Shown piece by piece: positions 1 through 58,741 of a DNA stretch of 58,741 bases. The stretch is from Chthoniobacteraceae bacterium (lineage in GTDB: Bacteria; Verrucomicrobiota; Verrucomicrobiia; Chthoniobacterales; Chthoniobacteraceae). Position numbers and translations under genes: made by a program. Numbering within the stretch: the stretch's first letter is position 1; each line of letters opens with the position of its first letter. The notes beneath the pieces were generated by a model. That model was not told the origin of the DNA. It made no database searches and saw nothing but the letters and a program-made list of their open reading frames with translations. The DNA is taken from positions 1 to 58,741 of the forward strand of contig CANIWM010000031.1 in assembly GCA_947471505.1 (NCBI GenBank), read 5' to 3'.

Positions 1-525
1 CAGCAGGCAGCGTTTAATACCGCCTTGGATAGCTTGCGCACGGCGTGGAATGATTGGGAGTCGCTGGAGCAGGATTGGTCGCTGGATATTCAAAAACGGA
101 ACGATGCGCAGGATGTTGTCTATCCTATATTGAAGGTATATCGCCTCAAGATCCCGTCGATATTCGCCGAGGGGTCGGCAATTCTCGAAACCCTGCCGCT
201 TTTGACCCCCGTAGCGGGCAGCACGCCGCAAGCTCCGGGCCTCACAGGAGGTTGGTCGGTGGCAAATAACCGCGGCGAGTTTACCGGCACGCCGTCGCCC
301 ACCGCAGCGGTGACTAGGAACCAGCTCCGCGCCTGCGTCGGGCCGGACTATAACGAGAACATCGAGAACGTAGTAGCCACTCTGGACGCCGGGGAGCCGA
401 TCGTGTTCACCACAACCTGGGGCCTCACCACACCGGGCGCCGTAGCCAGCTTCCGCCTAGTCGCCCAGACCGACGACGGCCACGAACGCGGCAGCGCCCC
501 GGTGATCATCGCCAGACCGTTGTAA
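1..525 (+). CDS. Hypothetical protein, 5'-truncated by window edge
   Basis: The reading frame is open to base 1, so the true start lies outside the window; the first possible start inside is TTG at 25. About 174 residues are visible. The N-terminal part is charged and helical-looking (many Trp, Asp, Glu, Gln), followed by a Pro/Thr/Gly-rich stretch with alternating hydrophobic residues that could be a small beta-sandwich of fibronectin-III type; the end reads like its last strands (ASFRLVAQ, then SAPVIIARPL). No catalytic motif and no membrane segment are visible. I do not recognise a functional family; the fold is a guess. Followed by a gene-free repeat region. Confidence 0.6.
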   Translation, partial: QQAAFNTALDSLRTAWNDWESLEQDWSLDIQKRNDAQDVVYPILKVYRLKIPSIFAEGSAILETLPLLTPVAGSTPQAPGLTGGWSVANNRGEFTGTPSPTAAVTRNQLRACVGPDYNENIENVVATLDAGEPIVFTTTWGLTTPGAVASFRLVAQTDDGHERGSAPVIIARPL

Positions 526-546
526 AGATGCAGGCGCAAGCCGTAG

Positions 547-566
547 CTCGACATTCCAATGTCGAG
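547..566. repeat. Short palindrome, copy 1
   Basis: Arms CTCGACATT and AATGTCGAG (9 bases) with a 2-base loop form a perfect hairpin. A near-identical palindrome lies at 900-919. Just downstream of this copy is GGCTGCGGAGAAGCAGGG, which is also found at 856-873 just before the second copy. Confidence 0.7.
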
Positions 567-733
567 TAGAGGCTGCGGAGAAGCAGGGTGGAACGTAGTG
601 GCATTGGCGCCTCGCCAATGGAGGTGACAGTGCCGCCCCGGCACTGGGGTGTGAAAGCGAGCAATTGCGCCCGTCGGCTCCGCCTCCTCAGTGCCGAGGC
701 GGCAAATAAAGAGACTGCGGAGAGGAACAAATG

Positions 734-822
734 GTAGCGGGGGCGTCCCGCCCCCGAGCGCCAAAGGCGCTCGCCGCGCTGCGACACTGCGTGTCGCCAC
801 GGGGCCGGGACGGCCCCGCTAC
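734..822. repeat. 89-bp GC-rich dyad element, copy 1
   Basis: Begins GTAGCGGGGGCGTCCCGCCC and ends GGGACGGCCCCGCTAC, so the ends are imperfect inverted repeats; inside are further small dyads (GAGCGCC-aaa-GGCGCTC; GCGACAC-tgc-GTGTCGC). A copy of exactly the same length lies at 15088-15176 with the same ends but a diverged middle. Intergenic, dyad-symmetric and multi-copy, this resembles REP/BIME-type bacterial repeats. Whether it is mobilised by a REP-associated transposase is unknown from this window. Confidence 0.7.
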
Positions 823-899
823 TTGCCCGCGCTTGGTTTCCAGAGGTGCTCTAAAGGCTGCGGAGAAGCAGGGCGGGCTCTCAGATGGGGACGTCCAAA

Positions 900-919
900 C
901 TCGACATCGGAATGTCGAG
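900..919. repeat. Short palindrome, copy 2
   Basis: Arms CTCGACAT and ATGTCGAG with a 4-base loop. It lies five bases beyond the stop codon of the minus-strand PQQ-like gene, so it could also end that transcript, but no T-run follows. Confidence 0.6.
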
Positions 920-924
920 CTACG

Positions 925-2148
925 TTACTTCCCAAACCGCCAGAGGTGTTTCTCGGAGCGGAGGATGACTGCGCCGTCGATGAATGCGGGGGAGGCGAGG
1001 GTGGGTTCGTCGAGGGTGTTGGTGGCGAGGGACTCGAAGGTTGCGGCTGCTTTTACTACGGTGCCGATGCCGGTTTCGCTTTGGAAATAGAGGCGGCCTT
1101 CGGCGAGGACGGGGGAGGCGGAGTAGTTGCCGGGGAGGCGCTCGGTCCAGTGGACTTCGCCGGTGTGGAGGTCGGCGCAGGTGGCGATGCCGGCGTCGGA
1201 TACGCAGAAGAGATTGTCGCCGGAGAGGATCATGGAAGGCGTGTGCGGTGCGCCTTTTTGCAGGGTCCAGGCGACGTGGCTCTCGGTGACATCGCCGGTG
1301 GCTCCTGCGAGGCGGATGGCTTTGAGCACGGGCTTGTCGAAGCTGGAGCTGACGAAGACGAGGCCGTCGGCGGTGACGGGGCGGGGGATGACGGAGTAGC
1401 CTTCGCCGTAGCCGACGCGCCAAAGTTCTTTGCCCGTCTTCACGTCGTAGCCGCCGACGAGGCCGCTGCCAGGGCTGATGAACTGCCCGCCGATGACGAG
1501 CGGGGTGGAGAAGGAGAATTTCTTGCGCGCAGTGGTGTCGCGCGGGGTCTTCCAGCGGACTTTGCCGGTGGCGGCATCGAGGGCGACGAGGAAGGGGTCG
1601 GGCGCGGCGTCGCAGCTAAAAATGAGGAGCCCATCGGCGAGGACGGGCGAGCCGCCGTTGCCGTGTGTGGGCGAGTAGGGCAGCGAGGTTTGCTTCCACA
1701 CGACCTTGCCCGCGAGGTCGAGCGCGGCGCTGCCCATGTGGCCAAAGTGGACGAACAGCCGGTCGCCCGTGACGATGGGCGTGGGGCTGGCGAGGGAGTT
1801 CTTTTGGTGCATGGCGGAGGTGGCTCCGGCGGCAGCTTGGAAAACCTCGGTGTTCCAAAGAAGGCGTCCGTCTTTTGCATCGAAGCAGAGGGCGTGGAGT
1901 GCGGCGCCGCTCTTGGATTCGCCGAGGGCTGTGGTGAGGTAGATTTTTCCCGCAGCGATGACGGGGGAGGACCAGCCTTTGCCGGGCACTTCGACTTTCC
2001 ACGCGACGTTTTCGGTGGTGCTCCATTTCAGGGGGATGCCGGTGGCGGCGGAGATTCCTTGCCCCGTCTTGCCGCGAAACTCCGGCCAGTCGCTCTCGGC
2101 GGCAAAGGTGGGCAGGACGATGAGTGAGATGGCGATGCGCGATTTCAT
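925..2148 (-). CDS. Secreted PQQ-like beta-propeller repeat protein
   Basis: A 407-residue protein with an N-terminal hydrophobic export signal (MKSRIAISLIVLPTFAA, cleavage near AAE) and the WPEFRGKTGQG motif that opens many periplasmic PQQ-binding-like propeller proteins of Planctomycetes and Verrucomicrobia. Repeated strands of the type GKIYLTTA, RLFVHFG, LLIFSCDAA, GLVFVSSS and RLYFQSE, each with an aromatic and a small residue, mark the blades. The start at 2148 was chosen because the signal peptide begins there; an upstream in-frame ATG at 2166 only adds six residues. Such proteins are often annotated as quinoprotein dehydrogenase-like, but no catalytic residues can be assigned, and BamB-like scaffolding is an alternative. 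It lies 42 bases downstream of the ABC permease and may be co-transcribed. Confidence 0.85.
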   Translation of the reverse strand: MKSRIAISLIVLPTFAAESDWPEFRGKTGQGISAATGIPLKWSTTENVAWKVEVPGKGWSSPVIAAGKIYLTTALGESKSGAALHALCFDAKDGRLLWNTEVFQAAAGATSAMHQKNSLASPTPIVTGDRLFVHFGHMGSAALDLAGKVVWKQTSLPYSPTHGNGGSPVLADGLLIFSCDAAPDPFLVALDAATGKVRWKTPRDTTARKKFSFSTPLVIGGQFISPGSGLVGGYDVKTGKELWRVGYGEGYSVIPRPVTADGLVFVSSSFDKPVLKAIRLAGATGDVTESHVAWTLQKGAPHTPSMILSGDNLFCVSDAGIATCADLHTGEVHWTERLPGNYSASPVLAEGRLYFQSETGIGTVVKAAATFESLATNTLDEPTLASPAFIDGAVILRSEKHLWRFGK

Positions 2149-2190
2149 GGGGGAGTGGTATGGCAAGGTGGTGGGGAAATTACCAGCGGC

Positions 2191-3351
2191 TTAATCCAAG
2201 GTCTTCAATGCTTCCACGACGCTCATCCGCGAGACGGAGAGGGCGGGGGCGAGGCTGGAGGCGATGCCGAGGATGCAGGCGATGAGGGCGGCGGTGCCGA
2301 GCATGTGGGGGGTGACTTCAAAGGAGACGAAGAAGCCGCCGGTGGCCTTCTTCATGTCGGCGAAAGTGTAGAGAGCCCATGCGCCGCCCGCTCCGATGGA
2401 TGCGCCGAGGGCGGAGAGGCCGAAACTTTCCGCGAGGATGAAGGCGAAGAGTTCGCGGCGCTGGTAGCCGATGGCTTTGAGGATGGCGAGTTCGCGGAAG
2501 CGTTCGCGGATGGCCATGCTCATGGTGCTGGCGGTGACGAGGAAGAGGGTGATGAGGACGGCGATGGAGATGCCTGCGATGACTTCTTTGAGCCCGCTGA
2601 GCATGGAGACGAAGGACATCTGGAAGGCGCGTTCGCTTTCCGCGCGGACTTCGTTGGCGGTGTTGGCGAAGGCGGCTTCGATGGCGGTGTTCACGGGGCC
2701 CATGGATTCGGCCTTATCGATGCGGAGCCACCACATGCCGGTGAGGCCCCAGTCCTTGAGCGATTCGTCGAGGTATTTGTGGTGAAAGAAGATGTTGCGG
2801 TCATCAATGGTGCCGCGATAGGAGCCCGCGATTTTCAACTCCAGCGTGGTGGGGTAGATGCCGCTCATGACGGTGAAGCGGTCGCCGACTTTAAGGCCCA
2901 TCGCTTTGAATTTCTCGCTCTCCAGCGCGTCGTGTCCGACGAGGCAGGTGGTGCGGTCTTTCAAAAAGGCGGCGTATTCTTCGGGGTCGATCTTCATCTC
3001 CTGGAGGAGCTGCGGGAGCTTCTCGGGGTCGCAGGCGATGGTGCCGAAGATCATTTGTTCGTCCTCTTTGAACTTGCCGCCAAACCACACGAAGGGCGAG
3101 CAGACGACGACGCCGGGCACTTTCTCGATCTCGGCGCGTTGGCGCTGCGGCAGGGTGGCGGCGAGGGAGACTTTGTTGCGGACGCACACGCGGAGTGAGG
3201 AGTCGCCGTCGCTGGGCGGCTGGGTGAGCTCGCGGAGAACGACCATGAGGGTGACGAGGAGGAAGAGGCTGACGGCGGCGCTGAGGACGCTGAGGAGGAG
3301 GCGGCGCTTGTTGCGCGCGGCGTTTTTCAGGATGAAGGTGGCGATGTTCAT
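2191..3351 (-). CDS. ABC transporter permease, FtsX/MacB-type
   Basis: A 386-residue integral membrane protein with the FtsX-like layout: TM1 about residues 18-39, a periplasmic domain about 45-250, then TM2 254-278, TM3 304-327 and TM4 350-372. The segment RERFRELAILKAIGYQRREL between TM2 and TM3 is the typical FtsX coupling region that contacts the ATPase. The tail SRMSVVEALKTLD is also typical (usually ending in P.EALR). The open frame extends upstream, but ATG 3351 gives the expected N-terminus (MNIATFILKNAARNKRR). The partner ATPase is encoded two genes upstream. The family exports or remodels lipids, lipoproteins or peptides rather than importing solutes; the substrate is unknown. Confidence 0.9.
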   Translation of the reverse strand: MNIATFILKNAARNKRRLLLSVLSAAVSLFLLVTLMVVLRELTQPPSDGDSSLRVCVRNKVSLAATLPQRQRAEIEKVPGVVVCSPFVWFGGKFKEDEQMIFGTIACDPEKLPQLLQEMKIDPEEYAAFLKDRTTCLVGHDALESEKFKAMGLKVGDRFTVMSGIYPTTLELKIAGSYRGTIDDRNIFFHHKYLDESLKDWGLTGMWWLRIDKAESMGPVNTAIEAAFANTANEVRAESERAFQMSFVSMLSGLKEVIAGISIAVLITLFLVTASTMSMAIRERFRELAILKAIGYQRRELFAFILAESFGLSALGASIGAGGAWALYTFADMKKATGGFFVSFEVTPHMLGTAALIACILGIASSLAPALSVSRMSVVEALKTLD

Positions 3352-3359
3352 TGGGCGTT

Positions 3360-4022
3360 TTATCGTCGCACTGTGAGCGGCGCGAGCGTCATCGTGTCGT
3401 TGCCGAAAGGCGATGCCATCCCGCGCAGCGAACGAAGGATTCGCCAGTCGTTGAGCGACTCGAAGGCGATGAATTGCCACACGAGAACGATGAACCAAAA
3501 GACGATCTGGTAGCCGAGTTTGGAGCACTTGTGGCGAAGCCGACGTTGGGCGAGGAATGCGCCCGGCCACCCGCCGAGGGCCTCCAGCAAATGCAGCGTC
3601 GCTTCCGCAACCCGCCAGCCGCGACTCCGGGCGCGGCGCTTGTCGTGGGCGTAGGCGATGTAGGTCACGCCGGAGATTGCGGCGAAAACCGGCGCGGTTT
3701 TTCGCCAATCCCAATCCCAGTAGGTCAGCGCGATTCCGGGTAAAAGGAGCAGTCCCGCGACGATCAGCCAGTCGGCCCATGTGAGCCGTCCGCCATCGCA
3801 TGTGAGCCGTCCGCCATCGTTGACGTGGACGGCTTGCTTTGCGCAGGCGCGGCCTTTGGCATCGCGGCCCATTTGGAATTGCACCACATCGCCTGCTTCC
3901 GGTTGTTTATGCCGCTCGGCAAAATCGCGGATGTGGAGGAATACGCGCTTCCCGCCGACCTGCAACCAGCCGAACCCCTTGGCAGGATTCCATTCCAAAA
4001 TGCGGGCTTTCTGGAGACTCAC
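3360..4022 (-). CDS. Cold-shock domain plus DUF1294 membrane protein
   Basis: A 220-residue two-domain protein. Residues about 3-65 form a cold-shock/OB fold: GFGWLQV and RVFLHIRDF correspond to RNP1 and RNP2 of CspA-type nucleic-acid binders. Residues about 80-210 are a DUF1294 membrane domain with hydrophobic segments near 85-100, 105-122 and 170-190 and the family motif DKRRAR...R..E..LH.LE.LGG.PG. This fusion is widespread in bacteria and its function is unknown. It sits 13 bases after the ABC ATPase and 8 bases before the permease gene, an unusual place. A seven-residue tandem duplication (DGGRLTC/DGGRLTW) lies in the linker. Confidence 0.88.
   Translation of the reverse strand: MSLQKARILEWNPAKGFGWLQVGGKRVFLHIRDFAERHKQPEAGDVVQFQMGRDAKGRACAKQAVHVNDGGRLTCDGGRLTWADWLIVAGLLLLPGIALTYWDWDWRKTAPVFAAISGVTYIAYAHDKRRARSRGWRVAEATLHLLEALGGWPGAFLAQRRLRHKCSKLGYQIVFWFIVLVWQFIAFESLNDWRILRSLRGMASPFGNDTMTLAPLTVRR
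3778..3819. repeat. Two tandem 21-base units inside the CSD-DUF1294 gene
   Basis: The 21-base unit starting CATGTGAGCCGTCC occurs twice without a mismatch (3778-3798 and 3799-3819). It encodes the duplicated DGGRLT heptads in the linker between the cold-shock and membrane domains and keeps frame. Perfect identity suggests a recent slippage duplication. Confidence 0.9.
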
Positions 4023-4035
4023 GAGGAAGGTGGCA

Positions 4036-4713
4036 TCACTCTTTGAGCCGCCCTTTTTCTAAATGCAAAGTGCGGGTGCCGTAGCCGGCGGCGCGGGGGT
4101 CGTGGGTGACCATGATGACGGTCTTGCCGATGGCTTTGCTGCTGAGGGTCTGGAGGATTTGTAAAACTTCGTCGGCGCTGTGGCTGTCGAGGTTTCCAGT
4201 GGGTTCGTCGGCGACGATGAGGGCGGGGTCGGTGACGATGGCGCGGGCGATGGCGACGCGTTGTTCTTGGCCGCCGGAGAGTTGTTTGGGGAGGTGATGG
4301 GCGCGGTCGGAGAGGCCGACGAGTTCGAGCGCGGTGTTGACGAGTTGCTTCCGCTTTGTGCCGGAAAGATTCATGAGGAGGAGGGGCAGTTCGACGTTTT
4401 CGTAGGCGCTGAGGACGGGGATGAGATTGAAGCTCTGGAAGACGAATCCGACGTTCTGGTTGCGCCAATCTGCCAGCTCGCTTTCGGTGAGTTCGGTGAC
4501 GGTGACTTTGCCCACTTGGCAGGAGCCGCCGGTGGGGCGGTCAATCCCGGCGATGATGTGGAGGAGCGTGCTTTTCCCCGAGCCGGATGGGCCCATGAGC
4601 GCGAGGAATTCGCCCTGCGCGATGTCGAGCGTGACGTGGTCGAGCGCGGCTACGGTGACGCCACCGCGTTCATAGACCTTCGTGAGGTCGCGGATGGCCA
4701 CGATGGGCGTCAC
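4036..4713 (-). CDS. ABC transporter ATP-binding protein, LolD/MacB type
   Basis: A 225-residue ATPase with Walker [10 protein letters not shown] (about 41-49), Q-loop FQSFNL, signature [14 protein letters not shown], Walker [15 protein letters not shown] and H-loop VTHD. The spacing and the TGNLDS sequence are typical of the LolD/MacB/FtsE branch that pairs with FtsX-type permeases such as the one at 2191-3351. The start is GTG at 4713; its GTGA overlaps the stop of the upstream coiled-coil gene by four bases, indicating translational coupling. It powers the export unit from the cytoplasmic face. No HlyD-type adaptor gene is present next to it. Confidence 0.95.
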
Positions 4714-5225
4714 TCGGCGTGCGCTTCGTCAGGCTTGTGCTCGGCAGAAGAGGGGAGGGACTTCACTTGCTCCTGCTGCTGGTTCGAGTTCGTGGCCTGG
4801 ACTGCGCCGCCGAAGAAGCGCTGGAAGAAGCGCTTGGGCTGGGCTTTACCGCTCTCTTCGTCGTTGAGTTCTTGGTAGGCGGCTTGTTTCGCCTGCTCCC
4901 ACGGGCCTGCGAAACCGGGCGCGGCGACCATCATTTTCTTTTCCGCTCGTGCGAAGATTTCGAGGTCGCGGACGAGTTTGCCGTCGCCGTTGTCCGTGGC
5001 GGATTGGACTCGGATGCGGAGGTTCTCGCTCTCCTTTTTCACGGCTTCGAGTTCCTGCTTCATCTTGGACATCGTGTTGGCCTCGATCTCCAGTTTGTCG
5101 CTGAGCATCCGCTTGTAGCGGTTGTGCTCCAGCTTGAGGCAGATGAGGTGGTAGCTGGCGATTCCGAAGAAAATCATGCCGGCATAAAACCCGAACGCGG
5201 CTGGGTGTGTGAGTATGTCTTTCAT
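4710..5225 (-). CDS. Membrane-anchored coiled-coil protein
   Basis: A 171-residue protein of unknown function. One hydrophobic segment (about residues 9-27) is followed by a heptad-rich, strongly charged helix (about 33-80, [20 protein letters not shown]) and a low-complexity Gln/Ser/Lys/Glu tail. It is the first gene of the ABC cluster and overlaps the ATPase start by four bases, so it is probably an accessory of that transporter. It is not a recognisable membrane-fusion (HlyD/MacA) protein: no lipoyl or barrel domain is visible. Confidence 0.7.
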
Positions 5226-5246
5226 AGGCTGATTGGAGAGCGCATT

Positions 5247-5639
5247 TTACGCCATCATCTCGTCGAATCGCGAGGCGATGCCGGTCTTGTAGCGGACGAC
5301 TTGGTTGTGCTCGTCGAGCAGAGCGACACGCGGGCAATGCTCGACGGCTTCTTCGGGGGTAAACTGCGCGAAACTCATGATGGTGAGCCGATCCCCGGGC
5401 GAACCGAGGTGGGCGGTGGCGCCGTTTAGCTCGATGACTCCAGCGTTGCGCGGGCCGTAGATGACGTAGGTCTCGAAGCGCGAACCGTTGGCCATATTGC
5501 TCACGAGGATGCGCTCGTACGGCAGCAGGCCGACACGTTCCGCGAGATCCGCAGAAATGGTGAGACTTCCTTCGTAGTCCACACTGGCCGCGGTGACCGC
5601 AGCGCGATGAAGTTTAGATTTCAGCAACGTGAGCTCCAT
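5247..5639 (-). CDS. panD: Aspartate 1-decarboxylase (PanD)
   Basis: A 130-residue protein matching the pyruvoyl-dependent L-aspartate decarboxylase that makes beta-alanine for pantothenate and CoA. The self-cleavage site is visible as Y22-E-G24-S25, with S25 becoming the pyruvoyl group; the catalytic Lys9 (KSKLH) and the substrate Arg in NGSRF are in place. Length is that of the family. The start MELTLLKSKLHRA at 5639 was chosen because it matches the family; the longer open frame upstream has no family-like sequence. It is divergent from the oxidoreductase at 5781. No other pan gene is nearby. Confidence 0.96.
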   Translation of the reverse strand: MELTLLKSKLHRAAVTAASVDYEGSLTISADLAERVGLLPYERILVSNMANGSRFETYVIYGPRNAGVIELNGATAHLGSPGDRLTIMSFAQFTPEEAVEHCPRVALLDEHNQVVRYKTGIASRFDEMMA

Positions 5640-5780
5640 TGCCCTGAGATTGGCGAACGAGCGGAAAATTGCAAGTGGCGCGAGGGCCTTCGTGAACATG
5701 ACGGAAATTGTCGCCAGTTTTTGCGTAGCAGCGATTGACAATCGGGCGCGCATTCTCCACAGCGTCGGTCTCTTACTCAC

Positions 5781-7157
5781 ATGAACATCCAAATCGAATC
5801 AACCCGTCGTGATTTCCTGAAAACCGCCACCAAGGCCACCGCCGTCTCCGCACTCGCGGGCGTGGTGGTCCCGCACGTCCACGCCGCTGGCACAGACACG
5901 GTGCAAATTGCCCTCGTCGGCTGCGGCGGACGCGGTACCGGCGCTGCGGATAATGCGCTTACAGTCAAGAACGGCCCGATCAAGCTCACGGCAGTCGCCG
6001 ATGTTTTCGGCAATAAAGTGGAAGCCACCACAAACGGGCTGAAGGCCAAGCATGGCGAGAAGGTGGATGTGGGCGACAAGAAGTTCATCGGCTTTGACGC
6101 TTACAAGCAGGCCATCGACACGCTGAAGAAAGGCGACATCGCCATCTTCGCCACACCGCCGGCGTTTCGCTGGGTCCACTTCCAATACGCCATTGAGCGT
6201 GGCGTGAACATTTTCATGGAAAAGCCCGTCTGCACCGACGGGCCGAGCGGGCGCAAGATGTTGGCGCTGGGGGAGCAGGCGTCGAAGGCCGGGCTGAAAG
6301 TTGCCGTCGGCCTGATGTGCCGCCACTGCCGCGTGCGCGGGGAATTGTATGACCGGATTCAGCAAGGCGAAATCGGCGACGTGCTCATGCTCCGTGCTTA
6401 CCGGATGCACCCGCCAGCGGCTTCCTTCCGCAGCGAACCGCGCCCGGCGGATGTGCCGGAACTCGATTACCAGATTAAGCGTTTCCACAGCTTCCTGTGG
6501 GCGAGCGGCGGTTGCTTCAGCGACTTCTACATTCACAATATTGACGAGGCGTGCTGGATGAAAAATGCGTGGCCGGTCGAGGTCCGAGCCAACGGTGGAC
6601 GCAACTATCGCGACGGCTGGATTGACCAAAATTTCGACTCCTACTCCTGCGAATACACCTTCGCCGACGGTTCGAAGTTTTTCTTCGAGGGCCGCAACAT
6701 GGAAGGCTGCCGTCAAGAGTTCGCAACCTACGCGCATGGCTCGAAGGGCATGGCGATCGTCTCGAAAGCCGGCCACACACCGGCCCGTAGCAAGATTTTC
6801 AAAGGGCAGAACGAAAAGAGCGAGAACGTGGTCTGGCAGGGACCGAAGGAAGAGCTGAACCCTTACGAACTCGAGTGGGAAGACCTCATCGACGCCGTCC
6901 GCGCCAACAAGCCTTACAACGAAGTCGAGCGTGCCGTGAAAACGAGCATCACGACCGCGATGGGCCGCTGGTCCGCGCACACCGGCCAAGTCATCACCTA
7001 CGACGATTACCTCGCTAGCGAGCACTCTTTCGCGCCCGACGTGGACAAGCTCCAAATCGGCGGCCCCGCCCCGCTTAAGGAACTTCCCGGTGGCAAATAC
7101 CCAGTCCCGCAACCCGGCGCGAAAGTCGGGAAGGACTGGAAGGAATACTACGTCTAG
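5781..7157 (+). CDS. Tat-exported Gfo/Idh/MocA-family oxidoreductase
   Basis: A 458-residue protein. Residues 1-36 are a twin-arginine signal (STRRDFLK, hydrophobic stretch, cleavage near HAA), so the folded enzyme with its cofactor is exported. A Rossmann fold follows (VQIALVGCGGRGTGA, residues 41-55, NAD(P)-binding) with the family E-K-P signature at 146-148, whose Lys is the usual catalytic residue. The C-terminal half is the beta-sheet substrate domain. The family oxidises or rearranges sugars, inositols and other polyols; Verrucomicrobia and Planctomycetes carry many exported paralogues and the exact substrate cannot be read here. A DUF58 gene starts three bases after the stop. Confidence 0.93.
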   Translation: MNIQIESTRRDFLKTATKATAVSALAGVVVPHVHAAGTDTVQIALVGCGGRGTGAADNALTVKNGPIKLTAVADVFGNKVEATTNGLKAKHGEKVDVGDKKFIGFDAYKQAIDTLKKGDIAIFATPPAFRWVHFQYAIERGVNIFMEKPVCTDGPSGRKMLALGEQASKAGLKVAVGLMCRHCRVRGELYDRIQQGEIGDVLMLRAYRMHPPAASFRSEPRPADVPELDYQIKRFHSFLWASGGCFSDFYIHNIDEACWMKNAWPVEVRANGGRNYRDGWIDQNFDSYSCEYTFADGSKFFFEGRNMEGCRQEFATYAHGSKGMAIVSKAGHTPARSKIFKGQNEKSENVVWQGPKEELNPYELEWEDLIDAVRANKPYNEVERAVKTSITTAMGRWSAHTGQVITYDDYLASEHSFAPDVDKLQIGGPAPLKELPGGKYPVPQPGAKVGKDWKEYYV

Positions 7158-7160
7158 CCG

Positions 7161-8048
7161 ATGTCTGCGGCGCAAATAACGTCGCTCCTTTCCAACCGCG
7201 ACCTCGACCGACTCGCGCGGCTGCGCATCAACGCAAACCGGCGTCTCACGAACCGCGCTCGTGGCGAGCATCTCGCGGCGAAGGGCGGGTCGAGCACGGA
7301 GTTTTGCGACTTCCGCGATTACTCGCCGGGGGACGATGTGCGCTTTGTGGACTGGAACATTTTTGCGCGCATCAATCGCCCGTATTTGAAGCAGTTCCAC
7401 ATGGAGGAGGAGATGCACGTCGTCCTGCTGGTGGATGCGAGTTCCTCGATGATGTTCGACGGAAAACTCGCGCTCGCCCTGCAAGTCGCGGCGGCATTTG
7501 GCACAGCGGGCTTGCGCGGCGCGGAGAAAGTGAGCGCCTACTGCCTCGGCAACGGCAGCGCGGCCTCGCTCCGGCCTTGCACAGGGCGCGTGAGTCTCGG
7601 CAAACTGTTCACTTTTCTCGAAGGCGTCGGCGGGGGAGGGGACGTGCCCATTGACGTGGCGATGGAGACTTTCCTCCGCCAGCACCGTGGACGCGGCGTC
7701 GTCATCGTGCTCTCCGATTTCCTCACGACGGGCGATTTACGGCGCGCGTTTAATTTGGTCAACAGCGCCGGGCTTGAAGTCTTCGCGCTGCAAATCCTCG
7801 CGCCGTCGGAATTGTCGCCGGACGTGACGGGCGACTTCCGTCTCGTGGATAGCGAGACGGACGGCACGCTGGACATCAGCAACGCCGGGGCGCTGCTGAC
7901 GCTCTACCACGAATACCGCGCCGCCCACGAAGCGCAGCTCGCCGGGCTGTGCCAGCAGCGAAATGGGCGCTTTGCCACGACAAGTGCAGCAAAGCCGTTC
8001 GAGGGTCTGTTTTTCGAGACGCTGCGGCGCAAGGGCTGGGTGGTGTAG
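7161..8048 (+). CDS. DUF58 domain protein (vWA-like)
   Basis: A 295-residue cytoplasmic protein. The DUF58 signature is clear at residues 47-65 (EFCDFRDYSPGDDVRFVDW) followed by RINRPYLKQFHMEEE. A vWA-like core follows with a MIDAS-type DASSS at 92-96 and a later SDFLTTGD. The family usually sits in operons with a MoxR AAA+ ATPase and further vWA membrane proteins, and is thought to act in assembly of protein complexes. Here no MoxR gene is adjacent; the gene instead follows the Tat oxidoreductase by three bases, so co-transcription with it is likely. Confidence 0.93.
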   Translation: MSAAQITSLLSNRDLDRLARLRINANRRLTNRARGEHLAAKGGSSTEFCDFRDYSPGDDVRFVDWNIFARINRPYLKQFHMEEEMHVVLLVDASSSMMFDGKLALALQVAAAFGTAGLRGAEKVSAYCLGNGSAASLRPCTGRVSLGKLFTFLEGVGGGGDVPIDVAMETFLRQHRGRGVVIVLSDFLTTGDLRRAFNLVNSAGLEVFALQILAPSELSPDVTGDFRLVDSETDGTLDISNAGALLTLYHEYRAAHEAQLAGLCQQRNGRFATTSAAKPFEGLFFETLRRKGWVV

Positions 8049-8057
8049 CTGCGTAAA

Positions 8058-9527
8058 TTAAACCAAGACATCCTTGATCACGTGCCCGTGGACATCCGTG
8101 AGGCGGCGCTCGATTCCGTTGTGATAAAACGACAGGCGCTCGTGGTTGAGGCCGAGGATTTGCAGGATGGTGGCGTGGAAGTCGTACACCGTGGCGACGT
8201 TTTCCACCGCTTTGTAGCCGAACTCATCCGTCGCGCCGTAGCTGAATCCCGGCTTCACGCCCGCGCCCGCCATCCACGCCGTGAATCCGCCGGGATTGTG
8301 GTCGCGCCCGCTCGCGCCTTTTTGGAAGGTCGGCATACGGCCAAACTCCGTACACCACACGACGAGCGTGTCTTTCAAAAGGCCGCGCTGTTTCAGGTCG
8401 GCGAGTAGTGCGGCGGTGGGCTGGTCCATCACCTCGCCATGTTTGACGTATTGTTCGGCGAGAACTTTGTGGCCGTCCCAATTGCTCACGCCTTCGCCGC
8501 CGGTCTGATACGCGCCGTTGAAGAGCTGGACGAAGCGCACGCCCTTCTCGATGAGCCGCCGTGCGAGGATGCAGTTTTTTGCGTAGGCGGCCTTCGTCTT
8601 TTTCGTGCCGTCACCCGTCTGGTCTGCGCCATACATTTTCAAAATGTGCGCGGGTTCCGTGGAAATATCGGCCACTTCCGGCACGGAGAGCTGCATACGA
8701 GCGGCGAGTTCGTAGCTGGAGATTCGCGCGGCGAGTTCAGTATCTCCGGGGAAGCGCTCCAGATGATGCCGGTTCAGCCCGATGATGAAGTCGCGCGTCG
8801 CCTTGTCGGTCTCGGGCGAAAACGCCGACGGACGCGAGAGATTGCGCAATGGATTTGAGGCATTGAAATCCGTGCCCTGAAACGCCGCCGGTAAAAATCC
8901 CGAGCCCCAGAAATTGCCCGCCGACTGCGGCGCACCACGCGGATCGGGAATCGCGACATACGCAGGCAGCGTGTCGTTTTCACTGCCCAGCGCGTATGTC
9001 GTCCACGAGCCGATGCTCGGGAACCCATCGAGCGTGAACCCTGTGCCCATGAAGTTTTCGCCCGGTCCGTGCGTATTCGTCTTTCCCGTGAGCGAGTGGA
9101 TGAAGCACATGTCGTCCACGAGCGCGCCGAGATTCGGCACGAGGTCCGAGACCATCTTGCCCGACTTCCCATACGGACGGAATTCCCACGGACTCTTCGT
9201 GAGATTTCCCTGCTCGCCTTGAAACGTGATAAGCTTCTCGCCGCCCGGCATCGGCTGACCGTGGCGCTTGATGAGCTCCGGCTTGTAATCAAACGTGTCC
9301 ACCTGACTCACCGCGCCTGAGCAGAAAATCATGAGCACGCGCTTCGCTTTCGGCTCGAAGTGCGGCACTCGCGGAGCGTTCGGATTGCCTGGATTGATTT
9401 CAGGACGAATCGGCCCGCCCGCAGCCGCCAGAGCGCGGTCGCGTCTGAGCAAATGGGCGAGTGCGATGCCGCCGAGTCCGGTGGCGGTCTGGGATAGGAA
9501 ATTGCGGCGATTTAGAAATGGGTGCAT
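8058..9527 (-). CDS. DUF1501 protein, Tat-exported
   Basis: A 489-residue protein with a Tat-type N-terminus (LNRRNFLSQ, residues 5-13, then a Gly/Ala/Leu stretch). The DUF1501 domain spans nearly the whole mature chain: [32 protein letters not shown], a metal-ligand-like GRDHNPGGF and a C-terminal [13 protein letters not shown]1501 belongs to the alkaline-phosphatase/sulfatase-like fold, and in Planctomycetes and Verrucomicrobia it is nearly always beside a DUF1549/DUF1553 gene, as here, where the partner (10326-13070) is separated only by a toxin-antitoxin pair. Substrates are not established; polymer-related surface functions have been suggested. Confidence 0.93.
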
Positions 9528-9541
9528 GGATTGGGTATTGC

Positions 9542-10033
9542 TTAACGAGAAAGGCCGAGCTGCGTTCGCGCGGCGTCAATCGTCGCACTTGCGATTCGAA
9601 ATCCGAACTGACGAAGACGGGCAATTGTCGAATCGAAGTCGAGAATGTTCCGGCGATGACATTCGACAATAATCCCCAGCACGCCACGCAATCGAAGGCC
9701 CAGCGAACCAGCGATTGCGCGTCCACGCTTCTCGTCGAGAAGAAGGAGACTGTCGGCGCGATGCTGCCATGCAATCGTGATCGCGGTCGCCTCTCCGATG
9801 TCGAGTGTCTCGGTTTCCAGAAGCGGGACCGGGTCGTCTGCCGACACCTTGATGAACGAAGGAATATCGTGGAACAGAGCATCACGAAGGCCCTCGGGTG
9901 CACCAGCGTGGACGCATTCACGAAGCACGGCATTTGGAATCAACACCTCTCCAAAAAGCTTCTCCAAAACATCCAGCCGTCCGAGAAGTACGAGGTAGCA
10001 CAGGACCGACGTATCGCTGACTACGACTGTCAT
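9542..10033 (-). CDS. PIN-domain toxin, DUF3368-like
   Basis: A 163-residue PIN-fold protein. Acidic residues typical of the metal-binding site are present: D7 in [10 protein letters not shown]39 in VLREC, D78/E81 in LDIGEATAI and D100 in [10 protein letters not shown]; the LDIGEA...LLLDE...R.A spacing is that of the DUF3368 subgroup. PIN toxins are RNases inhibited by a cognate antitoxin. Its ATG overlaps the antitoxin stop by four bases (ATGA). The pair lies between two genes that normally adjoin, which suggests insertion. Confidence 0.88.
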
Positions 10034-10284
10034 TTCTGAAGCGGCGAGAGTTCCTCATAGAGCGTCTCCGGCGCATAATCCGGCCACAGCCCGAACGAGG
10101 ATAGGAACTCCTGCGCTTCCCATCGCGAAGGCAGACCGAGCAGTTCTGCGACTTGCGCCAGCGACAGGGCGCCGTGACGATAGCCCTCAAGCGCGAGCCC
10201 CTCCAACGCGGCCCGATCGAAGTCAGGCAGATGTGCGCGGAGATGTTCTGAAAGCGAGGGAGAGATAGGCAAATCAACGGTCAT
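10030..10284 (-). CDS. UPF0175 antitoxin
   Basis: An 84-residue protein with the UPF0175 pattern: a short N-terminal strand (MTVDLPISPSL), then helices with LEGYRHGALSLAQVAELLGL, a helix-turn-helix-like stretch, and RWEAQEFLSSFGL. UPF0175 proteins are usual partners of DUF3368 PIN toxins; the gene precedes and overlaps the toxin by four bases. It is expected to neutralise the toxin and autoregulate the pair; no operator can be pointed to in the 41 bases upstream. Confidence 0.88.
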   Translation of the reverse strand: MTVDLPISPSLSEHLRAHLPDFDRAALEGLALEGYRHGALSLAQVAELLGLPSRWEAQEFLSSFGLWPDYAPETLYEELSPLQK

Positions 10285-10325
10285 AGTGAGTGCAATGTAT
10301 CAGAGTTTTGGAGCGACGGCTTGAT

Positions 10326-13070
10326 TCAAAATACAAAAAGAAACTCGCTCGTATTGAACATCGCCCGCGCAAATGACTGCACGCCGTTGTCGCGAATCAT
10401 CGCGGTGGATGACACGAGTTCCTTGCCATCCGGCATCCGCCCGTAGAACAGCCGGAACGCGAGCGCGGCTTGCGCTTCGGGCGTCGGTCCTGCTTCGGTG
10501 GCGAGGCGTTTTGCGAGGATGTCGGCTTGCTGGACGACGAACGTGCTGTTGAATAAATTCAGCGCCTGGAGCGGAGTGTTCGAGCGGCTGCGTTTCGGTG
10601 TCACGGAGCCGCCGTCCGGGCAGTCGAACGAACCGAACAGGCTGTCGGTCGTCTGGCGGATTCGGAATTGATACACCATGCGGCGGAACTCGGCGGGCGA
10701 GAATTTTTCCTTCGGGAAATAGTGCATCACGTTTTCCTCGACGACATCCATGAGGTAAAAGCCGGGCCCGCCCATGTTCAGATCGAGCGCGCCCGAGACG
10801 GCGAGCATCGAGTCGCGGATGGCCTCGGCTTCGAGCCGGCGCGGCGTGTAGCGCCACAGCAATCGCCCGCCGGAATCCACTATTGCCGCATCGGCGCGCG
10901 GCGCTGAGGATTGCTGGAATGCCGCAGACAGCAGCAGCAGTCGCTGGACGTGCTTCACCGACCAGCCGCTGCGAACGAATTCATCCGCGAGCCAGTCCAG
11001 CAGTTCCGGATGCGTCGGCGGCGTGCCGTTTTTTCCGAAGTCGCTCGGCGTATCCACGATGCCCGTGCCGAATGTGTATTGCCAAAGCCGGTTCACCATC
11101 ACGCGGGCTGTAAGCGGATTCTTCGGACTCGCGATCCACTCTGCGAGCGCAAGGCGGCGCTTTTGCTCGGGCTCCTCCACGGCGAGGCCGAGTGTGCCGA
11201 GCACGGTGAGCGCGTCCGGCGCCACGACTTCGCGTTTCTGCATCGGTTCGCCGCGGTAAAGGCGGTTCGTCTTTCCCGGCTGGGAAAATGTCCCGAGCCA
11301 GCCAGTTTGCGAATCGCTCAGCTTGGCGATCCGTTTTTGCATACTGGCGAGATCGGCCTGCACTTTGCGCGCGGCGTCGGCGTCGGCGGGCGCAAGCTTT
11401 GCGAGAAAAGCGTTTGCGTCCTCCTTGCCCGCGAAAGGCGCACGGTCGTCTGAGCTGCTGACAGTCTGCCACTTGCCAGGAGCGGTTGCGGCCTCGATTA
11501 CATACTTCGTTGCTACGCGATCGCCATGCGGACCGCTTCGCGAGCGGCCCCACACGATGCGCGAGATGCGCGCCTTCGCGGGCAAATCGACCTGTACCCA
11601 GCCGCTGCCCGATGTGTTGGAAATCCAGCTCCAGTCGTTTCCGTATTTGCCGTCGTTGATGTGCTCCAGCTTGTGAATCGCGTAACCCGGCAGCGTGCCC
11701 GACGCCGACGGCTTGCCGCCGAGCGCGACATTCTTGCCCGCCGCGTCGAAGACCTCCAGTTCGTCGATGCCCGGCTCCGCGCCTGTCGTCGCGCGGATCG
11801 TGAACTTCACAGCCACCGCGTCCAGCGGTGCGAACGTCTCTTCGTTCAACCGCGCATTAACCGCAGGCCGCAGCGATTGCGTCCCCGAAACTGCCGCCGC
11901 CTTTTTCCGAAAATCCTCCACTTTTGCCGACAGCGCAGCCTCCTCCACACGAGCCGTGGCGATCTCTTTTTCCGCGGACGCATCCACCTTTTTGCGAATT
12001 GCGCGCTCGCCGTGATTCACCCCCGCGAACACCGCTTGCATTGCGTAGTAGTCCTTTTGCAAAACCGGATCGAATTTGTGATTGTGACACCGTGCGCAGC
12101 CCATCGTGAGCCCCAAAAAAGCCGTCCCCGTCGTGTTCACCATGTCCGCCAGTTCGTCCTGCCGTTGCATGAGCGTGAGGTTGATGTCCGGGCTGCCGAC
12201 GATGTCCTTCGGCCCCGCCACAAGGAACCCCGTAGCCGCATCCGCCCCGAGCGCATCGCCCGCGAGCTGCTCCTTAATAAACACATCGTACGGTTTGTCG
12301 GTGTTGAACGAATCCACCAGCCAGTCGCGGTAAAAATACGCTGTTTTCCTCTCGCGATTCGTCTCAAAGCCATTGCTGTCCGCATACCGCGCAACGTCCA
12401 TCCAATGGCGCGCCCATCGCTCGCCGAACCGCGGCGACGCCAGCACCGAATCCACCAGTCGAGCATACGCATCGGGGCGCGTGTCCGCGACAAACGCCGC
12501 CACGGATTGCGGCGAAGGCGGCATCCCGTGCATCACCAAATACAGCCGCCGAATCAACGTCGCGCGGTCCGCCGGAGCAGACATCGTCAGCCCGTTCTCC
12601 TTCAGCTTCGCCAAAACGAAATCATCCACGCCCGCACCCGCCGGACGCTTCACCGGCTGGAAAGACCAATGCGTCGTTGTCAGCTTCAGCGCCGCCCTCG
12701 CCTCATCAATTCCCGGCATCTGCGCTCCGCCATCGATCCAAGCCCGCAGCGTCTCCACCTGCGCCGCTGAAAGCCGTTCGCCCTTCGGCGGCATCGCGTC
12801 CTTTTTGTTCTCCGTGGTGACGCGCTTAAAAAGATAACTCTCCGCCGATTTCCCCGCCACCACGAGCGGCTCGCCCGACTCGCCTCCGCGCAGAATCCCC
12901 GTCACCGAATCCATCCGCATCGCGCTCTTCTGCTTCTCCTCGCCGTGGCAATCAAAACAGCGGTCTTCCAAGATCGGGCGCACATCCTTGGCGAAATCCA
13001 CCTCAGCGCGGAGCACCGCAGGCAGCGACAACGCCGCGAGAAAAAATCGGAAAGAAGAATGAGATAGCAT
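10326..13070 (-). CDS. PSCyt1-PSCyt2-PSD1 protein (DUF1549/DUF1553) with discoidin-like insert
   Basis: A 914-residue exported protein (signal about 1-22). PSCyt1 haem site CFDCH is at 38-42, with an axial-Met candidate in DAMPPKGERL. DUF1549/PSCyt2 (about 145-370) shows RWARHWMDVARYADSNG and a second CxxCH in GCARCHNHKFDP. A stretch about 410-550 looks like a galactose-binding/F5-8 type C fold (GKNVALGGKPSASGTLPGY, RIVWGRSRSG). DUF1553/PSD1 (about 640-890) has NRLWQYTFGTGIVDTPSDFG and RSNTPLQALNLFN. This architecture is characteristic of the Planctomycetes-Verrucomicrobia superphylum; predicted c-type cytochrome proteins of unknown substrate. Its usual DUF1501 partner is displaced downstream by the toxin-antitoxin pair. 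Confidence 0.93.
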   Translation of the reverse strand: MLSHSSFRFFLAALSLPAVLRAEVDFAKDVRPILEDRCFDCHGEEKQKSAMRMDSVTGILRGGESGEPLVVAGKSAESYLFKRVTTENKKDAMPPKGERLSAAQVETLRAWIDGGAQMPGIDEARAALKLTTTHWSFQPVKRPAGAGVDDFVLAKLKENGLTMSAPADRATLIRRLYLVMHGMPPSPQSVAAFVADTRPDAYARLVDSVLASPRFGERWARHWMDVARYADSNGFETNRERKTAYFYRDWLVDSFNTDKPYDVFIKEQLAGDALGADAATGFLVAGPKDIVGSPDINLTLMQRQDELADMVNTTGTAFLGLTMGCARCHNHKFDPVLQKDYYAMQAVFAGVNHGERAIRKKVDASAEKEIATARVEEAALSAKVEDFRKKAAAVSGTQSLRPAVNARLNEETFAPLDAVAVKFTIRATTGAEPGIDELEVFDAAGKNVALGGKPSASGTLPGYAIHKLEHINDGKYGNDWSWISNTSGSGWVQVDLPAKARISRIVWGRSRSGPHGDRVATKYVIEAATAPGKWQTVSSSDDRAPFAGKEDANAFLAKLAPADADAARKVQADLASMQKRIAKLSDSQTGWLGTFSQPGKTNRLYRGEPMQKREVVAPDALTVLGTLGLAVEEPEQKRRLALAEWIASPKNPLTARVMVNRLWQYTFGTGIVDTPSDFGKNGTPPTHPELLDWLADEFVRSGWSVKHVQRLLLLSAAFQQSSAPRADAAIVDSGGRLLWRYTPRRLEAEAIRDSMLAVSGALDLNMGGPGFYLMDVVEENVMHYFPKEKFSPAEFRRMVYQFRIRQTTDSLFGSFDCPDGGSVTPKRSRSNTPLQALNLFNSTFVVQQADILAKRLATEAGPTPEAQAALAFRLFYGRMPDGKELVSSTAMIRDNGVQSFARAMFNTSEFLFVF

Positions 13071-13374
13071 GGGACCTAGAAGATTACTCTGCGATCGGGG
13101 GTTCGTTAGAGTTGCAGCAAAGTCGCTTCGGCTTTAGCCGAATCGTTTTAAAGATGCGCCTAAAGCCGCAGCCACTTTGATTGGCGCGTCTGCCCCGAAT
13201 TTCTCACACTCTGAATAGCGCCCCATCAGCGCGTATTTTGTGTTCCAGCAGATTCAGGGAGGCCCGCAGATTTCCATCTACAAATAATCTGCTGGCCTCC
13301 CTGAATCTGCTGGAGAAAGGTGTGAGAACTGCGGGCTAAGGCTTTCGCGAGCCGTCGCTTTCCCACGTGATCCG
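13071..13374. other. Divergent intergenic region with nested inverted repeat
   Basis: This 304-base gap separates the divergently transcribed DUF1553 and glycoside hydrolase genes, so both promoters should lie here, but no convincing -35/-10 pair was found. It contains the nested inverted-repeat element at 13201-13328. Confidence 0.6.
13201..13328. repeat. 128-bp nested inverted-repeat element
   Basis: Outer ends TTCTCACAC (13201-13209) and GTGTGAGAA (13320-13328) are perfect inverted repeats. Inside, a perfect 21-base inverted repeat has arms at 13244-13264 (starting TCCAGCAGATTCAGG) and 13294-13314, and the central spacer holds CAGATT (13267-13272) and AATCTG (13286-13291). The whole could fold as one long cruciform. 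It may be a MITE-like or regulatory structure; no target duplication is seen. Confidence 0.75.
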
Positions 13375-15063
13375 ATGTCATTTCCATTCCGCATTTTCAC
13401 TGTTTCCTGCCTTGCTCTCACCTCGTTCGCTGCGCCGCCTGCCGCTATGAGTCCGTTTGGAATCGGCGCGTGTAATCAGACTTCGCAAGAGCTCCCGAAA
13501 TGGATTCCGCAGATGGAAAAGATCGGCCTCCGTGTGATGCGGACTACGCGGACGCACTGGTCGGCGGTTGAGCCGGAGGAAGGCAAGTGGGCGTGGGATT
13601 CGCTCGATCAACAGATGCAATATCTCGGCGAGCACGGCATCGAATTTGGCGGCCTTCTTTACGGAAATGCGCGGTGGAATACCAAGGACAAGCCGGGCGA
13701 TTTGCCGGTGAACAATCTCCCGGCGTGGTCGCGCTATGTCACCGAGCTCGTGAACCATTCAAAGGCGAAGGTGAAATACTGGGAGGTCTGGAACGAGCCG
13801 CCGAACGGCACAGGACGCAACCAGACTCCCGCCGATTATGCGAAAATCGTCGCCAGCGCGTACGATGCGGCGAAAGCGGCGGACCCGACCTGCCTTGTGG
13901 GAATCGCCGCGAAATCGGTTCACATCAACTACCTCGAACAAACCATCAAGGCCGGCGCGAGGGACCATTTTGACTTCGTCGTTCTGCATCCGTACGAGAC
14001 GCTCAATGGCGTCGCGGACAATGCGGGGACGGAGGCGCAGTTTATGAGCATCGTCCCGACTGTGCGGAAAATGCTCGCTGCACAAAACCCGGCGAAAGCA
14101 GACGTGCCGATCATTTTCACCGAGCTCGGCTCCGACGCGAAAAAGGGCGCGGAAAATCAAGCGCACGCGCTCGTGAAGGCCTACAGCATGGGCATCGCGC
14201 AGGGCGTGGCCTGCATCCAGTGGTTTTCCGGGATGGACGGCGACAGCGGTCCGATGGGACTGTTGGAGCGAAGCGGAAAACCACGCCCTTCCTACACCGC
14301 AATGGCGCAGATGATCGAACATCTCGGCCAGCATCCGACACCGCTCGGCTGGGTGCTTCTCAACGGACGCGACTACGGATTTGTCTTCCAGGGCGCGAAG
14401 GGCACCGTCCTTTGCGCATGGGCGCAAAAAGGCGTGACGGACCCGGTCGAGTTCGCGCAGCCCGTGCAAGTCGTGAACCCGCTCACCGGAACGCCATACA
14501 GCGCGACGAAAGTCGATTTCACCGCCGCGCCGCTGCTCATCCTCGGTGTTCCTGACGCGCTGGTAAATGAAGCGAAGGTAAACAAAACGAAGCCGTTTGT
14601 GTGGGGCGGCGATTTCACCGGCGAGGAGTCCGTCTCCATCCAAATGGGCGCGACAAACATCGAGCGCGGACTGCACACACTTTCCGGCAGCAGCGTGGCC
14701 GAAGCAGTCGTCGCGTATGGCGGCTCGGCGCGCGCGGGCGACGTCCCCGGCGGCAATGTTTTCGTCGTGGACCCGAACTTCCTTTCGTACGCCACGGTAC
14801 CCATCGAAATCACCCTCGTCGTCCGCCGTAACCAGGCGAACGACAACTCCGGATTCAAGCTCACCTACGAGTCCACCGACGGCTCGAAAAACCTCGGCTG
14901 GTTCACCGTGCCCGACAACAAACAGTGGCACACAAAAACGTGGAAAATCACAGACGCCCAATTCATCGGAATGTACGGCTTCCACTTCTCCCTCGATTCC
15001 GACGGGAACCAGTTCAACAAATACGTCATCCAGAGCGTGACGGTGAAAAAGGTCGCGCCATAG
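13375..15063 (+). CDS. Secreted glycoside hydrolase, clan GH-A-like
   Basis: A 562-residue protein with a signal peptide (about 1-20, cleavage near SFAA). The catalytic region about 25-330 has a TIM-barrel pattern: WNEP with the acid/base candidate E141 after strand 4, and FTELG with the nucleophile candidate E250 at strand 7; HPYETL (about 205-210) and WFSGMDG complete the pattern. This layout fits clan GH-A families such as GH39 or GH5; which one cannot be decided by eye. The C-terminal ~180 residues look like beta-rich accessory domains, possibly carbohydrate-binding. Predicted to cleave extracellular or periplasmic polysaccharide. Confidence 0.85.
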   Translation: MSFPFRIFTVSCLALTSFAAPPAAMSPFGIGACNQTSQELPKWIPQMEKIGLRVMRTTRTHWSAVEPEEGKWAWDSLDQQMQYLGEHGIEFGGLLYGNARWNTKDKPGDLPVNNLPAWSRYVTELVNHSKAKVKYWEVWNEPPNGTGRNQTPADYAKIVASAYDAAKAADPTCLVGIAAKSVHINYLEQTIKAGARDHFDFVVLHPYETLNGVADNAGTEAQFMSIVPTVRKMLAAQNPAKADVPIIFTELGSDAKKGAENQAHALVKAYSMGIAQGVACIQWFSGMDGDSGPMGLLERSGKPRPSYTAMAQMIEHLGQHPTPLGWVLLNGRDYGFVFQGAKGTVLCAWAQKGVTDPVEFAQPVQVVNPLTGTPYSATKVDFTAAPLLILGVPDALVNEAKVNKTKPFVWGGDFTGEESVSIQMGATNIERGLHTLSGSSVAEAVVAYGGSARAGDVPGGNVFVVDPNFLSYATVPIEITLVVRRNQANDNSGFKLTYESTDGSKNLGWFTVPDNKQWHTKTWKITDAQFIGMYGFHFSLDSDGNQFNKYVIQSVTVKKVAP

Positions 15064-15087
15064 CCGAGTAGCGTCCGGCGTGAAGCA

Positions 15088-15176
15088 GTAGCGGGGGCGT
15101 CCCGCCCCCGAGCGCCGAAGGCGCAAGTTGCACAACATCCGCGTAGCCACGTTCGGGGCCGGGACGGCTCCGCTAC
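15088..15176. repeat. 89-bp GC-rich dyad element, copy 2
   Basis: Same length and same ends as the element at 734-822 (starting GTAGCGGGGGCGTCCCGCCC, ending in CCGCTAC) but with a diverged centre. It lies between the convergent ends of the glycoside hydrolase and the giant haemagglutinin gene, a typical place for REP-like repeats, where it might also form a bidirectional terminator. Confidence 0.75.
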
Positions 15177-15210
15177 TTCGGGGATCAAAACCCGTCGCCC
15201 TCCGTGAAAG

Positions 15211-18200
15211 CTACCGCGCCGATGGGCCTTCGCCGCCGCCGTAGCCGAGGACCTCGATGTTGAAGATGGAGGCGGCTTCTTCGACGATCCTCTCCTTGTC
15301 TTTGTCTTTCTCTCGCTCCCGCTCCTTTTCGGTCTGGCCGCTCGTTTGCGGCTTGTTATCTGTCGGTGTCACCGTTGTCGGTGGTGGCGGTGGTGGCGGT
15401 GGTGGCGGTGCGCTGGGGGCTCCTGCGGTAGCACCGGTCACGGAGATGTTTTCGGAGTTGAGGAGGGTCGTCGCGGCGACGTTCAAATTTCCAGCGGAGC
15501 GGATGCCCGCGTCGCCCGCATCAATGGCTCCGCCGGGTGCGATGAGGTCCACGTCGCCGGGCATGAGGCCCGCGACGGTGGCGAGGACGCCGATGCCGCC
15601 GCCCGTGGCCAAACCTGCGAGGTCGTTTTTCAAATCGGCGCTCTGTGGATCAATGGAGACGCGAGTCGGTGGGGCGGAGGCGACGGTTTTGGACGAGGAA
15701 CCCGCCGCGATGTCGCCGGTGGTGGACCAGATGATTTCGTTGCCGCCGCGCAGTGTGAAGATACGCGAGGTGCCGAGCGTCACGCTGTCGTTTGCGAAAA
15801 TGTGGATGTTGCCACCGCTCTCGGTGAGGATGCCTTGGTCGAGCGATTGGCCAGCTCCCGCGTCAAAGCCGACGATGATTTTTCCACCCGGTGCGAAAAT
15901 GCTGATGTCGCCGCCTGCCGCTGTTTTGATCTGCCGCGAGGTGAGGGAGATGTCGCCTTTCCAGTTCGTGCCGGGGAAGAGTGTATCAATGGCCTTGAAG
16001 CCGCCTGCGTAGGTGCCGAAGTCGGGGCTTGCAGGGTCGTTGTGGTCGCGACCTGCGTCGCGGAGCATGAGGAAGAAAATCTGCAACGCGGCGAGGTGTT
16101 GCTGTTTCTCCGGGAGGCTCTCGAAGTCTGTCACTGCGCCGCTGCCGCCGATGATGGTGGCGAGTTCTTCCGCGTAGCGCGTCGCGGCTGGCGCGGCGAG
16201 GATGTCGGCGACGAAGGTCTTGAAATCGAGCGCGCCTGTGCCGAGGCCGGTGGCGGGCCCGATGCCTGCGCCGACGACGAGGTCCGCTCCCGCGAAGGGG
16301 AGGTTCGTGTTGCGTGCATTGCCCACGCTCACGAGGCCGAGGCCGGTGCGGTCGGCGTTGCTCTTGCCGATGCCGAGGTCGAGGTTGCGCCCGGCGAGGA
16401 CTTCGAGGGTGCCGGGGCCGGAAATTTGCAGATCGCCTGCACGCGGTGCGCTGCTGGAGGTGATGGCATTTCCCGCGCTTGATGCGGTCACACGCGATGC
16501 GGTGTTGGCATTGTAGGCGATGATGTCGCGCCCGGCTGCGACGATGCTCACGTCTTCGTCTGCGAGATTTTGAATGTAGAGCCCGATGTCGCTGATGTCG
16601 CGTCCGGCGAAAATGTTCGCTGCTTTCGGCGAGAAGACGCTGAGCCCTTGGATGTCGCCTGTGCCCGCGTAGATGCGCAACGGATCGGCGTCGCCCGCAT
16701 GGAGGAGGCCGGGGGCGTGGAGTGCTTGCTTGGTGTCGAGCGCGTTGGTGAGTGCGCCGTTTTCGGCAAAGAGCGCGTTGAATGAATTGTAGAACGCTGT
16801 GCCTGTGGTGACGGGGTTCGTGCCCGCTGGGACGGTGGCGAGGAAGCCGAGTGGCGCTGCCGCACCGGGGACGGAAGTCGGCGACGCATCCGAAAGGACG
16901 ACGCTGCCGGTAACCCAGAGATTGGTCGGGGTGCCCTCCACGGTGTTGCGGCCTGCGATGTTGAGCCCGTTCACGGCTCCATTCGCGAGGAGTTCCAGCG
17001 TTCCTTTTGCGGAAGGTGCGAGAGTGAGCTTCCCGATTACGTTGATGTCGCCGCTGAATGCCGAGGCTCGCAGCGTGGCGGGCATTAAATTGAACGCCGT
17101 CTTAAACGCTGCGGTGTTCGTCTCATTGAGCGCAAGCCACGGCTGATAGTTCGCGGTCGAATACACGCTGGCATCTTTCCCGAACTGCATGTGCTTGCGA
17201 TACCACGTCATGAGGATCGGCTCCGACTCTTCGCTCTGGAGCGATACCGGGGTGGCCTCCAGCCGCAGCGTGACTCCGCCGCCCAGCGAGGTGACGGACA
17301 CCGCAGACTCCGCCGCATAAGTGGAGAAGTATGATTTGTAGCGGATGGAGTTGTAGTAGCCTGCTGGGAGGAGGAACGGGTTCGCGACGGGCCCCATGAG
17401 CACGTTGCCGCGCGCGTTCACTGCGATGCTGCCTTTTCCGAGGAAGAAGGTCGTGGGCAGCCACGTCTGCTCTGGCGCGAAGTTGTCGGTGATGATGCCG
17501 AGCGAAGGCGTGCGCGTGCGGTTTGTGGTGATCTCGCCGCCGGCATCGAGCGCGCCGTGGCCGCGCTCGACGTAGTAAACGCCGCCGTCAATGTTCCGCC
17601 CAGCGCGCACGGTGAGGTCGCCGCCGCCGAGTTCCACGAGATTCGCGGCGTCGGGTGCTCCTTTGGCCATGCGTGCGTTGGTGGGAATGACGCCGTCCAC
17701 GTTTGCCACATCGCGCCCGGCGATGAGGGAGACATTGCCGCCGCCGAGTGCGCCGACGCCCTCGAAGAAGTTCGAGAAATCCACCCACCAAGTCGTCGAG
17801 TCCACGCTCGTCCCCGTGAGGGAAGTGGCGAATTCGCCGGTGAGCGCGTCCACATTGCCACGCCGGTAGAGCCAGCTTGTGGGCATCTGCCGCGTGGAAT
17901 CCGCGCTGACTACGCCGCCGAGCTTCGTGTTGTGGACGATGTCGTTTTGCGCGGTCACGGAGACGTTGCCGCCCGCTACGGTGTATTGAGCGGTGGCCGT
18001 CACGCCGCCGCGCCCATCCACGCCGAGGTTGGATGCGACGAGTGTGCCTTGGGAGCCGGAGATCATCGGCTCGGGAACGTCAAACGCGCCGCCGTTTGGC
18101 AGCGTGCTGGCGTCCTGTAATTTCGTGCCGACGGTGAAGATGGAGGCGTATTGATTGCGGAGCTGCACGTCGCGCGCGGCGGCGATGCTGATGTCGCCGG

Positions 18201-21200
18201 AGCCGGTGCGGATGACTTGGTAGGCGTTGCTGACTGCGATGGAGTTGGGCGTCGTCGCGCCGGTGGTGCCGGGGGTGATGGAGACCCCGTTGCCCGCGTC
18301 CTTCCCGAGTAAAAGGGAACCGCTATCTGCCGCGAGCGAGCTGAGTGCGCGCACCTGCGCAAAGTCCGCCGCTGCGAGGTCTGCGCCTGCGGTGAAGCGG
18401 TAGGACCACGATTGCGCGTTGGCCGAGAGCGCCGTGTTTTGCGAGAGCAACGTGGCGTCCCACGCGGCGGTCTGGAAGCCGTCGCTGATGGTGTTGAAAA
18501 GACTGATATTGCCGAAGGCGCGGAGCGTCAGCACGCCGGGCGCGTGCTTGGTGCCGAAGCGGAACGTGGCCAAGTTCCAGTCGTTCGCGTAGGTGGAAGT
18601 GGTGGCATTGCCGAGCGTGAGATTGCCGGTGGTGCTCACGATTTCCGCGCCGGGCCGGATGCTGAGAACGGGGTCGAGCGCGGTGTTCGCACCGAGGACG
18701 CGAGCGAGCATGGTGCCGTAGGTCGCGCTAGCGGTGCCGTCTGCTCCGACGAATGTTTTGCCGTTGTTGGAAATCTGCGTCTGCGTGCCGATGGTGATGT
18801 TGCCGCCGTTCGGCGTGAAGACTTTGTAGCCCTCGACGATGATGGCGGATGCGCCGGTGATGGTGCCCGCAATCGGGGCGACGCTGAGGTCGGTGCTGGC
18901 GGCGTTTTGCGGTGCGCGGAGATGCAGGGTGCCGGTGAATCTGCCGTATGCCTCGCTGTCTGCGTCTGCGCTGGCGACGCCGAGGTCGATAGTCGCGCCG
19001 CTTTGAATGTCCACGACGCCCGCGTTGAGCCCGCGTGTTTCGAGGGAGATGCTGCCGCCTTTGCCAGCCGCGCTGAAATCCTGCCCAGACGCGTCGAGCG
19101 CGCCGGAGATGATGACGCTGCCTCCGCCGAGGAGCGCGATGTTGCCGCCGTGCTGGCCGGAGACATCCACGGTGCCGCTGATGGTGATGCTGCCGGTGTC
19201 GGTGGAAAGGCGGAAGTCGTTCACTTTCACCGTGCCGCCGATGGCGACATCGCCGGTGCGAATCCTGAAGCTCTGCGCTTCGCTGAAGCCGCCGGTGGCG
19301 AGGGAGACTTGCAGCGCGGTGAAGTCCGCGAGCATGCCTGCATCGAGGGTAAATGTCCCGCCGCGTCCGCCAGCGACCGCCTTTCCGACAAACTCTCCCG
19401 CGTTTGTGAATGAGCCTTTCGGCGCGCTGATGGTGAGCCTGCCTGCGTCCGCGCCGCCGGGCGCGGAGACGCTGATGACGCTGCCCGCATTGATATTCAC
19501 CGAGCCGTTGTCGGCGGTGAGGCGGACTTCGCCGCCGCCGGTGAAACGGGTGAGGTCGTAGAAGGTTTGCTCGGCTCCGCTAAGATTCACGCGCCCGGCG
19601 ATGCTCACATCGCCCGTGGTGGCGCGGACGGTGAGTAGGCCGCTGGGTAGGCTGATGTCGCTGCCGATGGATACGCTGCTGCCTTGGAGCGTGAGCGAGG
19701 CGCCGAGACCTCCTTGGACTGTGGCTGCTCCGGCGTCATCAATGCGAAGCTCCCCGCCCGCCGTGATGCCATGCACTGCGGAGCGCGCAGCGGTGATGAT
19801 GGGCGTCTCCGCGACGATGTTGCCTTGTGCGGAAAGCCCGCCGTTGCCTGTGGCGAGGATGCCGCCGGATGCGGAGAGATTGACCACCGCGTATTGGTTG
19901 ATGGAGAGCTGCCCTTTGCCGAGCGTGATGGTGCCCGCCTTTAGCTCTAGCGCGCCGCTGGTGGTGCCCGGTGCCGCTGCGAAGGTGGCCGCTGCCGAGT
20001 TATCTAAAATGAGTGCGCCAGCGGAGATCGTCGTCGTCCCGCCGTCGTTATTAAAGCCACGGATCGCTCGGGCGTGGAGCGTCAGCGTGCCTGCGATGTT
20101 GAAAGTGCCGGTGCCGTAAATGTCGAACGTGGAGTAGCTGAGGAGCGAGACAGAGCCCGATTTTTCCAAGCTGGCCAGCGCGGTGCCGCCGAGGATGAGG
20201 CCGTCCGTGGGGTTGAGCGCGCCGGGGTTTTCGAGCTGGATGCTGATCTGGCCGCTGTTGATCGCGATGACGCCGGCATCAAGGCGGGCGCTCGGATCGA
20301 GCGAGGTGCCGTAGGTGGAGTCGAGCGTCACATTCGCGCCCGCGATGTGCGCGCCTGCGCCGATAGTCATGCGCGGCTCGGTGGAGCCTCCGAGTCCGGT
20401 GCGCGTGGTGCGAGCGTCCGCATCGCTCGTCACGCGGATGAGCGTGCCGTCGCCCGTGAGCGCGAGTGTATCGCCACCCGCCTGTAGGGTGCCCGTTTGT
20501 AAAATCTCCGCGCCTGCCGTGAGCGTGAGCGCTTTGTTGGCGACGAGGATAATCTCAGGGCTGCTGAGCGGAGTGCCGCCGTTATCCACGGTGAGGTTGC
20601 CGGTTTTGACGGTAATGGTGGTGGAGTTCGGGCCGACTTTACGGATGCCGCCGATGAGGAGGCTCTCCGCGCCAAATGAGCTGAGTTGCGCTGCGTCGAG
20701 CGAGAGCTTGCCGGGGCCTGCGGTGCCGCCTTCGCCGGTGATGACGATGTCCGAAGGGCTGGCAATATCCACGAGGCCACCGCGACTGCCCGACGGCGCT
20801 CCGGCTGCGACGCGGCCATTCAGAATCATGGTGCTGCTTGCCTGGAGCGTGAGTTGTCCGGCGTCTCCCGGCAGCCGCGGGACTTTCGCTTCTAGCTGGA
20901 GCGCGCTGGTGCGGAGGAACTCGTTCCCCGTGTAGCTGACGTAGGCAGCGCGGTCGCTGAGAGCCTCGGGCGAGAGCACTTCGAACCACGAGAGCTGTGA
21001 GTTGAGCGTGCGCTCCGCGTTGAGCCCGTTGAAGCGAAAGCCGGGCACGAGCGTAGAGCCATCGGGCAGCTCCAGCGTGCCGATGGGCGTGCCACCTTTG
21101 AGCGAGACGAGCCGCGCACCGGGCAGCAGCGCGTAGCGGGCGGGGAGCAGCGTGTAGTTCCCCTCTTCGAGCCCGGCACCTGCGCCGAGGTGGATGCAGT

Positions 21201-24200
21201 CGCCGACGCGGAGCGCGGTATTGATGAGGCCGGGATCGCCCGTGAGCGCAGAGGCCGCGCTGTTCGGCGCATACGGGGAAAAGTGCGCGCCGTAGCCGGG
21301 CAGGATCGCGAAGCTCGTGGCGGAGGCCAGCAAGTCGCGCGAGCCGCCGGGGCCAGCGACCCAGCGGTAGGAGAGCAGATCGCCGCCGCCGCGAATGTCG
21401 AGCCGCGAGCCTGCTTTGCTGTCCACATTTGCGCCTGCGATATTGATCGCCTTTTGCGCTACGCCGCCGCCGGTGATGTCGGTGCCGGTGGGGTCCACCC
21501 ACGTCACGCCGTTGATATTGAGGCCGAAGGGGACGACCAAATCTTGCCCTTCAATCGGGCTGATCGCGGAGACGGAGGTGAAGGAATCTGCACCGAGTGT
21601 GATGTTCTTCGTCGCCGCCGCTTTGTCGCCGCTGAGTGCGCTGACGGGCGCATCGCCCTCGCCGTTCCAGCCGAGATTGATCGTGCCGAGCGGCACGCGC
21701 AGCGTTCCGTTTTGCACGATGCTGGAGGCGAAGACGTTCAGCGTCCCGCCCGCCGAGAGCGGTAGTGCGCGCACGCCGGACGCTTCGAAGGAGATGCTGC
21801 CCGAGCGCGTTTCGCTGCCCACTTTATAGTCTGCCGCGATGATGGTGAAAGTCGTCGCGCTCGGCGGATAGACCTGCGCGGCCCGCAGGGAAATGTGGCC
21901 TGCGGCTTCCAGCGTTCCGTTCCCACGGATGTCGCCGCCGTCGGCGATGAAGCGCGCGGTGTCTATGCTCTGGAGCGAGAGATTCCCAATATCTATGAGG
22001 TCCGCGATGACCGTCAGTTCGCCCGTGCCGTGGGTCGGCTTCACGCTGACGGGCTGCCCGGCCCCATCGAGGAATGGCGTGCGCGGCGCAGAGCCAAACG
22101 CCAGCGGCGCAAGGAACGGCTGCCCGAGTGTGATGTAAGGCGCCTTCAGCGTGACGGCGGCGTCTGCGTAGAGCACGCCTGCATCCGCGACCGAGAGCGT
22201 GCGCCGAGCGGCGATGCTCACCGGCCCGGCAAACTCGACCGTGCCCCGGAGCGTGAGTGAATCGAAGCCTCCGCGCGAAAATGTATCGGCTGCAAAATAG
22301 CCGTGGCTCGCCACTCCTTCGACGCCGAGCCCAATCGCCGAGCCGCCGAGTTTTGCGAAAGCTGCCGGTAGCGTCGGCCCGCTTTGCGTCACGCGCAGCG
22401 TCACATCCGTCGGTTTCTTCACCGTGCCGACGGGGAAGAAGCGGTCCGACGAAACCGTGAGCGTGCCGCCGAGCGCGGTAGGCCCGCCCGCTGCGCCGAG
22501 CAGCGTGGCATCCATGAACAGATGTTGCCCACCGGTGAGCGAAATATCGCCAGCGTCACTATCGAATCGGGTCGCGACATACTCCTGCGTATAAAGCGCG
22601 GAGTTCACGCCGCTGTTGAGCGGGACCACGGAGAGGCCGGTGACATTGCCGCCCATTTCTACAGTCGGCTTGAGCGTATCAATGATGCCGGAAGTACCCG
22701 ACACATCGAGCACAGCTCCGGTCTCCGCGACGATGTTGCCGCTGATGCTGATCTGCCCGCCGGGCAGCACAGAGCCGGTGCGGAAGCCGTAAAGATTCGG
22801 GGTGTAAAGGACGGTGCCGCGTGTGGAGAGCAACGCGTCCGGGCCAAGGTGGACGCTGGTGAGGCTCTTCGCGGATTCCAAGAATGCGCTGCTGAGATTC
22901 CGCGAGCCACTGATGCTGATCCGCCCGCCGGGAGCCACGACGCTGCCGAGCATGGACACCGTCTCCCCGGTGAACGACACGGTGCCGCGTGGGTCCGTCT
23001 CGATGTGTGCGCCCACGCCCACGACGATGTCGCCGCGAGTGACGAGGGCGTTGCCGTTTTGATCATCACGCAGCCCCGGCGCGTTAAACGCAAGGCTGAC
23101 GGGCGTGCGAAGACTTTGTGGGCCGAGGATGGGGCGCAGCTCCGCGCCTTCCAGCCCCGGCCCGTAAGGAACGGCGAGTGAATTGAGCGCGATAGGCTTG
23201 AGCTGCGTCCCTGCCGTGATGGCGACTGCTGGGATGAACTCTGTCGTGCTCCCCTTCACCGCCTCGCCGAGCCCCGTGAGCGCGAAACTCGTGAACCCGC
23301 CTTGGCTGAAAAACTCGGACTGGACGAGTAGCGTGTTGAGCGTCGCGCCGACCTCGCCGCCGACTTGGATGCTTGGCGCTTGGATGGCAAGCGAGCCGCC
23401 CTTCCCGCCAGAAAATGCGGACAGCTTCGCGTCGAGCGTGAGCGTGCCACCGAGGACTTGCGTGAGCCTCGGATCGTTGCCCGCTTTGATCGAAATGCCG
23501 CCGCCTGCGCCATACGTGCGCCGCCCGCTGCGGTCGAAAAGCACGCCGCCCGAGGCGTCCAGCGCGCTGCCTGCCGACAAGTCCACATTATATCCCGCGA
23601 TGGCGATGCTTCCGGCGTCCGCTGCGAGCGGTTGGCCGAGTGGGGCCTTCGCCAGCGGGCGATCATCCACGACGAGCCCCGCGACATTCAGACTGCCGCT
23701 GGGGCCGAGCGTGAAAGTCCCGCGCCCGAGATTCGGCGTGGTGTTGATCGGCGTTCCCGCAGGCGTCGTCTGGTCCGTGTAAGGCGTGATGTTATACGCG
23801 GTAAATGAGAGCGCGCCACCGGGCGCGGAGACCTTCCCCTGCACGTTGATATTCGAGCCCGTGAGGGTGAGCCCGCCGCGTGCGGGCACCTTCAACTCCA
23901 CGTCCTCGGGGACGCTCAGTTCGCCGTCGGAATTGATCACCGTGACGAAGCCAAACCCCGCGCTGGTGAAAAGCTCCGGCGACAAGAGCACTTGCGCGAG
24001 TCGCTCCACGCCGAGCGGCGCAGCGTGCCCAGCGGCATCCACGCGGAACTCTCCCGGCGCGGAGAGCTGTCCCGCTTGGAAGGTGATGTTTGCAGGCGTC
24101 GGCGAGAAGTCCGGGCTCGGGGTGCGGGCGCTGGTGCTGTCCTGTTTTTCAAACGTAAGCGCCAGCGTGCTCAGTCGCGGTGCAGCGAGTGCCGTGCGTT

Positions 24201-26520
24201 GCCGTGGCCCGGCGATGACTTGGCCGCGAAGGTCGCCATCCAGCGCCACACCGGCACTTTTGATCGTGATGGCTCCGCCCGCACTGCCCTCGACGTAGCC
24301 TGGCTCGAAGTGGTCGCCGCTCATGGAAAGCGGGTGCGCCCACGTCTGCGAGATGCCGTATTTCGGCAGCGTCTTGGTGAACGTGCCATCGTAGAGTCCG
24401 GTGAATGGCCGGTCTGGAAAAGCGTTCGCGATGTCCACCACGCGATTGTCCGAAATGACGCGCGTGGTCTGCACGACTCCGCCCTCGAAGTTCACGTAGC
24501 CGCCGGACACGTCGAGCTTTGCGCCGCTACGGACGACGACGGAATTGCCCGCTGTGATCGTGATATTCCCGCCCGCAGTCGTCAGCTCGCTCACGCTACG
24601 CTCGATGAGGTTTGCGTAGCCGCTGACTTCTCCCAGCGGCGTGCCGACCCACTCGCGCCCGGCAAATGTGCCACGCTGGCGGATGTCGAGGTTCAGCGTC
24701 GGCCCACGCAGCGGGCCTTTGCGCTGGAGGGGCGCGTCGGCCAACTCCGCGCCGCGAAGTTCCAGCGAGAGGATGTTTCGTGCGATGGGGACGGTGACAT
24801 CGGCGGTGCCAGCGACATTCAGCACCGCGCCGGTATCAATGTAGATTTGCCCCGTGCTGAAAACGAGTTGGCGGTCTTCTCCATTGGGCCGCCATTCGCC
24901 TGCGCGGAGGATCACGTCCGCATTTGGCGCGAGCAGTGTGGAGTTCGTGCCGAAGTGGATATTGCGCCCTTCCACTACGACCTTGGAGCGCAGCGCGAGC
25001 TGGGTGCCGATGACGGTTTTTGGGTCGAGGCTGTCGGGCAAAATTTGGTTCACCGCATCCGCACCGATAGTCGCCGTGCCGCTGCCTGTAGTCGCGAAAA
25101 ACGGCGAGCCACTGCCACTCGGGACGACGGTCACAGCGCCAAAATTCGCAAGGAGATTGATGCTCCCGTTTAGCGATACCGACGTGGCGCTGTTGATGAT
25201 GCCGAGCTGCCGGACATCCTTGCCCGCGAGAGTCGCATTCGCGCGCGGCGTATCGAGCAGCCCTGTATTGATCGCTGTGCCCGCTGGATTCTGCGCGGGG
25301 ATAATCGGTGGGTCTTGCGGCGTAGCGGGCGGAGGCACAGACACCGCACCTATGAACGTATCAAGGCCGCGAAGACGCGCATCATTGCTGGAGTGCGCGG
25401 CGAAGCCGACCTGCAAGCCAGCCGCGAGAACCGTCTGCCCATCCGGGGTGGAAATCGTCCCTGCGTTCGACACATTCGGACCAACGAGCATGATGCGCCC
25501 GCCCACGCCACTGCCGGTGGAAGGGCTGGTGAGCTGCGCGCCTTCCTGCACCACGACATCGCCATACTTTCCGCCCGGTGCATCGGAGGCCACCGGGGTG
25601 AAAGCAGCCGTGCCATTCTTTCCGGCGGAAAGCGGCAGTGCGGAGAAAAGGAACTGCGAATCCGGGTTATTCAGCAACCCGCGAGCGACGAGGCCGTCGT
25701 TGATCGGCAGCGACGAGGCGACGAGGCCGTGCAAATTGATCTGCGACGATCCACCAAAGAGGATGCCGTTCGCATTGATGACATACACCTGCCCATCGCC
25801 CTCGATCTTGCCGAGGATTTGCGAAGGTTTGCCGGAAGGGTCCTTGATTTTGTTAAACGCTGTCCACTGCGTCCGATCCTCGCCGCCCTTGGACTGGTCA
25901 AAGCGGAGCGTCGTCTTCTTCCCCACGTTGAAAGTTTCCCAATTCAAGACCGCCTGCGATTTCGTCTGCTGGATGGTGACGAACGATTCGCCACCCTTCT
26001 TCGTCTCCCGCGGGAGAAGCGCGCCTGTCCATAGCTTCACATCCTCGCCCGTCTGCGGGTTGGAGAGGTTCTTTGGCACACCTGCCGCCACTTGTAGTCC
26101 ACCGCGACCGAGGCCGTTCGTTACGTTTGCGAGATTTGCGCCGAGCCTATTTGGCCCCGCGATGGCGGCGGCGCGAGCGGTGTTCTGCATCGCCTTTACG
26201 GAGTTCAGGGCTTGTGTTGTGCGAGCCAGCGCGTCTTTCGCATTTTGGCGGGCAGCCTGTGCGGCTGGGGTGAGCGGTCCGCCTGTGCCATTGCCGCCAC
26301 CACCGCCCAGCGGAGTCCCTCCGCGAAGGATGTCGCCCGCCTCTGCCTGCGACACCGAAAGCATCGCCAGAGCAAGCCCCAGCGCCACCGGTAGCGACCT
26401 CGGAGCACGAAGAGCCTCGCGAAAACGAAGCGCTGGCCCCGACGGGACGGGGGCAATATACGGCGAGTGTGAGAAAGCAGGCTGCTGGCGCATGGTTGGT
26501 GGTCTTAGAAAGTCGGACAA
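15211..26520 (-). CDS. Giant filamentous haemagglutinin-like TpsA exoprotein
   Basis: A 3769-residue predicted secreted fibre. A long N-region precedes a hydrophobic signal core (about 43-57), with cleavage probably after AEA at 61; an alternative start is Met10. The TPS secretion domain lies about 160-290 and contains the NPNGI-type motif as NANGILFG (249-256) and INLHGLVAS. The following ~3000 residues are Gly/Ser/Thr/Ala-rich, with repeated patterns such as GGxISIxG and AGxxLDASGG expected of a right-handed beta-helix. Near the C-terminus a DUF3739-like segment ends in PGDVDLIAPGGAIDAGDAGIR, followed by a run of about ten Pro, a highly charged Lys/Glu/Arg/Asp stretch and GYGGGEGPSAR. It is last in an operon whose first gene is the TpsB transporter. 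Likely role: adhesion or surface fibre; no toxin domain is recognised. Confidence 0.92.
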   Translation of the reverse strand: MSDFLRPPTMRQQPAFSHSPYIAPVPSGPALRFREALRAPRSLPVALGLALAMLSVSQAEAGDILRGGTPLGGGGGNGTGGPLTPAAQAARQNAKDALARTTQALNSVKAMQNTARAAAIAGPNRLGANLANVTNGLGRGGLQVAAGVPKNLSNPQTGEDVKLWTGALLPRETKKGGESFVTIQQTKSQAVLNWETFNVGKKTTLRFDQSKGGEDRTQWTAFNKIKDPSGKPSQILGKIEGDGQVYVINANGILFGGSSQINLHGLVASSLPINDGLVARGLLNNPDSQFLFSALPLSAGKNGTAAFTPVASDAPGGKYGDVVVQEGAQLTSPSTGSGVGGRIMLVGPNVSNAGTISTPDGQTVLAAGLQVGFAAHSSNDARLRGLDTFIGAVSVPPPATPQDPPIIPAQNPAGTAINTGLLDTPRANATLAGKDVRQLGIINSATSVSLNGSINLLANFGAVTVVPSGSGSPFFATTGSGTATIGADAVNQILPDSLDPKTVIGTQLALRSKVVVEGRNIHFGTNSTLLAPNADVILRAGEWRPNGEDRQLVFSTGQIYIDTGAVLNVAGTADVTVPIARNILSLELRGAELADAPLQRKGPLRGPTLNLDIRQRGTFAGREWVGTPLGEVSGYANLIERSVSELTTAGGNITITAGNSVVVRSGAKLDVSGGYVNFEGGVVQTTRVISDNRVVDIANAFPDRPFTGLYDGTFTKTLPKYGISQTWAHPLSMSGDHFEPGYVEGSAGGAITIKSAGVALDGDLRGQVIAGPRQRTALAAPRLSTLALTFEKQDSTSARTPSPDFSPTPANITFQAGQLSAPGEFRVDAAGHAAPLGVERLAQVLLSPELFTSAGFGFVTVINSDGELSVPEDVELKVPARGGLTLTGSNINVQGKVSAPGGALSFTAYNITPYTDQTTPAGTPINTTPNLGRGTFTLGPSGSLNVAGLVVDDRPLAKAPLGQPLAADAGSIAIAGYNVDLSAGSALDASGGVLFDRSGRRTYGAGGGISIKAGNDPRLTQVLGGTLTLDAKLSAFSGGKGGSLAIQAPSIQVGGEVGATLNTLLVQSEFFSQGGFTSFALTGLGEAVKGSTTEFIPAVAITAGTQLKPIALNSLAVPYGPGLEGAELRPILGPQSLRTPVSLAFNAPGLRDDQNGNALVTRGDIVVGVGAHIETDPRGTVSFTGETVSMLGSVVAPGGRISISGSRNLSSAFLESAKSLTSVHLGPDALLSTRGTVLYTPNLYGFRTGSVLPGGQISISGNIVAETGAVLDVSGTSGIIDTLKPTVEMGGNVTGLSVVPLNSGVNSALYTQEYVATRFDSDAGDISLTGGQHLFMDATLLGAAGGPTALGGTLTVSSDRFFPVGTVKKPTDVTLRVTQSGPTLPAAFAKLGGSAIGLGVEGVASHGYFAADTFSRGGFDSLTLRGTVEFAGPVSIAARRTLSVADAGVLYADAAVTLKAPYITLGQPFLAPLAFGSAPRTPFLDGAGQPVSVKPTHGTGELTVIADLIDIGNLSLQSIDTARFIADGGDIRGNGTLEAAGHISLRAAQVYPPSATTFTIIAADYKVGSETRSGSISFEASGVRALPLSAGGTLNVFASSIVQNGTLRVPLGTINLGWNGEGDAPVSALSGDKAAATKNITLGADSFTSVSAISPIEGQDLVVPFGLNINGVTWVDPTGTDITGGGVAQKAINIAGANVDSKAGSRLDIRGGGDLLSYRWVAGPGGSRDLLASATSFAILPGYGAHFSPYAPNSAASALTGDPGLINTALRVGDCIHLGAGAGLEEGNYTLLPARYALLPGARLVSLKGGTPIGTLELPDGSTLVPGFRFNGLNAERTLNSQLSWFEVLSPEALSDRAAYVSYTGNEFLRTSALQLEAKVPRLPGDAGQLTLQASSTMILNGRVAAGAPSGSRGGLVDIASPSDIVITGEGGTAGPGKLSLDAAQLSSFGAESLLIGGIRKVGPNSTTITVKTGNLTVDNGGTPLSSPEIILVANKALTLTAGAEILQTGTLQAGGDTLALTGDGTLIRVTSDADARTTRTGLGGSTEPRMTIGAGAHIAGANVTLDSTYGTSLDPSARLDAGVIAINSGQISIQLENPGALNPTDGLILGGTALASLEKSGSVSLLSYSTFDIYGTGTFNIAGTLTLHARAIRGFNNDGGTTTISAGALILDNSAAATFAAAPGTTSGALELKAGTITLGKGQLSINQYAVVNLSASGGILATGNGGLSAQGNIVAETPIITAARSAVHGITAGGELRIDDAGAATVQGGLGASLTLQGSSVSIGSDISLPSGLLTVRATTGDVSIAGRVNLSGAEQTFYDLTRFTGGGEVRLTADNGSVNINAGSVISVSAPGGADAGRLTISAPKGSFTNAGEFVGKAVAGGRGGTFTLDAGMLADFTALQVSLATGGFSEAQSFRIRTGDVAIGGTVKVNDFRLSTDTGSITISGTVDVSGQHGGNIALLGGGSVIISGALDASGQDFSAAGKGGSISLETRGLNAGVVDIQSGATIDLGVASADADSEAYGRFTGTLHLRAPQNAASTDLSVAPIAGTITGASAIIVEGYKVFTPNGGNITIGTQTQISNNGKTFVGADGTASATYGTMLARVLGANTALDPVLSIRPGAEIVSTTGNLTLGNATTSTYANDWNLATFRFGTKHAPGVLTLRAFGNISLFNTISDGFQTAAWDATLLSQNTALSANAQSWSYRFTAGADLAAADFAQVRALSSLAADSGSLLLGKDAGNGVSITPGTTGATTPNSIAVSNAYQVIRTGSGDISIAAARDVQLRNQYASIFTVGTKLQDASTLPNGGAFDVPEPMISGSQGTLVASNLGVDGRGGVTATAQYTVAGGNVSVTAQNDIVHNTKLGGVVSADSTRQMPTSWLYRRGNVDALTGEFATSLTGTSVDSTTWWVDFSNFFEGVGALGGGNVSLIAGRDVANVDGVIPTNARMAKGAPDAANLVELGGGDLTVRAGRNIDGGVYYVERGHGALDAGGEITTNRTRTPSLGIITDNFAPEQTWLPTTFFLGKGSIAVNARGNVLMGPVANPFLLPAGYYNSIRYKSYFSTYAAESAVSVTSLGGGVTLRLEATPVSLQSEESEPILMTWYRKHMQFGKDASVYSTANYQPWLALNETNTAAFKTAFNLMPATLRASAFSGDINVIGKLTLAPSAKGTLELLANGAVNGLNIAGRNTVEGTPTNLWVTGSVVLSDASPTSVPGAAAPLGFLATVPAGTNPVTTGTAFYNSFNALFAENGALTNALDTKQALHAPGLLHAGDADPLRIYAGTGDIQGLSVFSPKAANIFAGRDISDIGLYIQNLADEDVSIVAAGRDIIAYNANTASRVTASSAGNAITSSSAPRAGDLQISGPGTLEVLAGRNLDLGIGKSNADRTGLGLVSVGNARNTNLPFAGADLVVGAGIGPATGLGTGALDFKTFVADILAAPAATRYAEELATIIGGSGAVTDFESLPEKQQHLAALQIFFLMLRDAGRDHNDPASPDFGTYAGGFKAIDTLFPGTNWKGDISLTSRQIKTAAGGDISIFAPGGKIIVGFDAGAGQSLDQGILTESGGNIHIFANDSVTLGTSRIFTLRGGNEIIWSTTGDIAAGSSSKTVASAPPTRVSIDPQSADLKNDLAGLATGGGIGVLATVAGLMPGDVDLIAPGGAIDAGDAGIRSAGNLNVAATTLLNSENISVTGATAGAPSAPPPPPPPPPPTTVTPTDNKPQTSGQTEKEREREKDKDKERIVEEAASIFNIEVLGYGGGEGPSAR

Positions 26521-26567
26521 GGTCGCCCAGTTCTTGGCGCTGTCATGTTACGCTCCGGGCCCGCGAG

Positions 26568-27254
26568 TTACGGTTTGGAGACAGCGGGCTTTTTCTCCGT
26601 CGGCTTTGCGTCGCTGGGCTTTGGGGAGGTGCCGTCGAGGCGGATGCGTTGGTCGGCTGCTGCACTGCCGAGTTCTTCCACCATGGTCTCTAATCGTGCA
26701 CGGGTGACGCCGACGAAGGGCTCGCGGGCGGTGAGTGCTTTGCCGAGGCCGAACTTGCTGTAGCGGTCGAGAAGCTCGGTGGTGATTTCGTACATCTTCG
26801 CGTTCTTCACGCGCTGGCTGGCGACGGTGCGCTTGAGGCTCTCCGCCTCGCCAGCGAGCTTGGCGCGTTCAGCTTCGGTCTTCTTTCCGAACTCGTCTGC
26901 CTTTTTGCCGAATTCGTCGGCTTTGACTTTGAGGGCCATTTCTTCCGCGAGCTGCTTCTCCTTGGTGGCGAGGTCGGCTTTGAGGGCTTCGAGTTCTTTG
27001 GTCGCAGTTTCCTTCTCGGCGGCGCGGGCTTTTGCGTCTTCCTCGGCCTGCTTTTGGAATGCCTTCACTTTCTCCTCTAGCGCGGCCTTTTCTACTGCCA
27101 GTGCGGCTTGGGCGGCTTCGGCGGTGCGAGCTTGGGTCATCAAAGATTTGATCTGTTCGCGCAGTCGAGATTCGGGCGATGGTCCTGCGGGAGGTTCGGC
27201 GAAAAGTGTGGCAGCGCTGAGGAGCGCGGTGGTGAAAATCGTGAGTCGTTTCAT
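26568..27254 (-). CDS. Periplasmic coiled-coil protein
   Basis: A 228-residue protein with a signal peptide (MKRLTIFTTALLSAATLFA, cleavage before EPP). Residues about 30-155 are almost pure charged heptad helix (Ala/Glu/Lys-rich, with KADEFGKK repeated in tandem), then a short globular end (KMYEITTELLDRYSKFGLGKALTAREPFVGVTRARLE) and a Lys/Pro tail. The start at 27254 is set by the signal peptide and lies two bases after the porin stop, which indicates one transcript. Function unknown; position between porin and TpsA suggests a periplasmic spacer or chaperone for the secretion cluster. Confidence 0.8.
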   Translation of the reverse strand: MKRLTIFTTALLSAATLFAEPPAGPSPESRLREQIKSLMTQARTAEAAQAALAVEKAALEEKVKAFQKQAEEDAKARAAEKETATKELEALKADLATKEKQLAEEMALKVKADEFGKKADEFGKKTEAERAKLAGEAESLKRTVASQRVKNAKMYEITTELLDRYSKFGLGKALTAREPFVGVTRARLETMVEELGSAAADQRIRLDGTSPKPSDAKPTEKKPAVSKP

Positions 27255-27256
27255 GG

Positions 27257-29212
27257 CTAGAATTTTCCGTTGAAGTCGAGTTGAAGGGTGTCGTTTTTGT
27301 TGGGTGGTCCCGCGATTTGCGTGGCGCTCACCCATTTGATCCCGAAGGTGGCTTTTGGAGTGATGGCGATGACGCCGGAGAGGCCGAAGCCTTTCATATT
27401 CGTGCCGCCGAGGCCGAAGTCGGAGTCGGTGAAGCCGTCAATAACGGCGTCGGATTCGATGTGCTTGTAGTAGCCGCCAAGCTGCCAGTCGCCGCGCTTC
27501 GCCAGGGCGGGTGCGCCTGCGCGGAGGCCGAGCATCCATGCGGTGTCGCCGCCTGCGTAATGGCCCGGCGTGCCTGCGACGCTCTGCGGAGCGCGGGTGT
27601 TGATGCCGAGCGCGTCGAGTCGGTCGCGGTCGAAGCCGAGGTTGCGGATGTATTCGCCGAGGATGGAGACTTGGAACGGCTCGAAGCCGTTGTAGTCGAG
27701 TCGCCCAGTGATGGCGATGGGCTGGAACTCGGTGCCGAGGCCGAAGTATTGAAACTGGTTCGTAGTGCCGAAGTTGTTGTTCGCATTGGGGATGATGCGG
27801 CGGAGCGGGATGTAAGTGTTTCCTTTCTGCGCAAAAGAGGGGCGGGTGCCGTCAGTATCGCCCGCATCGGCGGTGGTGAGCGGGGTGAAGGGCGTGGACT
27901 GTTCGCCGCGCGTGCCGTCGAAGTAGTAGTAAGCGGCGGCGAGCTTGAGGTCCAATTTCTCGGCGAGCTTCACGTCGCTGCCGAGCTGGATGCCGTAGAG
28001 GTATTTGTCGCTGCTGCGGAACTTGGAGGGCTGGTTGCTGCTGAAGTTGAAGTCCGTATTGAAGATTGGGAACGCGCCGACGGTGAGGAATGGTGTGGCT
28101 TTGGAGAGCTTGTGCTTGAGCTGCATGGCGAAGCCGTCGAAGCCAAGGTCTTCGTCGAATATAATGTCGGTGGAGAAGAACGGATTGTCCGTGCGCCCGC
28201 CCATCGCGGTGAAGTGTGTCTTTTCGCCGATCGACTCGTATTTGAGGAAAGCGCGGTCAATCCAGATGGCGTATTTACTGAACTGCCCGCCGGTCGCGCC
28301 GAGCGATTGGTTGGGCGAAGTGGGCGAGTTGCTTTCGCCGCTGGCGAGGCGGAGGCCTGCGGTGAAGCCGTCGCCCATATCTACTTCCGCACCGAGCCTC
28401 ATGCGAAGGCGAAAGCGCTGGCGGTCCTGATCCACATTGAGCTGCGGGGAGAAGGTGGTGCCCGCGACATCGAACGGGGAGCCGGTGTTGAGGCTGTTGA
28501 AATTCGGGAATGCACCGGTGTTGTCGTTTCCGCTCGGGAAGTAGTTGCCTTCGTAGCGAAGGCGCACGTCGCCCTTCACACGGAACTTGGTGACCCAGTC
28601 GGGAATCTTGGTGTTGTTCACGTAGCCGTCCGTCTTTGCCTGCGCAGCAATGTCGGCGCGCAGTTCGTCGCGGATTTGTTTTTTGACGATCTCGGGGATG
28701 TACGTGACGCGCACGGCGTCGTCTGGCGCGGGGCCGACCTCGGGGATGATGCGGGCATCGACGGCCTCTTTTACGACTTGCACGGCAGTGGTCTGCGCGT
28801 CGGCCTGTGCTTGGATGCGCGCGGTCGCGGCGTCGGATTGTGCCTGTTTGATGAGGTCTTCAGCTTCCTCTTTTTCGAGAAGCCCTTTTTTCACCATACG
28901 ACGGATCAGGTTGATGGTGACGTTGTCGGACGGTGCCATCAAATCCGCTGGGCCAGTAGCCGCTGGCGGCGCTTCGGCTGGCGGCGGCGGGGCGGCTTGC
29001 TCGGCAGGCTTCGCGTCGTCCTTCGCTGCTTCGACGGGTTTTCCCTCAGCGCGGAACTCGGGCTTGGCCGCATCTGCCGGAGCGGCTTGGGCGATGAGCG
29101 GGCCTTGCGGGAGTGGCAGCTTGAGCGGGGAGCCCGCGTTGGCCGTGGCACAGAGAGACGAAGCGAGCACGAGCGCCAAGTGCGCGCGTGGTGTGGTATT
29201 TTCGAGTGACAT
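27257..29212 (-). CDS. Putative outer-membrane porin
   Basis: A 651-residue protein: signal peptide about 1-26, a Pro/Ala/Glu-rich periplasmic linker (about 30-92), a helical segment (about 97-150) with LIRRMVKKGLLEKEEAEDLI, then a beta-barrel from about residue 195 with alternating strands (VRLRYEGNYF, RQRFRLRMRLGAEVDM, TAGLRLASGES) ending in a C-terminal Phe (LDFNGKF), as expected for BAM substrates. The pattern matches the putative-porin family found in Verrucomicrobia and some Deltaproteobacteria. The helical part may trimerise or reach toward peptidoglycan. It is the sixth gene of the TPS-Ton operon and may be the outer-membrane channel served by the Ton motor. Confidence 0.88.
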   Translation of the reverse strand: MSLENTTPRAHLALVLASSLCATANAGSPLKLPLPQGPLIAQAAPADAAKPEFRAEGKPVEAAKDDAKPAEQAAPPPPAEAPPAATGPADLMAPSDNVTINLIRRMVKKGLLEKEEAEDLIKQAQSDAATARIQAQADAQTTAVQVVKEAVDARIIPEVGPAPDDAVRVTYIPEIVKKQIRDELRADIAAQAKTDGYVNNTKIPDWVTKFRVKGDVRLRYEGNYFPSGNDNTGAFPNFNSLNTGSPFDVAGTTFSPQLNVDQDRQRFRLRMRLGAEVDMGDGFTAGLRLASGESNSPTSPNQSLGATGGQFSKYAIWIDRAFLKYESIGEKTHFTAMGGRTDNPFFSTDIIFDEDLGFDGFAMQLKHKLSKATPFLTVGAFPIFNTDFNFSSNQPSKFRSSDKYLYGIQLGSDVKLAEKLDLKLAAAYYYFDGTRGEQSTPFTPLTTADAGDTDGTRPSFAQKGNTYIPLRRIIPNANNNFGTTNQFQYFGLGTEFQPIAITGRLDYNGFEPFQVSILGEYIRNLGFDRDRLDALGINTRAPQSVAGTPGHYAGGDTAWMLGLRAGAPALAKRGDWQLGGYYKHIESDAVIDGFTDSDFGLGGTNMKGFGLSGVIAITPKATFGIKWVSATQIAGPPNKNDTLQLDFNGKF

Positions 29213-29235
29213 TCAGTGTGTAAAAAAGTGGGCGC

Positions 29236-29942
<707 letters not shown>

Positions 29943-29946
<4 letters not shown>

Positions 29947-30347
29947 TTGCCTCCTCCTTTGGTTGCGATGCCTACGTTCAAAATACCTGCTGCGCCGATG
30001 GCGTTCAGCGCATCCATGACGCCCTGATATTGCGCAACGGCGTCGCCTTTTACCACGACGGGGATGCCGGGATTCTCCGCGCGGGCTTTCACCAAGCGGG
30101 ACTCCAGTTGCGCCAGCGTCACGGGCTCGGTGTTTAGGAAAATCTTCCCTTCGTTATTGATGGTGACGGCTTTCACTTTCTTATCCGCAAGGCTCTTGGT
30201 CGCTGGGCCGCCGCCGGGGAGATTCACCTTCAGACCTTGTACCGAAGCCGTACACATGAGGATGAAGATGACGAGGAGCACGTAGGCGAGGTCGAGCATC
30301 GGGGTGATGTTGATGTCGTCGTAAGGTTTGTCGTCTTGGATTTGCAT
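29943..30347 (-). CDS. exbD: ExbD/TolR-family biopolymer transport protein, copy 2
   Basis: A 134-residue protein with one membrane helix (about 17-37) preceded by INITPMLDLAYVLL, carrying the conserved Asp of the proton path (D19), and a periplasmic domain with VVVKGDAVAQYQGVMDALNAIGAAGI. Strongly similar to the ExbD encoded just upstream (30355-30756): the first 45 residues are nearly identical. It overlaps the TonB-like gene by four bases. Works with ExbB and TonB to use proton-motive force. Confidence 0.94.
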
Positions 30348-30354
30348 GGCGGGT

Positions 30355-30756
30355 TTAGCGGGTGATGGTGGCGAGGCCGACTTGCGCGATTTCGAGTTTG
30401 CCGATGACGTTGAGCACTTCGACGACGCTGGCGTAGCGGCTCACGCTTTCGCCTTTGACGACGACCTGGACTTTAGGGTTTTCGACCTTCGCCTGCGCGA
30501 GCCGCGCTTCGAGCTGCGGGAGGGTGACGGCTTCGCGGTTGAGCCAGATTTTGTTCTGCGCATCCACTTGGATGGATTGGATTTTGTTCTCCTTTTGCTT
30601 CTTCGCCGGGGCGTTGCTGCCGCGAGGCAGGCTGGCCTTCAGCCCCTGCACCGTCGCGGTACACATGAGGATGAAGATCACGAGGAGCACGTAGGCGAGA
30701 TCGAGCATCGGGGTGATGTTGATTTCGTCGTAAGGTTTATCGTCTTGGACTTGCAT
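30355..30756 (-). CDS. exbD: ExbD/TolR-family biopolymer transport protein, copy 1
   Basis: A 133-residue protein with the same layout as its downstream neighbour: INITPMLDLAYVLLVIFILM (helix with D19), then a periplasmic ExbD domain (VVVKGESVSRYASVVEVLNVIGKLEI). It has an inserted basic stretch APAKKQKENK. The two exbD genes are separated by seven bases and clearly arose by tandem duplication. Two distinct ExbD proteins could form a heterodimer within the ExbB pentamer. Confidence 0.94.
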   Translation of the reverse strand: MQVQDDKPYDEINITPMLDLAYVLLVIFILMCTATVQGLKASLPRGSNAPAKKQKENKIQSIQVDAQNKIWLNREAVTLPQLEARLAQAKVENPKVQVVVKGESVSRYASVVEVLNVIGKLEIAQVGLATITR

Positions 30757-30839
30757 GGTCGTGTTTCGTTCTGTGTCAAATAGACTGTGCCGCTGTGACA
30801 GTGAGGCGTCTCATTCGTGACGATTGGGAGAAATCCGAA

Positions 30840-32684
30840 TCACTCATTGCTGTTCTTCTCTTTGTAAAACTCGGCCATTTTCGTGACGAACTCATCGATG
30901 AAGATGTGCATGTCGTCCTTCGCATCCTTCACGCGGGAGAGGATGTAGTTGTAGCCGAAGAGCGCGGGGATCGCGACGGCGAGACCGGCCACCGTGGCGA
31001 GGAGCGCGGCGGCGATGCCGGGGGCGATGGCGTTCACGTTCACCTCTCCTGCCGCAGCCACGCCCGCGAACGTCGTCATGACGCCCACGACGGTGCCGAG
31101 CAGCCCAAGGAATGGGCCGCCCGAGATGCAGATGGTGAGGAGCACGACGAGGCTGCTGATTTTTTGCGTTTCGCGGACGAGCCCGCCGTCGAGTGCGGCG
31201 CGGATGGCTTGGATGGAGCGACCTGCGAGGCCGCGGCGGACGCCTTGATCGCGGTCGGACTTCATGCGGTGGCGGATTTCTTCCACGCCGATGTGGTAGA
31301 TTCGATAGACCGACGATTTACGAAGGGGCTTCACGTTCTCTTTCGTCACGCGACCGCCGAGGGTCTTGGACTGCTCTACGTCCTCATCGTCAAGCATCGT
31401 GAGGTCGGAGGCGACGTTCCGCCATTGCTTCATGAAAATCTCATTCCCCTTCGCGACGCCGTTGAGGTAGCGCACTTTGCTAAACATCACGTACCAACTG
31501 ATGACGAACATCACCGCTAGAATGACGATGACGATCCAGCCGTCCACGGTGAGGTTTTTCACGATGATGGCGAAATCGCCCGTCTTCAGCCAACTCAGCC
31601 AATCCTTGCGAATCTCTAGGTCGCCGAGCTTCACGAAGTTCTGCGCTTTGTCGCCGCTCTGCCCGTTTGCCGCGAACAGCACCCAGCCTGCGGGGCGCGC
31701 GACTTTGTGCATCTGCAGCTCGTCGATCTCGCCGGTGATTCCCACCGCACCGGGCTGCGTATCGCCGCTGATGGTGATGACGCTGTTCATCCCCGGCATC
31801 CCCACGCCGAGCGCGGTGGCTTGCTCGCCGTTGATGTAGAGCGTGGTCTTCGCGCCTTCGCATACGACGGCGACGTGCGCCCATGTGTTCGCGGTAAATT
31901 GTTGGTTCTTCGCCTCGGCGCGCTGCCCGCCGATTTCGATGTAGGGCGTCACTCCATTCGCGCCGAGCACGAACGACTTGGTGCCTTCGCGGCGGCTGAG
32001 AATGATGGCGTCGGGCTTGCCGATGGCGACTTTCACCCAAGCCGAAATCGTCAGAGGGCCGTTGTCTGTCCACAAAATCGAAGGCGTCGGCGTGATGGGC
32101 ACGGCGTCTTTGCCGTTAAAGGAAGCGCCGCCGCCGATGAACGAGCCTCCCGATGGCGTCGGCGGCAACTCTCCTGCGTTATTGTTCTTTGTCGAATCGC
32201 TCGGATTGCCGGACTCGCTGAAATGGAAGACGAGCGTCGCGTCGCTGTCGTAGCTGCCCTTCATGTCTTCGGCTCGCGTGGCCTTTTGGTCGAGCGAGAT
32301 GAAATACATCCAAAACACGGTCTTCGCGTTCGGTTTCACGTCTGGGAGTTTCACCCACACGAGCGCCTCCATGAGCGTGAGATCGAGCTTCTCGACGTGG
32401 AACGGTAGCACGGTTTTATCATCCTCTGCGACGAAGCGCAGGTCGCTCAAATCCTCCTTCGCGCCCGTCGGCCAATTGCCCTCAAATAAGCGCAGCAGAA
32501 CCGTTGCTCCGCCGATGGGCTCCGTCACATTCCCCGCCGCGGCGGTGGTGTCTATGGTGATCTGTTTGCGAGTCGTCCACGTCTCGTTCCACCACGTTTG
32601 CTTTTCGGCAAAAGCGGACGCGCAAAGCGTGAGAAGTGCGATGAGTAGTTTAGGGAAGAGGGTCTTCGTTCGTAGGATAGCCAT
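30840..32684 (-). CDS. DUF2341-LamG-ExbB fusion, proton channel
   Basis: A 614-residue membrane protein. A signal peptide (about 1-26, ASAFA-EK) is followed by a DUF2341-like domain (about 30-135, WWNETWTTRKQITID to TVFWMYF) and a LamG/concanavalin-like domain (about 150-335, TISAWVKVA, TWAHVAVV, TLYINGEQ, GEIDELQMHKVARP). Then come membrane helix 1 (about 382-401), a cytoplasmic loop, and the MotA/TolQ/ExbB domain with helices about 511-540 and 553-580 (GGPFLGLLGTVVGVMTTF, GIAAALLATVAGLAVAIPA). The N-terminal ~350 residues are therefore periplasmic, an unusual sensor-like addition to ExbB. The start at 32684 is set by the signal peptide; the frame runs further upstream into the tpsB gene. 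It is 14 bases after tpsB and upstream of the two exbD genes. Confidence 0.92.
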   Translation of the reverse strand: MAILRTKTLFPKLLIALLTLCASAFAEKQTWWNETWTTRKQITIDTTAAAGNVTEPIGGATVLLRLFEGNWPTGAKEDLSDLRFVAEDDKTVLPFHVEKLDLTLMEALVWVKLPDVKPNAKTVFWMYFISLDQKATRAEDMKGSYDSDATLVFHFSESGNPSDSTKNNNAGELPPTPSGGSFIGGGASFNGKDAVPITPTPSILWTDNGPLTISAWVKVAIGKPDAIILSRREGTKSFVLGANGVTPYIEIGGQRAEAKNQQFTANTWAHVAVVCEGAKTTLYINGEQATALGVGMPGMNSVITISGDTQPGAVGITGEIDELQMHKVARPAGWVLFAANGQSGDKAQNFVKLGDLEIRKDWLSWLKTGDFAIIVKNLTVDGWIVIVILAVMFVISWYVMFSKVRYLNGVAKGNEIFMKQWRNVASDLTMLDDEDVEQSKTLGGRVTKENVKPLRKSSVYRIYHIGVEEIRHRMKSDRDQGVRRGLAGRSIQAIRAALDGGLVRETQKISSLVVLLTICISGGPFLGLLGTVVGVMTTFAGVAAAGEVNVNAIAPGIAAALLATVAGLAVAIPALFGYNYILSRVKDAKDDMHIFIDEFVTKMAEFYKEKNSNE

Positions 32685-32698
32685 GAGTATTGAGAGTC

Positions 32699-34423
32699 TT
32701 AAAAGTCGGACCAAAGCCGGAAGTTCACGCGTGTTTCGTGGGCTTTGGTATTGGTGGATTGCACGCCTGGCGTCGGCGTGTACGGGATGGAGGTGAGCGG
32801 CAGCGCCAGCTCCAAGATGCCGTGCAAGTGGTCCCACAAATGCAGCTCCGAGCCGAGCCCCACGCTGGCGATGCGGTAGCTGGAGATTTGCTCCGGCAGT
32901 GCCTTTTGCAAAGTCACCGAGCCGCCGTCCATGAAGCCGTAGAAGCGCCACTCGTTGCCGGTGGATTCCTCTTTCGCCGCATCGCCTTCGCCCACCATTT
33001 TCTTCGTCTTCAGTAGCGATGGCGAGCGCAGTTCCAGCGTGCCGAGCAACGCATTGTCGCCGAGCGCTTCGGACTCGTAGTAGCCCCGCACCGTGGACAT
33101 GCCGCCTGCGGAGAATTGCTCGTATGCGATGAGCGGCGAATCCGTCGCCTGCCCCTGCACCCGCGCCACGAGTTCCCAATCGCGCCCCAGCTTACGCTCA
33201 TGCTCCAAGCTGCCACGGAGGTAGGCGAACGAGCCATCCGAGCCCGCGCGACTATTATTAAATGCGGCTTCGTCGCTGCCCAGTCCGCGTGGCCCGAAGG
33301 TCAGCCCGACGTTCATCGAAGTGGAGCCCGTCTCCTCGCTCGTGCCGTCCTCTTCTCGCGAATGCAGCCACGTCCCATCCCAAGTCGCACTGATCGGATA
33401 ATACCGCACATCCCCGATGGCAAATGCGCCGCCTGCGAGATTGTTGGAATCGAACGCCTTGTAGTCGAAGCCCAGCGAGAGCGACTGGAAAAATCCCACC
33501 GCCGACGGCAGCTCAAACATCGCCCGGACGCCGAGTGTGAAGCCCGGTGCAAGCACTCCGCCCTCGCCGGATGGCGACGCCAGCGCCGCCGGGGAAATCG
33601 TGTGGCTGTGCTGCTTCGAGCCCGTGAACATGAGGCTGAAGCTGTCCCACTCCGGCTCGCGCCAGATGTAGAAGCCGTTCAGCACGCGAATCTCGTCCAT
33701 GTTCTGCGGCGACACTTGATAGCTCGCGCCGAGCGTGTGCCCGCGCTGCCAGAGGTTCGCGTAGCTCAGGGAGACGTTCAGCCGTAAGTCTGTCGTATTG
33801 ATGCTGGCGCGATTGTTCAGCTCCGCGCTCCCGTGCAGCGGGTTCGTGTCCTTCACTTGCAGCTCGATGTCGTAAAAGCCCGGCTCTAGCGAGGGCGTGA
33901 GCTTCGGTTCCACGCGACGGTCGGCGAGCTTGTTCAGCTTCACGATTTCCGGGCTGATGTTGTTGAAATTGATCACGCTCCCCGGTGCCAGCGATTGCGC
34001 CTGCGCGCGGATGCGGCTGGGGAGAAAATACTTCGCGCCCGTGATTTTCAGAGAGCCCACCTTGCCCTCGGCGGCTTGCAGCGTCACCACTCCGCCACGC
34101 CCATCTTGCTCAGGGATGAGGACTTGCGCCGCTTTGTAGCCCTTTTCGTGATAGGCCTTCGTCAGCGCATTCGCCGCGTCTTGCACATCCTTGAAAGTGC
34201 GCCCCGGCCCGAGGAATGGATACACGGTTTCCTCCACGTCAATCTTCGGCAGCTCCTTCGTCCCCAACACGCGAATCTCGCGGATGTAAAGCGTCGGCGG
34301 AGCCTGCTCTGGCACTTGTTCCAGCGGGGCAACCTCTACGGGGCGCCGAGTTTCCGCGCACGCCGCTCCCGCAGCCAGCGAGCAGGCGATCAATCGGATT
34401 GCAGCGTTAGAAAATGAGTTCAT
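32699..34423 (-). CDS. TpsB outer-membrane transporter (ShlB/FhaC/HecB family)
   Basis: A 574-residue protein: signal peptide about 1-23 (GAACA-ET), a Pro-rich link, POTRA-type domain about 45-120 (LYIREIRVLGTKELPKIDVEETVYPFLGPGRTF...KAYHEKGYKAAQVLIPEQ), a second POTRA-like part about 121-200, then a 16-strand-type barrel to the C-terminal Phe (FRLWSDF). FSAGGMSTVRGYYE is the conserved L6-type VRGY tip motif of Omp85/TpsB proteins. It secretes TpsA proteins across the outer membrane; the only TpsA candidate in the window is the last gene of the same operon. It is the first gene of the operon, with a terminator-like hairpin upstream. Confidence 0.94.
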   Translation of the reverse strand: MNSFSNAAIRLIACSLAAGAACAETRRPVEVAPLEQVPEQAPPTLYIREIRVLGTKELPKIDVEETVYPFLGPGRTFKDVQDAANALTKAYHEKGYKAAQVLIPEQDGRGGVVTLQAAEGKVGSLKITGAKYFLPSRIRAQAQSLAPGSVINFNNISPEIVKLNKLADRRVEPKLTPSLEPGFYDIELQVKDTNPLHGSAELNNRASINTTDLRLNVSLSYANLWQRGHTLGASYQVSPQNMDEIRVLNGFYIWREPEWDSFSLMFTGSKQHSHTISPAALASPSGEGGVLAPGFTLGVRAMFELPSAVGFFQSLSLGFDYKAFDSNNLAGGAFAIGDVRYYPISATWDGTWLHSREEDGTSEETGSTSMNVGLTFGPRGLGSDEAAFNNSRAGSDGSFAYLRGSLEHERKLGRDWELVARVQGQATDSPLIAYEQFSAGGMSTVRGYYESEALGDNALLGTLELRSPSLLKTKKMVGEGDAAKEESTGNEWRFYGFMDGGSVTLQKALPEQISSYRIASVGLGSELHLWDHLHGILELALPLTSIPYTPTPGVQSTNTKAHETRVNFRLWSDF

Positions 34424-34485
34424 CGGACGCTTTGAAAGAACGATGCCGATGTTACAGCGGCGAGGCTCGTTTGTGACGTTTCAGA

Positions 34486-34542
34486 GAAACCAAACGACCG
34501 CCGACTCAAACGGATTCGAGTAGGCGGGTTGTTTGGTTTCTT
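34486..34542 (-). terminator. Strong hairpin after the Calx-beta gene
   Basis: Arms of about 23 bases (34486-34507 and 34519-34542) pair almost perfectly around an 11-base loop; the hairpin begins at the stop codon of the minus-strand Calx-beta gene, and the 3' arm on that strand ends in TTTGGTTTCT. This fits a factor-independent terminator that would separate the Calx-beta transcript from the TPS operon starting at 34423, though there is no long T-run. Confidence 0.65.
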
Positions 34543-37429
34543 ACTTCGCGAGCAACGTCACGCGGCCGCTTTCACCGGGTGCTGCATTCTTCGGCACGTT
34601 GCTGAGGAAGAAGCCGTAGCCGCCTTTCGTCGCGCCCTTTTGGAAGATGACGCCGACATACTTGGTCTTGCTGGCATCGGTGTGGGTGAAGTCGCCGCTC
34701 AGCCCTCCAGTCGAGGAATTGACGCTGAGCTTGAACGTCTTGTCGGAGGTCGTGACTTTGTTTGCCGTGGAAATGGTCACGTCTTTGGCGATGGTTCCGT
34801 TTATTTTGCCGTCGGCAAATGTGAGCGTCGCTCCGCCAGTCTGGTTCAGACTTGGAAAGACGCTGGTGTTTGCCGTCTTTGCGGGGACGACGTATTTCGC
34901 GCCGAGGACATCGACTTTCGTCCCAGCGGGCCAGCCTGCGAGGTAGTGCTTTACGTTCGTCTGCGCGGGGCGAATCCATAGGAAGTCGCTGCCGCTGAGG
35001 TCGCTGTTTGCCAGGGCGGTATCGAGGGTGAAGGCTCCGGCGAAGCTGCCTTTCTTGCTGTAGAGGAGCGCATAAATCGCCACTTTATTCGCCTCCGAGA
35101 GGGCCGATGTGGCGGTGAACTTTGTGCCGTCGGCGAGGGTGCCTGCGAACTTCGCGGCACCTTTCGCGGTGACGGTGACGAGGCCGATTCCGTCTCCTTG
35201 TGGGATGCTCGCGGAGTCCGTCTCGGATGGGATGACGATGGTGAACTTGCCTTTGTTGGTGAGGAGGAAGTCGCTGCTGACAATCTTGGTTTTCCCATCG
35301 TAGAAAGCGAGGTCGCCATCCACGGTAGCGGTCGCTCCGAGCGTGCCGGTAAGTTTCCCTGCGGCCAGATGGAGTGCGAGATTGCCGAGTGCGACGGGCG
35401 GTTTCGCTTTGCCGACGAGGGCGATGTTTGCGCTCAGTTCTTTGCCAAACTTCGCGTCGCCATTGCTGGCGAGCGTGCCCTTTACCGAGAACGAGAAGCC
35501 GCCGACTGCGACTTTGCCGGTGAATGCTCCGGCGGCGGTCACTTTCAGCGTGATGAAGCCGGATGCGTTGTGCGACGCTGCGCCCGTGGGGATGAGAAGG
35601 CCGTTGTATGCGCCTGCGACGACGGGGACGGGAGGCACGGGATCCGTCTCGGTGATGGTCACGGTCGCCACGTTGAGCGTGCCGAGTTGCCCGACGCCGG
35701 ACGGGCTGGAGAGCGCGACGGTGAAGGCGCGATTGCCCGCGAAGCCCGCGCGGTTGATGATGGCGACGTTGACGGTCTTGCTCGTATCTCCTTGGGCGAA
35801 ATCTACCTGCGTATTCGTCTGCGCGGTGAAGTCCGTTCCGCCGAGTGCGGTGCCGTCGGTGGTGCTGAAATTGACGCTCACAGCGGCGGTGGAGCCGGTG
35901 CGATTGATGGTGACGACGGCATTTCCCCCCGTTTCCGCGATGCTGTAGGTCGCGGCGCTGAAGGCCAGCGTTGCGGGCTGCGCGTCGAGTTCTTGGATGG
36001 TGACTGTCGCGGTGTTTGGCGTGCCAAGCGTCGCTCCGTTCGTCCCGTTTGCGAGCGCGATGGTGAAGTTACGGTCGCCGAAGTATCCGGCTCGGTTGGT
36101 GATGGGAATGTTCACGATTTTCGTGAGGTCATTCGCAGCGAAATCCACCTGCACATTTTGCGCGGTGAAGTCGGTGCCGCCCAGTGCGCTCCCGTTCGTC
36201 GTGCTGAAAGTGACGCTGACTGCCGTAGTCGTCGCGCCGGAGCGGGTGATGGTGACGGGGAGCGTCGCGCCATTTTCCGCGATGGTGTAGGTGGCTGCAT
36301 TCAGCACGAGTGAAGATGGCAGCGGGTCCGTATCCACGATGGTGACGGTCGCTTCTTTAGGGTCTATCACGATACCGCTCGCAGGTGGGACGGTGATAAC
36401 ACCTTTGAAAGTCCGATTTGCCGCAAACCCAGCGACATCAATGATGCTCACATCCACGGTCTTGCTCGTCTCGCCGCTAAGAAATTCCACGGCTGTGTCG
36501 GTCTGTCCGGTGAAGTCCACGCCGTCAAAGGCGGTGACTTCCACCGTGCTAAAGTTCACCGTCACAGCGCTGTCGAGCTTGTTGCTGCGCTGGATGGTGA
36601 GCGTTACTTTCCCGGAGGCATCATCCTCATTCACGGAATAGACGGCGGAGCTGAAAGCCAGCGCTGGCGTGGCGAGAGAGCTGATCGTGGGGAAAAACGT
36701 GAGCGTCGCACTATCATCGAGCCGGAAGGCTCCGCGCAGAGGGGCGTCCACTGCGGGGGATTGAGTCTGTATGATATAGAAATCGAGAACGGAGTTATTC
36801 GTCCCGTTCGCAAATGTATTCTCGATGCCAAACCCGCCCGTGGTGAAATACTGGTAGGATGTGCTGTCCTGCATAAGTGACGCGAAGCTGTTCGCCTTCG
36901 TCGCGTCCTGAATCACTGAGACCGAGCCCGATTCCGTCTGGTCGATGTTCGTATTTCCTTCGACGAATTTCGCGGTCATGGGGACGATGCGATTGCACAC
37001 GGGGTTTTGTGCGTTGATCGAGCCTGTCTTCCACGGCGCAGATTGCACACCGGGGAGGGCCTCGCGGCGACTGGCGAAGAGCGTGCGATTCGCCACTCCG
37101 TTGCCCGCCGTGAATTGGTTGCCGCTGACACTCCAGCGCACATCGGCGCGGGTGTTCCAGTTACTGCCATACGTGGTGTTCAGGTCGCTGAGTGCGTTCG
37201 CTCCCAGATTGACGGTGAATGGAGCGCCGACGCCGATGAACTGCGACACCGACCCGGCGTTGATCATGATGTCCTTGAGCGCGCCCTGTCCGCCAGTGGC
37301 GCGAAAGCAGACGAAGACATCGCCGTCGTTATATGCTAAAGCTGCGTGTGCGGATGGGACGCTAGAGAGAAGGCCGAGCGTTAAGGCGGCAGCCTTTAGA
37401 AATTGTCTTAGTTTTGTTGAGATCGTCAT
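34541..37429 (-). CDS. Secreted Calx-beta repeat surface protein
   Basis: A 962-residue protein with a signal peptide (about 1-30, SAHA-AL). An N-terminal module (about 31-230, AYNDGDVFVCFRATGG...) is shared with the PEP-CTERM protein at 40909. At least three Calx-beta repeats follow (about 235-600), each with AATYSIAENG-type starts and LGGTDFTAQ...VDFA.GD..K.V.V.I.NRAGF.G.R.FT.AL. The last ~350 residues are beta-rich (GKVAVGGFSFSVKGTLASNGDAKF) and of unknown family. Calx-beta domains bind calcium and occur in adhesins. The start ATG 37429 is set by the signal peptide. No PEP-CTERM tail. It could be a surface partner of the TPS system downstream. Confidence 0.88.
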   Translation of the reverse strand: MTISTKLRQFLKAAALTLGLLSSVPSAHAALAYNDGDVFVCFRATGGQGALKDIMINAGSVSQFIGVGAPFTVNLGANALSDLNTTYGSNWNTRADVRWSVSGNQFTAGNGVANRTLFASRREALPGVQSAPWKTGSINAQNPVCNRIVPMTAKFVEGNTNIDQTESGSVSVIQDATKANSFASLMQDSTSYQYFTTGGFGIENTFANGTNNSVLDFYIIQTQSPAVDAPLRGAFRLDDSATLTFFPTISSLATPALAFSSAVYSVNEDDASGKVTLTIQRSNKLDSAVTVNFSTVEVTAFDGVDFTGQTDTAVEFLSGETSKTVDVSIIDVAGFAANRTFKGVITVPPASGIVIDPKEATVTIVDTDPLPSSLVLNAATYTIAENGATLPVTITRSGATTTAVSVTFSTTNGSALGGTDFTAQNVQVDFAANDLTKIVNIPITNRAGYFGDRNFTIALANGTNGATLGTPNTATVTIQELDAQPATLAFSAATYSIAETGGNAVVTINRTGSTAAVSVNFSTTDGTALGGTDFTAQTNTQVDFAQGDTSKTVNVAIINRAGFAGNRAFTVALSSPSGVGQLGTLNVATVTITETDPVPPVPVVAGAYNGLLIPTGAASHNASGFITLKVTAAGAFTGKVAVGGFSFSVKGTLASNGDAKFGKELSANIALVGKAKPPVALGNLALHLAAGKLTGTLGATATVDGDLAFYDGKTKIVSSDFLLTNKGKFTIVIPSETDSASIPQGDGIGLVTVTAKGAAKFAGTLADGTKFTATSALSEANKVAIYALLYSKKGSFAGAFTLDTALANSDLSGSDFLWIRPAQTNVKHYLAGWPAGTKVDVLGAKYVVPAKTANTSVFPSLNQTGGATLTFADGKINGTIAKDVTISTANKVTTSDKTFKLSVNSSTGGLSGDFTHTDASKTKYVGVIFQKGATKGGYGFFLSNVPKNAAPGESGRVTLLAK

Positions 37430-37613
37430 GGAATTTTTGCGTTGTCGGTTTAGTCGTAAGAGAACTTCCCTGTTTTCCTCCAATGATGGGGAAACGACAA
37501 GTTACACACTGTGACGTGTGAGTGCCGAAAATAAGACAGAGCCTTGCTTTCGGAACATATCCGCTTCGGGAATGTGACGTGCCCTAAGTTCGAGAGCTTG
37601 CTATTTCTTGCCT

Positions 37614-38486
37614 ATGAAATCTCTCGCCTACGTGGCCATCCTGTCGTTCCATTTCCTTGTATCGGTGTTGGCCGCCGAGACGCAGTTCGATCTCCCAGCG
37701 GAGACGCAAAAAGCGGACGCTGGGGATGCGGAAGCGCAATATGCCGTTGGGCGCGCTTACTTTAAGGCCGATGGTGCGCCCAAGGATTTTGCGAAAGCGG
37801 CAGACTATTTCCGCAAAGCTGCGGCGCAGGGCCATGCGAAGGCAAAGACGAACCTCGGAGGCATGTACATCGGGGCGCAGGGCGTCGCCGCCGATGAGGC
37901 AGAGGCGATGCGGCTTTTCACGGAGGCCGCAAAGCAAGGCGACGCCGTCGCGCAGACGAACCTGGGCTGGATGTATGCGAGCGGAAAGGCGACGACGAAA
38001 GACATGGGCGAAGCAGTCCGCTTCTATCGCCTCGCTGCGGAGGCCGGGCAGGCCGACGCGCAGTTGCGCCTCGGCGACCTCCTGCTGAAAGGGACTGATG
38101 GAGTGACCAAAGACTACGCCGAAGCAGCCCGCTGGCTGAAGCACGCAGCGGAACAAGGGAAGGCCGCAGCGCAAAACTCGCTGGGCGTGATGTGCGAAAA
38201 TGGACTCGGGATGGAGCCGAGCATCGCAGAAGCCGTGACGTGGTTTCGCGCCGCCGCCGAACGCGGCGAGGCCCGCGGGCAGATGAATCTCGGGCGGATG
38301 TATGACAAGGGAACGGGCGTAGAAGCGGATATGGTGCAAGCCTGCATGTGGCTGACTCTGAGCAAAGACCAAGGCGAGACCACGGGGCATAATTACCTGA
38401 AAGACCTCTTAATCAATGGCCGCGCGACGCAGCGGCAACTCGCGGAGGGAATCGAGCGGGCGAAGGCGTTTGTGCCGAAGCGGTGA
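37614..38486 (+). CDS. Secreted Sel1-repeat protein
   Basis: About 290 residues with a signal peptide (KSLAYVAILSFHFLVSVLAA). About six to seven Sel1-like repeats of ~36 residues follow (AEAQYAVGRAYFKADGAPKDFAKAADYFRKAAAQGHAKAKTNLG and similar). Sel1 repeats form alpha-solenoids that bind other proteins, often in envelope or signalling complexes. The start is ATG 37614; an in-frame TTG two codons upstream is less likely. Stands alone on the plus strand among minus-strand genes. The function is unknown beyond protein binding. Confidence 0.9.
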   Translation: MKSLAYVAILSFHFLVSVLAAETQFDLPAETQKADAGDAEAQYAVGRAYFKADGAPKDFAKAADYFRKAAAQGHAKAKTNLGGMYIGAQGVAADEAEAMRLFTEAAKQGDAVAQTNLGWMYASGKATTKDMGEAVRFYRLAAEAGQADAQLRLGDLLLKGTDGVTKDYAEAARWLKHAAEQGKAAAQNSLGVMCENGLGMEPSIAEAVTWFRAAAERGEARGQMNLGRMYDKGTGVEADMVQACMWLTLSKDQGETTGHNYLKDLLINGRATQRQLAEGIERAKAFVPKR

Positions 38487-38500
38487 GAGGGAGTGGGCGA

Positions 38501-38681
38501 CGACCTTGTAGTGCGGTGGCAAAGCGAGGAACGAGCGCGACACCGCCTTGTCAACGCACGGTGTGCTACTGGCGCGTGTGGTTTTCGCGGTGGTCGCGGG
38601 CGCTCGGTAGTCCGCACCGTCGTTCGGCTGGCGAAGGCGGCGTGGCGCTCGTTCCTCGTTTCCCGCCGCACTACAAGGTCG
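38501..38681. repeat. 181-bp inverted-repeat element between convergent genes
   Basis: The ends are a perfect 16-base inverted repeat (CGACCTTGTAGTGCGG at 38501-38516 and its complement at 38666-38681), continued inward as an imperfect repeat containing GAGGAACGAGCGC on the left and GCGCTCGTTCCTC on the right. The central ~90 bases hold no gene. It lies just after the Sel1 gene stop. It resembles a non-autonomous or REP-like palindromic element. Confidence 0.75.
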
Positions 38682-38736
38682 CGACTTGTGAATGCGAAAA
38701 CTTCAGACGCGGTAGCGCAGTAGGCATGCCCACTCC

Positions 38737-39444
38737 TCACTCCGTTCCACCTTTACCCACACCCTGCACCGCAGGCTCGGGATTGAGCGCCGCAGCGCGC
38801 ATTTTTTCCGCGAATGCCTGCCAGCCGTATTGAGCGCGGTAGAGTTCTTCTTCGTAGGTAAACGGGCTTTTGGCCCTCGGGCGCTTGGGGGCGCTGGCGC
38901 TGGCTCCATTGGCTTGGGCCGTCGGCTGCGCGGCTGGCGGAGTCGCTTGGGCTACTGAGGCGGATGGGGCCGCCGGGGTGGGCTCGGGCGTTGTGGCGGG
39001 AGTCGGCTTTTGCCCTTCTCCGAGGGCCGGTTTCGCTTTCCCCCCTCCCGTAAGTCGCGACTGAGGCGTTTGGGAGTCGGGGGATGCAGGCGTTGGCGCG
39101 CTTTGAGGGCGGGCCGTGAAATTGATGGGGCGTTTGTGCGATTCGCGAAATGCGATGCCGGGCTCGCTAGTCGGCGCGGGTGCGGCACTGGGGTCGGGTG
39201 GCACGGGCTGTACAGAATCGGGGAGCGGTAGGGAGGGCGTGGGCGGCTTTCCTTTTGTAAAATATGGGGTCTCCGGCAGCGGCTCAACGGCGGCTTCACG
39301 GGTGTCTTTCGCAGGCGAGAAAAAGCCGCGCGCGGTCGGCATCATGGGCGGGTCGGCGGGCGGAACGAGGGTGACGTAGGCATAGCTCGCCAACCCTGCA
39401 ATTGCGAGGGTGCCTGCGGCGGAAAGTGCGAGCTTTTTGAACAT
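38737..39444 (-). CDS. Proline-rich single-pass membrane protein
   Basis: A 235-residue protein of unknown function. One N-terminal membrane helix or uncleaved signal (about 5-26, LALSAAGTLAIAGLASYAYV) is followed by about 160 residues rich in Pro, Ala, Ser and Thr with no visible domain, then a short conserved-looking C-terminal helix (FTYEEELYRAQYGWQAFAEKMRAAAL). The low-complexity part would span the periplasm. It lies downstream of the PstS-like gene, with a hairpin between. A TonB-like spacer role is possible, but no TonB domain is present. Confidence 0.65.
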   Translation of the reverse strand: MFKKLALSAAGTLAIAGLASYAYVTLVPPADPPMMPTARGFFSPAKDTREAAVEPLPETPYFTKGKPPTPSLPLPDSVQPVPPDPSAAPAPTSEPGIAFRESHKRPINFTARPQSAPTPASPDSQTPQSRLTGGGKAKPALGEGQKPTPATTPEPTPAAPSASVAQATPPAAQPTAQANGASASAPKRPRAKSPFTYEEELYRAQYGWQAFAEKMRAAALNPEPAVQGVGKGGTE

Positions 39445-39465
39445 GGTCTTCCTTCTTCCCCGAAC

Positions 39466-39517
39466 GCGAAAGAGCCGACGCTGGCCATGCTGATGACCAA
39501 CGTCGGCTGACTTTCGC
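39466..39517 (-). terminator. Hairpin after the PstS-like gene
   Basis: Arms GCGAAAGAGCCGACG (39466-39480) and CGTCGGCTGACTTTCGC (39501-39517) pair with a two-base bulge around a 20-base loop. It lies 29 bases beyond the stop of the minus-strand gene ending at 39547 and 21 bases before the next start at 39444. No T-run follows, so it may be a processing or attenuation structure rather than a full terminator. Confidence 0.5.
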
Positions 39518-39546
39518 TATTCGCGTCTGTCGTTTACCAAGACGAT

Positions 39547-40860
39547 TTAGAGGTGGGTGATGACTCCGCCTTCGACGGCTTTCGAGACGTTCATCGTGCT
39601 GAGGAGCAGGCCAGCCGGTGCTGCGTCAACCGTGATGAGGCGGTTTGCGATGGCGTCGGCCACGGATTTTCCGTTCGGGCTCGTCGTGCCGTAGGAGCTG
39701 CGGTAGGCGAGGTTCTCGTATTCCCAGAGCTGGTAGATTCCCTCGGTGATGAGGTTGTCGTTGTAGCTCGTAGGCACGCCTGCGGAAGTGAAAGGCCCAT
39801 TCGCGATGGAGAGGCCGTTCCACTTCATGCGGTGTGCGGTGTTCGTGGCGATGACCGAGGTTTTCGTTGCGCGTTGCGCATCGGAACGCCCGAGGTAACC
39901 CACTGCCCAGCCTGCGCCGAAGAGGAGTTGATCCGCGCCTGCCGGAGTGGCTGCTGTAGATGAGCCCGGTGTCGCGAGGACGTCCGCAAGCGTGCCGCCG
40001 CTGGAGTAACCAGACTGGCCGATGCCGAACGCTTGGCTGAGGACGGTTTCCGCAGGATAGAGCTTAATCTGGGTGATCGAGCTACCAGCGGCGCCAGCAG
40101 TGCCGGAGATGGTCGCGATGATGTGTTGGACGCCACCGAAGGCTCCGATGCCTGTCTCAGTGAGGCACGAGAGGCGGGTGCCCGAGTCGAAGTTGCGGCC
40201 AGCGGCATACACGTAGGTCGTATCTGCTGCGCTGCCGGTGAACTGCGAGAGTGGCGCACCGCCCGAGAGGACGGCCTGCGCGAGCAGCGGAGTCATGTTG
40301 TCGAGTCCCGAAGGTGAGCCGTTATTTGCGACCCACTCAAACGGGATGACGCCTACCTGCGTCTCGGACAGCGCGACGGTAGTAAACCCTGTCGCCGCTT
40401 GGGAAGTGTCTTCCATCGTGACATCCGCAAGGCTCGTCTCGCCTGCAAATGTGCCCGTATCGAGCGTGTAGGACATCGTTGCGTCTGTGAATGCAACGGG
40501 CGTCCCGACTGCGCCGGTGAGGTTTGTGATCGAAGGCCAGGTGGTCACTGCGATGTTTTGCACGACGGTTTTGATGCCGCCTGTCGAGCCGGACCATGAG
40601 CACTTCACGGTCACCACGCCTGCCGCTGGGACAGTCGAGATCGAACCCTGAAGGATTGCGCGGTTCGTCGCGGAGACGCTGCCGCCGCTCGTGCTGCTGT
40701 ATGCCGATTTCACGTTTGCAGCGCCGCCCATGAGGTTTTGGATGGCGGCAATCGTGCCTGAACGGAACGCGGTGGAACCGGTGATGTGGATGACGGTGTC
40801 GGCCTGAGCCGAGAACGCCATGAGTGATGCAGCCGTGGCCGCGAGGATGGTTTTTTTCAT
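39547..40860 (-). CDS. Secreted PstS-like substrate-binding protein
   Basis: A 437-residue protein with a signal peptide (about 1-20, FSAQA-DT). The mature start VIHITGSTAFRSGTIAAIQNLM resembles the phosphate loop of PstS-type proteins (GSTA/GSST). Later segments VIPFEWVANNG, DNMTPLLAQAVLSGGAPLSQFTG and YAAGRNFDSGTRLS correspond to the PstS patterns for the second ligand loop and the R..GSGTR motif. The protein is diverged, so the ligand could be phosphate or another oxyanion, or it may be a surface protein that has lost transport. No pst permease genes are adjacent; a PhoB-like regulator is 1.2 kb upstream. The leader is A/C-rich without a Shine-Dalgarno sequence. Confidence 0.65.
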   Translation of the reverse strand: MKKTILAATAASLMAFSAQADTVIHITGSTAFRSGTIAAIQNLMGGAANVKSAYSSTSGGSVSATNRAILQGSISTVPAAGVVTVKCSWSGSTGGIKTVVQNIAVTTWPSITNLTGAVGTPVAFTDATMSYTLDTGTFAGETSLADVTMEDTSQAATGFTTVALSETQVGVIPFEWVANNGSPSGLDNMTPLLAQAVLSGGAPLSQFTGSAADTTYVYAAGRNFDSGTRLSCLTETGIGAFGGVQHIIATISGTAGAAGSSITQIKLYPAETVLSQAFGIGQSGYSSGGTLADVLATPGSSTAATPAGADQLLFGAGWAVGYLGRSDAQRATKTSVIATNTAHRMKWNGLSIANGPFTSAGVPTSYNDNLITEGIYQLWEYENLAYRSSYGTTSPNGKSVADAIANRLITVDAAPAGLLLSTMNVSKAVEGGVITHL

Positions 40861-40908
40861 GTTTGTTTTTGTTCTGATTGTTTTGTGTTTGTGTTTGTGG
40901 GTGAGTGA

Positions 40909-41739
40909 TTAAGCAGTCTGGCGGCGGCGGCGGGAGATGAGCAGGGCCAAACCGGCACCGAGCGATGCGACGGTCGTCGGCTCTGGCACTCCTTCGGGGG
41001 TAAAGGTGACGGTGCCCGATGTGGCATCGATGGAGACGTTGCCGATGAAGTCGGACACGCCAGTTCCTACGCGGATGTCGTAGAGGTCGAGGTATGCGCC
41101 ATCCACACCGAGGCCGAAGTTCGCTTCGATGCCGCCGTTGAAGTACTTATATGCGGAAGATGCGGTGGAGTTTGCAGTGTCACCGCCGGGCATGTAGCTG
41201 CGGTAGCTGTTAGTTTCGCTATTTGCTTGGATGAGAGAAAAGCCGTTCGCGGCCTCTGTCTGCGTCCCGTTATTGCCGACTGCGAATTTCGTCGCGAGTT
41301 CGACCATTTCGTTCGTCGGCGTGCCTTGGCCCGCGAGACTTCCGCGATTCCATGCGATCGAGTCTTGGGTGCCGAGGACTCCGCCCGTGACGGCTTGCGC
41401 GCGGCTGGCGAAGAGGTTGCGGGCGCTGGTGAAGATACCGCCGGAGACGGCCTTGGTGCCGGAGAGGCTCCAGAGGACGCTGCTGCTGGTCGCCCAACCG
41501 GGGAAGAGGGTGTCGAGGTCGCCTTTGATACTAGTACCGAGGGCGAGGGTGATAGGGCCGGAGGCACTGAGCAGCGTGGTGGCCTGCCCGACATTGACTT
41601 CGTAGCTCTGGGTGGCACCTCGGAAGCCGAGGATCAAATCGCCGTCATTATAAATGAGTGCGGCGTTTGCGTGAGATGGAGCGAGTAGGGCTCCGGCGAG
41701 TGCCAGTAGCGCGGTCGTTCCGATTTTTTGGATGTTCAT
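40909..41739 (-). CDS. PEP-CTERM surface protein
   Basis: A 276-residue exported protein: signal peptide about 1-27 (SHANA-AL), a module (about 28-245) beginning IYNDGDLILGFRG and containing SARNLFASRAQAVTGGV, clearly related to the N-terminal module of the Calx-beta protein at 34541, and a C-terminal sorting signal VPEPTTVASLGAGLALLI followed by RRRRQ. The PEP-CTERM signal is handled by an exosortase and usually goes with exopolysaccharide production; no exosortase gene is in this window. The frame extends upstream of ATG 41739 but only the downstream part has a signal peptide. It is 48 bases upstream of the PstS-like gene. Confidence 0.92.
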   Translation of the reverse strand: MNIQKIGTTALLALAGALLAPSHANAALIYNDGDLILGFRGATQSYEVNVGQATTLLSASGPITLALGTSIKGDLDTLFPGWATSSSVLWSLSGTKAVSGGIFTSARNLFASRAQAVTGGVLGTQDSIAWNRGSLAGQGTPTNEMVELATKFAVGNNGTQTEAANGFSLIQANSETNSYRSYMPGGDTANSTASSAYKYFNGGIEANFGLGVDGAYLDLYDIRVGTGVSDFIGNVSIDATSGTVTFTPEGVPEPTTVASLGAGLALLISRRRRQTA

Positions 41740-42015
41740 TAGATGTATGTGTTTAGGTTTTTTGGATGAGCCAAACACAGCGAACGCCGCGCTTGGTTCG
41801 CTGAGACATCTATGAATGAAATTCGCTTTCGGCAAAGGGTTTACTGTGACTTGTTGCAGCCGAATTTGACAGTTGTGTGTGAACGAGGTGACACCTCGAA
41901 AATGTAGCAAGAATGAGGCTTGCACGGCATCGCGCCGCCTCCGAACTGCCATATTTCTCGGTCTGAGATTCTGCCGGGATTGTAAGAAATGATTTCGCAA
42001 GGTTGCCTCCGTTTT

Positions 42016-42705
42016 TTACTCGCTCAGGCGATAGCCAAAGCCGCGCACCGTTTGCACTTGTTCGGCTGCGCTGCCGAGACGTTCGCGAAGCCGACGCATG
42101 TGCGTGTCCACGGTACGAATTTCGATTTCCGAGTCGGTGCCCCACACGGCAGTCAGCAGTTCGCCGCGAGAAAATACACGGCCCGGTTGGCGGAAAAGCG
42201 CGCTCAATAGCCGGAATTCGACGGCGGTGATTTCCACCCTCTTCCCATCGACCCGTACCTCATGGCCGTCGCGGTCAAGCGAGACGCCCCCGATAGCCGA
42301 ATGCCGGGTAAGTGTAGGCATTGCGCCGCGTCGGGAGAGGATGCTTTTTACACGCAGCGTGAGTTCGCGAGGGCTGAATGGCTTTGTCACGTAATCATCG
42401 GCACCGAGTTCCAGACTCACAATGCGATCCACTTCATCCTTCCGCGCGGTTAGGATAATGACGGCGATCCCCGCAGTGCGTGGGTCTCCTTTTAGCGCAC
42501 GGAGTACGTCATTGCCGGACATGCCCGGCATCATCAAATCGAGCACCACGAGCGCGGGTTCTAGTCGGCGTGCTTTTTCCAATGCCTCATTTCCGTCTGA
42601 TGCCTTGATGACCTGAAACCCTGCACCGGTAAGGTTTTGCGAGACGAGCGCGACCACATCCGCTTCGTCATCCGCAACAAGGATTTGCTTTGGAGTTGCA
42701 CTCAC
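42016..42705 (-). CDS. OmpR/PhoB-family response regulator
   Basis: A 229-residue two-domain regulator. Receiver domain about 7-120: DD at 12-13, phospho-acceptor D56 in VVLDLMMPG, the conserved Thr in LTARKD and Lys in TKPFSPREL. Winged-helix effector about 135-228: VEITAVEFRLLSALFRQPGRVFSRGELLTAVWG, RTVDTHMRRLRERLG and VRGFGYRLSE, all typical of PhoB. The start is GTG at 42705, chosen because GGGAGG lies eight bases upstream; the ATG further up gives an unrelated N-terminal extension. No histidine kinase gene is adjacent. It may control the PEP-CTERM and PstS-like genes downstream; that is inference. Confidence 0.93.
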   Translation of the reverse strand: MSATPKQILVADDEADVVALVSQNLTGAGFQVIKASDGNEALEKARRLEPALVVLDLMMPGMSGNDVLRALKGDPRTAGIAVIILTARKDEVDRIVSLELGADDYVTKPFSPRELTLRVKSILSRRGAMPTLTRHSAIGGVSLDRDGHEVRVDGKRVEITAVEFRLLSALFRQPGRVFSRGELLTAVWGTDSEIEIRTVDTHMRRLRERLGSAAEQVQTVRGFGYRLSE

Positions 42706-42713
42706 GACACGTC

Positions 42714-42719
42714 CCTCCC
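42714..42719 (-). promoter_or_regulatory. Shine-Dalgarno site that fixes the response regulator start
   Basis: GGGAGG on the minus strand, eight bases before GTG 42705. It is one of the few clear Shine-Dalgarno sites in the window; many neighbours lack one. Confidence 0.7.
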
Positions 42720-42923
42720 GATCAAAGCGAGTGCGCAAAAGTTTCTTGGAATTCCGTAGTTCAACACATGGCGACGGTATAAGGCCTGCGTTACAACCCC
42801 GTTGCGCTTGCGTGAAACTGCCGGGACAATTCCAGCCCGAAGCCACACGGGGGAGGGTGTTTTATCCCGAACGCCGGTGTGACCAGAAGAGGGATCAGCG
42901 AGAGCGTAGCGACGCGAACGTAG

Positions 42924-42942
42924 CACAGCCGTCTCGGCTGTG
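42924..42942. repeat. Dyad repeat with CACAGCCG arms
   Basis: CACAGCCG and CGGCTGTG around a 3-base loop, preceded by GAACGTAG and followed by a stretch containing GGTGTCCCGCCGTCTC. The GTAG...CCCG composition recalls the 89-bp elements at 734 and 15088, so it may be a member of the same broad repeat class. Confidence 0.55.
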
Positions 42943-43081
42943 GGGCCAACAGGTGTCCCGCCGTCTCAATCGGTAATTACTTTTGGCAAATGCTCTAGCC
43001 GCGCGCAGTCTGACGGCGTGCAAACGAGGAACGTAATGCGTCCATGAGGGTTGCAGCTAGTCGGCGCGTTCTGGCATTTGA

Positions 43082-44194
43082 CTATAACTCCAGCGGCTTG
43101 AGCGCGTAGTCGGGGAAGATTTTCCCCATCGCTTCGGCGTTCGCGCCGTGGCGGGTGAGGATGGGGGCGAGGATGTCGCGGTAGTTGTTCCAGACGGGGA
43201 GGTCGCCGGGGTCTTCGAGCATTTCGCGGGTGAGGCCGCTCCAGGTGCCGAGCATTTTGCCGCCGCGCACGCCGCCGCCCATTGCGAACATGACGCCGCC
43301 ACGTCCGTGGTCGGTGCCGAGGCTGCTGTTTTCGCCGAGGCGACGGCCAAATTCGCTCATTACGACGACGGTCGTCGTGGCCATGCGCGCGCCCATGTCG
43401 CGGCGGAAGGAGGCGAGGCCGCTGCCGAGGCTTTTGATGTTGTCGTCGATGACGAGGTTTTGGGTGAAGTGGGTGTCCCAGCCGTTGAGGTCCACGCTTG
43501 CGGCATCGAGGCCCACGTCGGCGCGGATGAGCTGGGCGACCTGCCGGAGCCCTTGGTGGAAGCTATCTTTTTCCTCGTACGTCGCGCCATTTTCCGGGGC
43601 GGCTTTGGTATCAATCGCCTCGATACGCCCGATGGCGGCGAAGGTGTTTTCCGCAGCGACGCGGAGTGCGCCGGTTTCTTTCTCGTAGAGTCGGCGCAGC
43701 TCGGCGGGAAAGTTGGGCGCGCTCTTTTTGCCGAAGGAAAACTCTTCGATGCGCTGAAATGCCGCCGCGCTCGGTGCGCCGGAGAGCACCTCGGGCATCG
43801 TGGGTGAAAGGGCGACGGCGCTGAGCGGCGAGCGCGATGGGCCGCGTGCGCGGAGGAAGCGCCCGAGCCAGCCACCCGCGACGAAGCCGCCGTGCTCCAT
43901 GAGGTCTTGCGCCTCAAAGTGCGAGCGCGTCGTGTCTTCGCAGCCTGCGGCGTGGATGATGGCGAGATCGCCGTCTTTCCACGCAGCTTCGAGCGGGGCG
44001 AGGTGCGGGTTTAGGCCGAAGTTGCCGTCGAGCGCGATGGTGTCCTTCTTCTTCAGCGCGAGGCGGGGGCGGGCTTTGTAGTAGTGGTCGTCTTCGGTGG
44101 GCACGACGAGGGTGAGGCCGTCCGCGCCGCCGCGTAGGAAGACGACGACGAGGGTGCGTTTGTCGTCAGGATTTGCAGAGAGATTTGCGAGCAT
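43082..44194 (-). CDS. DUF1501 protein, short form
   Basis: A 370-residue DUF1501 protein without a signal peptide: KRTLVVVFLRGGADGLTLVVP at the start, AAGCEDTTRSHFEAQD, SVDLNGWDTH, VVVMSEFGRRLGENSSLGTDHGRGG and MFAMGGGVRGGK are the family landmarks (sulfatase-like fold with His/Asp metal-ligand candidates). This subtype pairs with DUF1800, whose gene ends three bases upstream. DUF1800 carries the Tat signal and this protein has none, so it may travel as a hitchhiker in complex with its partner. It is clearly different from the longer Tat-bearing DUF1501 at 8058. Confidence 0.92.
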   Translation of the reverse strand: MLANLSANPDDKRTLVVVFLRGGADGLTLVVPTEDDHYYKARPRLALKKKDTIALDGNFGLNPHLAPLEAAWKDGDLAIIHAAGCEDTTRSHFEAQDLMEHGGFVAGGWLGRFLRARGPSRSPLSAVALSPTMPEVLSGAPSAAAFQRIEEFSFGKKSAPNFPAELRRLYEKETGALRVAAENTFAAIGRIEAIDTKAAPENGATYEEKDSFHQGLRQVAQLIRADVGLDAASVDLNGWDTHFTQNLVIDDNIKSLGSGLASFRRDMGARMATTTVVVMSEFGRRLGENSSLGTDHGRGGVMFAMGGGVRGGKMLGTWSGLTREMLEDPGDLPVWNNYRDILAPILTRHGANAEAMGKIFPDYALKPLEL

Positions 44195-44197
44195 GGT

Positions 44198-45748
44198 TTA
44201 GCAGCGTTGGAAGCCGGGCGAGGCGAGCAAGAGCGCGAGGCCGTCGCCGGATTTTAGGAAAGCGTCGCCCTCTTCCGCAGAGGCGCGGCGATTGAGCACG
44301 GTGGCCATGAGCGCGGTGTCGCCGCCGAGTTGGCGCTGGAGTTTTGCGCGCTCGATGCTGGTGCCGCCGATTTGGTTATTGGAGAGCGCGAGGGCGAACT
44401 TCCAGCGCCACAAAAGCGTGGCGTGCCAAGCGGTGGCTTCGAGCGGGTAGCCGTCGGGTGTCGGGTAGCGGAAGGGCGCTTGGCCCATCTTTTCGAGGAA
44501 CTGGAGCACGGGCTTGTCCCCGTCGGTTTGCGCATTGGTGACGCGCAGCGCGGAGACGATGTAGTGGAAGGGGCGCTTCATTTTTCCACCGGCCGAGCTG
44601 AGGAACTCGGGCGTGGCAAAGAGCGTGCGGAGCGTGGCCTTGATGTCGCCTTTGCTCTCGGTGAATTTTTTCGCGACAGCGGCGACGGCGCTCTCCGCAG
44701 GCTCGTCGGCGATGAAGCGTTTGCAGAGCTTCGTGGCGAGGAACCGCGCGGTGCTGGGATGCGTGGCGACGATGTCTATGACGCGCTCGATGTCACCCTC
44801 GCCGAGCCCGGCAGGGATCGCTTGGCCGAGCACAGTCTTCGCGCCGCCGTCGTGCGCCTGGGGCTGGAAATAGACTTCGCCGCGGTCGTTGAGCGGCTTC
44901 CAGTTTGCGGGTTGCGAGAGCGCCTTCTTTAAATTGAACAGCTCGCTTTTGATGGCCCCTGTTTTCTTCTTTGAGCGGAGCGTCCAACCGGTGAGGCAGC
45001 GGGCGACTTCCATCACGTCTTGCTGCGAATACCCGCCGTGGATGCCGAGCGTGTGCAGCTCCATCAACTCGCGGGCGTAGTTCTCGTTCGCCTTGTCTTC
45101 GGGCTTCCGTTTTTCGTTCGCATGGCCATCGAGATACCACAGCATCGCGGGGCTGAGCGCGCTGGCACGGAGCATGTCGCGGAAGTTGCCGAGTGCGTGT
45201 TTTCGCACGACATTATGGTCGTCGCTGGGTTTGCTCCAGCGGCAGTCGCCCTTGCCGGGATCAATGTTGAAGTGATCGCTCCAAAACTCGCACATCACCT
45301 CGAAAAGCTGCTGCTTGCTGTAGATGGCGCGGAGCGTGGTGACACGCCGAAGGATCGGCGAAAGCGCGTCGTCGTCTTCCTCGTAATGCTCGCCGAGCGG
45401 CTCACCCCAGAGGTCGCAGAACCTTGCGAGCGCACGGTTGCAGCGTCCGTTTTCAATACTCTCGGGAGCAAGCTGTTCGTCGATATACGCTGCGACGCCC
45501 ATCTTCGCCACTCGTGAGTATTCCCCCGGCGTGGGCCCGAAGGTGAGGCGGTTCAGCGTGTGGGCGATGGGATCAATTTCGTCATTGGGTGGCGGCGTGA
45601 TTTTTCCATTGAGCGGCTCGGCGAGGCCCATGCCGAGGTATTGCTGTCCGTCCGCAAGCCAGCCTTGCGCGCTGCGGAAAATGACGGCGCTAAAGGCAAA
45701 TGCCGCTGCGCCAGTGAGCAGGAATTCTCGACGGGAGACAGGCTTCAT
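44198..45748 (-). CDS. DUF1800 protein, Tat-exported
   Basis: A 516-residue protein with a Tat signal (VSRREFLLTGAAAFAFSAVIF, residues 4-24). DUF1800 landmarks: AHTLNRLTFGPTPGEYSRVAKMGVAAYIDEQLAPE near the start, CEFWSDHFNI, ENYARELMELHTLGI, VMEVARCLTGWTL and ATKLCKRFIADEP. It forms a pair with the DUF1501 gene three bases downstream, as in very many bacteria. Function is not established. Its start overlaps the stop of the membrane protein gene upstream by four bases. Confidence 0.94.
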   Translation of the reverse strand: MKPVSRREFLLTGAAAFAFSAVIFRSAQGWLADGQQYLGMGLAEPLNGKITPPPNDEIDPIAHTLNRLTFGPTPGEYSRVAKMGVAAYIDEQLAPESIENGRCNRALARFCDLWGEPLGEHYEEDDDALSPILRRVTTLRAIYSKQQLFEVMCEFWSDHFNIDPGKGDCRWSKPSDDHNVVRKHALGNFRDMLRASALSPAMLWYLDGHANEKRKPEDKANENYARELMELHTLGIHGGYSQQDVMEVARCLTGWTLRSKKKTGAIKSELFNLKKALSQPANWKPLNDRGEVYFQPQAHDGGAKTVLGQAIPAGLGEGDIERVIDIVATHPSTARFLATKLCKRFIADEPAESAVAAVAKKFTESKGDIKATLRTLFATPEFLSSAGGKMKRPFHYIVSALRVTNAQTDGDKPVLQFLEKMGQAPFRYPTPDGYPLEATAWHATLLWRWKFALALSNNQIGGTSIERAKLQRQLGGDTALMATVLNRRASAEEGDAFLKSGDGLALLLASPGFQRC

Positions 45749-46239
45749 GCGAGCGCCTCAGCTACGGGAGTCGCCGACTTCCAAGGCTTTGCCATCAGCA
45801 CTGCGCCGAAGCCGCTGGCGAGGCCGATGTGCATGAGAAAGAACGACCCCAAGAATGGTGTGATGAAGACCAGCGCCAGCATCACGCTCCCACGCAGCGA
45901 TTGGTTCCACATCGGCGCATCCTTCGAGAGATTCCGCCCGATGAGCAGCGCAAGGCCCGAGGTGCCGACAAAGGCAATCACGAGCCCGAGGTAGCCCGTG
46001 ATGATCGGGAAGATTGCGGCTTTGCCGAACTTACCCGCACTCAACAGGAGAGCGAAAATCGGCCCGTAAGTAATGAGCCCGACGAGCGTGGCGCGAATGG
46101 GTCGATCTTCGTAGATGGCTGCGACCTTTTCCACGGCTCGTGGGAAGAAGCCCGCCGAGACGAGCCAGTGGCCCATGAGGATGAGGAATAACGCGAGATG
46201 GACTGCGAGAAATGCGAGGACGATTCCGGTGTATGGCAT
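45745..46239 (-). CDS. Small multi-pass membrane protein
   Basis: A 164-residue protein with about four hydrophobic helices (about 5-29, 50-67, 73-101 and 118-150). No family is recognised and there are no charged catalytic clusters. It begins the minus-strand group and overlaps the DUF1800 start by four bases (ATGA), so it is probably translated together with DUF1800 and DUF1501. A role as membrane anchor or partner for those exported proteins is inference. Confidence 0.7.
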   Translation of the reverse strand: MPYTGIVLAFLAVHLALFLILMGHWLVSAGFFPRAVEKVAAIYEDRPIRATLVGLITYGPIFALLLSAGKFGKAAIFPIITGYLGLVIAFVGTSGLALLIGRNLSKDAPMWNQSLRGSVMLALVFITPFLGSFFLMHIGLASGFGAVLMAKPWKSATPVAEALA

Positions 46240-46375
46240 GTGATATAGTAAGGTTCACATGCGGAGACGCGGCCTCCTGCGCGGCGGTTACGGGCGGCGC
46301 GATTTACCCGATAATGTGCGAATCCGAAAATGCGCCATGGAGCGAATGGCTTCGCGGCATGATGCGCTGCGTGGG

Positions 46376-47089
46376 CTACGCTATGGCACTCATTTTCGCG
46401 ATGAACGCTGCGTGTTCTTCGCTGGCGAGCCCTTCGGCTAGTTTTGCGAGCACGCGGGCGGCGTCGAGGTCGAGAAGGGCGTTCGTGTCGAGCCACAGGC
46501 CGGGGAAGATGTGGCTGCGGATGATGCCAGAAGCGTCCGGCAAAATGTGGACGTAGTCGTCTTCGAGAAGCTCCAGCCAGTCCACGCATTCATCCACGGT
46601 CCGCCACAGGAGATATTCGCGCACGCCCGCGCGGCGGTAGGTGTCGAGCTTGGCGGTAGAGTCCACGCTCGCGCTGCTGGCGGCGATTTCCACGACGAGT
46701 TCTGGTGCGCCGACGAGGTAGCCTTTTTTGTCCACGCGCACTTGCCCGCCGTACTCCGGCAAGAGCCTGAGCGAGCCGTCGGGCTGCGGGACTTCATCGC
46801 GGCCAAGGCGAGTGGTGGTGTTGGTGGATGCGCGGACTCCTCGCGTGGTAGCGGCGTAAGTGCCGATCCACGTTTGAAGGATGCTATCGGGATCGCCGTG
46901 TTGGTCGGCGCGGACGGGTGAAGCCATATAGACAGTTCCTTGGATCAATTCAGCTTTCTTCACTTCCGGCATCGCATCGTAGCGGCGCAGAAACTCGGAC
47001 GCCGTGAGTTGGTCTCCGTTTTCTAACGGCGGCATGTCTCGCGGCACCAATGGGCGCTTTTTAGCGGGCGGCGGAAGCAGAGCAGTCAT
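46376..47089 (-). CDS. Uma2-family (DUF820) PD-(D/E)XK nuclease-like protein
   Basis: A 237-residue protein. The Uma2 pattern is seen: GDQLTASEFLRRYDAMPE...ELIQGTVYMASPV, DEVPQPDGSLRLL, APELVVEIAASSASVDSTAKLDTYRRAGVREYLLWR, and a C-terminal FPGLWLDTNALL. The PD...EXXXX..K arrangement is the predicted nuclease core. The family is expanded in cyanobacteria and also occurs in Planctomycetes and Verrucomicrobia; its biological role is unclear and it may be a mobile-element-type gene. It is solitary here, 90 bases after the lactonase gene. Confidence 0.9.
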   Translation of the reverse strand: MTALLPPPAKKRPLVPRDMPPLENGDQLTASEFLRRYDAMPEVKKAELIQGTVYMASPVRADQHGDPDSILQTWIGTYAATTRGVRASTNTTTRLGRDEVPQPDGSLRLLPEYGGQVRVDKKGYLVGAPELVVEIAASSASVDSTAKLDTYRRAGVREYLLWRTVDECVDWLELLEDDYVHILPDASGIIRSHIFPGLWLDTNALLDLDAARVLAKLAEGLASEEHAAFIAKMSAIA

Positions 47090-47179
47090 GATGGGGACGA
47101 TTTAGCATTGGGCGCTTGGATTGTCGAAGGGTGTTTGTTGCCTCTCCTGAAGTGCCGAGACTCTCGGGGCGCTTGCGAT

Positions 47180-48274
47180 TTAGGGCACGAACTCAACGTT
47201 CACCGGCATCCCGACGGTGCCGATGATCTTCTTAAACGCGAGCTTCCCCGTCGCTCCATCAATGGCGTGGAGTGCGAGGTCGTTGCTCGATTGGCCGCCC
47301 GCGATGAGCCACTTGCCGTCGGGCGAGATGCCGAAGCCGCGCGGCACTTTCACATGCGAGTCGGCGAACTCCACGTTCGTGAGCTTCCCGTCTGCGGCGA
47401 TGGAGAAGACGGCGATGCTATCGTGGCCACGGTTCGAGACATAGACGAATTTGCCGCTGGGGACGCAGTGGATTTCCGCCGTGGAAGTGCTCTCCGGTTT
47501 GGTGCCTTCGGGGATGGTGCTGAGGGTGTGGATGGGCGTGAGGACGCCCTTCGCCGCATCATGCACGAACGACGTGATGCTGCTCTTCATCTCGTTGTTT
47601 ACAAAAGCGAAGCCGCCTTTCGGATGGAACGCCAAGTGCCTCGGCCCGCTGCCTGCGGGGACGCGCCCGCTCTTGGGCTCGTTGGGCGTGAGCGTGCCTT
47701 TGGCGGCGTCGAATTTGTAGATGAAGATGTCGTCGGTGCCGAGGTCGCAGGCATAGACGAACGCGCCGTTGTCATAGACGGAATGGGCGTGCGGTTCTTT
47801 CTGCCGGCCTGCATCGGGGCCGCTGCCGACGTGTTTAATGGAGGCCGTCAGCGGCGCGAGCGAGCCGTCTTCTTTGATGGGCAGGCAGGCGATGCTCCCG
47901 CTGCCGTAGCTGGCCGCGAGGACGTTGCGCCCGGCGGCATCCACCCAGACGTGGCAGTTGCCAGAGCCTTTCGTGGACTCGGAGTTGAGCTTGCGCAGCG
48001 TGCCGTCTTTTTCCACGGCGAACGCGCCGACTGCCCCGCCGCCTTCTTCCAGCGCGGCATAGACGAGTCGCTTGGTGGGGTGGACGGCGAGGAAGGAAGG
48101 ATTGGTCGCCTTTGCTGCCAGCCCGCCGAGCTTTGCCTCGCCCGTCTCGGTGTTCAAAGTGCCGTGGTAAATCCCCTCGCTGTTGCCCCCCTTCGTATAG
48201 GTTCCGACATAAAAGGTGACGTCTGCGGCGAGTATTGGAGTGGTGATGAGCATGGCGAGTGTTGAAAGTTTCAC
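47180..48274 (-). CDS. Lactonase-family beta-propeller protein
   Basis: A 364-residue secreted protein (signal MKLSTLAMLITTPILAA) of the seven-bladed lactonase/YbhE family, whose E. coli relative Pgl hydrolyses 6-phosphogluconolactone. Landmarks are FYVGTYTKGGNSEGIYHGTLN at the start, NPSFLAVHPTKRLVYAALE, EPHAHSVY, GPRHLAFHPKG and VPRGFGISPDGKWLIAGGQ. The signal peptide makes cytoplasmic sugar-phosphate metabolism unlikely, so the substrate of this exported member is unknown. It starts with GTG; the GTGA overlaps the thymidylate kinase stop by four bases. Confidence 0.92.
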   Translation of the reverse strand: MKLSTLAMLITTPILAADVTFYVGTYTKGGNSEGIYHGTLNTETGEAKLGGLAAKATNPSFLAVHPTKRLVYAALEEGGGAVGAFAVEKDGTLRKLNSESTKGSGNCHVWVDAAGRNVLAASYGSGSIACLPIKEDGSLAPLTASIKHVGSGPDAGRQKEPHAHSVYDNGAFVYACDLGTDDIFIYKFDAAKGTLTPNEPKSGRVPAGSGPRHLAFHPKGGFAFVNNEMKSSITSFVHDAAKGVLTPIHTLSTIPEGTKPESTSTAEIHCVPSGKFVYVSNRGHDSIAVFSIAADGKLTNVEFADSHVKVPRGFGISPDGKWLIAGGQSSNDLALHAIDGATGKLAFKKIIGTVGMPVNVEFVP

Positions 48275-48921
48275 GGCTGCTGCGTAGCACCTTCGCGTGC
48301 GGTGGCAAGCCCTCTGGCGTTAAAGACGGCGTCGATCTGCTCGCGACACGCTGCCCACACAGTCGCAGGCTCCCCGGACGCATCCACCACACGGATAAAC
48401 GGACGCTTTAGCCCGAGGAAAATGCGTCGCACTTCGAGAAGTTGGTCGGCCTGCTCGAAAGTATTCGGCGCATCGCCTCGCGCTCGGATGCGCGCCAGCC
48501 CGGCGGCGGGGTCGAAGTCCAGCAGCAGCACGAGGTCGGGCTTGGGCGCGAAGCGTTCGTTTTCCGTCAGGACCCATTCCGGCGCGACGCCGCGCGCGCC
48601 TTGGTAGGCTGCGGTGGAAAGGTAGTATCGGTCTAGGATGACGACTTTTCCCTGCCGCAGTGCCGGGAGGATTACTTGCTCCACATGCTCGGCGCGATCC
48701 TTGAGGAAAAGCTCCAACTCATCCTCCAGAGTGAGGCGTCCCTCGAGCATGCTCTGCCGCAATTTCAAGCCCCACGGCCCGCGCGTCGGCTCGGCGCTCT
48801 GCACGCACACGAGGCCGCGCGCCGTGCAGTAATCGGCGATGTGGCGGGAGATGGTGCTTTTCCCCGCGCCGTCGATGCCTTCCAGCACGATCAGCCAGCC
48901 GGGTGCATTGGGTCGTATCAT
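48271..48921 (-). CDS. tmk: Thymidylate kinase (dTMP kinase)
   Basis: A 216-residue kinase converting dTMP to dTDP. P-loop GIDGAGKST (about 15-23), EPTRGPWG (the usual EPGGT-type stretch), LDRYYLSTAAYQGARG (DR(F/Y) motif) and a LID region RARGDAPNTFEQ. The start ATG at 48921 (MIRPNAPGWLIVLEGIDG) gives the family length; the upstream in-frame ATG at 48993 would add 24 unlike residues. Overlaps the lactonase gene by four bases. Divergent from the small gene at 49052. Confidence 0.95.
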   Translation of the reverse strand: MIRPNAPGWLIVLEGIDGAGKSTISRHIADYCTARGLVCVQSAEPTRGPWGLKLRQSMLEGRLTLEDELELFLKDRAEHVEQVILPALRQGKVVILDRYYLSTAAYQGARGVAPEWVLTENERFAPKPDLVLLLDFDPAAGLARIRARGDAPNTFEQADQLLEVRRIFLGLKRPFIRVVDASGEPATVWAACREQIDAVFNARGLATAREGATQQP

Positions 48922-49051
48922 GATGCCGAGTCCCTTAAACGCGAACGCCGTGATTGGGAACCGTAAATCTTTCCCATCCAAAACACCTGCCATCCGCGAT
49001 CTTCTATGCAGCAGTCGCGCAACAAGCGGCTGCCAGCTCTATCCAACCATC

Positions 49052-49189
49052 ATGAACACTTTTTACTTACTTCTCGGAATCATAGCAGCCATCGCCATTG
49101 TTTTGGTCTGTGCGGAACTTTTCGCCCCCGAAGGCTACGAAGACGAGAATGGCTTCCATCTCGGTAGGGAGCCACGCACACCTTGTTAG
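49052..49189 (+). CDS. Small single-pass membrane protein
   Basis: A 45-residue frame: MNTFYLLLGIIAAIAIVLVC is an ideal membrane helix, followed by a short acidic tail (ELFAPEGYEDENGFHLG). The composition and placement in the divergent gap upstream of tmk support a real small gene, but there is no clear Shine-Dalgarno site. The last residues lie next to adapter-like sequence (49191-49201), so the C-terminal end could be affected by an assembly error. Confidence 0.5.
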   Translation: MNTFYLLLGIIAAIAIVLVCAELFAPEGYEDENGFHLGREPRTPC

Positions 49190-49268
49190 TCTTCCGATCT
49201 GGCAGACGTGAAGATTTACTCACTTTTCACACGCGGCCGGCGGGTTTGCTGCTATGGTGAAGGCCTAG

Positions 49269-49655
49269 ATGCAGACCGAATCCACCATTGAACCGCCGCC
49301 AAAACCAAGTGCCCAGCACTCGGTGACGACGGCTGCTTTGCTGGCGACTTGGCGCACGATGCGCCGGCTTTTTATCCTCGTGATCGGGCTCACTGTCTCG
49401 CTGATCGGCGTAGCGATGGTGGTGACGCCGGGGCCGGCGATTCTGGTGATTCCGCTCGGTCTGGCGATTCTCGGCATTGAGTTCGCGTGGGCGCGGCGGT
49501 GGCTGGCGAAGTTTAAGAGTTACCTGCCGAAGAAGAAGCAGCCAGCAGCGTCTCTACCGCCCGCAGTACAGCCGGGCTCTGAATCTTCGCCGTCGGCGCC
49601 CCTTTCATCTTCGGGAGAAAGTGGACTAGCGGCGTCTCCGGTTGCGCAGCACTGA
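49269..49655 (+). CDS. PGPGW-type transmembrane protein
   Basis: A 128-residue protein. Core about 30-85: RRLFILVIGLTVSLIGVAMVVTPGPAILVIPLGLAILGIEFAWARRWL, two helices with the TPGPA...PLGLAILG..F.WAR signature of the PGPGW family (function unknown). The 40-residue tail is low-complexity (Pro/Ser/Ala) and is encoded antisense to the 3' end of the glycosyltransferase gene at 49513; it may be tolerated rather than functional. Confidence 0.82.
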   Translation: MQTESTIEPPPKPSAQHSVTTAALLATWRTMRRLFILVIGLTVSLIGVAMVVTPGPAILVIPLGLAILGIEFAWARRWLAKFKSYLPKKKQPAASLPPAVQPGSESSPSAPLSSSGESGLAASPVAQH

Positions 49656-50508
49656 GGACGACGGCGCGTTCGTGGCGCGGTCGCCAGTGGAAGGGGTTCG
49701 TAGGGCCAAAGAGGGCGATCTGCGGCTGGCGAAATGCGGCGGCGAGGTGGACGACGGCGGTATCGCAACTGATCGTGATGCGTGCGCCTTCCACGAGGGC
49801 CGCGAGAGTGAGCAGGCTGGGCGGGCGGAGGAGCGGTGCGCCAAAAATCTGCCCTGCGTGTTGCAGCTCGAAGGCGTCGGGGCCGGAGGTGAGGATGGGC
49901 GTGATGCCGAGCGCTTTGAGCCCCGCGATGACTTCGCTCCATCGCTCGGGGAGCCAGTATTTCTCAGGCCGCGCGGTGCCGGGGTGCAGCAGGGCGTAGC
50001 TGCCGGAGATGCCCGCGCTGGCGAGGAGTTCGCGCGCTTTTTCCTGCGCGGAATGGGGGACGTGGAGCGTGGGCGCAGCGTCGGCGGCGGTGATGCCGAG
50101 CGGGCGCAGGAGGTCGAGGTAATGGTCGCAAGTGTGCGCAAGGCGGACCGGAGAATCCACGAATTCGTGATACGCGAGGCGGCGCAGGAGACGCCTGCAG
50201 ACCCACTGGAAAGTGATGCGGCGCGGCGTGCGCGAGAGCCAGCCCATGAAGGCTGAGCGGTCGCTGCCGGTGAAGTCGAGGCACACGTCCCAGCCGCGCT
50301 GGCGGATGCGCTTCCACACGGCGGAGTTATCGCCTTTGCGAGAAAAAGCGAGCGCTTCATCCACGCCGGGCAGCGCCGGGAGCAGGGAGGCGCACGGCCC
50401 ATCGGCGATGAGTGTGATGCGTGCGCCGCTCGCTTTTAATGCGGAAAGGACGGGCGTGGTGAGGATGAGGTCGCCGATGCGTTTGAGCTGTAGGACGAGG
50501 ACGTTCAT
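49513..50508 (-). CDS. Family 9 glycosyltransferase (heptosyltransferase-like)
   Basis: A 331-residue GT-B enzyme of GT9. MNVLVLQLKRIGDLILTTPVL is the classic N-terminus, and HPGTARPEKYWLPERW and ISCDTAVVHLAAAFRQPQIALFGPTNPFHWRP are the donor-site motifs seen in WaaC/WaaF/RfaQ. It probably adds a heptose or related sugar to lipopolysaccharide or another envelope glycan. ATG 50508 overlaps the stop of the upstream family-4 glycosyltransferase by four bases. Its last 143 bases overlap the convergent PGPGW gene. Confidence 0.93.
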   Translation of the reverse strand: MNVLVLQLKRIGDLILTTPVLSALKASGARITLIADGPCASLLPALPGVDEALAFSRKGDNSAVWKRIRQRGWDVCLDFTGSDRSAFMGWLSRTPRRITFQWVCRRLLRRLAYHEFVDSPVRLAHTCDHYLDLLRPLGITAADAAPTLHVPHSAQEKARELLASAGISGSYALLHPGTARPEKYWLPERWSEVIAGLKALGITPILTSGPDAFELQHAGQIFGAPLLRPPSLLTLAALVEGARITISCDTAVVHLAAAFRQPQIALFGPTNPFHWRPRHERAVVLSAAQPETPLVHFLPKMKGAPTAKIQSPAVLRAVETLLAASSSAGNS

Positions 50509-51665
50509 GGCTTCAGCCTTTCATACGCAGCGAGCAGTCGTGTGCGGAAATGCGCCCAGGTAAACTGCGCGCACACACGCTCGCGTCCTGCCGCTCCGAG
50601 CTTGGCGCAGAGGGCGCGGTCGGCGTGTAGGCGCTGGATGGCGGCGGCCAGCGCGTCGGGATCGTTCGGGGGGATGATGATGCCGTTCACGCCATCGAGG
50701 ACGACATCGCCCGCTTCCCGCGTGGTGATTTGCGGGAGGCCGCAAGCCGCTGCTTCGTAAGTGCATTTCGCGCTGCCCTCGCACTCGCTGGGGAAGATGT
50801 GGACGCTCGCCGCGCGATACTCGGCGGCGACATCTTGTACAAAACCCAGCGCCTTCACATTCGCGGGCGCGTCGTGGAGCAGCGGCGCGATTTCATCGTG
50901 AACTGCGCCGATGAGCCGCAGCTCGGCATCGGGCAGCGCGAGGCGTTTCCACACGTCGAGGAGGTGATGCACGCCTTTGCGCTTGATGAGCGCGCCGACG
51001 AATACCGCGACGAATTTTCCCGGCGGCTCCGCAGGCGTGAACCGCTCGACATCCACACCACGCTGATGCCGGAAGAGCTTCTCGCGCGGCACTCCGGCGG
51101 CGAGGAACGTCTCCTCCGCCTTCTCGCTCAGGACGAGAATCAGGTCGGCCAAATCGTACTCTTCGAGCGTCTGCTGGCGGGGGATGAGCAAGCCGTTCTT
51201 CCAAGCCGCCCAGCCCCGCAGCGCCGCCGTCTCGCGCTCCGTCTTGGTGAGACGCAGCGGGAGGTCCTTGCCCTTGTGCCGGTGCCAAGTAGGAATCTCG
51301 ATGAGCGACGGGATGCCGCGCTCTTTCGCCACGCGCAGCGAGCGGGCGCACTCGCCCGTCCAGCCGTGAAAGACGCGCCACTCCCCGCGCCGCAGCGTGC
51401 GCGCCGCCGCCCGATCCAGCGCGTGCTTTTTCGCCCCGTAGTAGTGCTGGCTGCCCAGCCCACTCAGCAACCGCACCGGATGCCAGCGCAGCGTGGCGAT
51501 GCGTGCGGCGGGCAATTCGCTACGGTTTTCAAAAGCCAGCGCCTTCCACGGCAGCGCCGCACTTTCCAGCGCCCGCAGCGATTCCAACGCGACGGCATCG
51601 AGCCCCGCACCACCGATGCGGGCGCTCGTTGCATAAAGGATGGGCGCGTGTTCTTTCAAGTTCAC
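50505..51665 (-). CDS. GT4-type glycosyltransferase
   Basis: About 386 residues, GT-B fold. The N-terminal half has a Rossmann-like start (APILYATSARIGGAGLDAVALESLRAL); the C-terminal half has VFVGALIKRKGVHHLLDVWKRL, AEYRAASVHIFPSECEGSAKCTYEAAACGLP (the E-x7-E type motif of retaining GT4 enzymes) and DVVLDGVNGIIIPPNDPDALAAAI. The start is uncertain: GTG 51665 is preferred, TTG 51659 is possible; the frame upstream is antisense to the YebC gene and is not real. It is translationally coupled to the GT9 gene, so the pair probably builds one envelope glycan. Confidence 0.88.
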   Translation of the reverse strand: MNLKEHAPILYATSARIGGAGLDAVALESLRALESAALPWKALAFENRSELPAARIATLRWHPVRLLSGLGSQHYYGAKKHALDRAAARTLRRGEWRVFHGWTGECARSLRVAKERGIPSLIEIPTWHRHKGKDLPLRLTKTERETAALRGWAAWKNGLLIPRQQTLEEYDLADLILVLSEKAEETFLAAGVPREKLFRHQRGVDVERFTPAEPPGKFVAVFVGALIKRKGVHHLLDVWKRLALPDAELRLIGAVHDEIAPLLHDAPANVKALGFVQDVAAEYRAASVHIFPSECEGSAKCTYEAAACGLPQITTREAGDVVLDGVNGIIIPPNDPDALAAAIQRLHADRALCAKLGAAGRERVCAQFTWAHFRTRLLAAYERLKP

Positions 51666-51761
51666 CGTGTGCGATGCCGGATGCCGCCCGCGTACGCAAT
51701 GCCGCTTTTGCTCCAAACCTCGCTTGCCGACTTGGAACGCCCTGCTACAACGCGCGGCCTT

Positions 51762-52493
51762 ATGGGAAGACAATGGCTCCAAGCTAAACGTGAAGTCGCC
51801 AACTTGAAAAAAGGTCAAGTTGTCGGGAAACTCGCCAAGGAAATCTCCGTCGCTGCAAAGCTCGGCGGGGCTGACCCGGAGTCGAACGCACGCCTTTTTG
51901 CTGCCGTCGAAAAGGCACGCCGCAACTCCGTCACTCGCGACGCGATCGAGCGCGCAATCAAGAAGGGCGCAGGGCTCGGCGATGAGAAGATGGTGATGGA
52001 GCACATCGTCTTTGAAGGCTACGCGCCGCACAAAATCGCCCTCATCGTGGAGGTGCTGACGGACAATAATAACCGCACGGCACCGGAGCTGCGGGTAATG
52101 TTCAAAAAAGGGCAACTCGGCACGCCGGGGAGCAATAAGTTTCTGTTCGACCATGTGGCGCTGGTGGAGGCGCATCACGCGGATGCGACGAGGGACATCG
52201 AGGAAGCCGCCATCGAGGCGGGCGCACAGAATGTCGAGCCGCTGACGCACGACCAAAACGAAGACATCCCCGCTGGAATGCACGGCGCGCGGTTTATCGC
52301 GGAGCGTGCGGACTTGGCGGCGGTGTCGAAGTGGCTCAGCTCGAACGGCTGGACGGTGGTGACGAGCGAGTTTGGCTACATCGCGAAGAATTTCCCGGAG
52401 CTGTCCGAGGAGCACTTGGAGGAAGTGGGGGAGTTTCTGCAAGCGTTCGAAGACCACGACGACGTACACCGGGTGTGGGCGGCGCTGCGGTAG
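51762..52493 (+). CDS. YebC/PmpR-family regulator or translation factor
   Basis: A 243-residue protein of the YebC/TACO1 family. Landmarks: KLAKEISVAAKLGGADPESNARLFAAVEKAR, VTRDAIERAIKKGAG, EGYAPHKIALIVEVLTDNNNRTAPELRVMFKKGQLGTPGS and a C-terminal acidic region. Family members act as DNA-binding regulators or as ribosome-associated factors that relieve stalling at proline runs. The N-terminus MGRQWLQAKREVANLKKGQ differs from the common MAGHSKWANIK form. ATG 51762 is preferred; the long frame upstream has no family similarity. In this window several proteins carry long proline runs. Confidence 0.93.
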   Translation: MGRQWLQAKREVANLKKGQVVGKLAKEISVAAKLGGADPESNARLFAAVEKARRNSVTRDAIERAIKKGAGLGDEKMVMEHIVFEGYAPHKIALIVEVLTDNNNRTAPELRVMFKKGQLGTPGSNKFLFDHVALVEAHHADATRDIEEAAIEAGAQNVEPLTHDQNEDIPAGMHGARFIAERADLAAVSKWLSSNGWTVVTSEFGYIAKNFPELSEEHLEEVGEFLQAFEDHDDVHRVWAALR

Positions 52494-52545
52494 CCAGTAG
52501 TCGGTAGCCAGTAAGCAGTAGGCAGACTGCCAACTGCCAACTGCT
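52488..52545. repeat. Short direct and inverted repeats after the YebC gene
   Basis: CGGTAGCCAGTA occurs at 52488-52499 and 52502-52513 (14-base period). AGCAGTAGGCAG (52514-52525) pairs with CTGCCAACTGCT (52534-52545) with one mismatch around an 8-base loop. It lies between the convergent YebC and DUF6941 genes and may end both transcripts or be a dispersed repeat. Confidence 0.6.
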
Positions 52546-52561
52546 CACTTTCTACTCCTCA

Positions 52562-52975
52562 CTACGCCGCAGGCTGCCCCGGTAGCTGGACGTGGATGAC
52601 GGGGAGCGGGTAGCGGATGATGAGCTGATCGTCCAAGTAGATCTCGATGTGATAAACGCCGAGAGTCTTGAATTGGATGTTGGTGAAAAGGTTCACGTTG
52701 GTGGCCATAGCTTCCATCTCTTTAAGGCGGAAGGTCACGGAGCTTTCGCCGAGAATTTTTTCGTCGGGCGCGAGCATCTTGGCGGTCTGCTTGAACTCGC
52801 CGACGCCGTTGCACCAGCGGGTCCATAGGCAGAGCTTGAGGAAGCCTATCGGGATTTGCGGGGCAGGGACGGCGTTGATGACGCCGACAAGCGTTTGCAT
52901 TCCGGTAATTTCACGGCGGATGTCTTCGCAGAGGACGGAGGCTTGGCAATTTGGGAGCACGTATTTTTCGTTCAC
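52562..52975 (-). CDS. DUF6941-like protein
   Basis: A 137-residue cytoplasmic protein, apparently one beta-sandwich. CEDIRREITGMQTLVGVI near the N-terminus and the C-terminal GVYHIEIYLDDQLIIRYPLPVI resemble the DUF6941 family, whose role is unknown. No signal peptide or catalytic motif. Divergent from the kinase-like gene at 53047 and convergent with yebC. Confidence 0.7.
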   Translation of the reverse strand: MNEKYVLPNCQASVLCEDIRREITGMQTLVGVINAVPAPQIPIGFLKLCLWTRWCNGVGEFKQTAKMLAPDEKILGESSVTFRLKEMEAMATNVNLFTNIQFKTLGVYHIEIYLDDQLIIRYPLPVIHVQLPGQPAA

Positions 52976-53046
52976 GCGGGGTGATTACGCGAGCGCGCTG
53001 GCAGCGTCAACGATACGCGGGCGGGAATGCTAAATAACTTCCCGAC

Positions 53047-55029
53047 ATGGCCTTTGTCCCGCTATGCGTGTCGTTGTTCATGAGCCGAGCTACCGAGCAA
53101 TTTGAGATACAGACGCGATTGGCGATTGGCGACGCTGGGTTGGTTTACCGCGCCGCCGATAAGGCTGGGCGCGTGGTCGCTTTGAAACTCCTACTTACGG
53201 AGGGCCAAGTGGCACATCCTCTCGATGTGGAGGCGTTGCTCCGCGATGCGCCGCAGCTTCAGACCGTCACGGGTGTGAACATCGTGCAGCTTCTCGACGC
53301 TTTCCCCGATGAAGACGGGACGGTGCTCGTCTATGAATGCGCCGAGGGGCATCGGGGGCTGGACGTTCCCGCCAAGCGCCCGATCAGCGCTGCACACGCC
53401 GTGGACATCGCCGCGCAGCTTCTTTCCGCGCTGAGAAGTGGCGAGCGGCAGCGGTATCCACATGGCGATTTGAAGGCGAGCGACACGGTGATTATCGACC
53501 TTCCCGAGGGACGTCCGTTGGTGATGGTGCTGGACTGGGGGCTTGCGAATTACCGGCCCGAGCTTTCTCCAGAATCTTACGCATACACTGCGCCAGAGCG
53601 CTTCGCGGGTGGGCCACCGTCACACGTGGCGGACCTGTTTTCTGCGGGCGCCGTGCTGTATTATCTCTTCACAGGGAAGCGCCTTTTGCCGTGCAGCACG
53701 AAGGAGGAATTTATCGCCGCCTGGCCGAGTCTGGACGTGAATGCGCTCGGGATGTTGCGCCCGGATTTGCCAAAAGGACTCATTGAATGGGTGGCGAAAC
53801 TTCTCGCGCCCGACCCGGCGATGCGCGTGCCCTCCGCTGTGGCCGCGCTGGAGAGCCTCGCCGCGCTTCAGCCACCGTTACCGCCTGCGGTTCCCGAGAG
53901 AATCCGCCCGAAAATCGTGCGCACTACGCCGCCGCCGCCAGTTTCGACAATTCGTCCGGCACCTCGTCCGACTCCCACTCAGACGGAGACTCCGCCGTCA
54001 GCGGCAGAGCCCGTCGATACGCAAAAAGTGATCGCGGACGCAAAGAAGGAAGTCGCCCGCCTTGCAAAAAAGCGACAGATGCTCTCGCTCGCCTCGATGC
54101 TCCTGCTGTTATTCGCCTGCGTGGGAATGGCGGGAGCGTTCTTGTGGAAAAACAAAACCAAAAAACAGGCTGATAATCCCGTCGAGCTGCCCTCCCCAAA
54201 GGCCAAACCGACGCTCGGCACCAAGGCCCCGGCTCCCACGCCGAAGAAAGCCGATCCGCCGACCCCACCGAAGGCAACTCCCGCTCCCGCTCCCCCGAGC
54301 TATTTCGCGATTGACGGGTTCGAGTATCCGCCGGGCGGCAAGCTCGCCGGGATGTCTGGCGGCACGGGCTGGGCCGGGCCTTGGACGGTGAACTTCGACG
54401 ATTTAGTAAAGGTGGAGGCGGGCTCACTTGCTTTTGCCAAAGCCCCGACGGTTGGGGAAAAAGTCATCTTAAACCCCAGCCCGAAACCAGCAGACCCTGC
54501 TGCGCCACCGCCACCGCCAAACTCAACGGACCTCATTTTAACACGCTTTTTACCCCCGAAGGCGGTGACTGTGGATCCTAAAAAACCAAACGTCTTTTTC
54601 TTCAGAATCACCCTCCAACATGCCGACGCGCCCTTCAGCCCAGAGAGCGAGTTTCAATTTAACGCATTCGACCCTTCGGACGTGAAAAAGCCCATTCGCA
54701 CGATCATCGGCGACCAAGGCGCGGGGTTTGAAATCTCGATGAACGACCGCAAAGTCATCAAAAAAGTCCCCAACGACAACAAGCCTCTGTGTGTCGTGCA
54801 GCGCTTCGAACTCAAGCCGGAGCCCGGTGGCAAATGGACGCTGGAATCGCGAGTATTCATCAACCCTAATCCGGACAGTCCCGCGCCGCCGCTACACGAT
54901 TTGGAGTTCACGAAAAAGGGGCTCGAACTGCCGAAGCAATTCGGCGTCGTCCTCCGCAAAAAGCCCACGCCCACGACTCGTATCGACGAAGTGCGCTTCG
55001 CCCACCGCTGGGTCGGCCTATTCCGCTGA
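53047..55029 (+). CDS. Membrane-anchored Ser/Thr kinase-like protein
   Basis: A 660-residue protein (or 649 if ATG 53080, MSRATEQFE, is the start). Kinase domain about 18-275: degenerate Gly loop AIGDAGLVYRA, VALKLL with K47, alpha-C Glu candidate E62, catalytic loop PHGDLKASD (139-146; Gly instead of the usual Arg, Asp instead of the usual Asn), DWG (163-165) instead of DFG, APE at 182-184, and LFSAGAVLYYLFTGKRL. A Pro-rich link, one membrane helix about 346-367, another Pro-rich link and an extracytoplasmic C-terminal domain about 425-660 of LamG/jelly-roll type (YFAIDGFEYPPGGKLAGMSGGTGWAGPW) follow. The core Lys and both Asp are kept, so activity is possible. Probably senses something outside the membrane. 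Confidence 0.85.
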   Translation: MAFVPLCVSLFMSRATEQFEIQTRLAIGDAGLVYRAADKAGRVVALKLLLTEGQVAHPLDVEALLRDAPQLQTVTGVNIVQLLDAFPDEDGTVLVYECAEGHRGLDVPAKRPISAAHAVDIAAQLLSALRSGERQRYPHGDLKASDTVIIDLPEGRPLVMVLDWGLANYRPELSPESYAYTAPERFAGGPPSHVADLFSAGAVLYYLFTGKRLLPCSTKEEFIAAWPSLDVNALGMLRPDLPKGLIEWVAKLLAPDPAMRVPSAVAALESLAALQPPLPPAVPERIRPKIVRTTPPPPVSTIRPAPRPTPTQTETPPSAAEPVDTQKVIADAKKEVARLAKKRQMLSLASMLLLLFACVGMAGAFLWKNKTKKQADNPVELPSPKAKPTLGTKAPAPTPKKADPPTPPKATPAPAPPSYFAIDGFEYPPGGKLAGMSGGTGWAGPWTVNFDDLVKVEAGSLAFAKAPTVGEKVILNPSPKPADPAAPPPPPNSTDLILTRFLPPKAVTVDPKKPNVFFFRITLQHADAPFSPESEFQFNAFDPSDVKKPIRTIIGDQGAGFEISMNDRKVIKKVPNDNKPLCVVQRFELKPEPGGKWTLESRVFINPNPDSPAPPLHDLEFTKKGLELPKQFGVVLRKKPTPTTRIDEVRFAHRWVGLFR

Positions 55030-55044
55030 GCGGACTCTCATCTC

Positions 55045-56217
55045 TCAACCAACAAGAGGCATCTGCTGCGTGAGGCAGTGGAATGCCCCGAGGCCCCAAA
55101 TGAGCTCGCGGCAATCGATGGGGATCACCTTCCGGTCAGGAAATGCCTTCTCCAAGATCGCCACCGCCCAGCGGTCGTTAGAATCCGCGAAGGTGGGCAA
55201 CAGCACGACTTTGTTCGCGATGTAAAAGTTCGCGTAGCTGGCGGGGAGTCGCTGCCCGTCGCGCATGATTTTGTGCGGCATCGGGAGCTTGTGGACATCA
55301 AACCGCGAGATCGGACCGTCGTCGCCGGGAGTCGCATCGTTATCGCCTTCCTCGTCGGCGTGGTCGGACATTTTTTTTGAGCTTCCCTTTGCAGTGAGCC
55401 CGGCAAGGTAGTCGAAGTTTGCCTTCAGCGGCTCGAAATTCGGATCGCCGTGATCTTCTTCAAATGCACAGACGATTTCATCCTCGCTGACGAATCGCGC
55501 GATGTCGTCGATGTGCCCGTCGGTATCGTCGCCCTCAATGCCGTCGCCGAGCCAAAGGATTTCCTTCACTCCAAGCCAGTCGGAGAGGCGCTGCTCGATC
55601 TGCGCCTGCGAAAGATCGGGGTTGCGATTTTGGTTTAGCAAGCAACTGCGCGTTGTGAGCAAAAGCCCCGAGCCATTCACATCGATCGAGCCGCCTTCGA
55701 GAATCATGCCGGGGTATTCCACGGGTAGTCCGAGCTTTTGCGCGATAGCCGTGGGTACGTAGTCGTCGTCGTCGAAAGGCGGGTATTTCATCCCCCACGC
55801 ATTATAGTCCCAGTCGAGCGTGAGCAGCTTGGGCTCTTGCTTGCGGGTGACAAAAATCGGCCCATGGTCGCGGCACCACGGCTCGTTGATGTGGATGTGG
55901 TGAAACGTGACGTGGCTCGTCTTCGCGCCGATTTTCGTGAGGATTTTCTTCACGTCCGTCTCGTGTGCTGCGTCGCAGACGTTGATGTGGACGGGCTCGG
56001 AGTCCGCCAGCGCGTGGACCATTTTCGCCAGCGCGGGCATCGCCTTATCGTAGGCACCCCTGCCGGGAAACGAGATGCCCTCGCGGCGCGGCCAGCTCAG
56101 CCAAGTCGCGGCGTGTGGCTCCCACTCCGCCGGCATTCGATATCCGCGCGCGCTTGCGGGCGGCGTGGTGGTTTCCGGCGTCGTCTGAGGTTCGGCGTTG
56201 TCTTTCGTATCAGTCAT
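55045..56217 (-). CDS. Agmatine deiminase / peptidylarginine deiminase family
   Basis: A 390-residue enzyme. Landmarks: RMPAEWEPHAATWLSWPR, NEPWCRDHGPIFV, MILEGGSIDVNGSGLLLTTRSCLLNQNRNP, WLGDGIEGDDTDGHIDDIARF (catalytic His) and the C-terminal catalytic Cys C381 in GLGAFHCLTQQ (usually GGGNIHCITQQ). These proteins hydrolyse agmatine to N-carbamoylputrescine in polyamine synthesis. A stretch of ~30 mostly acidic residues (SDHADEEGDNDATPGDDG) is inserted after the FDYLAGL region. An N-terminal Thr/Pro-rich leader of about 25 residues precedes the domain. No N-carbamoylputrescine amidase gene is adjacent. Confidence 0.92.
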   Translation of the reverse strand: MTDTKDNAEPQTTPETTTPPASARGYRMPAEWEPHAATWLSWPRREGISFPGRGAYDKAMPALAKMVHALADSEPVHINVCDAAHETDVKKILTKIGAKTSHVTFHHIHINEPWCRDHGPIFVTRKQEPKLLTLDWDYNAWGMKYPPFDDDDYVPTAIAQKLGLPVEYPGMILEGGSIDVNGSGLLLTTRSCLLNQNRNPDLSQAQIEQRLSDWLGVKEILWLGDGIEGDDTDGHIDDIARFVSEDEIVCAFEEDHGDPNFEPLKANFDYLAGLTAKGSSKKMSDHADEEGDNDATPGDDGPISRFDVHKLPMPHKIMRDGQRLPASYANFYIANKVVLLPTFADSNDRWAVAILEKAFPDRKVIPIDCRELIWGLGAFHCLTQQMPLVG

Positions 56218-56335
56218 TTAAGAACGCACATGGATGGCGTGAACATTTGATTTCCGCAACATGGGAAAATCAAACGAGCACGATTCGTGTCGTGCGACAC
56301 TAGACGCCGAAACTTTTTTCCGGGGGGAAGTTCCC

Positions 56336-57493
56336 TTACACCAAGTCGTCTTCCGCCGCGTTCGTCACACTTCCGCTGGTCTGATATTCCGTCACGCGCG
56401 TCTCGAAAAAATTCTTCTCTTTGCGGAGGAAAATCACCTCGTCCAGCCATGCAAACGGGTTCGTCTTCACGTTTGAGAGCGTCGGCAGATTTAGCCCTGC
56501 GAGACGTCGGTCGGCGTTGTATTCCACGTAGGTCAAAAAGTCCGCCTGCGTCATTCCCACGCCGTCTTCCGGCAAACAATCGCGCACAAATTCTTTCTCC
56601 AGTTCGACGCCTTCGCGCATGAACTCGACAAGCTCCGCGCGGAACTCCGGCGTCCACAAATCGGGATTCTCCGCGATGAGTTGCGTGAGGATGTAGCGGC
56701 CCAACTCGATGTGGTTCGATTCGTCGCGCAACGTATATTGGAACATCTGACCGATGCCCGTCATTTTGTTCTGCCGGTGCAGCGAGAGAATCATCGCGAA
56801 CAGAGCGTAGAATTGCGTGCCTTCCATCACCTGTGTGATGCCGAAGATCGCCTTCGCGAATTTCTGTTTGTTCACCGTCTGCGTGAGGTCGATCCCCATT
56901 TTCAACTCCGGCATCTGCCGCGTGATGAACGCGTTTTTGCGCTGCACGCTCGGGATGTCGGTGAATTTCGCCGTCACCTCATCGAGGTCGATATTTAGCG
57001 AGCCGATGATGTGCAGCAGCGAATCCATGTGGATGGACTCTTCCGCGATGTGCCGCAGCGAGGCGTGCTTCAGCTCCGCCGCCGTCAGATTGTCCTCAAT
57101 GACGTGCAGCACCGAGTCTCCCACGATGCCTTCTGCCGCGGAAAAATAGCCCACGCCCATCTCGATAATCCACCGCTCTTTCGCCGAGAGCGCGCCCGTG
57201 TTCCACTGCTGCGAATCGCGCGTCATGTCGATAACATCGGGCTCCCAGTGGTTCGCCTTCATCTGCTTATAAATGCGATACGCGTCGTGGTACTTCAGCG
57301 GCAAAATGTTCAGTTCCGCGCTGCGCATTCCGTTGATGACTTTCTTCCCAGCCAGTCGAGCGCGGGCCTTCGTTTTATCCAAACGGAATGTCTTCGAGCC
57401 CATTTGATAGACGACAAAATCTCCTTGCTCAGTGGCGACGATTTTATCGCCAGAAAAGGTGAGGGCATCGGGTTCAGAAACGGCAGCAGTCAT
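56336..57493 (-). CDS. nrdB: Ribonucleotide reductase small subunit, class Ic-like
   Basis: A 385-residue R2 protein. All six metal ligands are visible: E121 (FSAAEGIVG), E152 and H155 (EESIH), E224 (VMEGTQ), E258 and H261 (RDESNH). The first ligand is Glu where class Ia has Asp, and the radical Tyr position (four after H155) is Leu159; both changes point to the Mn/Fe class Ic type known from Chlamydia trachomatis, which has Phe there. The protein would supply the radical equivalent for dNTP synthesis with NrdA. No nrdA gene is adjacent in the window. A 12-base palindrome lies 38 bases upstream of the start. Confidence 0.93.
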   Translation of the reverse strand: MTAAVSEPDALTFSGDKIVATEQGDFVVYQMGSKTFRLDKTKARARLAGKKVINGMRSAELNILPLKYHDAYRIYKQMKANHWEPDVIDMTRDSQQWNTGALSAKERWIIEMGVGYFSAAEGIVGDSVLHVIEDNLTAAELKHASLRHIAEESIHMDSLLHIIGSLNIDLDEVTAKFTDIPSVQRKNAFITRQMPELKMGIDLTQTVNKQKFAKAIFGITQVMEGTQFYALFAMILSLHRQNKMTGIGQMFQYTLRDESNHIELGRYILTQLIAENPDLWTPEFRAELVEFMREGVELEKEFVRDCLPEDGVGMTQADFLTYVEYNADRRLAGLNLPTLSNVKTNPFAWLDEVIFLRKEKNFFETRVTEYQTSGSVTNAAEDDLV

Positions 57494-57530
57494 TGGAAGT
57501 TGTTTATTGGTTCAAAAAGTGACGAAACCA

Positions 57531-57542
57531 CACTATATAGTG
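57531..57542. promoter_or_regulatory. Palindrome CACTATATAGTG upstream of nrdB
   Basis: A perfect 12-base palindrome 38 bases before the nrdB start. It resembles the NrdR box (ACACWATATATWGTGT) but is two bases shorter in the centre, and no second box at the usual spacing was found. It may be an operator for nrdB. Confidence 0.35.
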
Positions 57543-57706
57543 GCTTTACGTTAGAGCGACGCTTGATGTAGCGGTTGAGCGTGCGCCGTCAAGCCAACGC
57601 CATCAGCCGTACAAAGAAATGTTTCGAGGGAAGAGTTCCGCCACTCGAAAGTGGCCGTAAACTCCCATACCGATGCGGCTATTTCGACCGCCGAGAGCCT
57701 TACTCC

Positions 57707-58596
57707 TTACGGCAGCGGGCGCTTTACTCCTCGGCGGATGAGTTCCTCTTCCACCCGAGATGGCTCTGTCGCGGTATCACCGATTCGGCGCGCGAGGGCA
57801 CCTTCGATTTCCTGGAATTGGGCCTGCCACTTTTCCGCGAGTGAAAATGCACGCGCAGCCTCGGCGTTGTGTTGCGCCGTAATCTTCTGCATCCACTCCC
57901 GATAGGCCTTCGGTCCGCCTCCGTCGAATGTCGCCATGTGAAATTGCGAATACAATGACGCGATTCGGCGGGCGACTTCCGGCGGGTTCGGGTGATTGAG
58001 GACAGAGGCCTTTTTGTAGCAGAGGTATGCGAGATTCAGGTCGCCCCGGTTCGCCAGCAAATCGCCCATGACGAGGAAGCCGTCGGCAAATGTCTGGTCG
58101 TTCTCGAGCAAGCGCTGGAGCCTGTCGAAGCGGTCCGGCGCGTAGTCCATCTGCTTTGCAGGCTCTATAGTGGTGAATCTTGGGTTGAACGCATCCGCGT
58201 AGGCTTCGCCTAAAAAGTTCTGCGCAGGTTTTGCCTTCGGATCCGCGGCGGTCTGGACGCGGAATTTGAGATTGAGAAGATACCAGTCACCCAGTCCGAG
58301 ATGGCCTTCGGGCTTGATCGTCAGGGCCTTTGAAATCCACGCTGCCGAGGCTGCAAAGTCCCCCCGCTTCTTTTCCAAAACGCCGAGGTTCGACATGGTG
58401 AAGTAGTCCTCTGGCTTCTCGGCGAGGTTCTGCTGGAGGAGGCTCTCGGCGTCTTTCCATCGCTCCAGTCGGATGTATGCGACCGCGAGATCGTTGCGCT
58501 CTTCAAATGTGGGAGCAGACTTTTCCGCAAGTCGCCGCACGCGTTCGCGATAGTATCCGGCGCCGTGATGAGGAAACTGCCCGGTGATGAAATCAT
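57707..58596 (-). pseudogene. TPR-type protein, 5' end cut off by an inverted-repeat element
   Basis: The visible protein is about 296 residues. The first start in frame is GTG 58540 (277 residues), but the frame before it encodes a plausible conserved stretch (FITGQFPHHGAGYYRERV) back to a stop at the border of the inverted-repeat element at 58597. This indicates that the gene has lost its N-terminus, including any signal peptide, to the insertion. TPR-like repeats are seen: ERNDLAVAYIRLERWKDAESLLQQNLAEKPED, YFTMSNLGVLEKKRGDFAASAAWISKALTIKPEG and FLVMGDLLANRGDLNLAYLCYKKA. Protein-binding role presumed. A shortened product from GTG 58540 is possible. Confidence 0.75.
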
Positions 58597-58741
58597 CCTA
58601 AAAACGGCAGTTGACCCCGTTTTTGAGGCCGAAAAATAGGGTATTTTACTCTGGAAATTGCCAACTGCGGAGCAGTTGAAAATCACTCACCCGTCCAAGG
58701 CTCATTTTTCTCTGAAAATCCGTTCAACTGCCGTTTTTAGG
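58597..58741. mobile_element. Short element with perfect 18-bp terminal inverted repeats
   Basis: CCTAAAAACGGCAGTTGA (58597-58614) is repeated exactly as its inverse complement TCAACTGCCGTTTTTAGG (58724-58741), the very last bases of the window. The 145-base unit has no gene, is AT-richer than its surroundings, and contains a small hairpin CAACTGC-gga-GCAGTTG (58662-58678). It interrupts the TPR gene. This is the form of a MITE or of the end of an insertion sequence; the target duplication would lie beyond the window. Confidence 0.8.

What the first reader, a model, noticed from the sequence alone, without database searches (positions are those of the whole stretch)
30840..32684. ExbB proton channel carrying a periplasmic DUF2341-LamG head
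About 350 residues with a signal peptide, DUF2341-like and LamG-like folds precede the first membrane helix of an otherwise normal MotA/TolQ/ExbB domain. A lectin-like head could gate the motor by binding glycan, peptidoglycan or the TpsA chain in the periplasm.
Basis: partly seen in the sequence, partly recalled or inferred. Interest (0 to 1): 0.65.

Follow-up and report, generated by a model that had tools for sequence, protein, structure and literature searches.

The report
Lectin-headed ExbB motor of TPS locus
This gene encodes a proton-driven inner-membrane motor protein (ExbB) that really does carry a large lectin-like head outside the membrane; the architecture is already known and widespread, but the survey shows it is always tied to one class of giant secreted protein, a link worth testing because that kind of secretion is thought to need no energy.

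Summary
Window 30840-32684(-) encodes 614 aa: signal peptide, DUF2341, a ConA/LamG jelly roll, a flexible hinge and a TolQ/ExbB channel. All three Pfam domains pass their cut-offs, the AlphaFold model is confident (pLDDT 89.6), and 86 of 89 orthologs start with a signal peptide followed by 'WW'.

The fusion is not new. It occurs in Verrucomicrobiota, Proteobacteria and Myxococcota, and a 2025 paper names DUF2341 as an N-terminal appendage of ExbB/TolQ-type subunits.

What the survey adds is its context. The gene belongs to a conserved module (TpsB, head-ExbB, ExbD, TonB, Porin_5, coiled-coil protein, giant TpsA). Gene order matches the P. aeruginosa PUMA3/Pdt locus, whose TonB system is called 'still uncharacterized'. 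The head-ExbB occurs essentially only with DUF3739-class TpsA: 8/288 versus 9/288 Verrucomicrobiota genomes and 23/200 versus 23/200 Burkholderiales, and every mismatch sits at a contig end. Those TpsA proteins end in a conserved motif, PSxx(T/S)VEVLG(Y/F)G, absent from TpsA-like giants of TPS loci that lack a head-ExbB.

Best explanation (inference, about 0.4): the head couples a dedicated proton-driven TonB motor to the TpsA C-terminus or its outer-membrane partners. Glycan gating is untested.

The parts
30840..32684 (-). Head-ExbB: DUF2341-LamG-MotA/TolQ/ExbB fusion protein, 614 aa
32607..32684 (-). Signal peptide, residues 1-26 (CASAFA|EKQTWW); the cleavage site is inferred from the pattern and from orthologs that are cut just before WW
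32250..32594 (-). DUF2341 domain with N-terminal extension, residues 31-145; six-stranded beta fold; WW..W..RK invariant or nearly so
31659..32249 (-). LamG/ConA-like jelly roll, residues 146-342
30858..31592 (-). TolQ/ExbB-type proton channel, residues 365-609; channel Thr T531 and T564 invariant
30355..30756 (-). ExbD/TolR family protein 1 (133 aa)
   Evidence: ExbD 7.8e-23
29943..30347 (-). ExbD/TolR family protein 2 (134 aa); the Asp of the ExbD membrane helix is kept (MLDLAYVLL)
   Evidence: (3.3e-25)
29236..29946 (-). TonB-like energy transducer: one membrane helix, proline-rich spacer, weak TonB C-terminal domain (below curated cut-offs)
27257..29212 (-). Porin_5 outer-membrane barrel with conserved periplasmic N-terminus
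   Evidence: (4.2e-191)
26568..27254 (-). Periplasmic coiled-coil protein with signal peptide (likely ATG at 27254), by gene order counterpart of PA0697
15211..26520 (-). Giant TpsA exoprotein, 3769 aa, DUF3739 class
   Evidence: DUF3739 2.4e-26
15415..15747 (-). DUF3739 domain of TpsA (residues 3592-3702)
15235..15270 (-). Conserved C-terminal TpsA motif SIFNIEVLGYGG (residues 3751-3762)
32699..34423 (-). TpsB transporter (ShlB-type POTRA plus barrel), 14 bases upstream of head-ExbB

Best explanation
The gene is the A subunit of a dedicated ExbB-ExbD-TonB motor that works together with a two-partner secretion system whose substrate is a giant DUF3739-class TpsA. Shown or directly supported: signal-peptide export of the N-terminus, a DUF2341+LamG head outside the inner membrane on a TolQ/ExbB-type channel with intact channel threonines, a conserved operon, and near-perfect genomic coupling to DUF3739 TpsA. 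Inferred: five heads form a collar around the pentameric channel and recognise a periplasmic part of the secretion machinery. The most likely target is the C-terminal tail of TpsA (motif PSxx(T/S)VEVLG(Y/F)G), which should be the last part to leave the periplasm; TpsB POTRA domains or the Porin_5 N-terminus are alternatives. The proton-driven motor then acts through TonB on that assembly, for example to complete, anchor or release the exported fibre.
For: Core neighbours in 65 loci with room downstream: ExbD 65, TonB 65, Porin_5 64, coiled-coil protein 64. TpsB lies directly upstream in 55 of 77, and in nearly all the rest a giant TpsA-like ORF does. Among 288 Verrucomicrobiota genomes, head-ExbB is in 8 and DUF3739 in the same 8 plus 1 (Fisher p 8e-15; 1e-8 within TpsB-positive genomes, using 53 TpsB genomes), although TpsB of any kind is in 53. 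Among 200 Burkholderiales: 22 both, 1 each alone, 176 neither (p 5e-27). All exceptions sit at contig ends. All 20 head-ExbB genomes or records tested have DUF3739 TpsA, including ones with no TPS gene next door. The TpsA C-terminal motif is found in 33 of 44 tails with a strict pattern and by eye in nearly all others; 0 of 1397 other ORFs and none of the large ORFs beside 13 other TPS transporters have it. It stands out sharply from variable flanks. In P. aeruginosa the same gene order is one transcription unit downstream of pdtB (PMC4971064; PMC7035377).
Against: No physical interaction is shown. TPS translocation has been reconstituted without energy input (PMC5422565), so a motor is not needed for translocation as such. 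Single transposon mutants of tpsA, tpsB, the TonB homologue and PA0696 in P. aeruginosa had no effect on VreI-induced lethality in zebrafish (PMC2729926). Co-occurrence is equally compatible with the motor serving Porin_5. The TonB C-terminal domain scores below curated cut-offs. The Glu of the third channel helix of E. coli ExbB (E176) is Ala/Gly/Ser here, so ion coupling may differ.
Confidence: 0.4

Rival explanations
1. Import model: TpsA is a surface capture fibre and the TonB motor energises Porin_5 (not TpsB) to take up a scarce nutrient, with the LamG head sensing or relaying the glycan or ligand in the periplasm.
For: Porin_5 is as constant as TonB itself (64 of 65). TpsA plus a TonB-dependent uptake protein is a known pairing (HxuA/HxuC, PMC5422565). 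In P. aeruginosa the locus is induced by phosphate starvation (PMC4971064, PMC7035377).
Against: Porin_5 is not a plug-containing TonB-dependent transporter by Pfam. The strict link to one TpsA class and the conserved TpsA tail motif are not explained. PdtA/PdtB is reported as a functional TPS system with a virulence phenotype, not an uptake phenotype (PMC7035377).
Confidence: 0.25
2. One reading: the head is a lectin that gates the proton channel when it binds periplasmic glycan or peptidoglycan.
For: The LamG part is closest to a carbohydrate-binding domain of an arabinanase (Z 24.6).
Against: The jelly-roll fold is shared by many protein-binding domains (one search lists neurexin, laminin and others). 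The invariant residues are mostly structural W/G/D/R spread over DUF2341 and LamG. Peptidoglycan is present in most Gram-negative bacteria, yet the head occurs only with DUF3739 TpsA.
Confidence: 0.15
3. The head is a passive spacer or assembly scaffold that positions TonB/ExbD or the coiled-coil protein and has no ligand of its own.
For: A low-confidence hinge separates head and channel. LamG sequence is less conserved than DUF2341.
Against: The DUF2341 part is as conserved as the first membrane helix, more than a mere spacer needs.
Confidence: 0.15
4. Annotation artefact: the true start lies before the ExbB helix and the upstream frame is spurious.
For: None found.
Against: Full-length conservation including the signal peptide over several phyla.
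Confidence: 0.01

Closest known systems
P. aeruginosa PUMA3/Pdt locus (pdtA, pdtB, exbB2-exbD2-tonB4, PA0696-PA0699)
   Same: Matching genes in matching order: TpsB, ExbB, ExbD, TonB, porin, unknown, YbjN, PpiC PPIase (PMC2729926, PMC7035377). Pseudomonas loci fetched here show it with a head-ExbB.
   Different: The window has two ExbD genes, no YbjN or PPIase in the operon and TpsA as last gene; no ECF sigma/FecR/VreA genes were seen next to it. The sequence of PA0693 itself was not examined here.
ExbB/TolQ (A subunits of TonB and Tol-Pal motors)
   Same: Channel fold (Z 19.7 to TolQ), invariant threonines T531 and T564, ExbD partners, TonB-like partner.
   Different: An about 320-residue periplasmic head; scores below the TolQ and ExbB equivalog cut-offs; TM3 Glu replaced by Ala.
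Generic ion transporter A subunits with N-terminal appendages (DUF2341, DUF3450) of the 2025 stator study
   Same: The same appendage, DUF2341, is named there as unexplained (PMC12505986).
   Different: That study does not mention LamG or concanavalin and, in the passages read, does not link the domain to TPS or DUF3739.
Bordetella FhaB/FhaC two-partner secretion
   Same: Giant exoprotein, ShlB-type TpsB, a C-terminal region that matters after translocation (FhaB ECT, PMC8263021).
   Different: No dedicated ExbB/ExbD/TonB/Porin_5 module is described; FhaB retention relies on a prodomain and proteases.
AbnA domain 4 (carbohydrate-binding module of a GH43 arabinanase)
   Same: Same jelly-roll fold as residues 147-341.
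   Different: About 19% identity over the aligned part; secreted enzyme; ligand residues not shown to be shared.

Membership tests
MotA/TolQ/ExbB proton channel family (PF01618) | Pfam match above gathering score | tested here: met
   90.4 bits against 22.9
MotA/TolQ/ExbB proton channel family (PF01618) | TolQ/ExbB channel fold | tested here: met
   TolQ 8vlw_A Z 19.7, rmsd 2.4, 220 residues
MotA/TolQ/ExbB proton channel family (PF01618) | Channel threonines equivalent to E. coli ExbB T148 and T181 | tested here: met
   T531 and T564 invariant in 48 orthologs
Canonical ExbB or TolQ equivalogs (TIGR02797, TIGR02796) | Score above the curated cut-off | tested here: not met
   ExbB 63.9 against 206.2; TolQ 125.2 against 221
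Canonical ExbB or TolQ equivalogs (TIGR02797, TIGR02796) | Glu in TM3 (E. coli ExbB E176) | tested here: not met
   A/G/S in all 48 orthologs aligned
DUF2341 (PF10102) | Pfam match above gathering score | tested here: met
   44.9 bits against 23.4
Laminin_G_3 / ConA-like superfamily (PF13385) | Pfam match and jelly-roll fold | tested here: met
   58.9 bits against 27.6; Z 24.6 to AbnA domain 4
Lectins | Binds carbohydrate | not testable with these tools
   Needs a binding assay
TonB family (operon gene 29236-29946) | TonB C-terminal domain above curated cut-off | tested here: not met
   TonB_2 19.1 against 22; TIGR01352 25.3 against 27.1. Position, membrane helix and proline-rich spacer are TonB-like, so this lowers 'is a TonB', not 'works like one'
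PUMA3/Pdt-type TPS module | Gene order TpsB, ExbB, ExbD, TonB, Porin_5, coiled-coil protein | tested here: met
   gene table in PMC7035377
PUMA3/Pdt-type TPS module | VreAIR-like regulators nearby | tested here: inconclusive
   Profile search found no STN, ECF or FecR hit in window 14001-45000; the rest of the window was checked by Pfam for most large ORFs only. A response regulator lies at 42016-42846
Two-partner secretion (type Vb) | ShlB/FhaC-type TpsB with POTRA_2 and a giant TpsA | tested here: met
   POTRA_2 59.2 and ShlB 52.5 bits; TpsA 3769 aa with DUF3739

The most novel reading that the evidence does not exclude
A pmf-driven two-partner secretion variant: the conserved C-terminal TpsA motif (T-V-E-V-L-G-F/Y-G, which resembles a TonB box, T-hydrophobic-x-V-x-small) is grasped in the periplasm by the head-ExbB/TonB motor, so that export, anchoring or release of the giant fibre is powered by the inner membrane, unlike known type V secretion, which is regarded as energy-independent.
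Probability: 0.25. Interest if true: 0.8.

Novelty: new member of a known kind. Interest (0 to 1): 0.48.

Why it matters
The protein belongs to a widespread but uncharacterised family. The survey adds that this motor and one class of giant TPS exoprotein travel together almost without exception across two phyla, and that those exoproteins share a C-terminal tag found in none of the control ORFs. If the two act together, type V secretion, described as having no hydrolysable or electrochemical energy source, would have a variant served by the proton-motive force, and the use of the unexplained TonB system in the P. aeruginosa Pdt locus would become directly testable.

Tried and rejected
Start-site artefact: rejected. 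Longer TTG start at 33179: rejected, it overlaps TpsB and adds no conserved sequence. General TPS association: rejected as too broad; 53 of 288 Verrucomicrobiota have an ShlB-type TpsB but only 8 have head-ExbB. DUF2341 profile alone as a marker: rejected, because 124 of 288 genomes match the head profile at E<=1e-10 through unrelated DUF2341/LamG proteins, so a gap in score (E<=1e-76 against >=8e-47) was used instead. Fold of DUF2341 alone: no clear PDB match (best Z 6.0 to alpha-mannosidase, Foldseek E >= 0.06), so no function was read from it. Rfam and tRNA scans of the window: nothing. Literature: DUF3739 occurs in no paper of the held library, DUF2341 together with ExbB in two papers, one of them relevant. 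The TM3 Glu loss as a hallmark of the family was considered and dropped: one other ExbB-like paralogue of this genome lacks it too.

Full report
OBSERVATION. The frame 30840-32684(-) encodes 614 aa. Pfam finds DUF2341, Laminin_G_3 and MotA_ExbB, all above gathering score. The start is right: 86 of 89 orthologous frames have a hydrophobic N-terminus directly followed by WW, and the head is as conserved as other constrained parts of the protein. An AF2 model from 48 orthologs (mean pLDDT 89.6, pTM 0.66) shows a beta-rich head to about residue 342, a low-confidence hinge near 361-370 and the first membrane helix from 380. The LamG part matches AbnA domain 4 (Z 24.6) and the channel matches TolQ (Z 19.7). 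DUF2341 folded alone (pLDDT 89.3) is a six-stranded beta fold with no clear PDB match.

CHANNEL. E. coli ExbB T148 and T181 align with T531 and T564, invariant in 48 orthologs; E176 aligns with A559, which is A, G or S in all 48 (the alignment is, the E. coli residue roles are from general knowledge). The window's ExbD keeps the membrane Asp. The genome has seven MotA/ExbB-family genes and two DUF2341 hits, of which only this one lies in an ExbB frame, so this is an extra, specialised motor.

NEIGHBOURHOOD. On the minus strand the order is TpsB, head-ExbB, ExbD, ExbD, TonB, Porin_5, coiled-coil protein, TpsA, with gaps of at most 83 bases (coordinates; families). Full-length orthologs at 34-56% identity lie on plasmids and in 80 genome loci of Verrucomicrobiota, Alpha-, Beta- and Gammaproteobacteria and Myxococcota. 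Where at least 6.5 kb downstream was available, ExbD and TonB are present in 65 of 65 and Porin_5 and the coiled-coil protein in 64 of 65. TpsB is directly upstream in 55 of 77; in nearly all loci without a TpsB hit a giant ORF, in many of them DUF3739-positive, lies directly upstream. Several loci also hold YbjN, a PPIase and STN/ECF/FecR regulators. The Verrucomicrobiota copies form one clade (97/99) next to a mainly alphaproteobacterial group, compatible with old transfer between phyla.

PHYLOGENETIC PROFILE. To avoid bias from picking loci by neighbours, I searched whole genomes. In 288 Verrucomicrobiota, head-ExbB (E <= 1e-95; next hit 8e-47 in a 1848-aa frame) is in 8 genomes, DUF3739 TpsA in 9 including those 8, and ShlB-type TpsB in 53. 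Fisher p is 8e-15 overall and 1e-8 inside the TpsB-positive set. In 200 Burkholderiales the counts are 22 both, 1 and 1 alone, 176 neither (p 5e-27); one further head-profile hit at 8e-44 is a 1381-aa frame and was not counted. The exceptions are contig ends: both G215 TpsA frames run off the contig start, the G439 TpsA ends 178 bases from a contig end, and the G357 contig is 3482 bases long. All 20 head-ExbB genomes or records tested, including those with no TPS gene adjacent, have DUF3739 TpsA. Genomes in these samples share ancestry, so the p-values are descriptive; the same coupling in two phyla is the stronger point.

TPSA TAIL. DUF3739 is followed by a variable linker and then a sharply conserved motif, PS-phi-phi-(T/S)-V-(E/D/Q)-V-(L/I)-G-(F/Y)-G, often followed by acidic residues. 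A strict pattern finds it in 33 of 44 tails, a looser one in 6 more, and most of the rest carry it by eye (for example PSIIIVEVLGFGG); L089 is degenerate. It is absent from the last 130 residues of 1397 other ORFs and from the large ORFs beside 13 other ShlB-type transporters. The pattern was derived from this set, so the 33/44 rate is by construction; the zero in controls and the contrast with the flanks are the informative parts.

LITERATURE. The P. aeruginosa PUMA3/Pdt locus has matching genes in matching order; its TonB system is 'still uncharacterized', PA0696 is a putative porin and PA0697 is of unknown function (PMC7035377). phdA, pdtB, exbB2D2, tonB4 and PA0696-PA0701 share one promoter (PMC4971064). 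The association of TPS with exbBD was noted in 2009 (PMC2729926). DUF2341 as an appendage of ExbB-like subunits was noted in 2025 (PMC12505986). Type V translocation is described as having no hydrolysable or electrochemical energy source (PMC5422565). No paper in the held library mentions DUF3739; subscription papers, including Faure et al. on Pdt, could not be read.

MECHANISM. Shown: domain content, export signal, fold of the LamG part and the channel (predicted models), operon, genomic coupling, tail motif. Inferred: head-to-tail or head-to-transporter contact and motor action on the TPS machinery (about 0.4). The motif's likeness to a TonB box is a visual resemblance, not a test. The main rival is a motor that energises Porin_5 for uptake (about 0.25).

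VERDICT. Interest comes from the strict TpsA coupling and the tail motif rather than from the fusion itself.

Noticed in passing
window 15235-15270 (-), and TpsA tails in L004-L091 and L130-L138: Conserved C-terminal short motif PSxx(T/S)VEVLG(Y/F)G on DUF3739-class TpsA proteins, after a variable linker; beta- and gammaproteobacterial tails carry a second VQVLGAG-like motif near the end.
   Followed up: partly
own genome G000:C64:26632-27573: A second DUF2341+LamG protein (1067-aa frame) without an ExbB domain.
   Followed up: no
window 34541-37483 (-): A 980-aa protein with three Calx-beta repeats directly upstream of TpsB in the same orientation; not part of the conserved module.
   Followed up: no
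window residue A559 of P0001 (about 31010 on the + strand): The membrane Glu of ExbB TM3 (E. coli E176) is replaced by A/G/S in the whole family while both channel threonines stay; another ExbB-like paralogue of this genome (L092) also lacks it.
   Followed up: partly
L004 and L011 (Klebsiella plasmids): The module sits on Klebsiella plasmids (L004 conjugative, L011 typed non-mobilizable), with arsenic resistance genes close by on L004.
   Followed up: no
L131/L154 and L138/L155 (genome G215): Two TpsA genes of one genome begin at contig ends with identical N-terminal coding sequence, so a repeated TpsA start probably broke the assembly.
   Followed up: partly
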